A stretch of DNA of 55,677 bases from Saprospiraceae bacterium (GTDB lineage Bacteria; Bacteroidota; Bacteroidia; Chitinophagales; Saprospiraceae). Location of the stretch: assembly GCA_027488855.1 (NCBI GenBank), contig JAIYAV010000024.1:1-55677 (forward strand), in the 5' to 3' direction. Position numbers and translations under genes: made by a program. Shown here in pieces: positions 1-55,677 of this stretch (its first letter is position 1; each line of letters starts with the position of its first letter). The notes beneath the pieces are model-generated. The model saw only the letters and a program-made list of their open reading frames with translations, was not told where the DNA came from and made no database searches.

Positions 1-137
1 CGCAGCTCAGCTACTTCCTGATTGAGTTCGGGGTACAAATCGAGGTGCCGCTCTACCTCCTGCGTTTGATCAGGGTCGGTAATGCCTAAAACGTATTGCT
101 CCAGTAGTCCAGTTGCCAAAAAAGTCTGCTTATCCAT
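1..137 (-). CDS. Anti-sigma factor, N-terminal fragment (RskA-like)
   Basis: Reading leftward from an ATG at 137, the frame begins MDKQTFLATGLLEQYVLGIT and continues with DPDQTQEVERHLDLYPELNQ up to the window edge. The pattern 'sGLLEqYvLG...EvErhld.yPel..Ev' is typical of the N-terminal zinc-less anti-sigma domain found in Bacteroidota RskA-like anti-sigma K proteins, which hold an ECF sigma factor at the inner membrane. Only 45 residues are present, so the membrane segment and C-terminal domain cannot be checked. A partner sigma factor would be expected further upstream of this gene, inside or beyond the window edge, but none is visible here. Confidence 0.6.
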   Translation of the reverse strand, partial: MDKQTFLATGLLEQYVLGITDPDQTQEVERHLDLYPELNQEVAEL

Positions 138-189
138 AATGTTGATGTCGAAACAAAAACGAAACAGCAAAATAGGGAAAAGGTTGAAA

Positions 190-345
190 AGATTGAGAAG
201 GTTGAGGGAGGTTGAGAAGGTTTAGGCTACCGCAAGAATGGGTGTGTGTTTGTGTGTGATAGTGTGAGTGTGCCAATGGCATGTCAATGTCGCTTGCGGT
301 AGCCTCAACTTCTCAACTCCTCAACTCCTCAACTTTTTATTTATC
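190..345. repeat. Decayed palindromic repeat (family A), GT-rich loop
   Basis: A left arm at 211-236 (gttgagaaggtttaggctac then cgcaag) pairs with a right arm at 293-317 (cttgcggtagcctcaacttc then tcaac) with few mismatches. The arms are extended by degenerate gttgag/ctcaac repeats. The loop holds a GT-rich low-complexity stretch (about 241-272). The arm sequence is nearly the same as that of the large palindrome between rpoB and rpoC at 38397-38502, so both belong to one repeat family. This copy lies between the anti-sigma gene and the WG-repeat gene. Confidence 0.75.
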
Positions 346-375
346 TTCGCCCTGCGTTCTTCATCCCCGCAATCT

Positions 376-1401
376 ATGGACCAAGCATTATTCAAGATTC
401 GAGAAAAAGGAAAATTCGGCTTCATCAATCGACAAGGAGAGGTAGTTATTGAGCCACAATATTATGAGGCGGAAGACTTTTTTAATGGCTATTCCCGCAT
501 TCGACTCAACGACAAATGGGTGCCAATGGACACCCTGGGTCGTTTGTTGATCAAGCATTTTTTCAATTTTGTAGGCTATTTCGAAGAAGGTTTGGCTCGG
601 GCACAACTGGTCAATCGTTGGGGCTACATCGATCCAAAATGCAACATCGTCATCGACATTCAATACGACCAAGCGGGTGATTTTACTGAAGGTTTGGCGG
701 CAGTGAGTCGTCGTCGTCAGTATGGTTACATCGATCCGGAAGGCGACTGGGTGGTCCAACCCCAGTACGAATGGGCAGGATCGTTTAGCAAAGGGCTGGC
801 ACCAGTAGCCTGGAATGAAGGTTCCGGATTTATTGAGCCGGATGGATTTTTAGCCTTCAGTACACCTTATGAAAAATGTTTGCCCTATCAGCAGGACATT
901 GCCGTTTGTGTGCACCGCCGCCTCTGGGGCTTGATCAATCGGCAGGGTAAAACGCTTTGTGAACCCCAATATTTGTACAAAGAAGGCATTTCCAATGGCG
1001 ATTTTTTTGACGGCATGGCCATCATCTGCCGCGACAATTTGTTTGGCTTCATCAATCAAAAAGGTGAAGAAATAGTGGCCCCGCAGTATGGCGCAGTAGG
1101 CGATTTTAGCGAAGGTTTGGCCCCAGTGCAACAGGACAGACTATACGGCTACATTGATGCTACCGGACAAGAACTGATTCCGATCCAATTTCAGGATGCG
1201 AACGTGTTTTCGGAAGGACTAGCTGCCGTGAACAACAAAGGCTCCTGGGGATATATTGATCGCTCCGGGGAACTGGTTATTCCTCCGCTGTACCGCCAGG
1301 GGGGTGCGTTTAAAAATGGATTAGCGCTGGTCATCGCGGCTGGGAAGTGGGCCTATATTGATACCAAGGGGCAGCCTGTGTGGGTGGAGAATATTCGTTA
1401 A
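376..1401 (+). CDS. WG-repeat protein
   Basis: The 341-residue product is made of about nine WG repeats (PF14903 type), each with a core such as 'GYIDpeGdwVVqPQYewAGsFseGLApV'. These repeats appear in bacterial proteins of mostly unknown role, sometimes as interaction modules. No signal peptide is visible, so it is probably cytoplasmic. The ATG at 376 is chosen; an upstream GTG at 268 would add 36 residues encoded by the right arm of a palindromic repeat and is unlikely. The gene stands alone: the next gene is on the opposite strand. Function is unknown beyond the repeat architecture. Confidence 0.85.
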   Translation: MDQALFKIREKGKFGFINRQGEVVIEPQYYEAEDFFNGYSRIRLNDKWVPMDTLGRLLIKHFFNFVGYFEEGLARAQLVNRWGYIDPKCNIVIDIQYDQAGDFTEGLAAVSRRRQYGYIDPEGDWVVQPQYEWAGSFSKGLAPVAWNEGSGFIEPDGFLAFSTPYEKCLPYQQDIAVCVHRRLWGLINRQGKTLCEPQYLYKEGISNGDFFDGMAIICRDNLFGFINQKGEEIVAPQYGAVGDFSEGLAPVQQDRLYGYIDATGQELIPIQFQDANVFSEGLAAVNNKGSWGYIDRSGELVIPPLYRQGGAFKNGLALVIAAGKWAYIDTKGQPVWVENIR

Positions 1402-1461
1402 GCAGGTGGCTCAAGCACTTTAGTAGTGGGGCAAAATGAGCACTAATTTTTTTATCGCCCC

Positions 1462-2298
1462 TTATTTGCGATGCTTTTCAATGATTTCGCTTATTTCCGC
1501 TGCTGTTTTTTTAGCAATTTCTGCGATTTGATTCACCGGCATTTGTGCGGCATGCATTGCTAAAATCATTTCTTCTTTACCTTCTTCTATTCCTTTTTCG
1601 TGCTCTATGTTCGCATAAATTTTTGTTGTTTTCTTTTTTGCCTCAGCTATTTTAGCATCTTCAAGTACACTTTCAGGCATGTTTTCAATATCTGCTAGGG
1701 CTGCAGCTTTTGCTATGGCTACATTGGATAGATTAAATTTTGGGTTGCTTGGGTTTTTGATGCTGGTCAAAATAAACTCTAACCAATCTTGAATCTCTTT
1801 CGGGGTGTCGGGCGATGAATAATTTGGATTTAAAAATATCAGTTTATGGGGATAAATCTGTCTGATTTTATTGCTTAGCGTGCGTGGGTTAAGGTCAGAA
1901 ATGAGTACATCGTCTTTGATTAACTCTCCTGTTTTTTCTTTGACGACATAGGGTGAAGTCAAAACGACTATCGTATAAACATCTTGTTCAAAAGAATAGT
2001 CTTTGGAGCGGCGTTGCAAGTCTACCAGTAATGCTAAAAAATAGTGCATAAAGCGGTCAAAACTATAATCATAATCCACGCGCTGAATTTCAATGACCAC
2101 CCGCTTGTCAAAACTTTCGGCGTAAATATCCAATTTGAAATTGATGGCAGCGACTTTGCGTTCTAATTGCTTTTCGGTTTCTATGCTGGCGTTTACAACG
2201 TCCACCCCTGTAATGTCTTTCACGAATGCACGAAAAACCTCAGGGTCGGTAAATACCTTTTTAAAAAATATTTCATTGTCTAAGTTCGCTAACTGCAT
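1462..2298 (-). CDS. PD-(D/E)XK nuclease family protein (Rpn/PF12784-like)
   Basis: The 278-residue product begins MQLANLDNEIFFKKVFTDPE, and this 'D..FK.vF.dpe.l..Fl...' start followed by a 'lDi.a....rvviEiQ' core (FKLDIYAESFDKRVVIEIQR, about residues 53-72) is the signature of PD-(D/E)XK nuclease family 'transposases' related to recombination-promoting Rpn nucleases. The D and ExQ residues would bind the catalytic metal. The C-terminal third is Glu/Lys/Ala-rich and probably helical (KKKTTKIYANIEHEKGIEEG). No terminal inverted repeats flank it, so it does not look like an active transposon. It is divergent from a Uma2 gene across an AT-rich 177-bp gap, so the two may share a promoter region. 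Confidence 0.8.
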   Translation of the reverse strand: MQLANLDNEIFFKKVFTDPEVFRAFVKDITGVDVVNASIETEKQLERKVAAINFKLDIYAESFDKRVVIEIQRVDYDYSFDRFMHYFLALLVDLQRRSKDYSFEQDVYTIVVLTSPYVVKEKTGELIKDDVLISDLNPRTLSNKIRQIYPHKLIFLNPNYSSPDTPKEIQDWLEFILTSIKNPSNPKFNLSNVAIAKAAALADIENMPESVLEDAKIAEAKKKTTKIYANIEHEKGIEEGKEEMILAMHAAQMPVNQIAEIAKKTAAEISEIIEKHRK

Positions 2299-2475
2299 TT
2301 TGTGTCAAATTTTACTATTTAAAGCACAAATATACAAAACCGTAGGCTATTCTGCCATTTTTTTGTTGCCATTTCTGGGCTTATTTTCTGTAGCAAGTCC
2401 TGAGCAGGAATTAAGCGCTTTAAAAATTGGCTATTCTGCCTTATTCTGCCTATTTTTGTTAGAAATCAAGCTAAA

Positions 2476-3033
2476 ATGTCAACCCAAATTTTAAAAAAAT
2501 TGATTTCGATAGAGGAATATCACAAAATGGGTGAATATGGCATTCTCCCAGAGCGTGGTGTTGAATTAATTAAAGGAGAAATTATTGAAATGAGCCCAAT
2601 TGGAAGCCTGCATTCATCAAGAGTCAACAAATTGAATGCGCTACTAGCGCAGATTTTGGGAAAATCAGTTATCATCAGCATTCAAAACTCGGTAGTATTG
2701 AGCAATTTTTCTGAACCTGAACCAGATATTGCCATTCTTGAATACCGAGCAGATTATTATGCCACAGCTTTGCCTACGGCTGAGGATGTAAAATTGATTA
2801 TTGAAATTGCTCATTCCAGTTTTTCCTATGATCGGAAGGTTAAATTGCCATTGTATGCCGAAAGTGGAATTTCTGAACTATGGATCATTAACCTGGAGAA
2901 AGAAGAAATTGAGGTCTACTGGGAGCCAGCAGGCAATAATTACCGTTTTAGAGAGCTGCTTAGGCTTGGTGACGTTTTAAAAGCGAAGGGTTTAGATTTA
3001 GAGCTGGATGTCTCAGAAATACTATTGTGCTAG
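2476..3033 (+). CDS. Uma2 family endonuclease-like protein (DUF820)
   Basis: The 185-residue product has the Uma2/DUF820 fold, a PD-(D/E)XK relative. The visible core is 'SEPEPDIAILEYR' (about residues 76-88), then 'KLIIEIAHSSFSYDRKVKLP' (about 106-125), then a YAESGISELWIIN segment. The Asp and Glu of these motifs are the predicted metal ligands, and the Lys after SYDR matches the conserved position. Such genes are abundant in cyanobacteria and some Bacteroidota; their biological role is unsettled. The start ATG at 2476 directly precedes the conserved N-terminus (KKLISIEEYHKM). It is convergent with psd, with only 6 bases between stop codons. Confidence 0.85.
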   Translation: MSTQILKKLISIEEYHKMGEYGILPERGVELIKGEIIEMSPIGSLHSSRVNKLNALLAQILGKSVIISIQNSVVLSNFSEPEPDIAILEYRADYYATALPTAEDVKLIIEIAHSSFSYDRKVKLPLYAESGISELWIINLEKEEIEVYWEPAGNNYRFRELLRLGDVLKAKGLDLELDVSEILLC

Positions 3034-3039
3034 TTTTTT

Positions 3040-3690
3040 TCAACACACCGCAATCACATCCACATTCCCCTTCACTTTTTGCCCAATGCTCACTTTTACC
3101 TCAGCATCGAGTGGCAAAAACAAATCCACCCGCGACCCAAATTTAATGAATCCAAATTCCTGACCCTGTTCCAGGATTTGTCCAGGCTGCACATAGTACC
3201 GAATCCGCCGCGCTACCGCACCCGCGATTTGGCGCAGCAAAATTTCCACTTTCGCATTTTTGATCACCACGGTAGTCCGTTCATTTTCGGTAGAAGACTT
3301 GGGGTGCCAGGCTACCAGGTACTTGCCAGGGTGGTACTCGGCGTATTGTACAGTGCCGCCAATGGCAGCCCGATTGACGTGCACATTCAACGGCGACATA
3401 AAAATCGAGATCTGTAATCTTTTCTCCTTGAAATACTCACTTTCCTCTGCTTCCTCAATGACCACGACTTGCCCATCGGCGGGGGCATAAATGAGGCCTT
3501 CACCCAGCGTTGGGATAAGCCGTTTGGGGTTGCGAAAAAACTGTACAATCAAACCCCAGAAGCCCACACTAAGTACAGCCAACCAGGGTTGGAGAATCGG
3601 CAAAAACAGGGCGCACAAAACATTGATCCCAGCAAGCAAAAGTGAGGCGATGAGGCTGATGAGGTAACCTTCGCGGTGAATGCGTATCAT
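3040..3690 (-). CDS. psd: Phosphatidylserine decarboxylase (short, archaeal-type PSD)
   Basis: This 216-residue inner-membrane enzyme converts phosphatidylserine to phosphatidylethanolamine. One or two N-terminal membrane segments (about residues 9-50) precede 'FFRNPKR', the hallmark APADG motif (about 70-74), a central IFMSPLNVHVNRAAIGG block, and 'FGFIKFGSRVDLFLP' near the C-terminus. Self-cleavage at the Gly-Ser bond of FGSR would give the alpha chain with its pyruvoyl cofactor. The length matches the short PSD-A class. It follows cdsA by 7 bases on the same strand, so the pair would supply CDP-diacylglycerol and then process PS; a pssA gene is not seen in the window. Confidence 0.93.
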   Translation of the reverse strand: MIRIHREGYLISLIASLLLAGINVLCALFLPILQPWLAVLSVGFWGLIVQFFRNPKRLIPTLGEGLIYAPADGQVVVIEEAEESEYFKEKRLQISIFMSPLNVHVNRAAIGGTVQYAEYHPGKYLVAWHPKSSTENERTTVVIKNAKVEILLRQIAGAVARRIRYYVQPGQILEQGQEFGFIKFGSRVDLFLPLDAEVKVSIGQKVKGNVDVIAVC

Positions 3691-3697
3691 TTTTTAA

Positions 3698-4531
3698 TTA
3701 ATTTATTACCCAAAACAGATAAGCCGCCGAAAAAGGCAACTGAAACATAAATCCGTCAAAACGATCCAAAAAACCTCCATGCCCTGGCAAAAGAGCGCTG
3801 GAATCTTTGATGTTGATGCCTCTTTTGAAGCTGGATTCAACCAGATCCCCAATTGAACCAAAAACAATCACGATGATGCCCAAAACCAACCAATGCTGGA
3901 AACCAAGTTCTGGAAACAGCCGCCACAAACCCCAGGCGACGATCAAGGTAAAAAAAGCCGCACCCAGAGAGCCTTCCCAGGTTTTTTTGGGCGATATTTT
4001 GGGGAAAAGGGGGGTTTTTCCCAATTTTGATCCTACCAAATAGGCACTTGTGTCACTCGTCCAGGTCATCAGCATCAGGCCAAGTGGAATGTGGAAAGAA
4101 AAACCCGACCCGATGAACGCAAGCGCATTCAAAAGGGCGAAAGGTACACCTATATATATGGTGGTGAGAAAGATGAATCCAACTGCTTGAAAAGCCTGGG
4201 TATTGCCCTGTGACAATTCAAAAACAAAGGGCAAAAACAACAAAGGGAAAAAGGTCAGCAACATCGGCAGCCAGCAATCATCGGGAATAAAGCCCAGGTT
4301 GAGCGCACTGAGCCAGGCATAAGGCAGCCATCCCAATGCCACCCCAATGGATCGACGAATCAAGTTCTGGCGATTGTCTTCGGAGAAAATCAAACCAGTA
4401 AATTCCCACAAGCACATGCCATTGATGAAGCCAAAAAGTAGCAAAAATGGAATCTTGCCTCCAAATACCCCTCCCAACATAATTAGTACAAAAAATACGG
4501 CGGTGATAACCCTCAATCGAAGACCTCCCAT
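3698..4531 (-). CDS. cdsA: Phosphatidate cytidylyltransferase
   Basis: This 277-residue integral membrane protein makes CDP-diacylglycerol from phosphatidic acid and CTP, the branch point of phospholipid synthesis. It carries several hydrophobic segments. The family signature is complete: 'SDTSAYLVGSKLGKTPLFPK' followed by ISPKKTWEGSLGAA, then 'GSIGDLVESSFKRGINIKDS' and 'LPGHGGFLDRFDGFMF' near the end. The Asp residues of GDL.ES and LDR.D bind metal and substrate. It lies in the middle of the three-gene minus-strand operon CPBP-cdsA-psd, with gaps of 22 and 7 bases. Confidence 0.95.
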   Translation of the reverse strand: MGGLRLRVITAVFFVLIMLGGVFGGKIPFLLLFGFINGMCLWEFTGLIFSEDNRQNLIRRSIGVALGWLPYAWLSALNLGFIPDDCWLPMLLTFFPLLFLPFVFELSQGNTQAFQAVGFIFLTTIYIGVPFALLNALAFIGSGFSFHIPLGLMLMTWTSDTSAYLVGSKLGKTPLFPKISPKKTWEGSLGAAFFTLIVAWGLWRLFPELGFQHWLVLGIIVIVFGSIGDLVESSFKRGINIKDSSALLPGHGGFLDRFDGFMFQLPFSAAYLFWVIN

Positions 4532-4553
4532 ATTGTTTTTTGGTTTTTAGCTA

Positions 4554-5486
4554 TTAGACTTTTTGAACAGAAGATTGCTTGTGTAAACGACTCAAATAAT
4601 AGCCTACTGCGATCAATATGGCCAACCCCAAGATGCCCCCCAGCAAATTTGGGCTGTCGACGGCCTGATCGGGCGAAAATTGCTCAGCTTTTTCTCCCAT
4701 GAAATAATAAGCCACTACTTGCAGGCTATTGAACAAAAAATGAACCAGAATGGGCAACCACAAACTGCGCGACCAGTAAAACAGATAACCCAGGCCAGCG
4801 CCTAAAATCATCCGGGGCAAAAAACCGACAAACTGCATGTGAATGGCACTAAAAATGATCGCGGTGATCCAAATGCTGGCAATCGGGTTTTTGACAACTC
4901 TGGTCATTTGTTGCTGGACAATCCCTCGGAAAACCAATTCTTCTCCCAGCGCTGCTACAACCCCCACGGTGAGCAAGTTGAGCAACAACTCCGCAGGGCC
5001 ATCCATGTGGAGCAAAATTTTAACCAACTCGTTGGCGCTGTTTTCCATGTCTTTCATCCACGTGGGCAGCGGCAATTGTTGATTGAGCCAATAACTGGTT
5101 TGTGCAACCGGAAAAATAGCTAGCACAAATAAAACTCCTCCTGCGATGAATAACCAGCTGGGCAAGTTCCGCAATTGCAGTTTTTGCAGCCAACTGCTTC
5201 TGAAAAAAAGCAAGGCAACGGCAATTGCACCACCTGTAAAAGCAAAAAGATGGGGAAAAAGATTGGCCCAACGCGCCAAATTGCGTTGTTGTAAACTGGC
5301 ATCTTCTTTCATGTTGCCTAAAAAAGACAATCCATCCAAACCTTGCGCAAGCATCAGGCTATTCACAAGGATGGATCCAACCATTAAACCGACCAGCATG
5401 AAAGAAACCAAGCAGAGTAGAATAAACCAGGGAGAGGCCGCTCTGCGTTGAATAGGCAATTCTGAATCCGGGAGTGGGTAGTCCAT
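4554..5486 (-). CDS. CPBP family intramembrane glutamic protease
   Basis: The 310-residue multi-pass membrane protein carries the CAAX-protease/Abi signature: 'EELVFRGIVQQQMTRV' (about residues 181-196), with the two Glu and the Arg as catalytic residues. A later 'IIFSAIHMQFVGFLPRMILG' and 'PILVHFLFNSLQVV' supply the conserved His and Asn. Prokaryotic members are thought to be intramembrane proteases; no substrate can be deduced. It is the first gene of the operon with cdsA and psd. The ATG at 5486 gives a cytoplasmic N-terminus before the first membrane helix (PWFILLCLVSFMLVGLMVGS). Confidence 0.88.
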   Translation of the reverse strand: MDYPLPDSELPIQRRAASPWFILLCLVSFMLVGLMVGSILVNSLMLAQGLDGLSFLGNMKEDASLQQRNLARWANLFPHLFAFTGGAIAVALLFFRSSWLQKLQLRNLPSWLFIAGGVLFVLAIFPVAQTSYWLNQQLPLPTWMKDMENSANELVKILLHMDGPAELLLNLLTVGVVAALGEELVFRGIVQQQMTRVVKNPIASIWITAIIFSAIHMQFVGFLPRMILGAGLGYLFYWSRSLWLPILVHFLFNSLQVVAYYFMGEKAEQFSPDQAVDSPNLLGGILGLAILIAVGYYLSRLHKQSSVQKV

Positions 5487-5598
5487 GAATTTTTTTTGGT
5501 AAAATTACGTAAAGTCCTTGATCAATCGGGGAAAAAATATCGAGCTTTGCGCCTCGACTTCGCTCGGCAACCGGAGCCGAGGCACAAAACGATAAAAT

Positions 5599-6318
5599 AT
5601 GCAAACCGTCCGCCTTAGTGTCAACATCAATAAAATTGCGCTAATTCGCAATTCCAGAGGCTCCAATCAACCCGATCTCACTCAGATTGCCCGAGATTGT
5701 GAGGCATTTGGTGCGCAGGGGATCACGGTACACCCCCGCCCCGATGAACGTCACGTGCGTTTTGATGACTTACCCTTGCTCAAGGAGGTGGTAAGCACCG
5801 AATTCAACATCGAAGGCAATCCCGATGCCCGGTTTATGCGGGAAGTCACCCAGGTTCAACCCCATCAAGCGACCCTCGTGCCCGACGGCCCACAAGCCCT
5901 TACCTCCGATCAAGGCTGGGATACCTTGAAATACCAGGATTTTTTGGTGGATGTTGTTGCTCAATTGCAAGAGGCTGGTATCCGGGTCTCTATTTTTGTG
6001 GACGCCGACGAGCGACTGGTCGAAGGTGCCAAAGCCGTAGGTGCTGATCGCATCGAATTTTATACCGGGCATTACGCCAAAGATTTTCTGAAAAACCCGG
6101 AGGAAGCCGTCAAAAAACATGTGCAATGTGCTCAACTGGCCGTAAACCTCGGCTTGGGCATCAATGCTGGGCATGACTTGAACCTCCAAAACCTTAATTA
6201 TTATAAAAACGAGGTGATCGGTTTGCAAGAGGTGTCGATTGGCCATGCTTTGGTATGTGATGCCTTGTATTTCGGTTTGCAAAATACGATTCAGATGTAT
6301 TTGCGGCAATTGAATTGA
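5599..6318 (+). CDS. pdxJ: Pyridoxine 5'-phosphate synthase
   Basis: The 239-residue product matches PdxJ, which condenses 3-amino-2-oxopropyl phosphate with 1-deoxy-D-xylulose 5-phosphate to give pyridoxine 5'-phosphate in the DXP-dependent vitamin B6 pathway. Visible family motifs are 'RLSVNINKIALIRNSRG' at the N-terminus, 'GITVHPRPDERHV' (about 40-52), 'FNIEGNPD', 'VSIFVDAD', 'RIEFYTGHYA' and 'GINAGHDLNLQNL'. The length is typical for the family. It is divergent from the CPBP-cdsA-psd operon, and 5487-5598 should hold promoters for both. Confidence 0.96.
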   Translation: MQTVRLSVNINKIALIRNSRGSNQPDLTQIARDCEAFGAQGITVHPRPDERHVRFDDLPLLKEVVSTEFNIEGNPDARFMREVTQVQPHQATLVPDGPQALTSDQGWDTLKYQDFLVDVVAQLQEAGIRVSIFVDADERLVEGAKAVGADRIEFYTGHYAKDFLKNPEEAVKKHVQCAQLAVNLGLGINAGHDLNLQNLNYYKNEVIGLQEVSIGHALVCDALYFGLQNTIQMYLRQLN

Positions 6319-6660
6319 AATTAACGTCAAAACCTTGATTGAAGAGAATAATAAGTTCGCAAAATAAACCACTGTTTTTGACTGATAATTGACAAATTTT
6401 AAATTTTAGGGCAGAAAATTGATGAAAGCAGTGGTTTAAAGCGTACTATGCCCCCTCATTGCCAGGAAAGAGAACGGAACATTGTTTGAATTCCCACCCA
6501 TCAGATCGCAGTTTTTGCTATTTTCCGTCAAAACGGAAGATTTTTTCACGATTTCCACGAACAATTTTCAAAAACTTGACAAAATGTTAGTGCAATCGTA
6601 AACAATAGCCTAATTTTGGCTAAGGATTGGTTTAACAAAACAAGTAAAATCGAATTTAGT
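6319..6660. other. Intergenic region upstream of the first susC
   Basis: No open frame here looks like a gene. The last part (about 6586-6625) closely matches the region upstream of the second susC, including the promoter described separately. The earlier part is AT-rich, and I see no clear terminator for pdxJ or structured RNA. Confidence 0.6.
6590..6618 (+). promoter_or_regulatory. Bacteroidota promoter of susC operon 1
   Basis: TAATTTTG at 6611-6618 fits the Bacteroidota -7 consensus TAnnTTTG. It lies about 43 bases before the susC ATG. The preceding segment 'ttagtgcaatcgtaaacaat' aligns with 'ttattgcaattttgaacaat' before the second susC, which has a TTG -33 element at the matching place; here the -33 element is weaker (TAG in place of TTG). 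Confidence 0.6.
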
Positions 6661-9600
6661 ATGAAAAAACACTTACTAGCACTTGTGCTGGTGGTTGCTG
6701 CTATTGTACCCGCATTAGCCCAACGAACCATCACAGGCAAAGTGACCGACACAAAAGGCGAAGCGCTCATCGGAGCCAACATTTTTGTGTTGAAGACGAC
6801 CGTTGGAACAGTATCCGACGTAAACGGTAGCTTCACATTAGCCTTACCCGCCGGAGCAGAAGTCATCTCCATCAGCTACACGGGTTTTACCACCAAAGAA
6901 GTTGAAGTTGGCAACCTTTCAACCATTGATGTGCAATTGGAAGAAGGTTCTATTCTGAATGAAGTGGTCGTTACGGCGCTGGGTATTTCAAAACAACCTA
7001 AAGAATTGGGTTACTCGGTTGCGCGCATTTCTGGCGACGACATTACCCAAGGTAAGGTGACCAACCTCCAAAACGGTTTGGTAGGTAAAGTATCGGGGCT
7101 TAACGTATCTACTGTCAACAACGGCGTGAATGCAGACACTCGGATTGTACTCCGGGGTATTCGCTCCTTGCTCGGTAACAACCAGGCACTCTTGGTTGTG
7201 GACGGTACACCAGTAGCACTGAGCTTCATCAACTCCATCAACCCCAATGACGTGCAGAGCGTCAACGTACTGAAAGGTGCGAACGCAGCTGCACTGTACG
7301 GCCCAGAAGGGGTGAACGGGGTAATCGTAGTCAACACCAAAAAAGGTTCTTCAGGCAGTAAACCACAAATCACGGTAGGCAACACTACCTTGTTTGAAGA
7401 CATCTCTGTCTTTATGAAAATGCAAGACCGCTTTGGTTCTGGTTCTGCATTTAACTCCTTTGGTGATGGTATTTATGACCCTATCGAAAACCAGTCTTGG
7501 GGTCCAGCGTTTGACGGTACCATCCGTGAAGTAGGCCAGGTTACTGAAGACGGAAAGCTTCAGGAGTTGCCTTACACTTTTTTGCCTGATGAAAAAAGGA
7601 ATTTTTTCAATACTGGGGTGAACATCCAAAACGATGTTTCAGTAAGCAGTGGCGATGACAAGTCGAACTTCTTCTTGTCAGTTCAGAATGTACAAATCAA
7701 AGGCATCATGCCTAGTGATGTTGGCGATCGTACCACCGTGCGTTTGAATGCCGGGAAAACCTTAGGTATTTTCAACGCATCCATGAACTTTGGCTACACG
7801 CAGAAGAATTCGGATTTGACTCCACTGACGGGTTCCATCTACGATCAGGTATTCCAGGCACCAGGGCAAATTCCAATTACCCGCTACAAGGATTTCCAAA
7901 ATGATTATTGGTCCAACCGCAATAATTATTACAACGACTATTTTGCCAACCCTTACGAAACGATCTACAACGATCGCGTTGACAGCAGATCGGATGAGTT
8001 CTTCGGCAACGTTGCCTTGACTTTGAAGCCAACCAAGTGGATGAGCATCACCAACCGGATGGGGTATACCCTCACGTCTTCGCTTAACCACTTCATCAGC
8101 CGCAGGGTTAACTATTCTGACTTTGCGATCAGCCACCGTTCCTTTGCTTCAGGTGGTGGTCGTACTGCTTCGGTATCGGATTTTAATGGTTTCTCCAATC
8201 GTTTGAACAACGAATTGATCTTGACTACCGACAATACTGTAGGTAAGTTGAACATCAAAGGTTTGTTGGGTAATTTGATCCGTCAAACTTCTTCCAAGAG
8301 CACCTCGGTATCCGGCGGTAACCTGGTTATCCCCACACTGTTCAACGTAGCCAACCGTACCGGGGAACCTGGTGCTAGTTCCTCTTTCTTTGATAGCAGA
8401 TTGAACTCCGTATTCGGAAGTGTGGCATTTGGCTACGACGATTGGGCGTTTGTGGAAGTCACTGGTCGCAACGACTGGGACAGCCGTTTGCCTAAGGAGA
8501 ATCGCTCTTATTTCTACCCAGGGGTAAGTGCTTCGGTGATTTTGACGGACTTGTTTGAAGGCTTGGGCGAGGGCCCAGTCATCAACTCCATCAAATTGAA
8601 GGGGGCTTATGCCAGAACGGGTAACGTAAACTTGGACATCTATTCACTGGAATCGATTTTCTTCCAAGCTGGTGGATTCCCCTTTGGTACCCTCGCGGGC
8701 TTTACAGCTGACAATAGAATCAACAACCCCAACATTCGCCCTGAGGTAGTAAAATCTACTGAGATTGGTGCTGAATTTGGCTTGTTCAAAAACAAAGTAC
8801 TGTTCGACATCGCTTACTACTTCCAAAACAACAACGATCAGGTTGTTCCGATCCAAATTTCTTCTTCAACTGGCTACACTTCTGCCTTGTTGAACGCGGC
8901 TGAATTCAACAACCGTGGTTTGGAAATTGACCTGAAATTGTTGCCTTTGATCGAAGCAGGTGGTTTCCGTTGGGAAATGTCTGCCAACTATACCTACAAT
9001 ACTTCAGAAGTAATCTCTATTTACGAGGGTTTGAACGAATTGTTGGTGGGTAACACGTCTTATGTTATCAAAGGATTACCAGCCTATACCCACAAATTGG
9101 TGGATTGGGAGCGTACACCTGAAGGTAAAGTTATTGTCGATCCAGTCAGCGGGTATCCCAAGCAGGCAACGACTAGTACAACCTTTGGCAACACCAACCC
9201 AAATCACATCTTTGGGCTCAATACAGATTTGACTTACAAGGATTTCAACTTGCGGGTGGTAGCAGAATACCGTGGTGGCAACTACATCTTCAATGACATT
9301 GGCCGTAGTACAGACTTTACGGGTATCACTGCACTGAGTGCAACCAATGGTCGTCAGCGCTTTGTATTCCCCAACTCGGTTTACTCTACCGATGGTGGCA
9401 CCACTTATGTAGAAAACACGGACATCGCGGTAAACAACGCACATTATGCCTTCTTGCAGGATGGTCGTTTCCGCAATACCCAAACCAACTACTACAGCTC
9501 GGCTGCATTCTGGAAATTGCGTGAAGTAGCGTTGACTTATTCCGTGCCAAAGAAATTATTGGGTGGCGGAAAATTCATCTCCAGAGCAACCGTTTCATTG

Positions 9601-9753
9601 GTGGGCAGAAACTTGTTGATGCTGCGTCCAAAAACCAATCAGTGGACGGATCCTGAATTCGCCAACACGACTGGAAACGCCATTGGTTTCACCAGTATTG
9701 GTCAGACACCTCCAACCAGAATCATGGGATTCAACGTAAACCTGACTTTCTAA
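6661..9753 (+). CDS. SusC/RagA family TonB-linked outer membrane protein (operon 1)
   Basis: The 1030-residue product is an outer-membrane TonB-dependent transporter that would form the channel under the SusD lid encoded next door. It has a signal peptide (MKKHLLALVLVVAAIVPALA), a carboxypeptidase-regulatory-like domain (about 22-95, TITGKVTDTKGEALIGANIF), the SusC signature 'NEVVVTALGISKQ' (about 101-113), a plug with 'RIVLRGIRSLLGNNQALLVV' and 'VNVLKGANAAALYGPEGVNG', then a beta-barrel ending in 'PPTRIMGFNVNLTF' with a terminal aromatic residue. The ATG at 6661 is chosen because it begins the signal peptide; an in-frame TTG at 6616 lies inside the promoter. The partner susD follows after 6 bases. 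Confidence 0.95.
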   Translation: MKKHLLALVLVVAAIVPALAQRTITGKVTDTKGEALIGANIFVLKTTVGTVSDVNGSFTLALPAGAEVISISYTGFTTKEVEVGNLSTIDVQLEEGSILNEVVVTALGISKQPKELGYSVARISGDDITQGKVTNLQNGLVGKVSGLNVSTVNNGVNADTRIVLRGIRSLLGNNQALLVVDGTPVALSFINSINPNDVQSVNVLKGANAAALYGPEGVNGVIVVNTKKGSSGSKPQITVGNTTLFEDISVFMKMQDRFGSGSAFNSFGDGIYDPIENQSWGPAFDGTIREVGQVTEDGKLQELPYTFLPDEKRNFFNTGVNIQNDVSVSSGDDKSNFFLSVQNVQIKGIMPSDVGDRTTVRLNAGKTLGIFNASMNFGYTQKNSDLTPLTGSIYDQVFQAPGQIPITRYKDFQNDYWSNRNNYYNDYFANPYETIYNDRVDSRSDEFFGNVALTLKPTKWMSITNRMGYTLTSSLNHFISRRVNYSDFAISHRSFASGGGRTASVSDFNGFSNRLNNELILTTDNTVGKLNIKGLLGNLIRQTSSKSTSVSGGNLVIPTLFNVANRTGEPGASSSFFDSRLNSVFGSVAFGYDDWAFVEVTGRNDWDSRLPKENRSYFYPGVSASVILTDLFEGLGEGPVINSIKLKGAYARTGNVNLDIYSLESIFFQAGGFPFGTLAGFTADNRINNPNIRPEVVKSTEIGAEFGLFKNKVLFDIAYYFQNNNDQVVPIQISSSTGYTSALLNAAEFNNRGLEIDLKLLPLIEAGGFRWEMSANYTYNTSEVISIYEGLNELLVGNTSYVIKGLPAYTHKLVDWERTPEGKVIVDPVSGYPKQATTSTTFGNTNPNHIFGLNTDLTYKDFNLRVVAEYRGGNYIFNDIGRSTDFTGITALSATNGRQRFVFPNSVYSTDGGTTYVENTDIAVNNAHYAFLQDGRFRNTQTNYYSSAAFWKLREVALTYSVPKKLLGGGKFISRATVSLVGRNLLMLRPKTNQWTDPEFANTTGNAIGFTSIGQTPPTRIMGFNVNLTF

Positions 9754-9759
9754 CCACTA

Positions 9760-11379
9760 ATGTCGAAACTTATGCAACAGTATATCAAAATTTTCATCTT
9801 GACTTTTTTTGTCACCGTTCTGGCCAGTTGCTCGGAAGACTACCTGGACATCAACAGTGACCCCAACCGCGCAGTGGAGAGCAACATGACCGCGGCGGTG
9901 ATTCTTCCACAAGCCATGCTCAATACCGCCAACCGGGTTGGTACCAGTTTTGGCTTTCTCAACAACTGGTTGGGTTACTGGGCACCCGGTGCCAACTACT
10001 CACCCAACGGGGAAGAACAATCTTACAACATCACCACCAACTTTGGCGCAGGTCTTTTCGGCGGTATCAATGACAATACCTACGATTACGCATTTGCTGA
10101 ATTGAGAGCGCGTGCTGCCGGGGAAAACTTCTATGTGGCCATTGCCAAGACCATGAAGGCACACAACTTCGTTCAATTGGTCGACATTTATGACAAAGTG
10201 CCTTACACTGAAGCCATGAAAGGGCTGGAATTTGTGCGGCCTAAATACGACGATGGTAAGTTGATTTATGATGAATCCATGAAACAATTGGACTCTGCCT
10301 CCATTTTGATGAAAAAGGCGATCGCTGCCAGTGAAATTGGTGCAGATAACCGTTTCCGCGACATCATCTTCAAAGGTGATGGTACCAAATGGCTCAAGTT
10401 TATCAATACCTTGAAATTACGCACCCTCATCCACCAATCAGCAAGAGCTGATCGTGCTGCGTACATTACTGCGGAAATTGCCAAGATTACAGCAGAAGGT
10501 TCTGGCTTTTTGGGAACAGGTGAAGACGCTGCTGCAAAACCAGCGTACACGCAGGACAAAGCCAACGCTTATTATTCTTCATTCGGGTTCAATACCGCTG
10601 GAAACCAAGCCACTGACTTCTGGAGAGGCAACAAAATTGCCATCGGATACCTGAAAGCAGATAGCGACCCTCGGATTGGTTACTTCTACAAAAAAACGAC
10701 CAATGCATTCCCTGCCAACGGTGCTGAGCCTTTCAGAACTGAAGCTCCCGCTGAATACCGGGGTAATGAATATGGCCGTCCGATCGACAACTCTACTTAT
10801 CCTTACCAAATTGCCAACTTTGTATCTCAAGTAGGTGGAGTTGCTGCTGCTGGACCTGTTTCAGGTAGCTCTTTTGGTTTGGTGAAAGGGTTTGACCAGG
10901 CCGCCTGGATTCTTACTTCGGTAGAGTCCTTGTTCCTGCAGGCTGAAGCCATTCAAAGAGGTTGGTTGCCAGGCGACAAAGAAGCCGCCTATAAGGCTGC
11001 GGTGAAAGAATCTTTCCGCTGGTTGAATGTAGATTTGAGCAGAGCTGCTGCTGATGCCAGTTTCGACAAATGGTACCTGGCTCAAGACGAAAATGGCAAT
11101 AAGAACGTGAGCTATGCCAAGGCTGATGATAAGCTCAAGGTTGTGTTGTATCAAAAATACCTGGCCATGAACGGCAGCAACCCATTGGAAGCTTGGACCG
11201 ATTATCGCCGCAACGGTGCCTTTCCTGCCATTCCACTTTCCGTGAATCCAGGACGTACCAGCCCTGTTTTGCCCGTTCGTTTGTTGTACCCACAAATAGA
11301 GTACAACCTGAACACTGCTAGTGTAACTGCGGTGGGAACGATCAGTCAATTCAACTCCAAAGTTTGGTGGATGAATTAA
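9760..11379 (+). CDS. SusD/RagB family outer membrane lipoprotein (operon 1)
   Basis: The 539-residue product is a surface lipoprotein expected to cap the SusC channel and bind the imported nutrient. A signal sequence ends in a lipobox (VTVLASC), with the lipidated Cys near residue 24, followed by 'SEDYLDINSDPNRAVESN', the typical SusD-like_2 (PF12771) beginning. Repeated helical TPR-like segments follow, with 'FVQLVDIYDKVPYTEAM' and the late family motif 'KYLAMNGSNPLEAWTDYRRNG'-like region. An alternative start at 9772 would also give a good lipoprotein signal. Substrate is unknown: no glycanase or peptidase accompanies the operon. Confidence 0.92.
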   Translation: MSKLMQQYIKIFILTFFVTVLASCSEDYLDINSDPNRAVESNMTAAVILPQAMLNTANRVGTSFGFLNNWLGYWAPGANYSPNGEEQSYNITTNFGAGLFGGINDNTYDYAFAELRARAAGENFYVAIAKTMKAHNFVQLVDIYDKVPYTEAMKGLEFVRPKYDDGKLIYDESMKQLDSASILMKKAIAASEIGADNRFRDIIFKGDGTKWLKFINTLKLRTLIHQSARADRAAYITAEIAKITAEGSGFLGTGEDAAAKPAYTQDKANAYYSSFGFNTAGNQATDFWRGNKIAIGYLKADSDPRIGYFYKKTTNAFPANGAEPFRTEAPAEYRGNEYGRPIDNSTYPYQIANFVSQVGGVAAAGPVSGSSFGLVKGFDQAAWILTSVESLFLQAEAIQRGWLPGDKEAAYKAAVKESFRWLNVDLSRAAADASFDKWYLAQDENGNKNVSYAKADDKLKVVLYQKYLAMNGSNPLEAWTDYRRNGAFPAIPLSVNPGRTSPVLPVRLLYPQIEYNLNTASVTAVGTISQFNSKVWWMN

Positions 11380-11411
11380 TTGATTTTGTTTAATTTTTAA
11401 ATACAACACGA

Positions 11412-12332
11412 ATGAAAACTATTTTTAAAATAGCTTTAATAGCCTTAGTTGGATTCAGTTTTAGCGGATGCTTGAAGGATGAGCCGATTACCGATTACAC
11501 GGACACGTCCATCAAACCTGTTATATTGATTCCCAATGGCAATTTCCCGGCGGTTCAATCGGTCAACCCTGTTGCGCTGGATTTCAAATCTACCGCACAA
11601 ACTGTTGATTTGTATGCTCGGGTTTCCTGGAGCAAACCACTGGACAAGGATGTAACGGTGACTTTTGCCAAAGATCCTAGCATCATTGCTGCCTACAATA
11701 CCAAGTTTGGCACCAAGTACGAAGAACTGCCAGCGGCAGCTTATAAACTTCCTGCCTTGACTGTGGTTATTCCTGCAGGCCAGCAAGAGGTCAAAGTGCC
11801 AATTGAATTGTTTGCGGATAAGATTGATTTGGCCAAAAGCAACATGATTGCTTTCCGCCTCACCGATGCATCAGGTCAAACTGTGGCCAGCAACTTCCGC
11901 CAGATTGTTTTCCCTGTACTGGTGAAAAACGTCTACGAAGGCAACTACGAGGTTAAAGGTTACTTCTTTCACCCAAGTGCACCTCGTGGCATTAGTGCAA
12001 CCAAGTATCTGTCCACTGTGTCTGGTACTCGTAGTGAAGGCCAGGTAGGCGACCTCGGTGGCTGGGGCTTCCGCTTCAATGTAGCGGCTAGTGTTACGGG
12101 TTGGGAAAGTGCGGGTTCTACGCCTGCCGCTCCATCGGCAGGGTTCATGACTTTGGATAACCCATTTGGCAATAGTACTTACCCAGGCCCAGGTGGATTT
12201 ACCAGTGCATTGTTCCCTAACACTTACGATGCTGCAACCAAAACCTTCAAGTTCCACTATGGCTATGCCGGTGGTTCTTCTGGACAGGCTCAGTACTCTC
12301 GTGAAATCTTTGAGACTTGGAAAAAACTTTAA
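11412..12332 (+). CDS. SusCD-associated lipoprotein with DUF1735-like domain
   Basis: The 306-residue product has a lipoprotein signal (MKTIFKIALIALVGFSFSGC) with Cys at residue 20. Residues about 45-160 resemble the DUF1735 beta-sandwich (VDLYARVSWSKPLDKDVTVT; 'YNTKFGTKYEELPAAAYKL', 'VVIPAGQQEVKVPIEL'), a domain seen in SusE-like surface glycan/nutrient-binding lipoproteins of Bacteroidota. The C-terminal half has Gly/aromatic-rich beta segments that I do not recognise with certainty, perhaps DUF4361-like. It follows the susD gene by 32 bases and precedes a terminator, so it is the third gene of operon 1 and probably helps capture the same substrate at the cell surface. Confidence 0.8.
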   Translation: MKTIFKIALIALVGFSFSGCLKDEPITDYTDTSIKPVILIPNGNFPAVQSVNPVALDFKSTAQTVDLYARVSWSKPLDKDVTVTFAKDPSIIAAYNTKFGTKYEELPAAAYKLPALTVVIPAGQQEVKVPIELFADKIDLAKSNMIAFRLTDASGQTVASNFRQIVFPVLVKNVYEGNYEVKGYFFHPSAPRGISATKYLSTVSGTRSEGQVGDLGGWGFRFNVAASVTGWESAGSTPAAPSAGFMTLDNPFGNSTYPGPGGFTSALFPNTYDAATKTFKFHYGYAGGSSGQAQYSREIFETWKKL

Positions 12333-12349
12333 GTTAAAGACTGAGTCAT

Positions 12350-12397
12350 AAAAAAAGTCCATTTGAGCCTTAATTGGTTCAGATGGGCTTTTTTTTT
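12350..12397 (+). terminator. Rho-independent terminator of susCD operon 1
   Basis: agtccatttgagcc and ggttcagatgggct pair as a 14-bp stem with G-U wobbles and a TTAATT-like loop, followed by a run of nine T. It lies 18-65 bases after the lipoprotein stop codon. Confidence 0.85.
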
Positions 12398-12453
12398 GCA
12401 ATTTGTATAGTTTCTGTTATATTTAAACGTTAAATCATAAAAAATCTTCCGAC

Positions 12454-13167
12454 ATGAAATTGACTCAACTCCTAAGCGTCGTGCTGCTGTTATCGACACC
12501 CAATCTTTTACTGAGCCAGGCGCGCTCCTTCCGCGATTTCATCATTGCGGCCAATTCACCCACCAATCCAAAAGCCAGCGCGGCCAATTTTAAAACAGCT
12601 GGTGGTAAAGACCGCTTTTTGCTAGAAGAATGGGGCAAAGGCTGGGCGCTTTCCCGGGGCAGCGAAATGGTCAAAGAAGGTTACGGCTTTAACTTTGACT
12701 TTGAAAAAAATGAACTCTACCTGCGCAAAGACGATGAAGACGTAATGATTGTAGCCGACAACAACAGTGTGCGCCGTTTTGTGATCGCCGATGGCCTGGA
12801 TTCCATTCGTTTTGTCAAAAGTATTGCTGTTGACAAAACCAATAAAGTGTTTTTTCAACTTATTGGAGGCAGCACTTCCGGTAAAATCTCGCTCCTGAAA
12901 CTGCGTACTTCCAAAGCACTGCCAGTCAACAAAAATGACTATGCCCGCAATTTCAATGGGGATTATTCCAGCCAATACCGCAATGAAAGTGTGTACTTTT
13001 TTGTGGATGCCGAAATAGGGGTGAAGGGCTTTGAAAAAATGACCCGGGACGAACTGCTCAAACTTTTTCCCCAGCACCAGGCCATCATCGTAAAGTTGGT
13101 GACCTCGAAGAAAAACATTGACGAAAAAACCTTGATCGCGTTTACGAATGAGGTGAATGGATTGTGA
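12454..13167 (+). CDS. Secreted protein of unknown function
   Basis: The 237-residue product has a signal peptide (MKLTQLLSVVLLLSTPNLLL, cleavage likely after LSQA). The mature part is mixed alpha/beta with no cysteine or repeat that I can see: 'RDFIIAANSPTNPKASAANF', 'YGFNFDFEKNELYLRKDDED' and a C-terminal basic helix. I do not recognise a family. The stop codon is directly followed by the frame of the TlpA-like gene, so the two may be co-transcribed, although a large inverted repeat now separates the coding parts. It sits between two susCD operons but has its own upstream terminator. Confidence 0.75.
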   Translation: MKLTQLLSVVLLLSTPNLLLSQARSFRDFIIAANSPTNPKASAANFKTAGGKDRFLLEEWGKGWALSRGSEMVKEGYGFNFDFEKNELYLRKDDEDVMIVADNNSVRRFVIADGLDSIRFVKSIAVDKTNKVFFQLIGGSTSGKISLLKLRTSKALPVNKNDYARNFNGDYSSQYRNESVYFFVDAEIGVKGFEKMTRDELLKLFPQHQAIIVKLVTSKKNIDEKTLIAFTNEVNGL

Positions 13168-13188
13168 TTGACATATATTAAGGTGTAC

Positions 13189-14553
13189 ATGCAGCGCAAA
13201 ATCATGCAAATGTTTCCCAACCCCCTGCCTGTAGTGGTCGGGGGGGCTGAGGCTAACGGAAGCCCCGCTAGGGGCGCAATATGGGTAGGAAACAAGGTGC
13301 CCGATGTTTCTAATAGTCCCGTAGGGACGCGATGTGGGTATCCCGAGTGGCATGATACCCACATCACGTCCCTAAAGGGACTCCAGAAACTCCGGGAAAT
13401 ACCGTTTTCTACCCATATTTCGCCCCCAAGGGGGCTTATAACCTTCTGGCGAACTGCATCGATTTTTTTTCCCCTCCTTCTCCTCCTCTTCAGCTCCTGC
13501 ACCCCCAAACCCCAAAACTTCCAACTCCAGATTTCCCTGCGCAACGCCCAGCCCGGTACCATTTATTTGTACCGCCTTTCCGACAACCAAGCTCCCACCT
13601 TGGTCGATTCTTTCCAGAACACCCAACTTGATGCCCAATTTTCGTTAACGGATCAGGTGCCCTGGACTGAAACATTGTACCAACTCAGCATCCCCAACCT
13701 GCGCAGCACCTTGTATTTTATCGCCGATGTGGCGAGCATTCAAACCAGTATTGACGGTGTCAACCCTCGGGCGTATACCACAACTGGTTCTAACGGCTCT
13801 TTGGCGCTGCAAAACCTACAACATGCCCAGAACCCCCTTCAAGACAGCTTGACCATTCTGAACAATAAAATCAGCAACCAGATTGGAGAGGAGTCCGCTT
13901 TACGGGCCGACGCTGTAGCATTGAGGCAACAGGTGATGGACAACTATTTTCGCTTTGCCGATACTACTACTAGCCCCTTGGCTGCTTTGTTCATTACCCA
14001 GCAACTGGATTTTGGCAATGATCGTGCCGGACATAAGGCATTTATTACCCGTTTGGAAAAACGGTTCAAGCAGCACCCTCAATTGGCTACCTTCATTCAA
14101 AAAACCAAAGACTTTCTGGCTCTTTTTGAGGTAGAATACGAAATCGGAGATAGCCTGCCCTCCGCCAGTTTTGTAGATCGAAGTGGCAAAATCCAAAGCC
14201 CAGCCCAATGGAAGGGAGGATACTATTTGCTTGAATTTTGGTCGAGTTATTGCGCTCCCTGTTTGTTTAATCTGGAACAAAAGAAAGCAGTATACCAGAA
14301 ATACCACCCCACAGGTTTCAATATGTTGGCCTTTTCGCTGGATGAAGATCTGGAAATGTTGAATGCCACCCTGCAAAACGGGCAGTACCCCTGGCCGGTC
14401 GTAGCCGATTTGAAAGGCTGGGCGAGCCAGGCGGTCAATACCTATAAAATTGATAGTATTCCCTATAGTATTATGGTAGGCCCCAACGGAAAGATCATTG
14501 GAAAGAACATGGATGCAAAGACCGTCGAGGGCTTCTTGAAGCGGGCAAATTAG
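13189..14553 (+). CDS. TlpA-like thioredoxin-fold lipoprotein (DUF4369-like N-terminal domain)
   Basis: The C-terminal 150 residues are a thioredoxin/AhpC-TSA domain with an active site 'FWSSYCAPCLFNLEQKK' (CxxC as CAPC) and the cis-Pro loop 'IDSIPYSIMVGPNGKIIGKN'. Before it lies a DUF4369-like beta domain ('NAQPGTIYLYRLSDNQ'). A hydrophobic stretch ending in a lipobox (PLLLLLFSSC) should be the true N-terminal signal, so this is an exported thiol-disulphide oxidoreductase of the periplasm or outer membrane. The start is doubtful: no ATG, GTG or TTG lies between the inverted repeat ending at 13437 and the signal. The coordinate given (ATG at 13189) puts about 80 repeat-derived residues ahead of the signal peptide. 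Confidence 0.75.
   Translation: MQRKIMQMFPNPLPVVVGGAEANGSPARGAIWVGNKVPDVSNSPVGTRCGYPEWHDTHITSLKGLQKLREIPFSTHISPPRGLITFWRTASIFFPLLLLLFSSCTPKPQNFQLQISLRNAQPGTIYLYRLSDNQAPTLVDSFQNTQLDAQFSLTDQVPWTETLYQLSIPNLRSTLYFIADVASIQTSIDGVNPRAYTTTGSNGSLALQNLQHAQNPLQDSLTILNNKISNQIGEESALRADAVALRQQVMDNYFRFADTTTSPLAALFITQQLDFGNDRAGHKAFITRLEKRFKQHPQLATFIQKTKDFLALFEVEYEIGDSLPSASFVDRSGKIQSPAQWKGGYYLLEFWSSYCAPCLFNLEQKKAVYQKYHPTGFNMLAFSLDEDLEMLNATLQNGQYPWPVVADLKGWASQAVNTYKIDSIPYSIMVGPNGKIIGKNMDAKTVEGFLKRAN
13261..13437. repeat. 177-bp nested inverted repeat (family D) over a gene start
   Basis: The outer arms (agccccgctaggggcgcaat at 13261, ending about 13290; right arm about 13406-13437) pair with few mismatches. 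The inner arms (agtcccgtagggacgcgatg at 13315 to gtatc near 13342, and gatacccacatcacgtccct from 13354 onward) also pair closely. The loop is about ten bases. Each arm contains small palindromes of the form gtcccgtagggac and gccccgctaggggc. The whole lies inside the open frame of the TlpA-like gene, immediately before its predicted signal peptide. Confidence 0.85.
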
Positions 14554-14900
14554 GACTCGAAATTTCAAAGCTTGGACAGTCGGGGCAAAATAGCCAGCGA
14601 AATGTCGGCTATCCGTCATTTTTTTACTTTGCACCTTGCCACAGCAAGCAGCGAATTTTTCCTTTCTTGCGTTCACTAAATGCAATAACATTCGGAGATA
14701 AACTGAAAACTCCTTTTTCTAGTAAACACCAGTTCAACATTCCCAAATAATAATCTGGAAAAAATACCTGCTCTAGCAACACTGTTTTACGCATTTATTC
14801 TGCCATTGTTAAAAAATTCAGAAATAGTTATTGCAATTTTGAACAATGGCTTAATTTTGACGTTGGGATTAGTTTCTTAAACAGATAAAATCGGATTAGT
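14554..14900. other. Intergenic region upstream of susC operon 2
   Basis: A weak stem-loop (atagcc/ggctat, about 14589-14610) followed by seven T near 14619-14625 may end the TlpA-like transcript. The last 70 bases match the region before the first susC and hold a promoter. I see no gene in the rest. Confidence 0.5.
14831..14859 (+). promoter_or_regulatory. Bacteroidota promoter of susC operon 2
   Basis: TTG at 14831-14833 and TAATTTTG at 14852-14859 are separated by 18 bases, matching the Bacteroidota -33/-7 pattern. The ATG of susC follows 41 bases later. The sequence is homologous to 6590-6618. Confidence 0.7.
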
Positions 14901-17900
14901 ATGAAAAAACACTTACTAGCGCTTGCGCTGGTAGTCTTTGCTATGGCATCAGCTGTAGCACAAAGGGCTATTACCGGCAAAGTGACAGACAAAAGTGGCG
15001 GCCCGCTCATCGGTGCCAGTATCCTTGTGAAAGGAACAAGCAGTGGTAGCGTGACGGATGTAGATGGAACCTACTCCTTGAGCGCTCCTAATGGTGCAAC
15101 TACCCTTGTGGTGAGTTACACCGGTTATTCTACCCAAGAAATCACACTTGGAACCTCCAACATCATCGATGTAACGTTGGAAGAAAGCGCCTCTCAATTG
15201 GGTGAAGTGGTGGTAACTGCACAAGGTATCCGTCGGGAGAAAAAAGCCTTGGGTTACGCGGTTTCTACCGTAGATGCAGGTGCGATTGAAGACCGCCCAC
15301 AAGCGGACGTAGCGCGGGTTATCCAGGGTAAAGTACCTGGCGTAAACGTAACTGCTACTTCCGGGGTGTCAGGTACCGGTACCAACATTACCATCCGTGG
15401 TTATTCTTCCATTACTGGTTCGGTACAGCCCTTGTTCGTAGTAGACGGGGTGCCTTTCAACTCGAATACCAACCAGCGGGGTGGATTTACGCAAGGGGGG
15501 CAGGGCGCTTCCAGCCGTTTCCTGGATTTGGATCCCAACAACATTGAGAGCATCAGTGTATTGAAAGGTTTGGCAGCCACGGTAACTTACGGTGACCAAG
15601 GCCGGAACGGGGTAATCCTGGTTACGACCAAGAGTGGCAGCAAGAAATCGCGCAAAGCCGAGTTCAACCTGACGCAGTCTTACTTCACCAACACCGCTCA
15701 CCTGCCTCGTTACCAAAACGATTATGTAGGTGGATTCCAGCAAAACCTGGGTTACTTCTTCAGCAACTGGGGACCAACGCTGAATGAAGCAAGAGCCTAT
15801 CCTTCGCAGAATACCAACGCGGCACTGACCCAGCACCCTTACGCCTTCCTTTCCAATGCAGCATTGCGCGCTGGGCAGGCGGACTATGTGGCTTCGGTAC
15901 AGCCTTATGCCATGCAGGTGTTTCCCAACAACGTAAGTGATTTCTTCCGCACGGGGGCTATTGCCAACACGTCTTTGAACGTAACGGGCGGCAGCGAAAA
16001 CATCAGCTACAACTTGTCCGCTGGTTATTTGAACGAGCAAGGGTACATTCCTGAAAACGGTTTGAAAAAACTCAACCTGGGCTTGGGTATCAACGCGAAG
16101 TTGAGCAAAAAACTTTCAGTGAACACCTCGTTCACCTTTGCCAACACTGACCAATACTCTCCTCCACTTAGCTCAGGTACCGGGAACAACGCCAACGACT
16201 TCCCTTCTGTACTGGCCAACGTAATGTACACTCCTCGTCAGGTAGACTTGATGGGCTGGCCTTACGCTGATCCGGTTTCAGGTGCCTCGGTTTACTTCCG
16301 CAGTGGTAACGACATTCCTAACCCACGTTGGGTATTGGAAAATTATAAAACTACTGGCTCGGTTAACCGCATCTTCTCGGCAACGACGTTCAACTACGAA
16401 ATTGCCAAGAATTTCAACCTTTTGTACAAGGCAGGTTTGGACACCTACACCGAAGATCAGGAATTCCAGTTGAATCAGGGCGGCGTGCAGTTCCCAACCG
16501 GAGCATACTTCACGCGCAACATACAGAACACCATCTGGGACAACTCGTTGATTTTGTCTTTCTCAACCAAACCATTGTTTGAGAAATTGACCATTGCGGC
16601 CAGACTGGGTGGTAACCTGCGCAACGATGTATTCTCCAGCGATGGGGTAAGCAGCCAGAACCAGTTGGCAAGGAATTTGTTCCGCCATACTAACTTTATC
16701 GACAACGTAGCCTCTGACTTCATCGAAGAACAAACCCGGATGGGTATCTTTGGAGAAGTTACTTTGGATTACAACAACTTTTTGTATTTGAACTTTGCCG
16801 GTCGCAACGACTGGACTTCTACTGTAGAAAAAGAGAATCGTCGTATCTTTTATCCATCTACGAGCATATCCTTCGTACCAACTTCAGCGTTCGCTGGCTT
16901 GGATGGAGGTTTCCTCAACTTCTTGAAAATCCGTGCTGGTGTAGGTACTTCCGCTGGTTTCCCCAGCCCCTACAATACCCGTAACGTCCTGAATCAAGGT
17001 GCTCGCTCCTGGTTGAATGCTGCTGGCGCTGCGCTGCAGAGTCACGCTGTAACCAACGTATTGGGTAACCCGAACCTAAAGCCTGAGTTGCATACCGAAT
17101 ACGAAGGTGGTATCGAAGCAAAGTTCTTCAACAACCGTCTTGGTTTCGACCTTACCGTTTACCGTCGTGATACCCGTGACCTGATCACCAGCTCTCCGTT
17201 GGATGCTTCTACGGGTTATACCTCGACTACCATCAACATCGGTAAAATCCGCAACGAAGGGATCGAGTTGAGCGTGAATATCGTACCGGTGAAGACCAAA
17301 AACTTCAACTGGGATGTGACCATCAACTACAGCCGCAACACGCCAAAAGTGTTGGACTTGGGTGGTACTTTGACCGAAGTACAAACGACTGGTTTTACGG
17401 GATTGGGTAACTTTGCCATCGTAGGCAAACCTTACAACATCATCAAAGGATCAGGTGTACGCCGCAATGAACAAGGTCAACCCCTTATCGATGGTGGGGG
17501 CTACCTGCAAGCAACTGCTACTCCAATCGTATTGGGCGACCCTAACCCAGCCTTCAACATGAGCTTGATCAATGGCCTTACTTACAAAGGGTTCTCATTT
17601 GACTTCATGTTGTCTTACCGCCACGGCGGTGCCATTTACAGCTCTACCGCTGGTGCATTGATGGGTCGTGGTTTGACCGAGGATACTGGATTGAGTGCAG
17701 GTTATGACCGTGCCCAGACTTTCCTTTTTCCCGGTGTTAAAGCAGACGGTACGCCCAATGACATTCAGGTAACCGCGTCGGACGTGGGCTTCAACAACCT
17801 CTACTTCTTCGTGGACGAAGGTCGTATCTACGATGGTACTACCATCCGCTTGCAGGAAGTCAATTTGACCTATGCATTGCCAACCAAGTTGTTGTCCAAG

Positions 17901-18089
17901 ACTCCATTCAAAGCCATTTCTTTGGGTATCTCTGGAACGAACCTCTGGTACCGCGCTCCAAACTTCCCTCCAGGGTTGAACTTTGATACGGACAACTTGG
18001 GCTTGGGTGTAGGTAATGGTTTGGGCTTCGAATTTTTGACTGGTCCTAGTGCCCGCAGAATTGGTGGTACCCTGAAAATGACTTTCTAA
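14901..18089 (+). CDS. SusC/RagA family TonB-linked outer membrane protein (operon 2)
   Basis: The 1062-residue product repeats the architecture of the first SusC: signal peptide MKKHLLALALVVFAMASAVA, carboxypeptidase-regulatory-like domain (about 22-95, AITGKVTDKSGGPLIGASIL), SusC signature 'LGEVVVTAQGIRREKKALGY' (about 101-120), plug motifs 'NITIRGYSSITGSVQPLFVV' and 'ISVLKGLAATVTYGDQGRNG', and a beta-barrel that ends 'GPSARRIGGTLKMTF'. The first 11 signal residues differ by only one residue from SusC 1 and the promoter is shared, but the barrel regions diverge strongly, so the substrate is probably different. susD follows after 50 bases. Confidence 0.95.
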   Translation: MKKHLLALALVVFAMASAVAQRAITGKVTDKSGGPLIGASILVKGTSSGSVTDVDGTYSLSAPNGATTLVVSYTGYSTQEITLGTSNIIDVTLEESASQLGEVVVTAQGIRREKKALGYAVSTVDAGAIEDRPQADVARVIQGKVPGVNVTATSGVSGTGTNITIRGYSSITGSVQPLFVVDGVPFNSNTNQRGGFTQGGQGASSRFLDLDPNNIESISVLKGLAATVTYGDQGRNGVILVTTKSGSKKSRKAEFNLTQSYFTNTAHLPRYQNDYVGGFQQNLGYFFSNWGPTLNEARAYPSQNTNAALTQHPYAFLSNAALRAGQADYVASVQPYAMQVFPNNVSDFFRTGAIANTSLNVTGGSENISYNLSAGYLNEQGYIPENGLKKLNLGLGINAKLSKKLSVNTSFTFANTDQYSPPLSSGTGNNANDFPSVLANVMYTPRQVDLMGWPYADPVSGASVYFRSGNDIPNPRWVLENYKTTGSVNRIFSATTFNYEIAKNFNLLYKAGLDTYTEDQEFQLNQGGVQFPTGAYFTRNIQNTIWDNSLILSFSTKPLFEKLTIAARLGGNLRNDVFSSDGVSSQNQLARNLFRHTNFIDNVASDFIEEQTRMGIFGEVTLDYNNFLYLNFAGRNDWTSTVEKENRRIFYPSTSISFVPTSAFAGLDGGFLNFLKIRAGVGTSAGFPSPYNTRNVLNQGARSWLNAAGAALQSHAVTNVLGNPNLKPELHTEYEGGIEAKFFNNRLGFDLTVYRRDTRDLITSSPLDASTGYTSTTINIGKIRNEGIELSVNIVPVKTKNFNWDVTINYSRNTPKVLDLGGTLTEVQTTGFTGLGNFAIVGKPYNIIKGSGVRRNEQGQPLIDGGGYLQATATPIVLGDPNPAFNMSLINGLTYKGFSFDFMLSYRHGGAIYSSTAGALMGRGLTEDTGLSAGYDRAQTFLFPGVKADGTPNDIQVTASDVGFNNLYFFVDEGRIYDGTTIRLQEVNLTYALPTKLLSKTPFKAISLGISGTNLWYRAPNFPPGLNFDTDNLGLGVGNGLGFEFLTGPSARRIGGTLKMTF

Positions 18090-18139
18090 GCGCTTAGAAG
18101 CTAAAAAGTCTGATTTATTGGTTTTTAAACAATCAAACG

Positions 18140-19789
18140 ATGATTCGTCATATCAAAATATTGTTTTTGGTATTTGCGGTAACGGTATTGGGATCTTGTG
18201 AGCTGGACTTGCTGGACAACCCCAATGCGGTAACTGAAAGCAATGCCAACGTCAACTTCATCCTCAACAGCATTGAGCTGAGTTATGCAGGCAATTTCAA
18301 TGGGTTCAGCGACCCAGGCATGCGTCTGACCCGCATGCTGAATCAAGGTGCTGGCATCTATGACAACGCGGTTTCACCCAACGGCACCAATGGTTTGTGG
18401 AGCAACTCTTACGCGGGTGTTATGGCCGATGTCAATGCCATTATTCCATTGGCTGAAAAAGGAGAATTGTTTGTGCATGCTGGTATCGCACGTACCATCC
18501 GCGCCATGGTTTTAATGAACCTGGTGGATGCTTATGGAGACGTTCCACTATCACAGGCCATTGATCCCAGCAACTTCAACCCGAATGCGGACAAAGGTGC
18601 AGATGTGTACGCTGCTGCACTGGCTGACTTGAACAAGGCGACTGAGAATTTCGCCGCCAAATCAAAGGGTGGCGCAACTGGTGACTTGTTTTATGCTGGT
18701 AACGTCGATCGTTGGGTTCGCCTGGTGAATGCGATAAAGTTGAAGTACCACCTCAACCTGCGCTTGGTCAATAAAGCAGGTTCTACTTCGGCCATCAATG
18801 CCTTGGTTGCGGAGAACAAATTGATCTCAACCGCTGCTGAGAACTTTACCTTCAAATACGGTACCAACCTGACCAACCCGGATACCCGCCATCCTCGCTA
18901 CGGTGGTCAGTACGGCCCAACCGGCGGTGGCGATTACCAGTCGAACTCCTACATGGGTCACATGTACAATTCCAAAGGTTTTCCTGATCCACGGATGCGC
19001 TTTTACTTCTATCGTCAAACGGTGCGCAATCCAACGGATGTTAACCAACTGCGTTGTATTACCAACCAAAAACCTGCTCACTATCGCGAAGCAGATATAT
19101 TTTGCTTGCCTACGACCGTAGGTTATTGGGGGCGTGATCACCTCAGCAACGAGGGTATCCCACCAGATGGTTTGTTGCGTACGGCTTGGGGGCTTTATCC
19201 TGCTGGCGGTTTGTACGACAACAACGCTGGTATTGGAGTATCACTAGGCGCAGGCGCAGGTGGCGCAGGCATTCACCCGATGATGATGCGCTCTTTCGTT
19301 GATTTCATGTTGGCTGAATCTGCGCTGACCCTGGGTACTACTGGTGATCCGAAGGCATTGCTCAAGTCTGCAGTTGAAAAATCAATGGCGGATGTACGCG
19401 CTGTGGCGCTGGGTACTTCAGAGGCGGGCAAAATTGCTACATTTGAGGCAGCGCAGGGCATTGTTTGGGCCACTGAGGTGACTAAGTACGTAGACAAAGT
19501 ATTGGCAGATTACGACGCCGCTACTACTCCTGATGCCAAGCTGAACATCATCGCCAGCGAATACTGGGTAGCGTTGCATGGAAATGGTATTGAGGCCTAC
19601 AACATGTACCGCAGAACGGGTAAGCCAGATAATCAACAACTGGCTCTTGAACCCAATCCTGGTCCATTTGTACGCTCTTACTATTACCCGCTAGATTATG
19701 TAACCAGAAATAAAAATGCCAAGCAAAAAACCAATGCTACGGTACAGGTATTCTGGGACACCAATCCAGCGAATAATTTTATTCGTTAA
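18140..19789 (+). CDS. SusD/RagB family outer membrane lipoprotein (operon 2)
   Basis: The 549-residue product starts with a lipoprotein signal (MIRHIKILFLVFAVTVLGSC, Cys at residue 20) followed by 'ELDLLDNPNAVTESNANVNF', the SusD-like_2 pattern also seen in operon 1. Family features include 'ARTIRAMVLMNLVDAYGDVP', 'WVRLVNAIKLKYHLNLRLV' and the late 'EYWVALHGNGIEAYNMYRRT'. It should act as the substrate-binding lid of the adjacent SusC at the cell surface. A Gly/Ala-rich loop (GVSLGAGAGGAGIHPMMM, about residues 363-380) is unusual in length. The next lipoprotein gene starts 46 bases after the stop codon. Confidence 0.92.
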   Translation: MIRHIKILFLVFAVTVLGSCELDLLDNPNAVTESNANVNFILNSIELSYAGNFNGFSDPGMRLTRMLNQGAGIYDNAVSPNGTNGLWSNSYAGVMADVNAIIPLAEKGELFVHAGIARTIRAMVLMNLVDAYGDVPLSQAIDPSNFNPNADKGADVYAAALADLNKATENFAAKSKGGATGDLFYAGNVDRWVRLVNAIKLKYHLNLRLVNKAGSTSAINALVAENKLISTAAENFTFKYGTNLTNPDTRHPRYGGQYGPTGGGDYQSNSYMGHMYNSKGFPDPRMRFYFYRQTVRNPTDVNQLRCITNQKPAHYREADIFCLPTTVGYWGRDHLSNEGIPPDGLLRTAWGLYPAGGLYDNNAGIGVSLGAGAGGAGIHPMMMRSFVDFMLAESALTLGTTGDPKALLKSAVEKSMADVRAVALGTSEAGKIATFEAAQGIVWATEVTKYVDKVLADYDAATTPDAKLNIIASEYWVALHGNGIEAYNMYRRTGKPDNQQLALEPNPGPFVRSYYYPLDYVTRNKNAKQKTNATVQVFWDTNPANNFIR

Positions 19790-19835
19790 TCATTCTGCAG
19801 CTCCGCTGAAGAGATTAGCCAAAAAGAATGCAAAC

Positions 19836-20402
19836 ATGAAAAATAGCATAAAGTTTCTTTTGTTTTTTGCCGTGCTGGCCTTTGCTTCTTGCGAAACTGA
19901 AATTGTCGAGCGTTTCGATGAATTCAACTTCGAGCAAGGAGGGTACATGCGTCAGGTTACGCCATTCCCAGTGGGTAATTTTACGATAAGTAAAGCCAAT
20001 GTAGCTGGCACCAAAATTGAGTTTTTGGCAGAAGCGGTTACGCAGGATGCAGGAGCGCTCTTTGCTTCTTACGACTTGGTTGTACGTTTTGTGGACCGCA
20101 CTGCCGCCAATGGCAACAGCAGCAAAACGGATGTTGCCCTCAAGTCAATCCCTGCCTCGGCTTATGCCAAGGATCCAACTACCGGATATCCTCGCGCCAC
20201 CATTACCATCACGGGTAAAGAAATGCAGGATAAACTCGGTCTTACCGATGCCGATATTTCTGAAACGGATCGTTTTGAGGTAAGAGGAACTATGAAGCTG
20301 ACCAATGGTAAAGCATACAATGCTGCCAATACTGGTGTAAATATCACAGGTGGAGCCTTTTATTCTTCACCATTTTTACACGTAGGGGTTGTGGGTAAAT
20401 AA
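19836..20402 (+). CDS. SusCD-associated lipoprotein of unknown function
   Basis: The 188-residue product has a clear lipoprotein signal (MKNSIKFLLFFAVLAFASC, Cys at residue 19). The mature part has alternating beta strands ('YDLVVRFVDRTAANGNSSKT', 'ATITITGKEMQDKLGLTDAD') and resembles small beta-sandwich lipoproteins encoded third in Bacteroidota susCD operons, although I cannot assign a named domain. The ATG at 19836 is chosen because it begins the signal peptide; the longer frame from 19716 overlaps the end of susD. A strong terminator follows after 23 bases, closing operon 2. Confidence 0.75.
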   Translation: MKNSIKFLLFFAVLAFASCETEIVERFDEFNFEQGGYMRQVTPFPVGNFTISKANVAGTKIEFLAEAVTQDAGALFASYDLVVRFVDRTAANGNSSKTDVALKSIPASAYAKDPTTGYPRATITITGKEMQDKLGLTDADISETDRFEVRGTMKLTNGKAYNAANTGVNITGGAFYSSPFLHVGVVGK

Positions 20403-20425
20403 TTTATTTTTATCAAATAATTTCG

Positions 20426-20460
20426 AAATGGAGTGCTTTTTAAGCGCTCCATTTCTATTT
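20426..20460 (+). terminator. Rho-independent terminator of susCD operon 2
   Basis: aaatggagtgc at 20426-20436 pairs with gcgctccattt at 20444-20454 (11 bp with one wobble), followed by ctattttt. Confidence 0.85.
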
Positions 20461-20680
20461 TTGCAAAGTTTTATCTTTTTGTCTGCCAAATTGCAGATGT
20501 ACATCAGCGTCAATGTGCTCAGGCAGCCCTAAGTCAGATCCAAACGTTTATTAATTTCCAGCGACTAACTTGCAACGTTTTTTTATCCCTTGAACAATCC
20601 TGCTCTAAACACGATGTCTGTACCAGGTGTTAACCTGACTGTATACTTTTTTGACATTCAATAAAATCAAATTCATTGGT

Positions 20681-23600
20681 ATGAAACAACATTTACTAGC
20701 TTTACTGCTGATGCTCTGCGGAGCTACGGTTGCCTTCGGACAATTGAACATCAGCGGAAAAGTAACCGACCGGGATGGCGAAGCTCTAATTGGCGCCAGC
20801 ATAATGGTGAAAGGTACAACCAACGGGACTGTATCTGACATTGATGGGAAATTCAAGCTCAGCGCGCCTGGCGACGCGACCTTGGTAGTATCCTACACAG
20901 GTTTTTCCACCTCGGAAGTAGCCGTCAACAACCAAACCGACATCACCATTCCCATGCAGCCGGGTATCGACCTTACCGAAGTACTGGTAACAGGTTATGG
21001 TACGGCCATCAAGCGGGAACTGACGGGCAACATCGCCAAAATCCGCACGGAGGACATCAAAGACATGCCCGTAACCAGCTTTGACCAAGCCATGCAAGGT
21101 AAAGCTGCCGGGGTACAAATCACTTCTGGTAATGGCAAATTGGGTCAGGCCGTACAAATTCGGGTACGTGGCCAGTCGTCGGTATCCGCTTCCAACGAGC
21201 CCTTGATTGTGATTGATGGGATTCCTGCTACAACCGCAGACCTCGGGTCATATGGTGGATCAACCAACCCACTTGCCGACATCAATCCTCAAGACATCGC
21301 ATCCATCGAAATCCTGAAAGACGCTTCTGCTGCAGCCATCTACGGTGCGCGTGCGGCCAATGGCGTAGTGCTGGTAACCACCAAGCGGGGTAAAACCGGC
21401 CGCACTAGTGTAAACTATGGCTTCCAGTATGGCGAGAGCAATCCTGCCCGTTTGTTGGAGTTCTTGAATACCGAGCAGTACCTGAAACTCTACCGCCAGG
21501 CTGCGGCCGCATCTGACCGCATCGATGGCCTCGCTGCTTCCGATCCAGACTCGTACACCACCTACATGGAGGATTTCTTCAAAACCCAAAGTTTGGGTAC
21601 CTTTGGCACGGATAAAGCAGAAGACACCGACTGGGGAAAACTGGCCTACCAGGACGCACCCATGCAGCAACATGACCTGAATATCTCTGGTGGCAACGAC
21701 AAAACGACCTTTTACATGTCAGGCCAATGGTTTGACCAAAAAGGTATTTTGATTGGCAATGCGCTGAACCGCATCACTGGTCGCATCAACGTAGATCACC
21801 AAGCCTATAAGTGGCTGAAGGTAGGGTTCAACACCAGCTTGAGCCGTTCGTTCAATGAACGTATTTCCGGTGACCGCCAGTTTGACAACCCTATGCAGAT
21901 TGTGGCACTGCCTCCAATGACTCCACAAAACGATCCTGATACAGGTTTGCCAGTAGGCACTCCTCCGGGCGACATCAGCATTCCAGTGTATTACAACCCG
22001 CTGATCAACCTTGGCAACGCCTATTACAACACCAACGTGAACCGCAACCTGAGCAGCGTTTATGCCCAAGTCAGCATTCTGGATGGCTTGAGCTTCCGTT
22101 CAGAATTTGCACTGGACCTATTGGATCAACAGGAGGAATTGTACTACAACAGCAAAACCCAGCGCAACTTTGGTGCACCACTGGGCTTAGGCCGGAACTT
22201 GTTCACTCGGGTTGAAAACTACAACACGAACAATTACTTTACTTACAATACCGGATTTGGTAAAACCAAACTGGACTTGACCGCTGGTATGGCTTATCAG
22301 CAATCACAGCAGAAGACCAACTTCATCGAAGGCCAGGATTTCCCATCAGACGCTTATCGCCAGATTGCCAGTGCCGCCCGCAAAACAAACGGTGAATCTA
22401 CCGAAACCAACTTCCGCTTCTTGTCTTACTTTGCACGCGCCAACGTCAAACTGGCTGAAAAGTACCTCGTGGGTGTAAGTGTACGTACGGATGGTTCTTC
22501 TCGTTTTGGTAAAGAAAGCCGTTATGGTTTCTTCCCTGCCGCTTCTTTGGGCTGGATTGTGTCGGAAGAAGGTTTCTTGCAAAATATCAATGCGATTAGC
22601 TTCCTCAAAGTTCGGGCCAGCTATGGCCGTACGGGTAACGCTGAAATTGGTAACTTCCCACAATTGGGTCTGTTCCAGGGTGACGCTGGTTACAATGGCG
22701 CTCCTGGTCAGCGTCCTTCCCAGTTGGGCAACCCTGATTTGAGCTGGGAAACCACTGATCAGTTCGACGCAGGTATCGACTTTGGTTTGTTCAAGGATCG
22801 CATCACCGGGGAAATTGATTTTTACAGCAAAAGCACCACCGGTCTGTTGTTGAATGTAAATATTCCGTCAACTACAGGTTTTGCCACTCAATTCCGTAAC
22901 GTTGGTAAATTGACCAACCAAGGGATTGAAGTAGTATTGAACACCGATGTGGTAAGAGGTGCTTTCCGCTGGAGAACCAGCTTGAACTTTGCAGCCAACA
23001 AAAACGAGATCACCGACCTGCAAGGTCAAATCATCGAAGCTGGTTTGAACAACATGAGCCGCGCCGTAGAAGGACAGCCATTGGGTACTTACTTCACTGC
23101 CGAATACGCTGGTGTAGATCCGGCTAATGGTAATGCATTGTGGTACAAAAATGCTACTGAAGGCAACCGTGAAACAACCAGCACTTACAGCCAGGCAACC
23201 CGCGTAGTAGTAGGTAGCCCGCTGCCCGATTGGATCGGTGGCGTGACCAACACCTTCAGCTACAAAGGCCTTGAACTGTCGGTATTGTTCAGTGCAGTAA
23301 TTGGCAACGAACTCAACTTCTACGGGGTAGGCCGTTTCTCTTCTGCCAACGCTCGTTTTGAAGACAACCAAACCGTGGATCAGCTGAATGCCTGGACGCC
23401 TCAGAATACCAATACCAATATTCCAGAAGCACGTTTGTTCTACAACAATGGTGCGCAGCCTTCCAGCCGCTTTATTCAGGATGGTTCTTTTGTACGTTTG
23501 CGCAACGCAACTTTGTCCTACAACTTCCCCAAATCCCTCACCAGCAAGGCTAAAATCCAAAGCTTGCGGGTATTTGTAACTGGACAAAACTTGCTTACCT

Positions 23601-23731
23601 GGACCAACTACATCGGTTGGGACCCAGAAGTTAACGCTGATGACATTGTAACCAACATTGCACAAGGTTATGACTTTTACACTGCTCCTCAGCCCAGAAC
23701 GATCCTGGCTGGCTTTAACATCGGGTTCTAA
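20681..23731 (+). CDS. SusC/RagA family TonB-linked outer membrane protein (operon 3)
   Basis: The 1016-residue product has a signal peptide (MKQHLLALLLMLCGATVAFG), a carboxypeptidase-regulatory-like domain (about 24-97, NISGKVTDRDGEALIGASIM), a SusC signature 'LTEVLVTGYGTAIKRELTGN' (about 101-120), plug motifs 'QIRVRGQSSVSASNEPLIVI' and 'IEILKDASAAAIYGARAANG', and a barrel ending 'QPRTILAGFNIGF'. The plug sequence (VTGYGT and DASAAAIYGARAANGVV) is the classic SusC/RagA type, unlike the two preceding copies, so this gene belongs to a different subfamily despite the similar signal peptide. The ATG at 20681 is preferred over a TTG at 20651. susD follows after about 40 bases. Confidence 0.95.
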   Translation: MKQHLLALLLMLCGATVAFGQLNISGKVTDRDGEALIGASIMVKGTTNGTVSDIDGKFKLSAPGDATLVVSYTGFSTSEVAVNNQTDITIPMQPGIDLTEVLVTGYGTAIKRELTGNIAKIRTEDIKDMPVTSFDQAMQGKAAGVQITSGNGKLGQAVQIRVRGQSSVSASNEPLIVIDGIPATTADLGSYGGSTNPLADINPQDIASIEILKDASAAAIYGARAANGVVLVTTKRGKTGRTSVNYGFQYGESNPARLLEFLNTEQYLKLYRQAAAASDRIDGLAASDPDSYTTYMEDFFKTQSLGTFGTDKAEDTDWGKLAYQDAPMQQHDLNISGGNDKTTFYMSGQWFDQKGILIGNALNRITGRINVDHQAYKWLKVGFNTSLSRSFNERISGDRQFDNPMQIVALPPMTPQNDPDTGLPVGTPPGDISIPVYYNPLINLGNAYYNTNVNRNLSSVYAQVSILDGLSFRSEFALDLLDQQEELYYNSKTQRNFGAPLGLGRNLFTRVENYNTNNYFTYNTGFGKTKLDLTAGMAYQQSQQKTNFIEGQDFPSDAYRQIASAARKTNGESTETNFRFLSYFARANVKLAEKYLVGVSVRTDGSSRFGKESRYGFFPAASLGWIVSEEGFLQNINAISFLKVRASYGRTGNAEIGNFPQLGLFQGDAGYNGAPGQRPSQLGNPDLSWETTDQFDAGIDFGLFKDRITGEIDFYSKSTTGLLLNVNIPSTTGFATQFRNVGKLTNQGIEVVLNTDVVRGAFRWRTSLNFAANKNEITDLQGQIIEAGLNNMSRAVEGQPLGTYFTAEYAGVDPANGNALWYKNATEGNRETTSTYSQATRVVVGSPLPDWIGGVTNTFSYKGLELSVLFSAVIGNELNFYGVGRFSSANARFEDNQTVDQLNAWTPQNTNTNIPEARLFYNNGAQPSSRFIQDGSFVRLRNATLSYNFPKSLTSKAKIQSLRVFVTGQNLLTWTNYIGWDPEVNADDIVTNIAQGYDFYTAPQPRTILAGFNIGF

Positions 23732-23770
23732 TTCCTGGAACAGCGCAAAATGTTTTTAACCTTTAAAAAA

Positions 23771-25129
23771 ATGAAAATGCTTAAAATGCTCAAACATATA
23801 GCGCCGTTTGCCCTGATCCTTTTGGGGGCTTCGGCTTGCGACAGCAAATTGGATGTTGCGCCTACGCAGACCATCGACGAAAACCTGGCCTTGGCCACAC
23901 CTCAGGATGTAAAAGTAACCCTGACGGGTGCTTACGACGGTTTGGGGGATGGAGACGTTTATGGTGGTGGTTTTCAATTCACCAGTGAATTACTGGGGGA
24001 TGACCGCGAATTTGTTTTTGGTGGTACCTTTGCTACGCTGGATGAAGTTTGGCGGAAAGCCATTACACCCGGCAATACCCAAACCTACGCGACTTGGAGA
24101 GATGCTTACGGTGCCATCAACCGCGCCAATAACGTGTTGTCTGCACTGACTATCTTGGATGCAGCCGATCGTGGGAAGGTTGAAGGAGAAGCTCGCTTTA
24201 TCCGTGGGGTTTTATACTTCGAGCTGGTGAAATTGTGGGGTAAAACCTGGGGTGATGGCGACAACAACGCCAATCCAGGGGTGCCATTGGTAATTACCCC
24301 AACCCGGGTTATTACCGACGCGGACTATCGCTCAAGAGCGAGTGTTCAAGCCGTTTACGCACAAGTTATTGAAGACTTGACCAAAGCAGAGACTTTGCTG
24401 CCTGCTACCAAGGCGGGTGACGATGCTACCCTTGCTACGCGTGATGCGGCTTCTGCAATGTTGTCGCGGGTATACCTGATGCAGGGCAACTATGCGCTGG
24501 CTCGTGATGCTGCCAACAAAGTCATCCAATCTGGAGCACGTAAATTGGCAGCCAGCTTTGCAGACGTTTTTGCTACTGGTGGGGCGAGCAATGAAATCAT
24601 CTTCCGCATCGCCGTATCGGATCAGGATGGTACCAATGCTATGAATACCTATTTCGCGCCAGCAACGTTCCAAGGACGTGGGGACATTCGTATACAAACC
24701 AAATATACTGATTTGTTTGAAGCTGGTGATGTGCGTAGAACGTTCACTACCACGGCAAGTAATCGCGTGTTTACCCGCAAATTTTTAGACCGATTTGGTG
24801 ATGTTCCAGTCGTACGTACGGCTGAAATGTACCTGACTCGTGCAGAATGTAACCAACGTTTGGGTACATCCGTAGGTGCTATACCCCTGGCTGACGTGAA
24901 TGTAACGCGTACCAGAGCTGGTCTGGCTGCCCTAAGTACTGCGACCTTGGCCGCGATCTTGAAAGAACGCCACCTGGAATTGTCATTCGAAGGCAACAAC
25001 CTGGATGACATCAAACGTACCCGTGGTAGTGTAGGGACCAAACCTTTTGGTGACAACTTACTGGTACTGCCCATTCCACAACGGGAAACGGACACCAATA
25101 AGAACTTGACTCAGAATCCTGGGTATTAA
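23771..25129 (+). CDS. RagB/SusD family nutrient uptake outer membrane protein (operon 3)
   Basis: The 452-residue product is a classic RagB/SusD protein (PF14322 and PF07980 type), unlike the SusD-like_2 proteins of operons 1 and 2. It has a lipoprotein signal ending 'LILLGASAC' with Cys near residue 23, 'DSKLDVAPTQTIDENLALAT', the helical 'GEARFIRGVLYFELVKLWG' motif, 'LSRVYLMQGNYALARDAANK' (TPR-like) and the late 'LKERHLELSFEGNNLDDIKR' and 'PIPQRETDTNKNLTQNPGY' ends. The start at 23771 fits the signal peptide; an ATG at 23750 would add seven residues. It is shorter than typical 500-600-residue SusD proteins but ends with the normal C-terminus. Confidence 0.93.
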   Translation: MKMLKMLKHIAPFALILLGASACDSKLDVAPTQTIDENLALATPQDVKVTLTGAYDGLGDGDVYGGGFQFTSELLGDDREFVFGGTFATLDEVWRKAITPGNTQTYATWRDAYGAINRANNVLSALTILDAADRGKVEGEARFIRGVLYFELVKLWGKTWGDGDNNANPGVPLVITPTRVITDADYRSRASVQAVYAQVIEDLTKAETLLPATKAGDDATLATRDAASAMLSRVYLMQGNYALARDAANKVIQSGARKLAASFADVFATGGASNEIIFRIAVSDQDGTNAMNTYFAPATFQGRGDIRIQTKYTDLFEAGDVRRTFTTTASNRVFTRKFLDRFGDVPVVRTAEMYLTRAECNQRLGTSVGAIPLADVNVTRTRAGLAALSTATLAAILKERHLELSFEGNNLDDIKRTRGSVGTKPFGDNLLVLPIPQRETDTNKNLTQNPGY

Positions 25130-25156
25130 TCTACTATTTACGTCAAGTTTAAAGGG

Positions 25157-25190
25157 GAGCTACTTCTGCAGAGGAGTAGCTCTTTTTTTA
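25157..25190 (+). terminator. Rho-independent terminator of susCD operon 3
   Basis: gagctact at 25157-25164 pairs with agtagctc at 25175-25182, followed by a run of seven T. It lies 28 bases after the susD stop codon. Confidence 0.88.
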
Positions 25191-25313
25191 TTTTTAAGTT
25201 TTTTAATTTTAAAATTAAAAGTTTATTATTTTTGCTTGCGATAATCTTTATTTTCATGTAATTTGTTGGGGTAAAGAGCAGGACTTGGTATTCCTAAATG
25301 AAAACATTGAGGT

Positions 25314-26255
25314 ATGCACACCTTAAGCAAAGAAGAACTCTACAAAATTTATCCCAGCTCAGATGGCAAGCCAATGGCAGATAACACCTTGCAATGGGAA
25401 TGGATTGCATTGATCAAGCTGGGAATGGATGCAGTTTTTAAAGATCGACCAGACGTGTTTGTGGCCGGGGATTTACTTTGGTATCCAGTAAAAGGACGCA
25501 TCGACATTCGAGTAGCGCCCGACGTGTTGATTGCCATTGGCGCCCCCAAAGAAATGCGTGGCTCTTACATTCAATTTGCAGAAAATAATCTGCCGCCGCA
25601 GGTCGTGGTTGAAATTCTTTCGCCGAGTAACACGGTTAAAGAGATGGAAAAAAAGCTGGACTTTTACCAAACCTATGGCGTACTGGAATATTACATCTAT
25701 GACCCAATTCGATTTACATTTAAAGTATATGCGCGGCGGAATGATCTTTTGGAAAAACAGCTGATCGGAGACGAATGGATGAGCCCGATTTTGGGTGTAC
25801 GCTGGAGCATGAAAAACGGCATCTTAGAATTGTATCGACCTGATGGCCAGCCCTTTTTGTCCTACTTGGAATTACTTGAGGAGCAAAATGCTGCAATTGA
25901 GGAACTGCAAGAGCAAAGGGAAGCGATGGAAAAAACCTTGCAGCAATTGGCTGATCAGGAGCGAATGATTTTGGCTCAAGCTAAAAGTATCGAACAAGAG
26001 CGAAAAAAATTGAAAGTCGAAAAGCTTCGTGCTGATGTAGAATGGCAGCGTGCCGAAGAGGAAAGTTCCCGAGCCGAGCAAGAAAAACAACGTGCAGAGC
26101 AAGAAAAAGAACGTGCCGAACAGGAAAAGCAACGCGCCGAACAAGAAAAGCAACGTGCAGAACAAGAGAAAGAACGTGCCGATGAGGAGAAAGCAGCAAA
26201 AGAAAAGCTAATTCAAAAGCTAAAAGAACTGGGTATCGATCCTGGTTCCATCTGA
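25314..26255 (+). CDS. Uma2 family protein with heptad-repeat coiled-coil tail
   Basis: Residues about 1-190 form a Uma2/DUF820 domain of PD-(D/E)XK type: 'DIRVAPDVLIAIG' (about residues 63-75), 'PPQVVVEILSPSNTVKEMEK' (about 92-111) and 'KLDFYQTYGVLEYYIYDP', with the Asp, Glu and Lys expected for the metal site. From about residue 190 the protein becomes a long charged helix, and from about 253 to 294 it consists of six near-identical seven-residue units (RAEQEKQ/E), predicted to form a coiled coil. A possible -7 element (TATTTTTG at 25227-25234) precedes the ATG. The gene differs from the short Uma2 at 2476, which lacks a tail. Function is unknown. Confidence 0.88.
   Translation: MHTLSKEELYKIYPSSDGKPMADNTLQWEWIALIKLGMDAVFKDRPDVFVAGDLLWYPVKGRIDIRVAPDVLIAIGAPKEMRGSYIQFAENNLPPQVVVEILSPSNTVKEMEKKLDFYQTYGVLEYYIYDPIRFTFKVYARRNDLLEKQLIGDEWMSPILGVRWSMKNGILELYRPDGQPFLSYLELLEEQNAAIEELQEQREAMEKTLQQLADQERMILAQAKSIEQERKKLKVEKLRADVEWQRAEEESSRAEQEKQRAEQEKERAEQEKQRAEQEKQRAEQEKERADEEKAAKEKLIQKLKELGIDPGSI
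26070..26195 (+). repeat. Six 21-bp tandem repeats encoding RAEQEKQ/E
   Basis: Units of 21 bases starting 'cgagccgagcaagaaaaaca' repeat six times in frame, with mostly third-position differences and a diverged last unit (RADEEKA). The copy number could change by slippage without breaking the frame. Confidence 0.85.
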
Positions 26256-26274
26256 ATATTAGTTTAATACAAGG

Positions 26275-26302
26275 AAGGCCGCTCTTGCAAAATAGTGGCC
26301 TT
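26275..26302. terminator. Bidirectional terminator between convergent genes
   Basis: aaggccgct at 26275-26283 pairs with agtggcctt at 26294-26302 (9 bp, one wobble). It sits between the convergent Uma2 and TonB-C genes and could serve both, with short T-rich tails on either side. Confidence 0.6.
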
Positions 26303-26310
26303 TCTGCATT

Positions 26311-26784
26311 TTAAGGCTTCAACTGAATCGTGTAATGGTAACCATGGTTGGGGGAATCCGCAACAGGTGTTGATGCTTCTGGTGAAGTTGAACTACTTAT
26401 GCTATACTGAATCAATAGTGGAGTGGGTAGGGTAGGGGCCTCTGTTGACACTTCCTGATTCACCTGCAGTTTAAAGTGGATGTTCAAAGTCCGGTGGTGT
26501 TGCACCTTTAATTTGTACGCTTTGGGTACTTCAAACTGCAACAACTGTACCAACCGGATAGCCTCCTCATCACAGCCGTGCCCCAAACTGGCAATGACCT
26601 GGCTTTTGAACACCTTCCCCAAGTGATCAATGCTGAATCGAATTCTTACAGTTCCTTCTACCTTGGCTGTAATCGCTTCAGAGGGATATTGCAAGTTGTT
26701 TTGAATAAAAAGCAGCATGGCTTTTTGTCCGCCAGGGTAAATCGCCCCTTTGATGAAATGATTGTCTCTTTTTTGTTGAGCCAT
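26311..26784 (-). CDS. TonB C-terminal domain protein without membrane anchor
   Basis: The 157-residue product has a TonB C-terminal domain at about residues 13-105: 'AIYPGGQKAMLLFIQNNLQYP' is the typical 'YPGG...L..yl..n..YP' start, then 'VEGTVRIRFSIDHLGKVFKS' and 'CDEEAIRLVQLLQFEVP'. In TonB this domain touches TonB-dependent transporters. Here there is no transmembrane segment or signal peptide, so it is not a normal energy transducer; it may be cytoplasmic or part of another complex. The C-terminus is low-complexity Ser/Thr/Pro-rich. The ATG at 26784 is chosen over an upstream TTG at 26832. Three SusC transporters lie nearby, but this gene is not in their operons. Confidence 0.75.
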   Translation of the reverse strand: MAQQKRDNHFIKGAIYPGGQKAMLLFIQNNLQYPSEAITAKVEGTVRIRFSIDHLGKVFKSQVIASLGHGCDEEAIRLVQLLQFEVPKAYKLKVQHHRTLNIHFKLQVNQEVSTEAPTLPTPLLIQYSISSSTSPEASTPVADSPNHGYHYTIQLKP

Positions 26785-26943
26785 AAAATTTTCTAAAAAA
26801 ATCGAAAGATCGTTGAGTAAATTAAACGGCAATTTATCAAGGATTTAGCTAAAATGACCATTTACAATGTTAAGCAAAAGTTAAGTCGACCCTTGACTTT
26901 CTCCGCTTAATGATTTAAATTTAGTTCAGTACAACCCAAACGA

Positions 26944-27837
26944 ATGATGGTAGAAGGATTTCTGAAGTATTTGCAGTATGAAAAACGCTTTTCCGTGCAT
27001 ACCATTGATGCCTATAAGGTTGATTTGGAGCAATTTAACGTTTTTTTGCAAAGCCAGTACGAAATCGTCGAACCTGCGATTATCCAACACATCCACATCC
27101 GATCTTGGGCCGTTTCCCTAATGGAGCAAAAGTATTCTGCTTCCTCTATTCGGCGCAAGTTGTCGACCCTCAAGTCTTATTTCCGCTTTTTGCAGCGCGA
27201 GCAAGTGATTGCCCGCTCGCCAATGTTACAGGTGAGTTTGCCCAAGTTGGGAAAAAGACTACCCAGCGTGGTTCCTGAACAATACCTGGAACAAATGCTC
27301 AATGCCATAGACCCTGCCGATGATTATGAAAAATTCCGCAATCAATTGGTCGTAGAGTTGTGCTACCTCACTGGCATGCGCCGCGGCGAGCTTTTGAACC
27401 TCAAGGTAAGTGACCTGAATTTGAGTGCATTTACCATTAAGGTATTGGGAAAAGGAAATAAGGAACGTTTGATTCCCATTTCCCATGCTATGGCAACACT
27501 CTTGCGTCGGTACCTGGATTTGCGTCAGCAGACCTTTCCAAATACCTCAGAGTTGGCCCTCCTGCTCACCAAGGATGGAAAAGCCGCTTACCCCAAACTC
27601 ATCTACCGGATTGTGAAGGAGGCTCTGAGTACCATCACCACCCAGGAAAAACGCAGCCCACACGTCTTGCGGCATTCTTTTGCTACTCACTTATCGGATC
27701 ACGGTGCTGATCTGAATGCAATAAAAGAGTTGTTGGGCCATTCAAGTTTGGCCGCTACTCAAATCTACACCCACCATTCAATTGAGCGACTAAAAAAAAT
27801 TTACCAGCAAGCTCATCCCAAATCTGGCGCGGAATAA
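26944..27837 (+). CDS. xerC: Tyrosine recombinase, XerC/XerD type
   Basis: The 297-residue product matches the Xer recombinases that resolve chromosome dimers at dif. It has an N-terminal SAM-like DNA-binding domain (FLKYLQYEKRFSVHTIDAYK) and a C-terminal catalytic domain with Arg in 'YLTGMRRGELLNL' (about 144), 'HVLRHSFATHLSDHGADLNA' (about 239), 'LLGHSSLAATQIYTH' with the nucleophilic Tyr near 274. The length and absence of phage genes nearby argue for the housekeeping recombinase. It precedes hpf by 62 bases, an order conserved in Bacteroidota. Whether it is XerC or XerD cannot be decided from this window. Confidence 0.88.
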   Translation: MMVEGFLKYLQYEKRFSVHTIDAYKVDLEQFNVFLQSQYEIVEPAIIQHIHIRSWAVSLMEQKYSASSIRRKLSTLKSYFRFLQREQVIARSPMLQVSLPKLGKRLPSVVPEQYLEQMLNAIDPADDYEKFRNQLVVELCYLTGMRRGELLNLKVSDLNLSAFTIKVLGKGNKERLIPISHAMATLLRRYLDLRQQTFPNTSELALLLTKDGKAAYPKLIYRIVKEALSTITTQEKRSPHVLRHSFATHLSDHGADLNAIKELLGHSSLAATQIYTHHSIERLKKIYQQAHPKSGAE

Positions 27838-27899
27838 AGCCCGCCACTTCAAAGGATGAAGAATTGATCTTTATGGTCTCACCCTTTAAATCTTGACTT

Positions 27900-28196
27900 A
27901 TGGTTGTGTACACTGAAGCAGTACAGTTTAAAGTTGACAGCAAGTTGCTAGACTTTATCGAGAAAAAATTGAGCAAAGTAGACCAGTTTTTCGACCGCAT
28001 CATCAATGCTAGGGTGGTGCTTAAACTGGAAAACACCGGACAGGTCAGAGAAAAAATCGCAGAAGTGCGCATCAATGTGCCGGGCGAAACCCTCATCGCC
28101 AAGGTAGGCAGCAAAACCTTTGAAGCCGCTGTTGAACAAGCAGTAGATTCCCTCAAACGACAAATCATCAAATACAAAGAAAAACATTCATCGTAG
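27900..28196 (+). CDS. hpf: Ribosome hibernation promoting factor, short form (HPF/RaiA)
   Basis: The 98-residue product has the beta-alpha-beta-beta-beta-alpha fold of the HPF/YfiA family: 'VYTEAVQFKVDSKLLDFIEK', 'KLSKVDQFFDRIINARVVLK', 'KIAEVRINVPGETLIAKVGS' and 'TFEAAVEQAVDSLKRQIIKY'. It binds the decoding region of the 30S subunit in stationary phase, blocking translation and helping ribosome dimers or stability. It lacks the C-terminal dimerisation domain of long HPF. The stop codon TAG is the first triplet of a REP-like repeat shared with the end of nusG, so the last residues may have been altered by its insertion. Confidence 0.93.
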   Translation: MVVYTEAVQFKVDSKLLDFIEKKLSKVDQFFDRIINARVVLKLENTGQVREKIAEVRINVPGETLIAKVGSKTFEAAVEQAVDSLKRQIIKYKEKHSS

Positions 28197-28246
28197 CGGC
28201 AACCCTCGCGGTTGCCGTTGTAAAGGGCAACCGCAAGGGATTGCCC
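28194..28246. repeat. Paired REP-like element (family C) at hpf stop codon
   Basis: Starting with the hpf stop codon, tagcggcaaccctcgcggtt and gcc form a hairpin (ggcaacc/ggttgcc). A second unit, gggcaaccgcaagggattgccc, follows after a short spacer and is the inverted counterpart of the first. A nearly identical copy begins at the nusG stop codon (31691). Confidence 0.85.
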
Positions 28247-28268
28247 CAACCAGGATTGCCCAACGGTA

Positions 28269-28337
28269 TTAACGGGTTTAATCAACACCGCAGGAACTAA
28301 ATTCACCTGCAGTTGGTTAAACCCGTTAAACTTTTTA
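28269..28337 (+). terminator. Terminator-like hairpin after xerC-hpf
   Basis: ttaacgggtttaa at 28269-28281 pairs exactly with ttaaacccgttaa at 28317-28329; inner bases (cgcagg/cctgca) extend the stem. The hairpin is followed by actttttag. It separates the xerC-hpf transcript from the promoters of the tRNA-tuf operon. Confidence 0.7.
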
Positions 28338-28346
28338 GCCCCAACC

Positions 28347-28379
28347 TTTGAAAATATCAACAACCTTATCCTATATTTG
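28347..28379 (+). promoter_or_regulatory. Possible distal promoter of the tRNA-tuf operon
   Basis: TTTG at 28347-28350 and TATATTTG at 28372-28379 fit the Bacteroidota consensus, with a spacer of 21 bases, slightly longer than the usual 19. Confidence 0.5.
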
Positions 28380-28428
28380 CGCCACGCTAACAGAAAAGGA
28401 AAATCAAAGAAAAAAAATCGCTTAAAAA

Positions 28429-28459
28429 TTTGATATTTCTTGGAGAGGCACTATCTTTG
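28429..28459 (+). promoter_or_regulatory. Main promoter of the tRNA-tuf operon
   Basis: TTTG at 28429-28432 and TATCTTTG at 28452-28459 are separated by exactly 19 bases, the optimal Bacteroidota arrangement. The leader to tRNA-Thr is about 180 bases, and I see no gene in it. Confidence 0.75.
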
Positions 28460-28643
28460 CAATCGCTTTCGGAAAAAGACGCCGAAATGCTTACAAAACT
28501 TGACATTTTCGACAAAAATAATTGATTTGAACAGGTTGAAAAACCTTGTAAAATCTGGCTTTTGATCAAACTGATTGCGTTTTCTGACAAATCATCTACC
28601 ATCTGATTTTTTAGGTATCGGTTCGATTCAAAACCAAAGCTAG

Positions 28644-28716
28644 GCCAGCATAGCTCAGTTGGTAGAGCAGCTGATTTGTAATCAGCTGGTCGGGGGTTCG
28701 AGTCCCTCTGCTGGCT
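28644..28716 (+). tRNA. tRNA-Thr (anticodon TGT)
   Basis: The acceptor GCCAGCA pairs with TGCTGGC. The anticodon arm GCTGA-TTTGTAA-TCAGC gives anticodon TGT. The T-arm GGTTCGAGTCC is normal, and CCA is encoded (28717-28719). First of four clustered tRNAs before tuf. Confidence 0.95.
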
Positions 28717-28722
28717 CCAAGT

Positions 28723-28740
28723 CCATGAATTCATTCGTGG
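28723..28740. repeat. TTTA/TTCA-loop hairpin (family B), single copy
   Basis: ccatgaattcattcgtgg folds on itself with one G-T wobble. It fills the gap between tRNA-Thr and tRNA-Tyr and belongs to the same family as the clusters at 30678, 33674 and 42900. Confidence 0.65.
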
Positions 28741-28783
28741 GTTAGTTCAAATCAATCTCAAAGCTTTTGCTTTGGGTCTCCGA

Positions 28784-28866
28784 GGGGGTGCGCCGCAGGT
28801 GGAGAGGCGGGCCAGACTGTAAATCTGGTGTCTTTGACTGAGTTGGTTCGAATCCATCCACCCCCA
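28784..28866 (+). tRNA. tRNA-Tyr (anticodon GTA)
   Basis: The acceptor GGGGGTG pairs with CACCCCC. The anticodon arm CCAGA-CTGTAAA-TCTGG gives GTA, and there is a long variable arm as in bacterial tRNA-Tyr. The T-stem GTTGG/CCATC carries one T-T mismatch. The CCA end is not fully encoded (ACAA follows). Confidence 0.9.
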
Positions 28867-28883
28867 CAATTTTTGTCATACAA

Positions 28884-28956
28884 GCGGAAGTAGCTCAGCT
28901 GGTAGAGCATCAGCCTTCCAAGCTGAGGGTCGCGGGTTCGAATCTCGTCTTCCGCT
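28884..28956 (+). tRNA. tRNA-Gly (anticodon TCC)
   Basis: The acceptor GCGGAAG pairs with CTTCCGC. The anticodon arm TCAGC-CTTCCAA-GCTGA gives TCC. CCA is encoded at 28957-28959. Confidence 0.95.
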
Positions 28957-28974
28957 CCATATGTTGACATTCAT

Positions 28975-29054
28975 CTCACTCGATCTCGCGATTTAAATCA
29001 TGGGATCGAGTGGGATGGATGTATACATGACAACCCACAACATTGGTCGTGGGG
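28975..29054. repeat. Two decayed family B hairpins between tRNA genes
   Basis: ctcactcgatc (28975-28985) pairs with gatcgagtggg (29004-29014), enclosing a degenerate copy of the cccacgatttaaatcgtggg hairpin. A second stem, cccac...gtggg, lies at 29034-29054. Both lie between tRNA-Gly and tRNA-Thr(GGT). Confidence 0.6.
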
Positions 29055-29076
29055 ACGAACAAGAAAAAAGACATAA

Positions 29077-29148
29077 GCCGATGTAGCTCAGGCGTAGAGC
29101 ACTTCCACGGTAAGGAAGGGGTCAAGGGTTCAAATCCCTTCATTGGCT
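29077..29148 (+). tRNA. tRNA-Thr (anticodon GGT)
   Basis: The acceptor GCCGATG pairs with CATTGGC (one G-T). The anticodon arm CTTCC-ACGGTAA-GGAAG gives GGT. The D-loop (AGGCGTA) is one base shorter than in the neighbouring tRNAs. CCA is encoded at 29149-29151. tuf starts 50 bases downstream. Confidence 0.93.
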
Positions 29149-29201
29149 CCAGGTCATAGATGCTTTTTGTTTCACCATTTACATCCAAAAATTCTATACT
29201 G

Positions 29202-30398
29202 ATGGCTAAGGGAACATTCGCTAGAACAAAGCCGCACGTAAACATCGGCACAATTGGTCACGTTGACCACGGAAAAACGACGCTTACAGCGGCAATCACT
29301 ACTGTTCTCGCTTCTAAGGGTCTGGCAGAGAAAAAAGATTACGACTCAATCGACGCCGCTCCAGAAGAAAAAGAAAGAGGGATCACGATCAATACAGCGC
29401 ACGTTGAATACGAAACTGAAAAGCGCCACTATGCTCACGTAGACTGTCCGGGTCACGCCGACTACGTTAAGAACATGGTAACGGGTGCTGCTCAGATGGA
29501 CGGTGCAATTTTGGTTTGTGCTGCAACTGATGGGCCAATGCCACAAACGCGTGAGCACATCCTTTTGGCTCGCCAAGTAGGTGTTCCTGCAATCGTTGTG
29601 TTCATGAACAAGGTTGACCTTGTTGATGACCCAGAGATGTTGGAATTGGTAGAAATGGAAGTTCGCGAGTTGTTGGACACTTATCAGTTTGATGGTGACA
29701 ATGCTGCGGTTATCCAAGGCTCTGCCCTGAAAGCGCTGGAAGGCGATGCAACTTACGTTCAACGCATCATGGATTTGATGGATGCAGTAGATGCACAAAT
29801 CCCTGAGCCAGTCCGTTTGACTGATAAGCCTTTCTTGATGCCTATCGAAGACGTATTCTCTATTACTGGTCGTGGTACTGTTGCTACGGGTCGTATCGAG
29901 CGTGGTGTCATCAATGTAGGTGATTCTGTTGAAATCATCGGTATGCAGAAAGAAGGCGAAAAGCCTTTGGTTTCTACGGTTACAGGTGTGGAAATGTTCC
30001 GCAAAATCCTTGACCGTGGTGAAGCTGGTGACAACGCTGGTATCCTGCTGCGCGGTATCGATAAAGAAGCCATCCGTCGTGGTATGGTTATTTGTGCTCC
30101 TAAATCAGTTAACCCACACGTTGAATTCAAGTGTGAGGTTTATGTACTGAGCAAAGAGGAAGGTGGCCGTCACACTCCATTCTTCAAAGGCTACCGCCCA
30201 CAGTTCTACTTCCGTACTACGGACGTAACTGGTGACTGTACGCTTCCTGAAGGAGTAGAAATGGTAATGCCTGGTGACAACGTAACTTTGAACGTGAAAC
30301 TGTTGAGCCCAATCGCAATGGAAAAGGGTCTGCGTTTTGCGATTCGTGAAGGTGGCCGTACCGTAGGTGCAGGTCAGGTTACTGAAATCATCAAGTAG
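29202..30398 (+). CDS. tuf: Elongation factor Tu
   Basis: The 398-residue GTPase delivers aminoacyl-tRNA to the ribosomal A site. The G motifs are intact: GHVDHGKTT (P-loop, residues 19-27), '[14 protein letters not shown]' (switch I), '[12 protein letters not shown]' (switch II, near 82) and NKVD (near 137). Domains 2 and 3 follow, ending '[20 protein letters not shown]'. The ATG at 29202 gives the standard [20 protein letters not shown] start; the longer frame from 29160 is not needed. It lies in the conserved order tRNA-Thr, tRNA-Tyr, tRNA-Gly, tRNA-Thr, tuf, tRNA-Trp, secE, nusG, and is most likely co-transcribed with the tRNAs. Confidence 0.98.
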
Positions 30399-30593
30399 CA
30401 ACATCCCTATGTGGATGTTGAAACAACATCTCTGAGTGGGTGTTCTTGACCTGACATCCCAGGATTGTTCTCTTGAAGGCATTAATACAGGTAATTGATG
30501 CGTAGAGAAATTTCTCTACAATCATGATATGATATTGAAAAGTAAGCATCTCACCACTGGTGGGGTGCTTAACTTTTCGATACCACACCACAC
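30399..30593. other. tuf to tRNA-Trp spacer with several hairpins
   Basis: The spacer holds caacatccctatgtggatgttg (30399-30420), the perfect palindrome gtagagaaatttctctac (30502-30519) and a 40-base imperfect hairpin (30538-30577, aaaagtaagcatctc pairing with ggggtgcttaactttt). These could act in termination or in processing of the tRNA-containing transcript. No gene is seen. Confidence 0.6.
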
Positions 30594-30666
30594 ACGGGCA
30601 TAGCTCAGCTGGTAGAGCGACGGTCTCCAAAACCGTAGGCCGAGGGTTCAAATCCTTCTGCCCGTG
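30594..30666 (+). tRNA. tRNA-Trp (anticodon CCA)
   Basis: The acceptor ACGGGCA pairs with TGCCCGT. The anticodon arm ACGGT-CTCCAAA-ACCGT gives CCA. CCA is encoded at 30667-30669. Its place between tuf and secE is conserved in Bacteroidota. Confidence 0.95.
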
Positions 30667-30677
30667 CCATATCCCCA

Positions 30678-30796
30678 ACCTATGGATTTATCCCTGGGCA
30701 GGGAATGCTCCAAACCAACCCATGACTTTAGTCCTGGGTTAAACTACATGGCTTTAGCCGTGGGAAAGGCAACTAACCCACGAATTTATTCGTGGT
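30678..30796. repeat. Cluster of four TTTA-loop hairpins (family B)
   Basis: Four hairpins lie in a row: cctatggatttatccctggg (30678), cccatgactttagtcctggg (30719), catggctttagccgtggg (30746) and cccacgaatttattcgtgg (30778). All have a TTTA loop. The bases next to the loop change in pairs (GA/TC, AC/GT, GC/GC, AA/TT), keeping the stem intact. The cluster separates tRNA-Trp from secE. Confidence 0.85.
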
Positions 30797-30842
30797 ACAT
30801 TCGTGCGGAGTCAGAATCTGAGGGTAAGTATAAACCACACAC

Positions 30843-31031
30843 ATGGAAAAGATTCAACTTTACTTAAGGGAAAGCTACCAGGAACTAGTCAAAAACGTAT
30901 CCTGGCCAACTTGGGCGAATTTACAGGCAAATGCAGTGGCCGTTGTGGTTGCAGTATTGCTCTTGGCAGCAATTGTGTTTCTCATGGATGTGGTTTCCAA
31001 GTTTACATTGGACTTCATCTACGGAATCTAG
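30843..31031 (+). CDS. secE: Preprotein translocase subunit SecE
   Basis: The 62-residue product has an amphipathic N-terminal helix with the conserved 'LVKNVSWPTWANLQ' (about residues 15-28) and one transmembrane helix (AVAVVVAVLLLAAIVFLMDV), the minimal single-span SecE that stabilises SecY in the inner-membrane Sec channel. Length matches the short Bacteroidota form. It lies just upstream of nusG, the order found in most bacteria. A longer overlapping frame at 30803 in another phase is a shadow. Confidence 0.95.
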   Translation: MEKIQLYLRESYQELVKNVSWPTWANLQANAVAVVVAVLLLAAIVFLMDVVSKFTLDFIYGI

Positions 31032-31050
31032 ATAAAATGCAGTGCCGTAA

Positions 31051-31086
31051 GGCATTCGACAGTTCAGTCCTGTCGAGTGCCTTTTG
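31051..31086 (+). terminator. Terminator-like hairpin between secE and nusG
   Basis: ggcattcgacag (31051-31062) pairs with ctgtcgagtgcc (31070-31081) as a 12-bp stem with one wobble, followed by only four T. It could partly terminate or attenuate the transcript, or be an RNA processing site within the secE-nusG operon. Confidence 0.6.
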
Positions 31087-31144
31087 GCGTTTGTTTAATG
31101 ATTAAACTTGTTTACAGGTTTGTCGAATAAATTGGTAGAGATCG

Positions 31145-31693
31145 ATGTCTGAAGATAAAAAATGGTACTCATTAAGGGTGATCAGCGGCAAAGAGCGCAA
31201 AATTAAAGAGCGCATTGATGCTGAAATTCTGCGCAATGAATGGAATTCATTTATCTCGTCGGTCGTCGTACCTACCGAAAAGGTCTACAAGATTCGCAAC
31301 GGTAAAAAAGTAATTTCCGAGCGCAACATTTTACCTGGCTACTTGCTTGTAGAAGCTGTGGCTGGCAAACTGAGCGGGGAAATTGTACAAGTAATTGCCA
31401 ATGTACCCAATGTCATTCATTTTTTGGGCAAAAACACGCCTGAACCCATGAAAGACGCTGAAGCCAATCGCCTCTTGGGTAAAGTGGACGAATCTCAAGC
31501 CGCTGGTGAGTCCCTGATTGAACCATTCATCGTTGGTGAAACCATCAAAATTGTCGATGGCCCATTCAGCGAATTCATTGGTGACATTCAGGAAGTGAAC
31601 GAGGAGAAGAAAAAGCTGAAGGTGATTGTAAAAATCTTTGGCCGGGGCACCGAAGTCGAATTGGGCTTCATGCAGGTAGAAAAAACCTCGTAG
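31145..31693 (+). CDS. nusG: Transcription termination/antitermination protein NusG
   Basis: The 182-residue product binds RNA polymerase and affects pausing, Rho termination and coupling to the ribosome. An NGN domain fills residues about 5-120 ('WYSLRVISGKERKIKERIDA', 'ILPGYLLVEAVAGKLSGEIV', 'VPNVIHFLGKN') and a KOW domain follows ('GETIKIVDGPFSEFIGDIQE' to 'KIFGRGTEVELGFMQVEK'). The stop codon is the TAG at the start of a REP-like repeat, as for hpf. NusG ends within five residues of the usual end, so the insertion has not damaged the KOW domain. Confidence 0.96.
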   Translation: MSEDKKWYSLRVISGKERKIKERIDAEILRNEWNSFISSVVVPTEKVYKIRNGKKVISERNILPGYLLVEAVAGKLSGEIVQVIANVPNVIHFLGKNTPEPMKDAEANRLLGKVDESQAAGESLIEPFIVGETIKIVDGPFSEFIGDIQEVNEEKKKLKVIVKIFGRGTEVELGFMQVEKTS

Positions 31694-31748
31694 CGGCAAC
31701 CCTCGCGGTTGCCGGGCGTTCCAACGAGGGCAACCGCAAGGGTTGCCC
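31691..31748. repeat. Paired REP-like element (family C) at nusG stop codon
   Basis: tagcggcaaccctcgcggtt then gcc, a short spacer, and gggcaaccgcaagggttgccc form two hairpins that are inverted copies of each other. The first 23 bases are identical to those at the end of hpf (28194). Confidence 0.88.
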
Positions 31749-31881
31749 GTACAGATCGTGTATTTTTGATTTTCAATATACTGCGTAAAAAGTATCGTTG
31801 TTGTTGTTCCTCCGGAATGTGAGCCGGAATGAAACGCTTCCCATCCAACAGCTTTACTCAGCGGTAAAATTATTTACTAAA

Positions 31882-32340
31882 ATGGCAAAGGAAGTAGAAG
31901 TTTTCATCAAACTTCAGGTCAAAGGCGGTCAAGCAAACCCAGCTCCCCCCATCGGTCCGGCACTCGGTTCCAAAGGGGTGAACATCATGGAGTTTTGCAA
32001 GCGCTTCAATGCCGCTACCCAGGATAAAATGGGTAAGATACTTCCGGTGGTGATCTCGGTTTATAAGGACAAGTCCTTTGAATTCGTGATCAAAACACCT
32101 CCGGCAGCTATCCAACTCATGGAAGCCTCCAACATCAAGAAGGGTTCTGCTGAATCCAACCGGAAAAAGGTAGGCACCGTAACTTGGGATCAGGTAAAAG
32201 CGATCGCTGAAGACAAAATGCCCGACCTCAACTGCTTCACCATCGATGCTGCCATGAAAATGATAGCGGGTACGGCACGCAGTATGGGGTTGAACATCTC
32301 TGGCACTCCTCCTTGGGGTGGCGCAGAAGTGGAGGCATAA
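31882..32340 (+). CDS. rplK: 50S ribosomal protein L11
   Basis: The 152-residue product binds the GTPase-associated region of 23S rRNA and forms the base of the L10/L12 stalk. It shows the N-terminal '[20 protein letters not shown]' motif with its prolines, the thiostrepton-region '[15 protein letters not shown]', and a C-terminal rRNA-binding domain ending '[15 protein letters not shown]'. It is slightly longer than the usual 141-147 residues because of a short tail. The ATG at 31882 gives the standard [13 protein letters not shown] start. First gene of the rplKAJL-rpoBC string. Confidence 0.97.
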
Positions 32341-32409
32341 TCTTATTTCTTCAAAAGGGAGTCGGCAGCTGAACGCAGCAACCGACGTTGACCTTAAATC
32401 TTTTTTGAC

Positions 32410-33102
32410 ATGGCAAAAGTTGGAAAGAAAAGAGCCGCTGTCAATGCCAAAGTAGACCGCAATAAGCTGTATACTCTGGAAGAAGGAACTGCTCTAATGA
32501 AAGACGTGAACTTGACCAAGTTTGATGCTTCGGTTGACATTCACGTACGCCTGGGTGTCGATCCACGTAAGCCGGATCAAGCACTCCGTGGCACCGTAGG
32601 TCTGCCACACGGAACGGGTAAAACCAAACGTGTAGCCGTATTTTGTACTCCGGAAAAAGCCGAAGAAGCAAAAGCAGCAGGTGCAGATTACGTAGGTTTG
32701 GAAGACCTGATCCAAAAGGTTCAGGAAGGTTGGACGGATGTCGACGTAATCATCGCAATGCCACAAACCATGGCTGCGTTGGGTAAAGTTGCCCGTATCC
32801 TCGGCCCTCGTGGTTTGATGCCCAACCCAAAAACCGGTACGGTAACCACCAACATTGGAGAGGCAGTTTCCGAAGTAAAGAAGGGTAAGATTTCCTTCCG
32901 CGTTGACAAAACGGGTATCATTCACGCTTCAGTTGGTCGGGTGTCTTTTGCCCCTACTCAATTGATCGAGAACATCAATGAATTGCTGAGTACACTACAA
33001 CGTATGAAGCCTTCAACGGCTAAGGGAACTTACATGAAAAGTATTACCCTTGCTACTACGATGAGCCCAGGTGTGAAAATTGATCCCAAAGTGATTCGCT
33101 AA
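32410..33102 (+). CDS. rplA: 50S ribosomal protein L1
   Basis: The 230-residue product forms the mobile L1 stalk at the tRNA exit site and in many bacteria represses its own operon. Motifs include '[20 protein letters not shown]', '[18 protein letters not shown]', '[19 protein letters not shown]' and '[20 protein letters not shown]'. The 69-base gap after rplK contains gtcgg...ccgac (about 32361-32386), a small stem-loop that might be an L1 target, though I cannot show it. The gap to rplJ is 19 bases. Confidence 0.97.
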
Positions 33103-33121
33103 GTTTTAAAACAGGAGTCAA

Positions 33122-33664
33122 ATGAATAAGGCTGAAAAGACAGCAACTATCGAAGTGTTGAAGGAGCAGTTTGGTGAAAATAACTATTTCTACCTTGCTG
33201 ATGCTTCTACCATGTCGGTAGGTGATGTCAACAAATTCAGAAGGCTTTGCTTCGAAAAAGGTGTCTCAATGCAAGTCATTAAGAACACCCTGGTGAAGAA
33301 AGCACTGGAGGACACTCCTGCTGAGAAGAATTACGCTGGCATTTTTGAAGCACTCCATGGCCCTACCGCCATTTTGTTCTCCAATGATCCCGCTGCACCT
33401 GCCAACTCGGTTGCTAAAATGCTGAAAGACTATCGTCGTTCAGGCAGTGAGCGCCCATTGTTGAAAGCTGCTTACGTGGATTCTGCGGTGTTCATCGGTG
33501 ATGACCAATTGGATGCACTGACCAAACTCAAGTCCAAGCAAGATTTGCTGGGCGAATTGATTGGTCTGCTTCAATCACCCGCAAAAAACCTCGTCAGTGC
33601 CCTGCAATCTGGTGGTTCTACCATCGCTGGATTGGTCAAGGCCCTCGAAGAGCGCCAAGCGTAA
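33122..33664 (+). CDS. rplJ: 50S ribosomal protein L10
   Basis: The 180-residue product anchors L7/L12 dimers on the ribosomal stalk. The N-terminal domain carries 'LADASTMSVGDVNKFRRLCF' and 'MQVIKNTLVKKALEDTP'. The C-terminal helix that carries the L12 dimers follows 'LSK'-like 'LTKLKSKQDLLGELIGLLQS' and ends 'STIAGLVKALEERQA'. The partner gene rplL lies 208 bases downstream rather than the usual few tens of bases, because four palindromic repeats occupy the gap. Confidence 0.96.
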   Translation: MNKAEKTATIEVLKEQFGENNYFYLADASTMSVGDVNKFRRLCFEKGVSMQVIKNTLVKKALEDTPAEKNYAGIFEALHGPTAILFSNDPAAPANSVAKMLKDYRRSGSERPLLKAAYVDSAVFIGDDQLDALTKLKSKQDLLGELIGLLQSPAKNLVSALQSGGSTIAGLVKALEERQA

Positions 33665-33673
33665 TCTCCCCAA

Positions 33674-33798
33674 CCCATGGATTCATCCATGGGAGGGAAT
33701 ACGGGTTCCAACCCACGAATTTATTCGTGGGAATTTCCACGAATGAATTCGTGAAAGTGATCCGTACCTCAGCAAACCCACAAAAATGTTTGTGGGTT
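33674..33798. repeat. Cluster of four TTTA-loop hairpins (family B) between rplJ and rplL
   Basis: Hairpins at 33674-33693 (cccatggattcatccatggg), 33712-33731 (cccacgaatttattcgtggg), about 33737-33753 (ccacgaatgaattcgtg) and 33775-33798 (aacccacaaaaatgtttgtg then ggtt) are packed within 125 bases. The first and third have the loop as TTCA/TGAA variants. Confidence 0.85.
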
Positions 33799-33872
33799 GC
33801 AAACGGTTAAGGCTTCCAAGCTAACCGCTCATTATATACCATTTTCAAACCACTTTTTTAAAAGACATAACA

Positions 33873-34250
33873 ATGGCTGAGTTGAAAGCTCTTGCGGAAA
33901 CGCTTGTAAATTTGACGGTTAAAGATGTTCAGGAACTGGCTGCTATCCTGAAGGACGATTACGGCATTGAGCCTGCTGCTGCTGCTGTAGCAGTTGCTGC
34001 TGCTCCTGCTGCTGATGCTGCTCCTGCTGCTGTTGAGCAAACCGAATTCGATGTTATCCTTCAGTCTGGTGGTGCCAACAAACTGAACGTGGTTAAAGAA
34101 GTGAAAAACCTCTTGGGTCTTGGCTTGAAAGAAGCAAAAGACTTGGTTGACGGTGCTCCACAACCACTGAAGACAGCTGTTTCTAAAGACGAAGCTGAGT
34201 CTTTGAAAGCTAAGTTGGAAGAAGCTGGCGCTCAGGTAGAAATTAAATAA
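33873..34250 (+). CDS. rplL: 50S ribosomal protein L7/L12
   Basis: The 125-residue stalk protein recruits translation factors. An N-terminal dimerisation helix ('[20 protein letters not shown]') is followed by an Ala/Pro-rich flexible hinge (about residues 33-52, [19 protein letters not shown]) and a globular C-terminal domain ('[20 protein letters not shown]', '[19 protein letters not shown]'). The length is normal. Present in several copies per ribosome, it is usually translated more strongly than rplJ; its separation from rplJ by repeats could affect that. Confidence 0.97.
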
Positions 34251-34564
34251 TTTCTCCTTGCGCAAGCCAAAAGCAACTAGCGAAACTGACTTTTAGCAGT
34301 ATAGCTTTTGGAATGGGCAGTGCTTCAAAAAATTATTTTTGAAGCACCAGGGCTTAGGAAATCGACCTTGGTTGTTTCCTAAGCCCATTGCCATATACTT
34401 TGTATTGTACATTTCGTGATTTTTATGCGAAAGAATGAAACTTTTTTAACATTGGTTTCATTTACTAGTCAGGAAAACCACTACATAGTTTGACTTGACT
34501 ATTTTGTACCCCTCGGCTATAAAGGCTTGGGGCTTTTACCATCAACAACAAACTTGTTGCGCAG
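34251..34564 (+). promoter_or_regulatory. rplL-rpoB spacer with overlapping RNA hairpins
   Basis: Three hairpins follow rplL: ccaaaagc/gcttttgg (34267-34274 with 34304-34311), gtgcttcaaaaa with tttttgaagcac (34320-34347) and gggcttaggaaa with tttcctaagccc (34350-34386). In addition aatgggc at 34312-34318 can pair with gcccatt at 34383-34389, which competes with the third stem. This is the usual place for the partial terminator or processing site that lowers rpoBC expression. The rest of the 314 bases shows no gene. Confidence 0.6.
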
Positions 34565-37500
34565 ATGATATTCAATGGTAAAGCACAATCGGCTGAAGCG
34601 AAGCGTATTACCTTCAGCAAAACTAAATTTCCCACTCCTTATCCTGATTTCCTTGAAATTCAGCTAAAGTCCTTTCAAGAGTTCTTCCAATTGGAAACAA
34701 CTCCTGAAAATCGGATGAATGAAGGATTGTACAAGGTATTTCAGGAAAATTTCCCAATCACGGATGCGAGAAACATCTTCGTACTCGAGTTTCTGGATTA
34801 CTTTATCGACCCTCCCCGTTACAGCATTGAAGAATGTATGCAACGTGGTTTGACCTATAGCGTCCCGCTTAAGGCCAAATTGCGCTTGTCCTGTAACGAT
34901 GAGGAACACGTCGACTTCCAAACCATTGTACAAGATGTGTTTCTGGGGAACATTCCGTACATGACGCCCAAAGGTACTTTTATGATCAATGGTGCCGAGC
35001 GTGTGATCGTATCACAGCTCCACCGTTCACCAGGGGTATTTTTTGGTCAAAGTGTACACCCCAACGGTACCAAAATCTATTCTGCCCGGGTTATTCCTTT
35101 CAAAGGAGCCTGGATGGAATTTGCTACCGACATCAACACCGTAATGTATGCGTACATCGACCGGAAGAAGAAATTCCCGGTTACTACGCTGTTGCGTGCC
35201 ATCGGTTACGATACCGACAAAGCTATCCTCGATATCTTTGATCTGGCCGATGAAGTAACTGCTACCCGCGAGGCGCTTGAACAAAGCATTGGCCGCAAAT
35301 TGGCTGCCCGTGTATTGCGCAGTTGGACCGAAGACTTCGTAGATGAAGATACCGGTGAAGTGGTTACCATCGAACGGAATGAGATCATTCTGGAACGCGA
35401 CACCATTTTGGACGAAGACAATATTGAAGCAATCCTGGAAGCATCGGTGGCTACAGTCATCCTGCAAAAAGAAGACATCGAACAGGATTACTCCATTATA
35501 TATAACACCTTGCAAAAGGACCCGACCAGTTCTGAACTGGAAGCGGTACAATACATCTATCGCCAGTTGCGCGGTACTGATCCCCCCGATGAGGAAACGG
35601 CACGTGGCATCATCGAGAAGTTGTTCTTCTCTGACAAACGCTACAACCTGGGTGAAGTAGGGCGCTACAAGATCAACAAGAAACTACAGTTGGATATCTC
35701 GGAAGAGGTATTGGTGTTGACCAAAGAAGACATCATCTCCATCGTGCGGTTCCTGGTGACCTTGATGAACCAAATGGCGGAAATCGACGACATCGATCAC
35801 CTGGAAAACCGCCGGGTACGTACCGTAGGTGAGCAATTGTACGCTCAGTTCGGTGTAGGTCTGGCGCGGATGGCTCGTACCATCCGGGAACGGATGAACG
35901 TGCGCGACAACGAGGTATTTACTCCCGTTGACCTGATCAACGCGCGTACCCTTTCCTCGGTAATCAACTCCTTCTTCGGAACCAGCCAATTGTCGCAGTT
36001 CCTGGATCAAACCAACCCTCTGTCGGAAATCACGCACAAGCGGCGTATTTCTGCACTCGGGCCAGGTGGTTTGTCCCGCGAGCGTGCTGGTTTTGAGGTT
36101 CGTGACGTACACTACTCCCACTATGGCCGTCTGTGTACCATCGAAACCCCGGAAGGACCAAACATCGGTTTGATCTCTACCTTGTGCGTACACGCCAAGA
36201 TCAATAAAATGGGCTTCCTCGAAACCCCTTACCGGAAAGTCATTGAAGGTATGGTGGAAAAAGTGGAGCAACCATTGTACTTGTCAGCAGAAGGGGAAGA
36301 CAAAATGCGGATTGCCCAGGCTAATGCCCTGCTGAACAACGATGGTACCTTCGTCCAAGACCGGGTCAAATGCCGTGAGCATGGTGATTTTCCAGTTTTG
36401 ACACCAGAAGAAATCGACTACATGGACGTAGCACCCAACCAAATCGTTGGGGTATCTGCTTCCATGATTCCTTTCTTGGAAAACGACGACGCCAACCGTG
36501 CCTTGATGGGCTCGAACATGCAACGTCAGGCGGTGCCACTGATTCGCCCACACTCGCCAGTAGTAGGTACTGGTTTGGAAGGCAAAGTTGCCCGTGACTC
36601 CCGCATGCTCATCAACGCAGAAGGTGAAGGGGTAATCGAATACGTGGATGCTACCGAAATCCATGTACGTTACGACCGTACACCCGAAGAGCAGCTGATT
36701 TCTTTCGAAGACAACTTGAAGAAATACAACCTCATCAAGTTTACCCGTACCAACCAGGGTACCTGCATCAACCTGCGCCCCATTGTACGCAAAGGCGACC
36801 GAGTTGAAAAAGGACAAATCCTTTGTGATGGTTACGCAACTGAAAAGGGCGAATTGGCTTTGGGCCAAAACATGAAGGTAGCCTTCATGCCCTGGAAAGG
36901 TTACAACTTTGAGGACGCCATCGTGATTTCTGAGCGCGTAGTACGTGAAGACATCTTTACTTCTGTACACATCGAGCACTTTGAAATCGACGTACGCGAC
37001 ACCAAGTTGGGCGAAGAAGAACTCACCAACGATATCCCGAACGTGAGTGAAGAAGCCACCAAAGACCTGGACGAAAACGGAATCATCCGCATCGGTGCCT
37101 GGGTCAAGGAAGGCGACATTCTGATCGGGAAAATCACTCCAAAAGGGGAATCCGATCCTACTCCGGAAGAAAAACTCTTGCGTGCCATCTTTGGTGACAA
37201 AGCCGGCGACGTGAAAGACGCTTCCTTGAAGGCGCCCCCCTCTACTACGGGTGTGATCATCGACAAGCAACTTTTCGCTCGTGCGAAAAAAGATAAAGTG
37301 CAGAAAAACCAGGAGAAAGACGTATTGTCCAAACTGGATGACCAGCACAAAGTCGCGACCAACGAGTTGTTGACCATTTTGGTGGACAAACTGATGCTTT
37401 TGTTGAAAGACAAAACTTCACAAGGTATCCGTACCATTTATGGTGATAACCTGCTGGCCAAAGGGGTAAAATTCACTCAGGACACTCTGCGTGACCTGGA

Positions 37501-38386
37501 TTATACCTCGGTGGACTATACCAACTGGACCGACGAGCCTAAATCCAATGAATTTGTTGCCCGTTTGTTGCACAACTACAGCATCAAACTCAACGAAGAA
37601 ATTGGCCGCTACAAGCGTGAGAAATTCAACGTGAGCATTGGTGACGAACTTCCAGCGGGTGTACTCAAGCTGGCTAAAGTATACATGGCCAAAAAGCGCA
37701 AGCTGAAAGTAGGTGACAAACTTGCTGGACGCCACGGTAACAAAGGTATCGTATCCCGGATCGTTCGGGCTGAAGACATGCCTTTCCTCGAAGATGGAAC
37801 ACCCGTTGACATCGTGTTGAACCCACTGGGGGTACCTTCACGGATGAACTTGGGCCAAATCTTCGAAACCGTATTGGGCTGGGCTGGTGAAAAATTGGGT
37901 GTCAAATTCGCTACACCAATCTTTGACGGGGCTACCCGCGACGAGATTGAAGAGTGGATCCAAAAAACGAGCTTGCCAAGTTTGGGTCAAACTTACCTTT
38001 CTGACGGTGAAACGGGCGACCGCTTCCACCAGCAGGCTACGGTAGGGGTGATCTACATGCTTAAACTCAGCCACATGGTTGACGATAAGATGCACGCACG
38101 TTCCATCGGCCCATACTCGCTCATTACCCAGCAACCATTGGGTGGTAAAGCACAGTTTGGTGGTCAGCGTTTTGGGGAAATGGAAGTTTGGGCACTCGAA
38201 GCATTTGGTGCTGCCAACATCCTCCAGGAATTGCTTACCATCAAGTCCGATGACATCAATGGCCGCGCCAAAGCGTACGAGGCCATCGTTAAAGGAGACA
38301 ACCTTCCAGAACCAAACATTCCGGAGTCCTTCAACGTACTTGTACACGAATTGCGCGGTCTGGCGCTCGATGTGAAATTTGAATAA
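34565..38386 (+). CDS. rpoB: DNA-directed RNA polymerase subunit beta
   Basis: The 1273-residue product forms one pincer and part of the active centre of RNA polymerase. The rifampicin-binding region is normal (about residues 470-520, '[20 protein letters not shown]', '[20 protein letters not shown]'), followed by '[20 protein letters not shown]'. The C-terminal region has '[18 protein letters not shown]' and ends with the anchor '[20 protein letters not shown]' and '[20 protein letters not shown]'. No resistance-type change is evident in the rifampicin cluster. Length fits Bacteroidota RpoB. rpoC follows after a gap filled by a large palindrome. Confidence 0.99.
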
Positions 38387-38396
38387 ACCTAAAAGC

Positions 38397-38502
38397 TGAG
38401 CAATTGAGGAGTTGAGAAGTTGAGGCTACCGCGAGCGAATTGGACATGTCCTTGTCCAATTCGCTCGCGGTAGCCTCAACTTCTCAACTCTTCAATTGCT
38501 CA
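38397..38502. repeat. Near-perfect 106-bp palindrome (family A) between rpoB and rpoC
   Basis: The left arm 38397-38446 (starting tgagcaattgaggagttgag, ending gcgaattggaca) is matched by the right arm 38453-38502 as its reverse complement with about one mismatch in 50 bases; the loop is six bases. The right arm ends 21 bases before the rpoC ATG. The same arm sequence occurs, decayed, at 211-317. Confidence 0.93.
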
Positions 38503-38523
38503 ACTTCATAAACCTTTAGGAGC

Positions 38524-41500
38524 ATGCCATTCAAAAAGAAGGGTAATATTCAAAATCAAAATTTTGACAGCATCACCATCAGCTTGTCCTCTCCTGACGA
38601 AATTCTGGAGCGTTCTTATGGTGAAGTGCTCAAGCCAGAAACCATCAACTACCGCTCTTACAAGCCGGAACGTGATGGTCTATTCTGCGAGCGCATCTTC
38701 GGGCCTGTCAAGGATTATGAATGCTATTGCGGTAAGTACAAGCGGATCCGCTACAAGGGGATCGTGTGCGACCGTTGTGGGGTTGAGGTAACCGAGAAAA
38801 AAGTTCGCCGGGAGCGGATGGGCCACATCAAACTGGTCGTACCCGTGGTGCACATTTGGTTCTTCAAATCACTGCCTAATAAAATTGGTTATCTGCTCGG
38901 CTTGTCTTCCAAGAAATTGGAGTCAATTGTTTATTACGAGCGCTATGTGGTGATCCAACCAGGGATCAAAGGCAACGAAGGTCTTGGCAACAACGACCTG
39001 CTGACCGAAGAAGAATACCTGGAACACCTGGAATCGCTGCCCGCAGAAAACCAAATGCTGGAAGATACCGATCCCAACAAATTCATCGCCCGCATGGGTG
39101 CTGAAGCAGTGCGTGACATGCTCAACCGCCTGCAGTTGGATCAACTGTCTTACGACCTGCGTCACCAGGCTGCCAACGAAACTTCTCAACAACGTAAGTC
39201 AGAAGCCCTCAAGCGTCTGCGCGTAGTGGAAGCTTTCCGCGATGGCCAAACCCGCATGGAAAACCGCCCCGAATGGGCTGTAATCCAATACCTGCCCGTT
39301 ATTCCACCCGAATTGCGCCCCTTGGTGCCATTGGATGGTGGTCGTTTTGCCAGCTCCGATTTGAACGACTTGTACCGTCGGGTGATCATCCGCAACAACC
39401 GTTTGAAGCGTCTGTTGGAAATCAAAGCCCCTGAGGTCATCTTGCGCAACGAAAAACGGATGTTGCAGGAAGCAGTCGACTCTTTGTTCGACAACTCCCG
39501 CAAATCCAATGCCGTAAAAGCGGAAGGTGGTCGTCCACTCAAATCTTTGAGTGACATCCTTAAAGGTAAGCAAGGTCGTTTCCGTCAAAACTTGTTGGGT
39601 AAGCGGGTAGACTACTCTGGTCGTTCAGTAATCGTAGTAGGTCCAACCTTGAAACTGCACGAGTGTGGTTTGCCCAAAGGGATGGCAGCCGAATTGTTCA
39701 AACCCTTCATCATCCGCAAACTCATCGAGCGCGGTATCGTGAAGACGGTTAAATCGGCCAAAAAACTCGTAGACCGTAAGGATCCCGTAATCTGGGAAAT
39801 CCTCGAAAATATCCTGAAGGGGCACCCCGTGCTCCTCAACCGTGCCCCAACTTTGCACCGTTTGTCGATCCAGTCCTTCCAGCCTCGTTTGGTAGAAGGT
39901 AAGGCGATCCAGTTGCACCCATTGGTGTGTAGCTCGTTCAACGCCGACTTCGACGGTGACCAGATGGCGGTACACGTACCCCTGAGCCAGGCGGCGATTT
40001 TGGAAGCTCAAATGTTGATGCTTTCTTCGCACAACATGCTCAACCCTCAAAACGGTACGCCGATCACCCTGCCTTCACAGGACATGGTATTGGGTCTGTA
40101 CTACATCACCAAGGAGCGAAAAACCATTGGTAATGTCATCGTGAAAGGGGAAGACATGAAGTTCTACTCTCCTGAAGAGGTAATCATTGCCCTCAATGAA
40201 GGAAAGGTAGACTTGCACGCCAGAATCAAAGTACGCGTTCCGGTAGAAGTAGACGGCAAACTGGTCAAAAAATTGACCGAAACCACCGTTGGTCGGGTCT
40301 TGTTCAATGAGGTAATGCCAGCTGGTGTGCCTTTCCAGAACACCCTGATGACCAAGAAAAACCTGAAATCGGTAATTGGTGAAGTAATCGAACGCACCGA
40401 TTTTGCGGTGACTGCCGATTTTCTTGACGACATCAAAGACATGGGCTTTACCTGGGCCTTCCGAGGTGGTTTGTCCTTTAACCTTGGCGACTTGATCACG
40501 CCTTCCATCAAGCAAGATGCACTGGAAGAAGCGCAAGGCGAAGTCGACGAAGTGTGGGACAACTACAACATGGGTTTGATCACCAACAACGAGCGTTACA
40601 ACCAGATCATCGACCGTTGGACGTATGCGGACAACCGCATTACTGATACGCTGATGCGCGAGTTGGCCAGCCACAAGCAGGGCTTTAACTCGGTGTTCAT
40701 GATGCTTGACTCCGGTGCACGTGGTTCCAAACAACAAATTAAACAGTTGTGCGGTCTGCGGGGCTTGATGGCCAAACCACGTAAGTCTGGTGACACAGGT
40801 GGAGCGGTTATCGAAAACCCGATCTTGTCCAACTTTGTGGATGGTCTGTCCGTTCTTGAGTATTTCATCTCTACGCACGGTGCGCGTAAAGGTCTTGCGG
40901 ATACCGCCCTTAAAACGGCAGACGCAGGTTACTTGACCCGTCGTTTGGTGGACGTCGCTCAGGACGTAATCATCCTGGAAGAAGACTGTAGCACTTTGCG
41001 CGGCCTGGAAACAGTGGCGCTCAAAGACAACGACAAAGTGATTGAACCATTGGTATCCCGTATCGAAGGTCGGTATACTTTGCACGATATTGTACACCCC
41101 GTTTCCGAAGAACTCATCCTCTCAGCAGGTGATTTCATCGATCCAAAAACGGCTGAATACATCGAACAAATTGGGGTTGAAACGATCACCATCCGCTCCG
41201 TACTGACTTGTGAAGCCAAGCGTGGGGTTTGTGCCAAATGTTATGGTAAAAACTTGGCGAATGGTCGCATTGCTGAAGAAGGTGACGCAGTAGGGATTAT
41301 TGCAGCACAATCCATCGGTGAACCAGGTACTCAGTTGACACTGCGTACTTTCCACACGGGGGGTACCGCATCTTTGTCCAAAACTGAGTCTGAGATCGTT
41401 GCCAAGTTCCCGGGTAAAATTGAATTTGACGGCGTCAAACTGACTGAAGCACCGGATGAAAACGGCGCCCGGGTAGTTCTGTCTCGTACTGGTGAGCTCC

Positions 41501-42822
41501 GGATTGTCGATGCAGATACGGGCAAGCAATACGTTGCCGTGCACGTACCTTACGGCTCGTCCTTGAGTGTATTGGAAGGAGACATCGTGAGCAAAGGCCA
41601 GATGCTTTGTAACTGGGACCCTTTCAACGCGGTAATCATCTCCGAATTCTCGGGTATCGCCAAATTCGACTCAATCGAAGACGGGGTTACCTTCCGGATT
41701 GAACGTGACGAACAAACGGGCTTCTCCGAAAAGGTCATCATTGAAAGTAAGAACAAGCGGAAAATTCCGGTGATCTTCATCATGAGCCCCGACGGAGTAG
41801 AACTCAAAACGTATACCTTGCCAGTGGGGTCATACATCTCGATTGAAGATGGCGTGACCATTACTGCGGGCGATAAAATTGCCAAGATTCCACGGAAACT
41901 GGGTAAGATCCAGGATATCACGGGTGGTCTGCCTCGGGTAACTGAGCTTTTCGAAGCACGTAACCCATCTAACCCCGCCATCGTTTCTGAAATCGACGGT
42001 GTGGTGAACTTCGGCAAGATCAAACGGGGTAACCGCGAAGTCTCCGTAACCGCCAAGGACGGCCAAGTCAGAAAGTACCTGATTGGTTTGAGCAAACACA
42101 TCCTGGTACAAGATGGCGACTTCGTGCGCGCTGGTACACCACTTTCTGACGGTACCATCGCCCCACGCGACATCTTGTCCATCAAAGGGCCATTTGCAGT
42201 ACAGCAGTACCTCGTGAATGGTGTCCAGGAAGTATACCGCTCACAGGGTATCACCATCAACAACAAACACATCGAGGTAATTGTACGCCAGATGATGCGC
42301 CGAGTGTTGATCGAAGACCCAGGCGATACGAGCTTCCTCGAAGGTGAAACGGTGGACAAAATGGAATTCCTGGAGCAAAACGACTGGATTTTCGACAAGA
42401 AAATCGTCGTGGAATCCGGCGAATCCAACCGCTTGAAGCCAGGCCAGTTGGTGACTTTGCGCCAAATTCGGGAAGAAAACTCTTTCCTTAAGCGCAACGA
42501 CCGCCAGTTGGTGGAATACCGCGATGCCGTAGCCTCTACTTCCAGCCCACAATTGTTGGGGATCACCAAGGCTTCCTTGGGTACCAACAGCTGGATCTCG
42601 GCTGCATCCTTCCAGGAAACCACCAAGGTGTTGAGTACGGCTGCCATCGGTGCCAAAACCGACAACTTGATGGGCTTGAAAGAGAACGTAATCGTCGGCA
42701 AACGTATCCCAGCGGGTACTGGCCAACGCAAGTTCGACAACATCATCGTAACGCATAAAGACCGTGCTGCTGAACTGGAGTCCCGCTACCACCAGTTCGA
42801 CGACATGGAAGATGAAGATTGA
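38524..42822 (+). CDS. rpoC: DNA-directed RNA polymerase subunit beta'
   Basis: The 1432-residue product carries the catalytic centre. It has the N-terminal zinc ribbon (about residues 66-86, [20 protein letters not shown]), the Mg-binding [16 protein letters not shown] (about 473-488), the second zinc site '[16 protein letters not shown]' (about 896-911) with the earlier Cys of 'EEDCSTLRG', and the trigger/bridge region '[20 protein letters not shown]'. The C-terminus ends with an acidic DDMEDED tail. The sequence is complete. Transcription should end at a strong terminator at 42988-43028. Confidence 0.99.
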
Positions 42823-42895
42823 GTGTGAAGGTGTGATCGTGTGAAAGTGTGGGTGTGATGGAGCTTTGAGCTGAACATCTTACCCTCACGCTCAG
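42823..42895. repeat. GTGTGA-type low-complexity stretch after rpoC
   Basis: gtgtgaaggtgtgatcgtgt and the following bases repeat GTGTG with 1-3 base spacers from 42824 to about 42858. A similar GT-rich run lies in the loop of the left-edge palindrome (241-272). Its meaning is unknown. Confidence 0.5.
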
Positions 42896-42899
42896 CCAA

Positions 42900-42982
42900 C
42901 CCACGGAAATCCCACGATTTAAATCGTGGGTTAAATCCGTGGGAGGCCACATGCCACCTCCGCCCACGGATTTATCCGTGGG
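42900..42982. repeat. Nested and single family B hairpins after rpoC
   Basis: An outer hairpin (cccacgga at 42900-42907, tccgtggg at 42936-42943) is split by an inner complete hairpin, cccacgatttaaatcgtggg (42911-42930). A third, cccacggatttatccgtggg, lies at 42963-42982 and has the same arms as the outer one. Confidence 0.88.
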
Positions 42983-42987
42983 AAAGC

Positions 42988-43028
42988 CGGATGGATCGAC
43001 ACAACGTTGGTCCATCCGCTTTTTTTTT
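42988..43028 (+). terminator. Rho-independent terminator of the rpoBC operon
   Basis: cggatgga (42988-42995) pairs with tccatccg (43011-43018), followed by ctttttttttt (nine T). Confidence 0.88.
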
Positions 43029-43055
43029 CCCACCAACAAGCACCGTACCCCTCGT

Positions 43056-44258
43056 TCACCCTCCCGTACAAGTACAACAACCCTCACTTAAGGCAACGGC
43101 CCACAACAATTGGGTTTCTATCCCCACTATTTGAGTATTTGGCAAAATCGAGTTCATACTCCCCAAATTAACCCGGCCAAAAGCACTGAGGTCAAATTGG
43201 GGGATACTCGCACCATAGGGGCTCAAGGCATTTCTCGCGGTTGACAAATGATTCTGGATCACATTTTGGACTGCTACCGGCATAGGCGTTGGCATACCCT
43301 GACGGCTGCTCGCCCAGGCTTGCGCTGCACCCAAGTGGATACCTCCGATGTACAGTGCACTGATGTGTACGTTGTTGTCGCAGCTTAGTCTGAGGTTTTG
43401 TACCACCGCTTGTAAATCGCGGATCAGGGTTTCGGTTTCGACAATCAGTTGTCGGGTGCCTGTGCCAGCCAATGCACCGCGTAAGTTTTGAATCCGACCA
43501 CGATCGAATCCAATACACTGCATGATTCCTAAGGTAGCATCTAGCATGTTCAAGGCATCGGAACAGGCAGTGACAGCATCTGGGGTCAACATCGGTGGCT
43601 CGGTGGACATGCGTCCCCAAACCGTGCCCAGGGCTTGGGCAGCAAAGTAAAAGCTGGACAACTCCGCCCGGCAAAGTTTTTGAGTGATGGGCGGATTGTT
43701 AACCGGAGGCGCGGCGTTACTCGATTTTTTGACCCAAACCTGATTGTTCCAGGTGATGGAATTGCCATCGGCGGATACATTGGCAATGGCATTGTTCCAT
43801 TCTGGGATGGTGATGGTATTGGCACTGGTAAAAAAACCAGGCAAATTTTTTCCCTGATAAGTGAGGGTGAAAAAAGTGTTGTCTTGTTCAACTGGGTAAA
43901 GTTCTTGAGGGAAGGCCGCCAAGCTCCAGCTTCCTGCGATGGACGGATACCCGGAAAAGGGGCTTCTCGTCCAAATTTGATTGTTCCAGAGCAGCCCCTG
44001 ACCACCAGTGGTGAGTGTAGCGGAGGCATTCCATTGGGTCGCAAAAACGGTGGTGGCATTGGTGAAATACCCATTGCTGCGGTTGGTTCCGATGGTGAAA
44101 ACCAGATTGTTGGCTTGTTGGGTAATGGTGCAGGGGATTTCCGCCCGGCCATTGGAGTACCAGGTGCCGAGGATTTGGTTTTGGGCTGTCAACTGGAAGG
44201 GTAACATTCCAAGGATGCACGTAGCAAAAAGGAGGTAAAAACGAGGTCGAAGTTTCAT
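43056..44258 (-). CDS. Secreted protein with two internal beta repeats
   Basis: The 400-residue product has a signal peptide (MKLRPRFYLLFATCILGMLP, cleavage likely after LTAQ). Two related units of about 70 residues follow: unit 1 (about 29-98) runs from 'ILGTWYSNGRAEIPCTITQ' to 'LLWNNQIWTRSPF', and unit 2 (about 107-174) from 'IAGSWSLAAFPQELYPVEQD' to 'ITWNNQVWVKKSS'. Each has G-x-W at the start, a mid W and the end motif 'tWNNQ.W'. A Pro-rich linker leads to a mostly helical C-terminal half that ends with a CCTC motif. I do not recognise a named family. It is convergent with rpoC and not in the glycan operon. Confidence 0.75.
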   Translation of the reverse strand: MKLRPRFYLLFATCILGMLPFQLTAQNQILGTWYSNGRAEIPCTITQQANNLVFTIGTNRSNGYFTNATTVFATQWNASATLTTGGQGLLWNNQIWTRSPFSGYPSIAGSWSLAAFPQELYPVEQDNTFFTLTYQGKNLPGFFTSANTITIPEWNNAIANVSADGNSITWNNQVWVKKSSNAAPPVNNPPITQKLCRAELSSFYFAAQALGTVWGRMSTEPPMLTPDAVTACSDALNMLDATLGIMQCIGFDRGRIQNLRGALAGTGTRQLIVETETLIRDLQAVVQNLRLSCDNNVHISALYIGGIHLGAAQAWASSRQGMPTPMPVAVQNVIQNHLSTARNALSPYGASIPQFDLSAFGRVNLGSMNSILPNTQIVGIETQLLWAVALSEGCCTCTGG

Positions 44259-44431
44259 GGTACTGTAGTTTTTTACGGCATAAAGAATAGATGGTTTTTT
44301 AAAATTAAATAAAAAATAGATTATGTCAAAATTTAGCGTGTGATGGATTTTTCAGCTATCGAATTTCTACACGTGCACTTTTTCTCCTCTAGAAAAAGTG
44401 TACGCATAGAACCCCAGGAGTTAAAAACCCC

Positions 44432-45004
44432 TTAAAAACTGCGTTGAGCGATAAAGCAAATTTGCGCAAGTGCCGCATCTAAAGTCTGGTCAATCCAGCC
44501 CAGGTTGTAGTTGTAATCATTGTCTTCAAGCCCTGCACTTATCCAGGTACAACCCAAGTGCTCCAGGATGGGCCGCACGTCATTTTCGATATGGTAGTGG
44601 TTGGCCCTGCCCACTTTTGAGCGCGATAGATGCAGTGAAAAACTCTGGGTATGGTTGGGATTGAACTTCGAGGGCCAGAGGTGGTGTTCAAAAAGGGTGT
44701 AGTCGGGCACAACGACATACAGATAACCCCCAGGTTTGGTGACGCGAACCCAGTTTGTCAAGGAAATGGCTACGTCTTCCAAGTGTTCTAAACAATGGGA
44801 GGAGTACACAAAATCCAGACTGCCGTCCGGCACCGATTCCAATAATTGGCCGTCACCATCGGAGCGATCCCAGGCGCGCACGTTGCCATAGGGCACGCTG
44901 AGCGGGGCAGGGCCTGCGCCCACATCAATTCCGTTGCCCTTGAGGTATTTGTCGAAATCGCCGCGTTGGCTGCGCATTTCGTAACATTTAGCTGTTTCTT
45001 TCAT
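44432..45004 (-). CDS. Class I SAM-dependent methyltransferase
   Basis: The 190-residue product has methyltransferase motif I 'GNGIDVGAGPAPLSVPYG' (about residues 24-41), then 'VPDGSLDFVYSSHCLEHLED' and 'VTKPGGYLYVVVPDYTLFEH', the Methyltransf_11 pattern. It probably methylates a sugar or lipid in surface-glycan synthesis, as judged from the neighbours. It follows the gmhA-like gene by 2 bases and is the last gene of the minus-strand cluster. The acceptor cannot be deduced. Confidence 0.85.
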   Translation of the reverse strand: MKETAKCYEMRSQRGDFDKYLKGNGIDVGAGPAPLSVPYGNVRAWDRSDGDGQLLESVPDGSLDFVYSSHCLEHLEDVAISLTNWVRVTKPGGYLYVVVPDYTLFEHHLWPSKFNPNHTQSFSLHLSRSKVGRANHYHIENDVRPILEHLGCTWISAGLEDNDYNYNLGWIDQTLDAALAQICFIAQRSF

Positions 45005-45006
45005 GA

Positions 45007-45612
45007 TCAGTTTTTATTTTCAATTTTCTCTGCCGAAAGCAGGGCTTCATTTTTCATTTTTTCCATCAAAACCAATACCACGTAATGGAAAATAATGGAA
45101 TGGATGCTCTCTGCTGAGCACATATCGTTTAGCGGTACGTGTACAGAGGCTTGGTTGATTTTTCGCAGCTTCCCACCGTCAAAACCAGTTACACCCACCG
45201 TAGCAAGTTGATGCTCATTGGCCCATTTTACGGCGCTGAGGATGTTGGGACTGTTGCCCGACCCACTTATGGCGATCAACACATCCCCGGGGTTGGCATA
45301 CGTTTGTAGTTGTTGCTCAAATACCTGGTCATAACCATCGTCATTGCCCAATGCACTCATGAATGCCACATTGTCGGTGAGGCTTAAGGCCCTGATTCTT
45401 TTTGGAAAATCAATGGAGACCCTTGTTCCTTTGGCCAAATCCTGGGCAAAATGGGAGGCATTTGCCGCCGATCCTCCGTTGCCGATCACAAAAACGGTCT
45501 TGTCTTTTAAATAGGCATCGTAAAGGATGGAAACCAAATGGGTGATTTGATTTTCGTCTACAGCAAGCACCGCACGCTGTAAGTAGGTTGAATAGTCCCG
45601 AAAATTTTCCAT
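45007..45612 (-). CDS. gmhA: D-sedoheptulose-7-phosphate isomerase (SIS domain)
   Basis: The 201-residue product matches GmhA, which converts sedoheptulose 7-phosphate to D-glycero-D-manno-heptose 7-phosphate, the first step of ADP- or GDP-heptose synthesis. The SIS signature is 'VFVIGNGGSAANASHFAQDL' (about residues 44-63), then 'FMSALGNDDGYDQVFEQQL' and 'GDVLIAISGSGNSPNILSAV'. The ATG at 45612 is chosen; a GTG at 45648 would overlap the preceding gene by 25 bases. The neighbouring hddA and hddC homologues point to the GDP-D-alpha-D-heptose branch. Confidence 0.88.
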   Translation of the reverse strand: MENFRDYSTYLQRAVLAVDENQITHLVSILYDAYLKDKTVFVIGNGGSAANASHFAQDLAKGTRVSIDFPKRIRALSLTDNVAFMSALGNDDGYDQVFEQQLQTYANPGDVLIAISGSGNSPNILSAVKWANEHQLATVGVTGFDGGKLRKINQASVHVPLNDMCSAESIHSIIFHYVVLVLMEKMKNEALLSAEKIENKN

Positions 45613-45623
45613 ACAAAATTGGA

Positions 45624-46328
45624 TTATGCTTGATTGATCAATGTCCACTCCTGTTCTGCCCGATTGAGGTTTTCAATCGTCCCGACGTCTCTGAGGTAAT
45701 CTTTGGTCTCCCAGCCCGCCATCTTGCCGACCAAGTGGGGCAAAAGGTCATATCCGATATCGGCGGTTCTTGTGTTTGGAATCAAGTCCAATATTTCTGG
45801 TTTGGCAATGTAAACCCCGGCATTGGCCAGGTTGGACACGGGGTTTTGAGGTTTTTCAACAAAAGCAGAAATCATTCCCTTCTCATTCAATTCAGCGATC
45901 CCGCAACGCTGCGGATTTTCAACGCGATTTAAGGCCATGCTAAAGGGCTGTTTTTTCTGTTGGTGGTAGGCCATAAAAGCGGTCAGATTCATATTGGTCA
46001 AATTATCGGCGTACAGGATGAAAAAATCTTTTTCGGTACCTACAAAAGCTTTGTTTTCCCGGAGGGTGCCACCACTGCCCAGCAACTCCGGTTCGTCATA
46101 CAATTGAAAAGTGATGGATGGAGATGGATGGTTTTGGATGAAGTTTTTCACCTGTTCCGAAAGGTGGTGCAGGTTAATCAATACACTGGTGATGTGGTGT
46201 TTTTCCATCAATTCAATCCAATAGGCCAACAAGGGTTTGCCATTGATGGGCACCAAACATTTGGGGAGATGATTGGTGAGTGGACGTAGCCGGGTTCCCA
46301 AACCTGCTGCCAATAAAAATGCTTTCAT
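45624..46328 (-). CDS. hddC: Sugar-1-phosphate nucleotidyltransferase (HddC-like)
   Basis: The 234-residue product is an NTP_transferase: 'MKAFLLAAGLGTRLRPLTNH' then LPKCLVPINGKPLLAYWIELM carry the nucleotide-binding loop and the conserved Lys. Then 'FFILYADNLTNMNLTAFMAY' supplies the metal Asp. In the gmhA/hddA context it most likely makes GDP-D-glycero-alpha-D-manno-heptose from heptose 1-phosphate and GTP. A mannose-1-phosphate or glucose-1-phosphate guanylyl/uridylyltransferase role is possible, since specificity cannot be read from the sequence. It lies 6 bases after the epimerase gene. Confidence 0.75.
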   Translation of the reverse strand: MKAFLLAAGLGTRLRPLTNHLPKCLVPINGKPLLAYWIELMEKHHITSVLINLHHLSEQVKNFIQNHPSPSITFQLYDEPELLGSGGTLRENKAFVGTEKDFFILYADNLTNMNLTAFMAYHQQKKQPFSMALNRVENPQRCGIAELNEKGMISAFVEKPQNPVSNLANAGVYIAKPEILDLIPNTRTADIGYDLLPHLVGKMAGWETKDYLRDVGTIENLNRAEQEWTLINQA

Positions 46329-46334
46329 GTGCAG

Positions 46335-47468
46335 TTATTTTACTTTTCTGAACCCGTTCCTTACTTTCCTGACCACGTTCAGGTTTCGCATGGTTTTTTC
46401 GGCATCAGCCAAAATGTCTTTAAGGTCTGTCTGACTGTGTAGGTAAGCGATGTAGTCTTCCACGGAATCGCGGGGGGTGTAGTTTGGTGTCCATCCTAAA
46501 GCACGGAGCTTGGCAATGTCCGAGCAAGCGTTTCGGGTATCCCCCAATCGGAATGCGCCGGGAATATTCGGTTGCAGGTCGGCTTTACCATGCGCTTCAG
46601 CTACCATTCGGTCAAATTCCTTTACGGTATAAGCCTGGCCACTGCCGACACAAAACACCTTGTTGTCGGCCAATGCATTTTCCAGCACCAGCACATTGGC
46701 CGCTACGACGTCTCGGATGTCGATGAAATCCCTTTTTTGCAATCCATCCTCATAAATAACCGGGGCCTTATTGAAATGATAAGACAGGTTAAAAATGCGA
46801 CAGGCACCACTATAAGCATTGTAAAAAGACTGTCTGGAACCCTGCACAATGGAGTACCTCAATACAACCGAAGGTATGCCGTACCGCTTTCCGTGGGCGA
46901 TGGCGGTCAATTCCTGGGTATATTTTGAAATGGCGTAGGCATTGGCTGGATTGGCGTGTTGTTCGGAGGTCCAAAGCCATTTCAGGGGTGTTCCATCTTC
47001 TTCGGTCCAATCCCATTCTCCTCTTTCCAATTGTTCCGTGGAGCGCTGGTAAGGCGTGACGAGGCTACCCTCTTTTTTTCGATACAAACCTTCGCCTTGC
47101 ACAAATTGGGAGGAGCTGAGCACTATTTTCTTTACTGGCAGTTGGTGGGCAACGATCAGTTCATACAAGAGCGCGGTGCTGACTGTATTTACCCCATAAA
47201 AAGTAGAGAAATCGAGCAATTGGCCTTGATGCGCAGCAAAATGAAAAACATAAGACACCCCGCTTAGGGCATTCTTCAACGTCTCGGCATCACAAACGTC
47301 GCCAAAGATGAACTCCGCTTTGGGGTTGAGGTAATCGGGTTTACCGTTTAAATGGACTGGTTTTTGGAGATTGTCTAAAATGCTTACCTCATACCCCAAG
47401 TCGATGAGTTTATCCACCGTATGTGACCCGATAAAACCTGCACCACCCGTAACCAATACTTTTGCCAT
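46335..47468 (-). CDS. NAD-dependent nucleotide-sugar epimerase/dehydratase
   Basis: The 377-residue extended short-chain dehydrogenase has the Rossmann motif 'VTGGAGFIGSHTVDKLIDLG' (about residues 6-25), 'GVSYVFHFAAHQGQ', and the catalytic Tyr/Lys pair in 'NAYAISKYTQELTAIAHGKR'. 'ALGWTPNYTPRDSVEDYIAYL' is the usual C-terminal end. Residues about 145-175 hold an insertion ('QLERGEWDWTEEDGTPLKWL') longer than in typical UDP-glucose 4-epimerases. Its place between hddA and hddC suggests action on a GDP-heptose or related sugar, but the reaction is an inference. Confidence 0.85.
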   Translation of the reverse strand: MAKVLVTGGAGFIGSHTVDKLIDLGYEVSILDNLQKPVHLNGKPDYLNPKAEFIFGDVCDAETLKNALSGVSYVFHFAAHQGQLLDFSTFYGVNTVSTALLYELIVAHQLPVKKIVLSSSQFVQGEGLYRKKEGSLVTPYQRSTEQLERGEWDWTEEDGTPLKWLWTSEQHANPANAYAISKYTQELTAIAHGKRYGIPSVVLRYSIVQGSRQSFYNAYSGACRIFNLSYHFNKAPVIYEDGLQKRDFIDIRDVVAANVLVLENALADNKVFCVGSGQAYTVKEFDRMVAEAHGKADLQPNIPGAFRLGDTRNACSDIAKLRALGWTPNYTPRDSVEDYIAYLHSQTDLKDILADAEKTMRNLNVVRKVRNGFRKVK

Positions 47469-47477
47469 CCGCTTGAT

Positions 47478-48458
47478 TTACATTTCACTATGGTTAAAAA
47501 TGATGCGACTGCCATAAGGCTCGTACATAAAAGGCATTTCCCGATGGCTTTTCATGGCCGAAAGAAGCTCGTCCTGGTGATTTTTTTTGCAATACAAGAG
47601 CAAAAAACCGCCGCCGCCAGCGCCCGCTACTTTACCGCCGATGGCACCACCGCCTAGGCCAAGCTGGTACATGTCGTCGATGATAGGATTGGAGATATTG
47701 GAGGCCAGGTGTTTTTTCCTATCCCAATTTGCCGCCAGCAAGTTTCCGATGTTGTCAATGTTCCCGGCCTCGATGCTCTCCAATGCCTGATAGCCCAGGA
47801 CCTTGATCTCATCGTGGTAAGCAAGTTTGTCTTGAATGTTTGCTTTTTGTTCGGTCAGGATGTCCGCTGCCTGGCGGGTAATGTTGGTATAAAACAAAAA
47901 AAGATTGGACATCAATTTTCTGATTACTTCCTCTTTTACCTTGAGCTGGCTCACTACTACACTTTCATCGGTTTTAAACAAAATAGACTTTAGCCCCCCA
48001 TAAGCGGCGATGTACTGGTCTTGTTTTCCAATTGGATTGTTACAGATGTCGATCTCAATTTCACAGGCTTCCCTAGCCAATCGCTCTGGGGTAACCTGAA
48101 CTCCATTGTACTGGTAAAAGGCATTCAGCAAACCGACGGTAAAACTGCTGGAAGACCCCAAACCGGAACCTTTGGAGGGAATGTCGGAAAGCATGGTCAC
48201 CTCAAAGCCATTGACCAGCCCGGCTTTTTTGGCCGCTTCCCGCACCAATTCATGCTGTACATCCTGCAGGTTTTCAACGATTTCCTTTTTGGTGTAATTG
48301 ACATAAATCAGGTCGTCGAAGCGCTTTTTGATGATCACATAGGCATATTTATTGATCGTGGTGCTGACCACGAAGCCCTCTCGCAATGCATAATAGTCTT
48401 TCAAATCGGTGCCCCCGCCGCAGATGCTGATTCGAAGAGGGGTTTGTGAAATGATCAT
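47478..48458 (-). CDS. hddA: D-glycero-alpha-D-manno-heptose 7-phosphate kinase (GHMP kinase)
   Basis: The 326-residue product is a GHMP kinase. 'MIISQTPLRISICGGGTDLK' is the typical HddA start. The ATP-binding motif is 'IPSKGSGLGSSSSFTVGLLN' (about residues 93-112), and 'GGAIGGKVAGAGGGGFLLLY' is the C-terminal GHMP motif. It would phosphorylate heptose 7-phosphate at C1 in the alpha configuration, leading to GDP-heptose. The phosphatase GmhB that should act next is not in the window. The start codon overlaps the stop of a 47-codon chimeric remnant (ATGA overlap). Confidence 0.85.
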   Translation of the reverse strand: MIISQTPLRISICGGGTDLKDYYALREGFVVSTTINKYAYVIIKKRFDDLIYVNYTKKEIVENLQDVQHELVREAAKKAGLVNGFEVTMLSDIPSKGSGLGSSSSFTVGLLNAFYQYNGVQVTPERLAREACEIEIDICNNPIGKQDQYIAAYGGLKSILFKTDESVVVSQLKVKEEVIRKLMSNLFLFYTNITRQAADILTEQKANIQDKLAYHDEIKVLGYQALESIEAGNIDNIGNLLAANWDRKKHLASNISNPIIDDMYQLGLGGGAIGGKVAGAGGGGFLLLYCKKNHQDELLSAMKSHREMPFMYEPYGSRIIFNHSEM

Positions 48459-48598
48459 GTGGATGAATTTTTTTTTGGATGCCCCATTAAGTGTGTTAAA
48501 AAATCGAGTAAACCATCTAAGCGCCGTTCTTGGACATGAGCGATTAACCTTTTGCTCAGGACTTTTGAAGGAATATCAGAAAGCAATGTCACCTCAAA
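48455..48598 (-). pseudogene. Chimeric remnant: hddA-like and carbamoyltransferase-like fragments
   Basis: A 47-codon open frame between the glycosyltransferase and hddA genes reads FEVTLLSDIPSK (48598-48563), almost the same as FEVTMLSDIPSK inside HddA but with synonymous changes. It then continues in frame as VLSKRLIAHVQERRLDGLLD (48562-48503). The second part resembles 'MSDLVSYVQERALDGFVV' near the carbamoyltransferase C-terminus; the base match is about 26 of 32 around gtccaagaacgg. The frame ends in a TGA overlapping the hddA ATG. It is best read as a recombination scar, although a translated leader peptide is possible. Confidence 0.6.
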
Positions 48599-49449
48599 AA
48601 AAAGTAGCTTTGAGGCAGTAAAGGAGACTTTTTATTGAAAGTTGAAAGGGCAAAATCTTTCGGATTATATAAAGAAAGATTTGATGTATCTATTTTCCCA
48701 TGCAGGTTGATGTGGTCGTAAAATTGCTGGGTCTCGTACCAAAATGGATTAACAGCCTTAATTTCCTCTGAAACTCGTGGCAGCAATCTTTTTAGTACGC
48801 TACTATCCCATTTGAAATGATGAACGATTGAATTTTTATCTGCCCAAATCAGGCTTTCATTATACCGAACCGCGTGATGCCCTGTTGATACTTTCACGCT
48901 TGCTTTTGCTATAGTTACTTTAAAGATACTCCCGGTCAGGATTCTTTCCGTAATGTTGCACCCAAGTGGAAACTGCTCAAATAAGGTGTCTTTTTCATTT
49001 ATTGTTATCAAGTCTCCATTGCTTGATATTCTGTCAAGAAAAAATCCCTGAACAAAGTTAACGCCCTTCTTTTCGGATAAATTAACTATTTCAGTTAAAT
49101 CGTCCCAATACTGCTGGAATTCGTCGATATCTGCCCATATCACCCAATCGCCTTCTGAGGTGTATTGTTTGACTATTGCGGCTTGAAATTCAGCGAGTTC
49201 ACCTGAACGTTCACCTGAAAGAAAACAACAATTCAGATTGCCGGCAGATTTCAGCGTATGGTTTGATAATATTTCATCAAATCCATGTAAAATTCGAACC
49301 CTTTCGGCTTGAGACAGGGCAATATCCGTATGCGAAGTAATCAAAAAATCAGTTACGCCCAAGTTCCTGTAATATGGAATAAATTCGTTCAGAAATGAAT
49401 GACGATCGCAGTCAACTGTCACTATTAGGTAAATTCTTGATATTGACAT
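48589..49449 (-). CDS. Glycosyltransferase, family 2-like (PF13704 type)
   Basis: The 286-residue product has a GT-A-like fold without signal or membrane segments. It starts with 'RIYLIVTVDCDRHSFLNEFI' and 'YYRNLGVTDFLITSHTDIA', typical of Glyco_tranf_2_4 proteins, and has 'GDWVIWADIDEFQQYWDD' (about residues 93-110) with the DxD metal motif. A later 'GHHAVRYNESLIW' resembles the conserved 'KsIvr' acceptor region. Sugar donor and acceptor are unknown. Its last three codons run into the chimeric remnant, so the natural C-terminus may have been lost. It lies 40 bases downstream of the carbamoyltransferase gene. Confidence 0.8.
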   Translation of the reverse strand: MSISRIYLIVTVDCDRHSFLNEFIPYYRNLGVTDFLITSHTDIALSQAERVRILHGFDEILSNHTLKSAGNLNCCFLSGERSGELAEFQAAIVKQYTSEGDWVIWADIDEFQQYWDDLTEIVNLSEKKGVNFVQGFFLDRISSNGDLITINEKDTLFEQFPLGCNITERILTGSIFKVTIAKASVKVSTGHHAVRYNESLIWADKNSIVHHFKWDSSVLKRLLPRVSEEIKAVNPFWYETQQFYDHINLHGKIDTSNLSLYNPKDFALSTFNKKSPLLPQSYFFLR

Positions 49450-49489
49450 AGTTATTTAAATTTATGGTTTATAACTTAATTTATTTGCA

Positions 49490-51019
49490 TCAAAATTTAT
49501 TCTTGGGCAAATAGAATTTGTCATTAACGACAAAACCATCCAAGGCCCGTTCTTGGACATAAGAGACTAAATCGCTCATTTGATTTATAAAACCCGTCCC
49601 GGAAAAATTCAAAGAAGTATTACACAAAACCCCAAAACCGCTTAACCGCTTAAATTCCGTTAATAGCTGATGTAGTTCAGGATTTTGATGTGCGCTTATT
49701 GTTTGCACCCTTGCAGTATTATCGACATGGGTAACCGCTTTGAGCTGATCAGTTTTCAACTTTTGAAAAAAGAGCATATAGGGACTTGGACCTGACCATT
49801 CAAAATGTTCTGAGACATCTTCCTCCAAACAAACAGGTGCGACCGGTCGGTAGTCTTCCCGCTGCTTAATCTGATTGAGGCGATCGCGTATCTTTTCATT
49901 AAATGGAGCAGCCAGGAGTGAGCGATTTCCAAGCGCCCGTGGCCCAATTTCATACCTGCCTTGAACCCAGGCGATAACATGATTTTGATTGAGAAAGTCT
50001 GCTACTTGTTCATAATTTAAATCGTAAACGGTAAATTTATCCTTAACATCCGCATTTTCTATAAATTCCTCCCCGGCATATACATCCCAGTTGATTTTGG
50101 CGTTACCGGTATAATAAAATTGAGCATCTACCGCTGTTCCTATGGCAGAACCGCTATCGTTGGCACATGGAGGAACAAATACTTCAGGAAATAAACCGCA
50201 GTTTTTCCATTGGGTGTTCCAGTCGCAATTTAATCCACACCCACCGCTTATCAGCAAGGGTAATTGTTCAGTAAGATTTTTCTTGGCAAATTCATAAAAT
50301 ATATTGAATAAATAATTAGACATTTTTCCAGCAAAATTCTTAAAAGCAGTACTTTCTACACCAATATTAAAAAAAGAAGACCATTCAAAGTCTTTCCAGG
50401 AAATCTTCCATCTATCATTTTTTAAAATAAATTCAATCAATTTCATCTCTTCCTCGTTAAGCGAAGAATAGTCTGAAAAACTGGCTAAAGCCATAAGCCT
50501 CCCTGCTACCGAAAAATCATTGCCCCACCATGAAGTTTTTGCTATCCAGTAAAAGCAACTGTATTTCAATCCTGGTTGGTTCAAAGCTTTCCCGATGTGG
50601 GTAATATTCAAATCTTTATCGATTTTATAAAAATCCCCCAGTGTACCTTCCCAAACCAGCACATAGCAGGGTTTTCCTTGTTCAAACGGAGACATTCCAT
50701 ACGCACCCATAATATGGGAGCGCTCATGGGAAGAAGCGAATCGCTTCACTTTATTTCCCATAAAAATGGACTCTCTAGATATAATGCTTGAAGGTTCAAT
50801 GCCATAATATCCAGCTTCCGAGCCCTTATGCCATCCACCTATTGCCAATACATCAGGTACAGTTTCAAGATTGGACATGGCATTAAAAATAAGATCGGGC
50901 TTTAAACTTGTATGTCTTTCATGAGCATTTTTCTCTGCTTCCAAGGAAAAGACTAAATTGCCGTCATGTAAGCAAACAATGCTGCCATCATGATCGGGGT
51001 TAAAAGATATGATTTTCAT
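49490..51019 (-). CDS. Carbamoyltransferase, NodU/CmcH family
   Basis: The 509-residue product has an N-terminal TsaD/YrdC-like ASKHA fold ('MKIISFNPDHDGSIVCLHDG', 'EAEKNAHERHTS') and a C-terminal 'WVQGRYEIGPRALGNRSLLA' and 'FGVLCNTSLNFSGTGFINQM' segment. Both are marks of O-carbamoyltransferases that use carbamoyl phosphate and ATP. The middle has 'LLISGGCGLNCDWNTQWKN' and 'PPCANDSGSAIGTAVDAQ'. In a surface-glycan cluster it probably decorates a sugar hydroxyl with a carbamoyl group. It is shorter than the usual 550-600 residues. The AsnB-type amidotransferase lies four genes upstream in the same strand. Confidence 0.88.
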   Translation of the reverse strand: MKIISFNPDHDGSIVCLHDGNLVFSLEAEKNAHERHTSLKPDLIFNAMSNLETVPDVLAIGGWHKGSEAGYYGIEPSSIISRESIFMGNKVKRFASSHERSHIMGAYGMSPFEQGKPCYVLVWEGTLGDFYKIDKDLNITHIGKALNQPGLKYSCFYWIAKTSWWGNDFSVAGRLMALASFSDYSSLNEEEMKLIEFILKNDRWKISWKDFEWSSFFNIGVESTAFKNFAGKMSNYLFNIFYEFAKKNLTEQLPLLISGGCGLNCDWNTQWKNCGLFPEVFVPPCANDSGSAIGTAVDAQFYYTGNAKINWDVYAGEEFIENADVKDKFTVYDLNYEQVADFLNQNHVIAWVQGRYEIGPRALGNRSLLAAPFNEKIRDRLNQIKQREDYRPVAPVCLEEDVSEHFEWSGPSPYMLFFQKLKTDQLKAVTHVDNTARVQTISAHQNPELHQLLTEFKRLSGFGVLCNTSLNFSGTGFINQMSDLVSYVQERALDGFVVNDKFYLPKNKF

Positions 51020-51122
51020 GGTTTTTGAATTAATTATGCCCTCCTTGTAAGAAGAGTGGTGAAGTTAAATGTATGATAGACTGTCATTCAAGTAATAGTG
51101 TTTTTGGGGGTAGCCCTCTTGC

Positions 51123-51794
51123 TCAGCGAAGTGTTGCCACGCCCGCTGCTGAGTAGACATATTTTGGTTCATTGAAGTGGTTGTAGATTTCGCCAACAAA
51201 CCGTGCTTCAACCCTGTCCATAGGGAACTGGATCGCATCTGCGCAGCGGAACCAATCGTCATGGGCCAAAATGTCATTTTGAAAGGTGGCGTAGAGTTGC
51301 TTCAAATAAATTTGGTCCGAAATCTTTTTGTGGATATCCGCGTAGGTGTCCGCAAACTCTTGAATTGAAGCGGTCATGTTAAACCGAACCCGCTCCGTCC
51401 GAACGCCCCACATCCCGGCCATGATGGGAAAATTGTGCTCCTGGTGATCGCGCATGACATGTAAGGACTTGCCGGAGGCGATCCAATGGTCTACCGCAGA
51501 TTTTTCCCGCAAGCTTAGTCGGGAATCCAAATCCCTTGAGAGGACAATGTTGTAGGTTTTGTCGTCAATCAAAAAGAAGCGCCAAAAATACCCTGGAACC
51601 TTTGGGCAATCAAGCCGGTGGAAGACCACTTTCTCCGAAGCCAGGGACAAAAGACCAGGATCAATGGAATCGTCATGAAAAATATGGATGTCGTAATCTT
51701 CGTACCATTCATTGGCCAGCCTGATGTTGTCATATAGGCCAACATTGTAGATGTCGCGGTTGCCAAACAAACTAAAAGAAATAGCCTTTTTCAT
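51123..51794 (-). CDS. Putative glycosyltransferase-like protein
   Basis: The 223-residue product has the pattern of a small nucleotide-diphospho-sugar-transferase-like family seen in capsule clusters: 'KKAISFSLFGNRDIYNVGLY', 'WYEDYDIHIFHDDSID', 'NIVLSRDLDSRLSLREKSAV' (DxD at about residues 96-98) and 'HVMRDHQEHNFPIMAGMWGV', then 'AHDDWFRCADAIQFPMDR' and 'FVGEIYNHFNEP'. No membrane segment. The start ATG at 51794 leaves 8 bases after the preceding stop; ATGs at 51803 and 51812 are alternatives that overlap it. The specificity is unknown. Confidence 0.72.
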   Translation of the reverse strand: MKKAISFSLFGNRDIYNVGLYDNIRLANEWYEDYDIHIFHDDSIDPGLLSLASEKVVFHRLDCPKVPGYFWRFFLIDDKTYNIVLSRDLDSRLSLREKSAVDHWIASGKSLHVMRDHQEHNFPIMAGMWGVRTERVRFNMTASIQEFADTYADIHKKISDQIYLKQLYATFQNDILAHDDWFRCADAIQFPMDRVEARFVGEIYNHFNEPKYVYSAAGVATLR

Positions 51795-51802
51795 GGTTGT
51801 CA

Positions 51803-53257
51803 TTATTCGCATGGTTTGCTAAAAAAGGTGTAGGTATGGCGATAAGGGATTTCGCTTAGATAAGTGGAAGCTGCGATGGGTGGGAAACGATAGGCTTCAA
51901 ACTGTTTCAAACTTTGAGATTCTGTTAAGGGATAGGGGTAAATCCCTGGCGAGTCATTCCATCCGAGCACAAACACGCCACCTTGACGGAGCCGGGTAAA
52001 GCATTGATCAAAAGCAGGTTCTGCTTGCTCGTGGGTATCCATTGCGCCTTTTTGGAACACGTCATTGCAAATGATGGCATCAAAATAATCGGGTTGGAAG
52101 TACTTGCTCAGCTCATTCAATGGCGCCGTAATGTGTTTTGCGGCACCATAGGCTTTGTGCCTGGGATCGACCTCAATGGTCCAATATTCTTTACCCTTTA
52201 AAATGGTTTCGTACGCTTTGGTGTACCAATCGCAGCCAACGAAGAGAATGCGCTGAAACTCGGCTTTTTGGATCAGGTAAGAAAAAATAGTGGATTTAAG
52301 GAATTGGCGCTCGGGGAGGGCTGCAAATCCACTTAGGGTTTCTGCCAATCTGGGGGATAACTTTGAAAGATACCGCCAGGCCAATGGTTCTGGAAGGGCA
52401 CGTTTGATCAGGTTTTTCAGGAAGGCCAGAACGGGTTGCTCCGGTAGATCAATTGGGTGCTGCTTGAGGCGGGGAATGGAATCCATTTCGCCCTCCATAA
52501 CCGGGCAGCTCTTGATGAAAAACTCGTAGGGTGAGGACAAACGCCGGAGAAAAACATGGGTTAATCCACCGATCGGGACGTACTGTGAACGGAAACAAAG
52601 GATCGCTTGCTTCTTCTGTTTCCGCACGCGGCCAATGGCAAGACGGTAAAAGTTTTTAAATTCTGGGGCACTGAAATTTAAACGGGGATTGTGGATCGAC
52701 CAAACCGGGTACTCCAATAAATCCAGTGCTAGCCCCCTTTGGCGCATTGCCTCGAACACCAGCAGATAAGTTGCGTTGTGGTCGGGGTGACCATCCGAAC
52801 GGTAAGTGACATACACTTCCTCGGGATGGAAGTCAGCCAGCAGTTGTACAATTTTGGCCACGATCTCTGCTCGGGTTGTGGCATTGGTTTTGCGCAAACC
52901 GCCATCCTGGTAGTTTAAAAAAGCAACATCCTGTGGCGATACGCCCAAAACCTCCAATGCCTGTAATGCTTCCTGATTGCGCAGAGCAGTCAAGGTTTCG
53001 CTGGGGATAGGATCACGCCCGGGATGGCTCAATTGCCCGTTTTGCCCACCAGTTAGGTAGACAATCTTGACCGGAACCCCTGCTGCCCGCTTCAGCGCGA
53101 TTGTGCCGCCACAGCCCAGGCTTTCATCATCTTGATGGGGCGCAAAAATCATGGCAGTACGCTGGGTCAGTTCCATCAGTTGACTGGACTGAAGGAGCTG
53201 GGCTCGGTAGAAGCGATAATTGATGATCGACTGGATGTGTTGAAAAATTTTGTACAT
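51803..53257 (-). CDS. PIG-L deacetylase fused to a methyltransferase-like domain
   Basis: The 484-residue product has two parts. Residues about 33-250 are a PIG-L/LmbE deacetylase: 'MIFAPHQDDESLGCGGTIAL' holds the zinc-binding HxDDE motif (about 41-45) and 'YVTYRSDGHPDHNATYLLVF' the later His residues. Residues about 310-480 resemble a SAM methyltransferase: 'FQRILFVGCDWYTKAYETIL', 'TIEVDPRHKAYGAAKHITA' and 'DYFDAIICNDVFQKG', then 'RLRQGGVFVLGWNDSPGIYP'. The protein may remove an N-acetyl group from a sugar and then methylate it. The ATG at 53257 is chosen; a TTG at 53314 would overlap asnB. The fusion is continuous with no frameshift visible. Confidence 0.8.
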   Translation of the reverse strand: MYKIFQHIQSIINYRFYRAQLLQSSQLMELTQRTAMIFAPHQDDESLGCGGTIALKRAAGVPVKIVYLTGGQNGQLSHPGRDPIPSETLTALRNQEALQALEVLGVSPQDVAFLNYQDGGLRKTNATTRAEIVAKIVQLLADFHPEEVYVTYRSDGHPDHNATYLLVFEAMRQRGLALDLLEYPVWSIHNPRLNFSAPEFKNFYRLAIGRVRKQKKQAILCFRSQYVPIGGLTHVFLRRLSSPYEFFIKSCPVMEGEMDSIPRLKQHPIDLPEQPVLAFLKNLIKRALPEPLAWRYLSKLSPRLAETLSGFAALPERQFLKSTIFSYLIQKAEFQRILFVGCDWYTKAYETILKGKEYWTIEVDPRHKAYGAAKHITAPLNELSKYFQPDYFDAIICNDVFQKGAMDTHEQAEPAFDQCFTRLRQGGVFVLGWNDSPGIYPYPLTESQSLKQFEAYRFPPIAASTYLSEIPYRHTYTFFSKPCE

Positions 53258-53303
53258 GGTATTGGTTGTGGTGGCTTCGTGCCTTGAAAGGAGCGCATTA
53301 TAT

Positions 53304-55172
53304 TCATGCACCAAATTTGTCCATCCAAAGCCCCAGTATCAAAAATTTGAACAGGGCGTTGATATTTCCTTTGGTGATTTGTTGAACGGCCTTAAAAGGC
53401 AGCAGGGCGTACATCTTTGCGGTCTTTTGATCCAGGATGCGGTGTTTCAGTTCTTTCACGTCGGGCAAATCCAGCCAATTCCTGTTTTGCATCCCAAAAC
53501 CTTGTTTTTCCCGGCGGCGGACGTTCTCGGGCCATTTGTGCTCAAAGGCGTTTCTCAGGATGATTTTGTCAAAGCGGTTGTTGACTTTGAAGTCGGTGGG
53601 CAGGGACAAACAAAAACTCGCAAAATCAACATCTAAGAAAGGTGCCCTCAATTCCAGCCCGTGCGCCATGGAGGACCGATCCGTTTTGACAAGAATATCA
53701 CCAGGCATGAAGCACTCGATGTCGGAACGTAAGGCATCGTTGAGGCTGCCGTCGGGCTGCCAGGAATAGGCGTATTGTTTTTCAGCCAGGTCTTCAGCGA
53801 ACCCCAGGCTTTTTAGGGTTGCCGTTGTCAAAGTCCGCCTTTGTACTTCTTTTGCCTGCAAAACGGAAGTATAGCGATGGGCATTTTTGACAGCATACTG
53901 GCGGTTGCGCCAATGGTGGGAGACAATGCTGGAAATATCGTATGCCGGGGGATTGAGTTTGTGCCGGAAGAACTCTTGCGCGGCCATGGGGTAGATGGAG
54001 GCTTTTTGTATGGCTGAGCGACGGCGCATTTCTTCCATCAAAACAAGGGAGTGGTTCCACCAGGTATAGCCGCCCAACAGTTCGTCGGCCCCTTCGCCCG
54101 TCAACACGACTTTGCCAAACTTCCTGGCGACTTTGCATATTTCGTAAGTCGGGATGGCGGAGAAATCCGCGAACGGCTCATCGTATATCTCCGGGATTTT
54201 TGATAGTGTTCCCGCCATGTTCGCCTCCGCTTCCTCCAGTTCGTAATGGTCGGTCTGGTACATTTCGGCCATGGCCCTCGCATACGGAAATTCGTTGACC
54301 AATCCCTGAAAGCCAAAGGTGAAGGTCTTTATTTTGGGGTTCATTGCTTGTGCCAGGCAGACTAAGGTGCTGGAATCAAGTCCTCCGCTGAGAAAGGCAC
54401 CAACCTCAACATCGGCGACAAGCTGCCGTTCGACGGCTTGTTGCAGGAGGTGTGAAAACTGTTCGGTGGCTTCTGCCAGGCCAATGTCCAGCTGTGTCGC
54501 AGGCAAATCCCAATATCGCTGGACCTGCCCTATTTTCCCGTCTTGAAAAACGAAGCAATGTGCGGGCGGAAGGGGGTGGATATTGCTGTAAATGCTCAGC
54601 GTTGGGTGGATATAGCCATATTTGATGTAGGAGCAAAGGGCCTCTTGGCTTAGCAGGGGTTCGATGAGGCCCGACGCGAGGATTGCCTTTATTTCGGAAG
54701 CAAAAACAAGGTCGCCCCTTGTCGTTTGCGCATAATAAAACGGTTTTTCTCCAAACCGATCCCGGGCACAAAACAACTTCTGTTGTTTTTCGTCCCAGAT
54801 GGCAAAGGCAAACATACCGGGCAAATGTTCTGTCAAACGCTCTCCATACTGCTGATACAATGCCAGGATGACTTCTGTATCGCTCTTGGTCTGGAAGACG
54901 TAGCCCTTGTTTTTGAGCTGTTGAGCCAGTTGCTGGTAGCCATAAATTTCCCCGTTAAAACTAATCCCCAACAATCCGTCATTTGTAAGGAGAGGCTGCT
55001 TGCCCCCTTCCACGTCGACAATGCTCAACCTGGTATGCCCTAGTGCACAATTTGGGAAAGCATAACTGCCAAAACCATCCGGGCCTCTGTGTCTCAGCGC
55101 CTGAGTCATGGCACTCAGTGCGGTCTGGTAACGACTGGATTTCGGCCCGACGATGCCGGTTATTCCACACAT
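53304..55172 (-). CDS. asnB: Asparagine synthase (glutamine-hydrolysing), AsnB type
   Basis: The 622-residue product has an N-terminal glutaminase domain beginning MCGITGIVG, with Cys2 as nucleophile, 'LRHRGPDGFGSYAFPNCALG' and 'LSFNGEIYGY'-like 'GISFNGEIYGYQQLAQQL'. The C-terminal synthetase domain has the ATP pyrophosphatase loop 'FLSGGLDSSTLVCLAQ' and 'KVVLTGEGADELLGGYTWWN'. In surface-glycan clusters, such AsnB homologues often amidate sugar carboxyl groups (WbpS-like) rather than making free asparagine; which role applies is uncertain. The first visible complete gene of the minus-strand cluster. Confidence 0.92.
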   Translation of the reverse strand: MCGITGIVGPKSSRYQTALSAMTQALRHRGPDGFGSYAFPNCALGHTRLSIVDVEGGKQPLLTNDGLLGISFNGEIYGYQQLAQQLKNKGYVFQTKSDTEVILALYQQYGERLTEHLPGMFAFAIWDEKQQKLFCARDRFGEKPFYYAQTTRGDLVFASEIKAILASGLIEPLLSQEALCSYIKYGYIHPTLSIYSNIHPLPPAHCFVFQDGKIGQVQRYWDLPATQLDIGLAEATEQFSHLLQQAVERQLVADVEVGAFLSGGLDSSTLVCLAQAMNPKIKTFTFGFQGLVNEFPYARAMAEMYQTDHYELEEAEANMAGTLSKIPEIYDEPFADFSAIPTYEICKVARKFGKVVLTGEGADELLGGYTWWNHSLVLMEEMRRRSAIQKASIYPMAAQEFFRHKLNPPAYDISSIVSHHWRNRQYAVKNAHRYTSVLQAKEVQRRTLTTATLKSLGFAEDLAEKQYAYSWQPDGSLNDALRSDIECFMPGDILVKTDRSSMAHGLELRAPFLDVDFASFCLSLPTDFKVNNRFDKIILRNAFEHKWPENVRRREKQGFGMQNRNWLDLPDVKELKHRILDQKTAKMYALLPFKAVQQITKGNINALFKFLILGLWMDKFGA

Positions 55173-55223
55173 AATATCCTGGTTGTTGTACTGGTGATTG
55201 GTAATCAGTGATTAGTGGGTTGC

Positions 55224-55564
55224 TCAAATATCATGGCCGAACTCCCGGATGAACGGACGCCAAAACTCCAGGTCATATCTCCACCAGGCATGGCAGCCGA
55301 AGGGGAGCGCTTGCTGGGATAGTTCGTAGAGGTACCCGGGTTGGGCTTCAAAGCTGAAGCGCATGGCTTCCTCCGGGGCGGGTACTTTGAACCACTTAAA
55401 ATTTTGGCCAACGAGCATCCCCCAAAAAACGTCTTCCGGCCGCCGGCCTACCCAGTCGTTGAATCGGTGATAGGTGTTATTTCCTATGGTCAGTTTTTTG
55501 ACTAAGGTCAAAAAACCACCGGGCTTTTCCCTCAGTGGTAGGTTTTTAAATTGTTCCCATTTCT
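55224..55564 (-). pseudogene. C-terminal remnant of a DUF5672 protein
   Basis: The open frame runs from 55564 (after an in-frame TAG at 55563-55565) to the stop at 55224. It encodes about 113 residues: KWEQFKNLPLREKPGGFLTL, then 'NTYHRFNDWVGRRPEDVFWG', 'FSFEAQPGYLYELSQQALPF' and GCHAWWRYDLEFWRPFI. The 'LPFGCHAWwrYd..FW.pfi' ending is typical of DUF5672, a glycosyltransferase-like domain of about 250-280 residues. The first half is absent, and the sequence upstream of 55565 changes character, so the gene was probably cut by an insertion. It is upstream of asnB in the same direction. Confidence 0.65.
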
Positions 55565-55565
55565 A

Positions 55566-55677
55566 GGCGGACACTTTTTATAGGAGAAAAAAGAGAAAAA
55601 GTTGTTTGACATTTGGGAAAAAAGAATAGGAGAAAGAATTTTGTGTTACCACACAACAAAAAACGATCTCCTATGAG
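55566..55677. mobile_element. Possible insertion-sequence end interrupting the DUF5672 gene
   Basis: From about 55565 the sequence 'ggcggacactttttatagga' and the following purine-rich bases no longer continue the DUF5672 frame. ataggaga occurs twice in direct orientation (about 55580 and 55628) and once inverted at the edge (tctcctat, about 55668). A possible start codon lies at the last bases (ATGAG). This looks like the end of an insertion sequence, perhaps IS3-like, with its transposase beyond the window. The family is not proven. Confidence 0.35.

Follow-up and report, generated by a model that had tools for sequence, protein, structure and literature searches.

REP-like TTYA hairpins and a resident IS200-type transposase in a Saprospiraceae genome: a probable REPtron-like system

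RESULTS

Hairpins in the tRNA, ribosomal protein, and RNA polymerase locus

The window, i.e., the whole stretch of DNA analyzed here, comprises positions 1 to 55,677 (forward strand) of contig JAIYAV010000024.1 from the Saprospiraceae bacterium assembly GCA_027488855.1. Both strands were scanned with the pattern CCCAYGNNTTYANNCRTGGG, allowing up to 3 mismatches, and shuffled sequences served as a control. The scan returned 20 matches, corresponding to 12 distinct sites, versus a mean of 2.7 and a maximum of 7 matches in the shuffled window, in line with the roughly 12 copies counted in a previous sequence-only reading of this DNA. Their placement was also as described there: hairpins were located around tRNA-Thr/Tyr/Gly/Thr/Trp, 5' of a 62-aa frame at 30843 (which we take to be secE), between a 180-aa frame ending at 33664 and a 125-aa frame at 33873 (presumably rplJ and rplL), and 3' of a 1432-aa frame ending at 42822 (presumably rpoC), these names being tentative and supported by gene order. 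The strict pattern was matched with 0 mismatches at only three sites (33674, 33712, and 42963), and several of the others (28722, 28985, 29034, 30679, and 33736) looked decayed. In the following list, each site starts at the first coordinate given or, in nested forms, at that of the inner hairpin.

28722..28741, + strand: decayed hairpin 3' of tRNA-Thr, 1 mismatch; the counterpart in genomes G120 and G121 is CCCATGAATTCATTCGTGGG
28976..29017, + strand: decayed nested hairpin in the tRNA-Gly/tRNA-Thr gap, inner hairpin at 28985-29004, 3 mismatches, outer extent judged by eye; the G120 counterpart is a plain doublet
29034..29053, + strand: decayed hairpin, 3 mismatches; counterpart in G120 and G121
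30679..30698, + strand: hairpin in the tRNA-Trp/secE gap, 2 mismatches; stem GGA/TCC here versus GGC/GCC in G120 and G121
30719..30738, + strand: hairpin CCCATGACTTTAGTCCTGGG, 1 mismatch
30745..30764, + strand: hairpin TACATGGCTTTAGCCGTGGG, 2 mismatches
30777..30796, + strand: hairpin CCCACGAATTTATTCGTGGT, 5' of secE, 1 mismatch
33674..33693, + strand: hairpin 1 of the rplJ/rplL doublet, strict match; nested form in G120 and G121
33712..33731, + strand: hairpin 2 of the rplJ/rplL doublet, strict match
33736..33755, - strand: inverted decayed hairpin, 3 mismatches
42900..42943, + strand: hairpin 1 of the doublet 3' of rpoC, nested, with a second hairpin in place of the loop; the G121 counterpart is the plain hairpin CCCACGGATTTATCCGTGGG
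42911..42930, + strand: inner hairpin CCCACGATTTAAATCGTGGG of the preceding nested hairpin, pattern match
42963..42982, + strand: hairpin 2 of the doublet 3' of rpoC, strict match

An Rfam scan of window positions 28000-44000 at the gathering threshold found only 5 tRNAs and no RNA family for the hairpins.

A covarying hairpin family dispersed through the genome

Genome-wide, 157 strict copies (83+74) were present in 8.37 Mb, whereas the reversed-pattern control gave 0. Each hairpin spans 20 nt and has TTYA as its loop, and the hairpins often occur as same-strand doublets of ~64 bp. Among the 104 copies read, stem pair 7/14 was Watson-Crick in 103 (plus 1 G-T) with two pair types, and pair 8/13 was Watson-Crick in all 104 with three pair types. 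The compensatory stem change that had been noticed in the window is real: taken together, these two freely varying pairs were Watson-Crick in 207 of 208 cells. Pair 6/15 was G-C in 104/104 and, being invariant, is uninformative on covariation. At pair 5/16, C-G occurred in 62 copies, T-G in 41, T-A in 1, and C-A in 0; the presence of T-G but not of C-A indicates that one particular strand folds. Two positions in the outer stem of first hairpins also covaried and were paired in 42/45 and 38/45 cases (shuffle maxima, 36 and 33).

Neighboring hairpins located at most 250 nt apart in this genome were on the same strand in 50/55 pairs and inverted in 5/55, unlike REPINs, in which two inverted hairpins form the unit. 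From a total of 49 clusters, 41 were situated between open reading frames (ORFs), 7 overlapped a crude ORF call, and 1 was at an edge. Where clusters lay between co-directional genes (n = 30), the hairpin strand was the coding strand in 24, the opposite strand in 3, and mixed in 3. The foot of the hairpins was CCAA and relatives, and GT[AG]G was found 0 to 2 nt 5' of the stem in none of the 104 copies. The sequence-only reading had regarded the concentration of hairpins in a conserved operon as unusual; with 3 strict copies in the 55.7-kb window versus ~1.05 expected from the genome mean, however, we saw no clear and convincing sign that the ribosomal locus is over-represented. A second hairpin family (GGCAACC) was also noticed, to which no gene could be linked.

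Comparison with close genomes

The window's hairpin clusters were common to two close genomes but absent from a same-genus one. In a search for empty sites covering 20 of 45 eligible clusters and 30 of 65 matches, 13 clusters were alignable to at least one relative, and a clean empty site with a precise target was seen in 0 of these 13. Clusters 0, 4, 24, 26, 29, 34, and 41 were not alignable when read against the same 30 of 65 matches, which does not imply absence. Differences in unit number between genomes were bounded by repeated arms, so that slippage or recombination could be their source.

An IS200-type transposase gene between inverted hairpin doublets

A Y1 transposase gene flanked by the same hairpin, which the sequence-only reading had proposed to look for, was indeed found in the genome. 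This gene, L033, encodes a Y1/HUH transposase of 148 aa with the motifs DHVH and YILNQEKHH and is situated between inverted doublets of the window's hairpin, with two hairpins on each side; its flanks are collinear in two relatives. L033 scored 81.4 bits with the IS200 profile, above the cut-off of 55, and 33.4 bits with the REP_Tyr_transpos profile, below the cut-off of 80; its closest solved protein was ISHp608 TnpA (E = 5e-9). The earlier attribution to REP elements of a RAYT holds for the hairpins, which are REP-like with covarying stems, but not for the enzyme: the label of canonical RAYT was rejected, given the low REP_Tyr_transpos score and the motif Y---Q--HH instead of Y---NP.

Y---Q--HH is the motif of "subclass 1.2" of TnpA(Y1). 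Excerpts of Quentin et al. 2018 (PMC6006769) describe this subclass by Y---Q--HH, DH[IV]H, ~148 aa, low copy number, and occurrence in Bacteroidota or Cyanobacteria, as generally without typical terminal IS200 structures, and with "no" under REP in their table. L033 shares both motifs, the length, the Bacteroidota host, and the low copy number, an assignment by motif and not by the published clustering; unlike the subclass as described in these excerpts, hairpins adjoin a large part of it here. No link between subclass 1.2 and REPs was found in the literature searched, which included excerpts of PMC6006769, PMC8266576, PMC7290912, PMC3733652, and PMC12306157, with subscription papers mostly outside.

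The genome contains one gene of the L033 clade, and nine others with at most 40% identity to L033. In 29 other genomes with 1 to 7 homologs each, no two full-length homologs resembled copies of one another, as judged solely by their differing scores against L033; G120 carries an additional 51-aa fragment (98% identity) on another contig. TnpB-linked IS605 ends were rejected as a source of the hairpins, PF07282 being without a match in the genome.

Association of gene and hairpin across Bacteroidota

Many Bacteroidota show the same pairing of a transposase gene with hairpins. In 80 loci kept of 405 matched, which were picked by protein similarity regardless of hairpins, 93 strict-family hairpins were near the gene (93 kb) versus 4 far from it (343 kb; control, 0). 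The strict family occurred near the gene in only 35/80 loci, the remaining ones depending on other stems, and near-gene hairpins with a 4-nt loop had TTCA, TTTA, or TTAA in 177/181 cases. A hairpin with one of these loops was present within 600 bp of 78/82 genes in the clade versus 5/37 outside, and hairpin presence required 9 changes on the protein tree versus a shuffle minimum of 25. Exceptions were G041, with 31 strict hairpins yet no close homolog (best, 27%), G102, with a 42% homolog yet no hairpin nearby and no strict copies, and several gene-bearing genomes with merely 0 to 4 hairpin copies.

Stem sequences followed the protein subclades in part: stem type required 38 changes versus a shuffle minimum of 43, i.e., moderate label clustering, on a tree with few columns and many weak forks. 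In a Flavobacterium subclade with CCCGTG/CCTGCG stems, 9/9 tested genomes carried this stem type, with 3 to 31 copies each when the gene-flanking ones are counted, whereas outside this subclade the stem occurred in 2/14 genomes and 12/14 had none. Although L076 and L109, the homologs in G130 and G144, were flanked by CCCACG, these two genomes carried the other stem type in 10 and 9 copies, respectively. Near the relatives' genes, an ATAG foot was found in 108/226 hairpin strands (background, 0.3%) and was absent from 27/77 loci with a hairpin; GT[AG]G was found at 3/145 TTYA hairpins. The Flavobacterium hairpin lists also contain inverted pairs (uncounted).

DISCUSSION

We consider it probable (about 0.78) that the REP-like TTYA hairpins are, or at least formerly were, recognized and spread or exchanged by the resident subclass 1.2 Y1/HUH transposase. 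The system is best read as REPtron-like, but built on an IS200-type transposase. The low-copy resident TnpA would recognize the loop and stem of the hairpin, with predicted cleavage near its foot, and hairpins would have spread and been exchanged as single-stranded DNA, if only formerly; exposure of the TTYA strand on the lagging-strand template may have provided the occasion.

It is unlikely that the hairpins are instead kept as RNA, namely as stem-loops between cistrons that protect or modulate mRNAs and were spread by ordinary recombination, with an incidental transposase. T-G without C-A pairs suits RNA folding, and hairpin and coding strands coincide in 24/30 co-directional clusters, but this bias would also be compatible with the lagging-strand template, provided that gene direction follows replication, as we assume. 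Moreover, hairpins gather beside the transposase gene in loci fetched regardless of hairpins, stems partly track the protein clade, and an Rfam family is absent.

Much more improbable is spreading by one of the genome's own canonical class 2 RAYTs, with the subclass 1.2 gene as a mere recipient. Three such genes are present by motif (L041 to L043), and L042, the one scanned, exceeds the REP_Tyr_transpos cut-off with 94.4 bits; however, a strict copy was near 0/3 of them in the fetched loci, of which those of L041 and L043 were short, and the association with the 1.2 clade repeats in other Bacteroidota. Intrinsic terminators can practically be dismissed: the GC-rich stems are intergenic and the cluster after rpoC precedes a T-rich stretch, but at least 5 T among the 8 nt that follow the stem-loop occurred in 0/104 copies on their own strand and 12/104 on the other, and the hairpins form doublets and also lie 5' of genes.

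Recognition by the resident transposase might, more tentatively and against our own leaning, extend to a phylum-wide REP system in which subclass 1.2 co-diverges with TTYA hairpins, and the same-strand doublet would be a gene-less miniature IS200, with one hairpin serving as the left end and the other as the right end; the enzyme would excise and reinsert these units as single-stranded circles from the lagging-strand template. If so, these would be REPs of independent origin, beside those of class 2 RAYTs. The hairpins offer a candidate substrate, and thus a testable function, for an HUH branch described without IS ends and REPs, and suggest domestication to a REP-like system on the IS200 side, in which the foot motif is a different one and the loop hardly varies. 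Since stem types differ in Flavobacterium, the specificity between enzyme and hairpin is directly testable.

REPtrons (REP/BIME/REPIN plus class 2 RAYT) likewise have dispersed, clustered intergenic hairpins with covarying stems, a Y1/HUH gene between inverted hairpins, low gene copy number, and a preferred tetranucleotide foot. In contrast to their Y---NP enzymes and GT[AG]G foot, the enzyme here is IS200-type with Y---Q--HH, the foot is ATAG or CCAA-like, the loop is nearly invariant (TTYA/TTAA), and own-genome doublets are direct. IS200/IS605 elements such as IS608 and ISDra2, for which contacts to a loop T are reported in excerpts of PMC8266576, share the protein profile and hairpin ends on single-stranded DNA; unlike in these elements, a multi-copy gene unit was not seen here, and the L033 hairpins are inverted around the gene instead of marking left and right ends. 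PATEs, according to excerpts of PMC7290912, are ends-only IS200/IS605 derivatives of ~271 nt thought to be moved in trans; they resemble the present units in their hairpin-bearing ends without a gene, whereas the unit here is ~64 bp and occurs in far more copies.

Hairpins in the window and across the source genome

Within the window, 12 distinct sites (20 hits, 2.7 expected) fitted CCCAYGNNTTYANNCRTGGG with at most 3 mismatches; they lay between tRNA genes, before secE, in the rplJ-rplL gap and after rpoC, the protein gene names being assigned by gene order. In the source assembly (8.37 Mb in 422 contigs, of which the window is contig C105), the strict pattern CCCAYNNNTTYANNNRTGGG gave 157 matches and its reversed control none. 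The hairpin observation of the sequence-only reading was sound. Its view of this locus as a special concentration was not supported: the window has 3 of the 157 strict copies, about 3 times the average density, and this number is too small to single the locus out. Of 49 clusters, 41 were located between open reading frames (ORFs), 7 overlapped a crude ORF call and 1 was at an edge, in loci that were ∼25% noncoding. Where clusters lay between codirectional genes (n = 30), the hairpin strand was the coding strand in 24, the opposite strand in 3 and mixed in 3.

Other repeats were also seen in the window. A second hairpin family, GGCAACCnnnnnGGTTGCC, occurred at 28197-28217 and 31694-31748 and at 26 sites genome-wide; some neighboring pairs had reversed loops (CTCGC or CTTGC/GCAAG), and no gene could be tied to it. 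A perfect inverted repeat with 38-bp arms was found between rpoB and rpoC (38409-38490), a spot occupied by different long palindromes in the close relatives G120 and G121 and by a short one in the same-genus genome G018. GTGTGGGTGTG-rich repeats, present at 42824-42860 and in the flanks of several clusters, were found next to some of the hairpin doublets and may form part of a longer composite element.

Stem covariation and doublet architecture

Covariation was assessed in the 104 of 157 copies contained in fetched stretches. The proposed compensatory change was borne out: in two pattern-free pairs, 207 of 208 cells were Watson-Crick and the remaining one was G-T, with the loop-adjacent pair being A-T in 61 copies, C-G in 36 and T-A in 7. 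A further pattern-free pair (6/15) was G-C in every copy (n = 104) and hence uninformative. Position 5/16 was C-G in 62, T-G in 41 and T-A in 1; because T-G occurred but C-A never did, one strand is kept foldable.

Among 55 neighboring pairs no more than 250 nt apart, 50 were on the same strand and 5 were inverted; 45 were same-strand doublets spaced by 34 to 44 nt. The first hairpin of a doublet carried an outer stem beyond an AA/A bulge, which covaried (GCC/GGC, GGC/GCC, CGC/GCG, CCC/GGG) and was paired at two positions in 42/45 and 38/45 (shuffle maxima, 36 and 33). The third position was too uniform to tell (39/45; shuffle maximum, 39), the fourth position outward was unpaired (6/45 paired), and the second hairpin had no outer stem.

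A hairpin-flanked Y1 transposase gene

The predicted Y1_Tnp gene bordered by window-type hairpins was indeed present, in 1 of the 13 Y1_Tnp genes of the genome: L033 (contig C333) was flanked by an inverted arrangement of these hairpins, two to either side. No strict copies were found in the other 12 fetched loci, and TnpB (PF07282) had no match in the genome. The 148-aa product contained the motifs DHVH and YILNQEKHH, scored above the cutoff of the IS200 transposase profile and below that for REP-associated transposases, and was closest among solved proteins to ISHp608 TnpA, with the HUH, Tyr and Gln residues aligned. Y---Q--HH was present in 10/13 of the Y1_Tnp genes. In Quentin et al. 2018 (PMC6006769), this motif marks subclass 1.2, a table gives REP as "no" for that subclass, and the automatic REP search needed GTAG or GTGG. 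By motif and profile, the L033 product is an IS200-type subclass 1.2 protein; the REP/RAYT interpretation stands for the hairpins, which are REP-like in kind, but not for the enzyme.

Three other subclass 1.2 genes adjoined different hairpins: TGACYTC...GARGTCA at L038 (4 copies gene-side and 36 genome-wide), GCTGCCC...GGGCAGC at L037 and CCCCCCG...CGGGGGG at L040. The same scan found no adjoining hairpin at L031, L032, L034, L035 and L036. parS-like palindromes of the type GTTCCACGTGGAAC were located at positions 871, 1255 and 2163 of L033 and also at loci L044 and L045. They bordered the transposase locus on both sides in three genomes and were seen at no other compared locus; the L033 gene may lie near a chromosome partition site.

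Association of gene and hairpin across the phylum

Used as the query of a genome scan, the L033 protein had matches in 431 stretches; 405 of these were confirmed, and 80 were kept for analysis. Strict-family hairpins numbered 93 in the 93 kb lying up to 600 bp from the gene versus 4 in the 343 kb farther out, with none in the reversed control, and were near the gene in 35 of the 80 loci. Generic hairpins (at least 8 bp) numbered 191 near and 39 far; of the near ones with a 4-nt loop, 177/181 had TTCA, TTTA or TTAA. The tree, built from 119 proteins by a quick search over 145 columns, had many weak forks; it placed L033 in an 82-row clade (SH-aLRT, 94). Hairpins with these loops were found at the gene in 78/82 clade rows (all except L077, L078, L114 and L126) versus 5/37 outside, counts that include near-identical, partly nonindependent genes. 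The hairpin label required 9 changes on the tree (minimum of 200 shuffles, 25), and stem type 38 changes over 84 labeled rows (shuffle mean, 46; minimum, 43).

One Flavobacterium-type subclade of 10 rows had 33 near hairpins with a 4-nt loop, every one of them CCCGTG or CCTGCG. All 9 genomes of this subclade tested held 3 to 31 such hairpins, gene-side ones included, and 12 of 14 other genomes had none (exceptions: G130, 10; G144, 9). CCCACSNNTTYANNSGTGGG was present in 28/34 genomes and had 0 copies in 6; 23 to 89 copies were found in G120, G121, G001, G041, Cnuella, Terrimonas, F. ustbae and Flexibacter, and 1 to 18 in 20 others, with a single match of the reversed control (in G136). Genome G093 had 0 copies of the CCCACS pattern, which cannot detect its gene-side hairpin, CCCGCG.

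The 4 nt preceding the inner 8-bp stem were ATAG in 108/226 hairpin strands (background, 0.3%), including 65/144 strands with an oriented TTYA loop, and this foot was present in 50/77 loci; in the source genome, the foot was CCAA, CCAC, GCAA or CCAG in 73/104 copies. The family has its own signature: a TTYA or TTAA loop, a frequent ATAG or CCAA-like foot and no GT[AG]G. In the Terrimonas genome of L099 (G138), TTYA hairpins in both orientations formed a BIME-like array (C62, 234757-235674) that repeats about every 180 nt.

From the association, we infer that the enzyme recognizes and moves the hairpins. Evidence against this link comes from G041, whose hairpins are orphans; from G102, which has a homolog and no hairpin; from genomes with the gene and few copies; from the occurrence of the other clade's stem type in G130 and G144; and from the four hairpin-less clade members.

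Turnover between related genomes

A stricter pattern was detected in 5/120 family genomes, including the source genome, and not in G018. Seven window intervals, the family being present in five, were compared with relatives by eye. Hairpins were present at the same five places in G121 and G120 (95% and 92% identity to the window over 28600-34100), and the compared stretches of G018 and G001 had none. At common sites, stem differences hit both arms together, as between tRNA-Trp and secE (GGA/TCC versus GGC/GCC) and at sites 33 and 25. Clusters at sites 7 and 18 differed by whole units, and at sites 8 and 11 unrelated palindromes replaced the clusters in G121; other clusters were shared. Since no clean insertion with a target site was found among the compared clusters, exchange by recombination is possible. 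At C77:14225 and C83:9702, hairpins of the source genome were absent in G121, their place being taken by GGTTCCAAGGTTCC-type palindromic repeats, which form a different family. After rpoC, one hairpin of the window sits inside the loop of a second one, where G121 has a plain hairpin, and the inner module recurred at other places.
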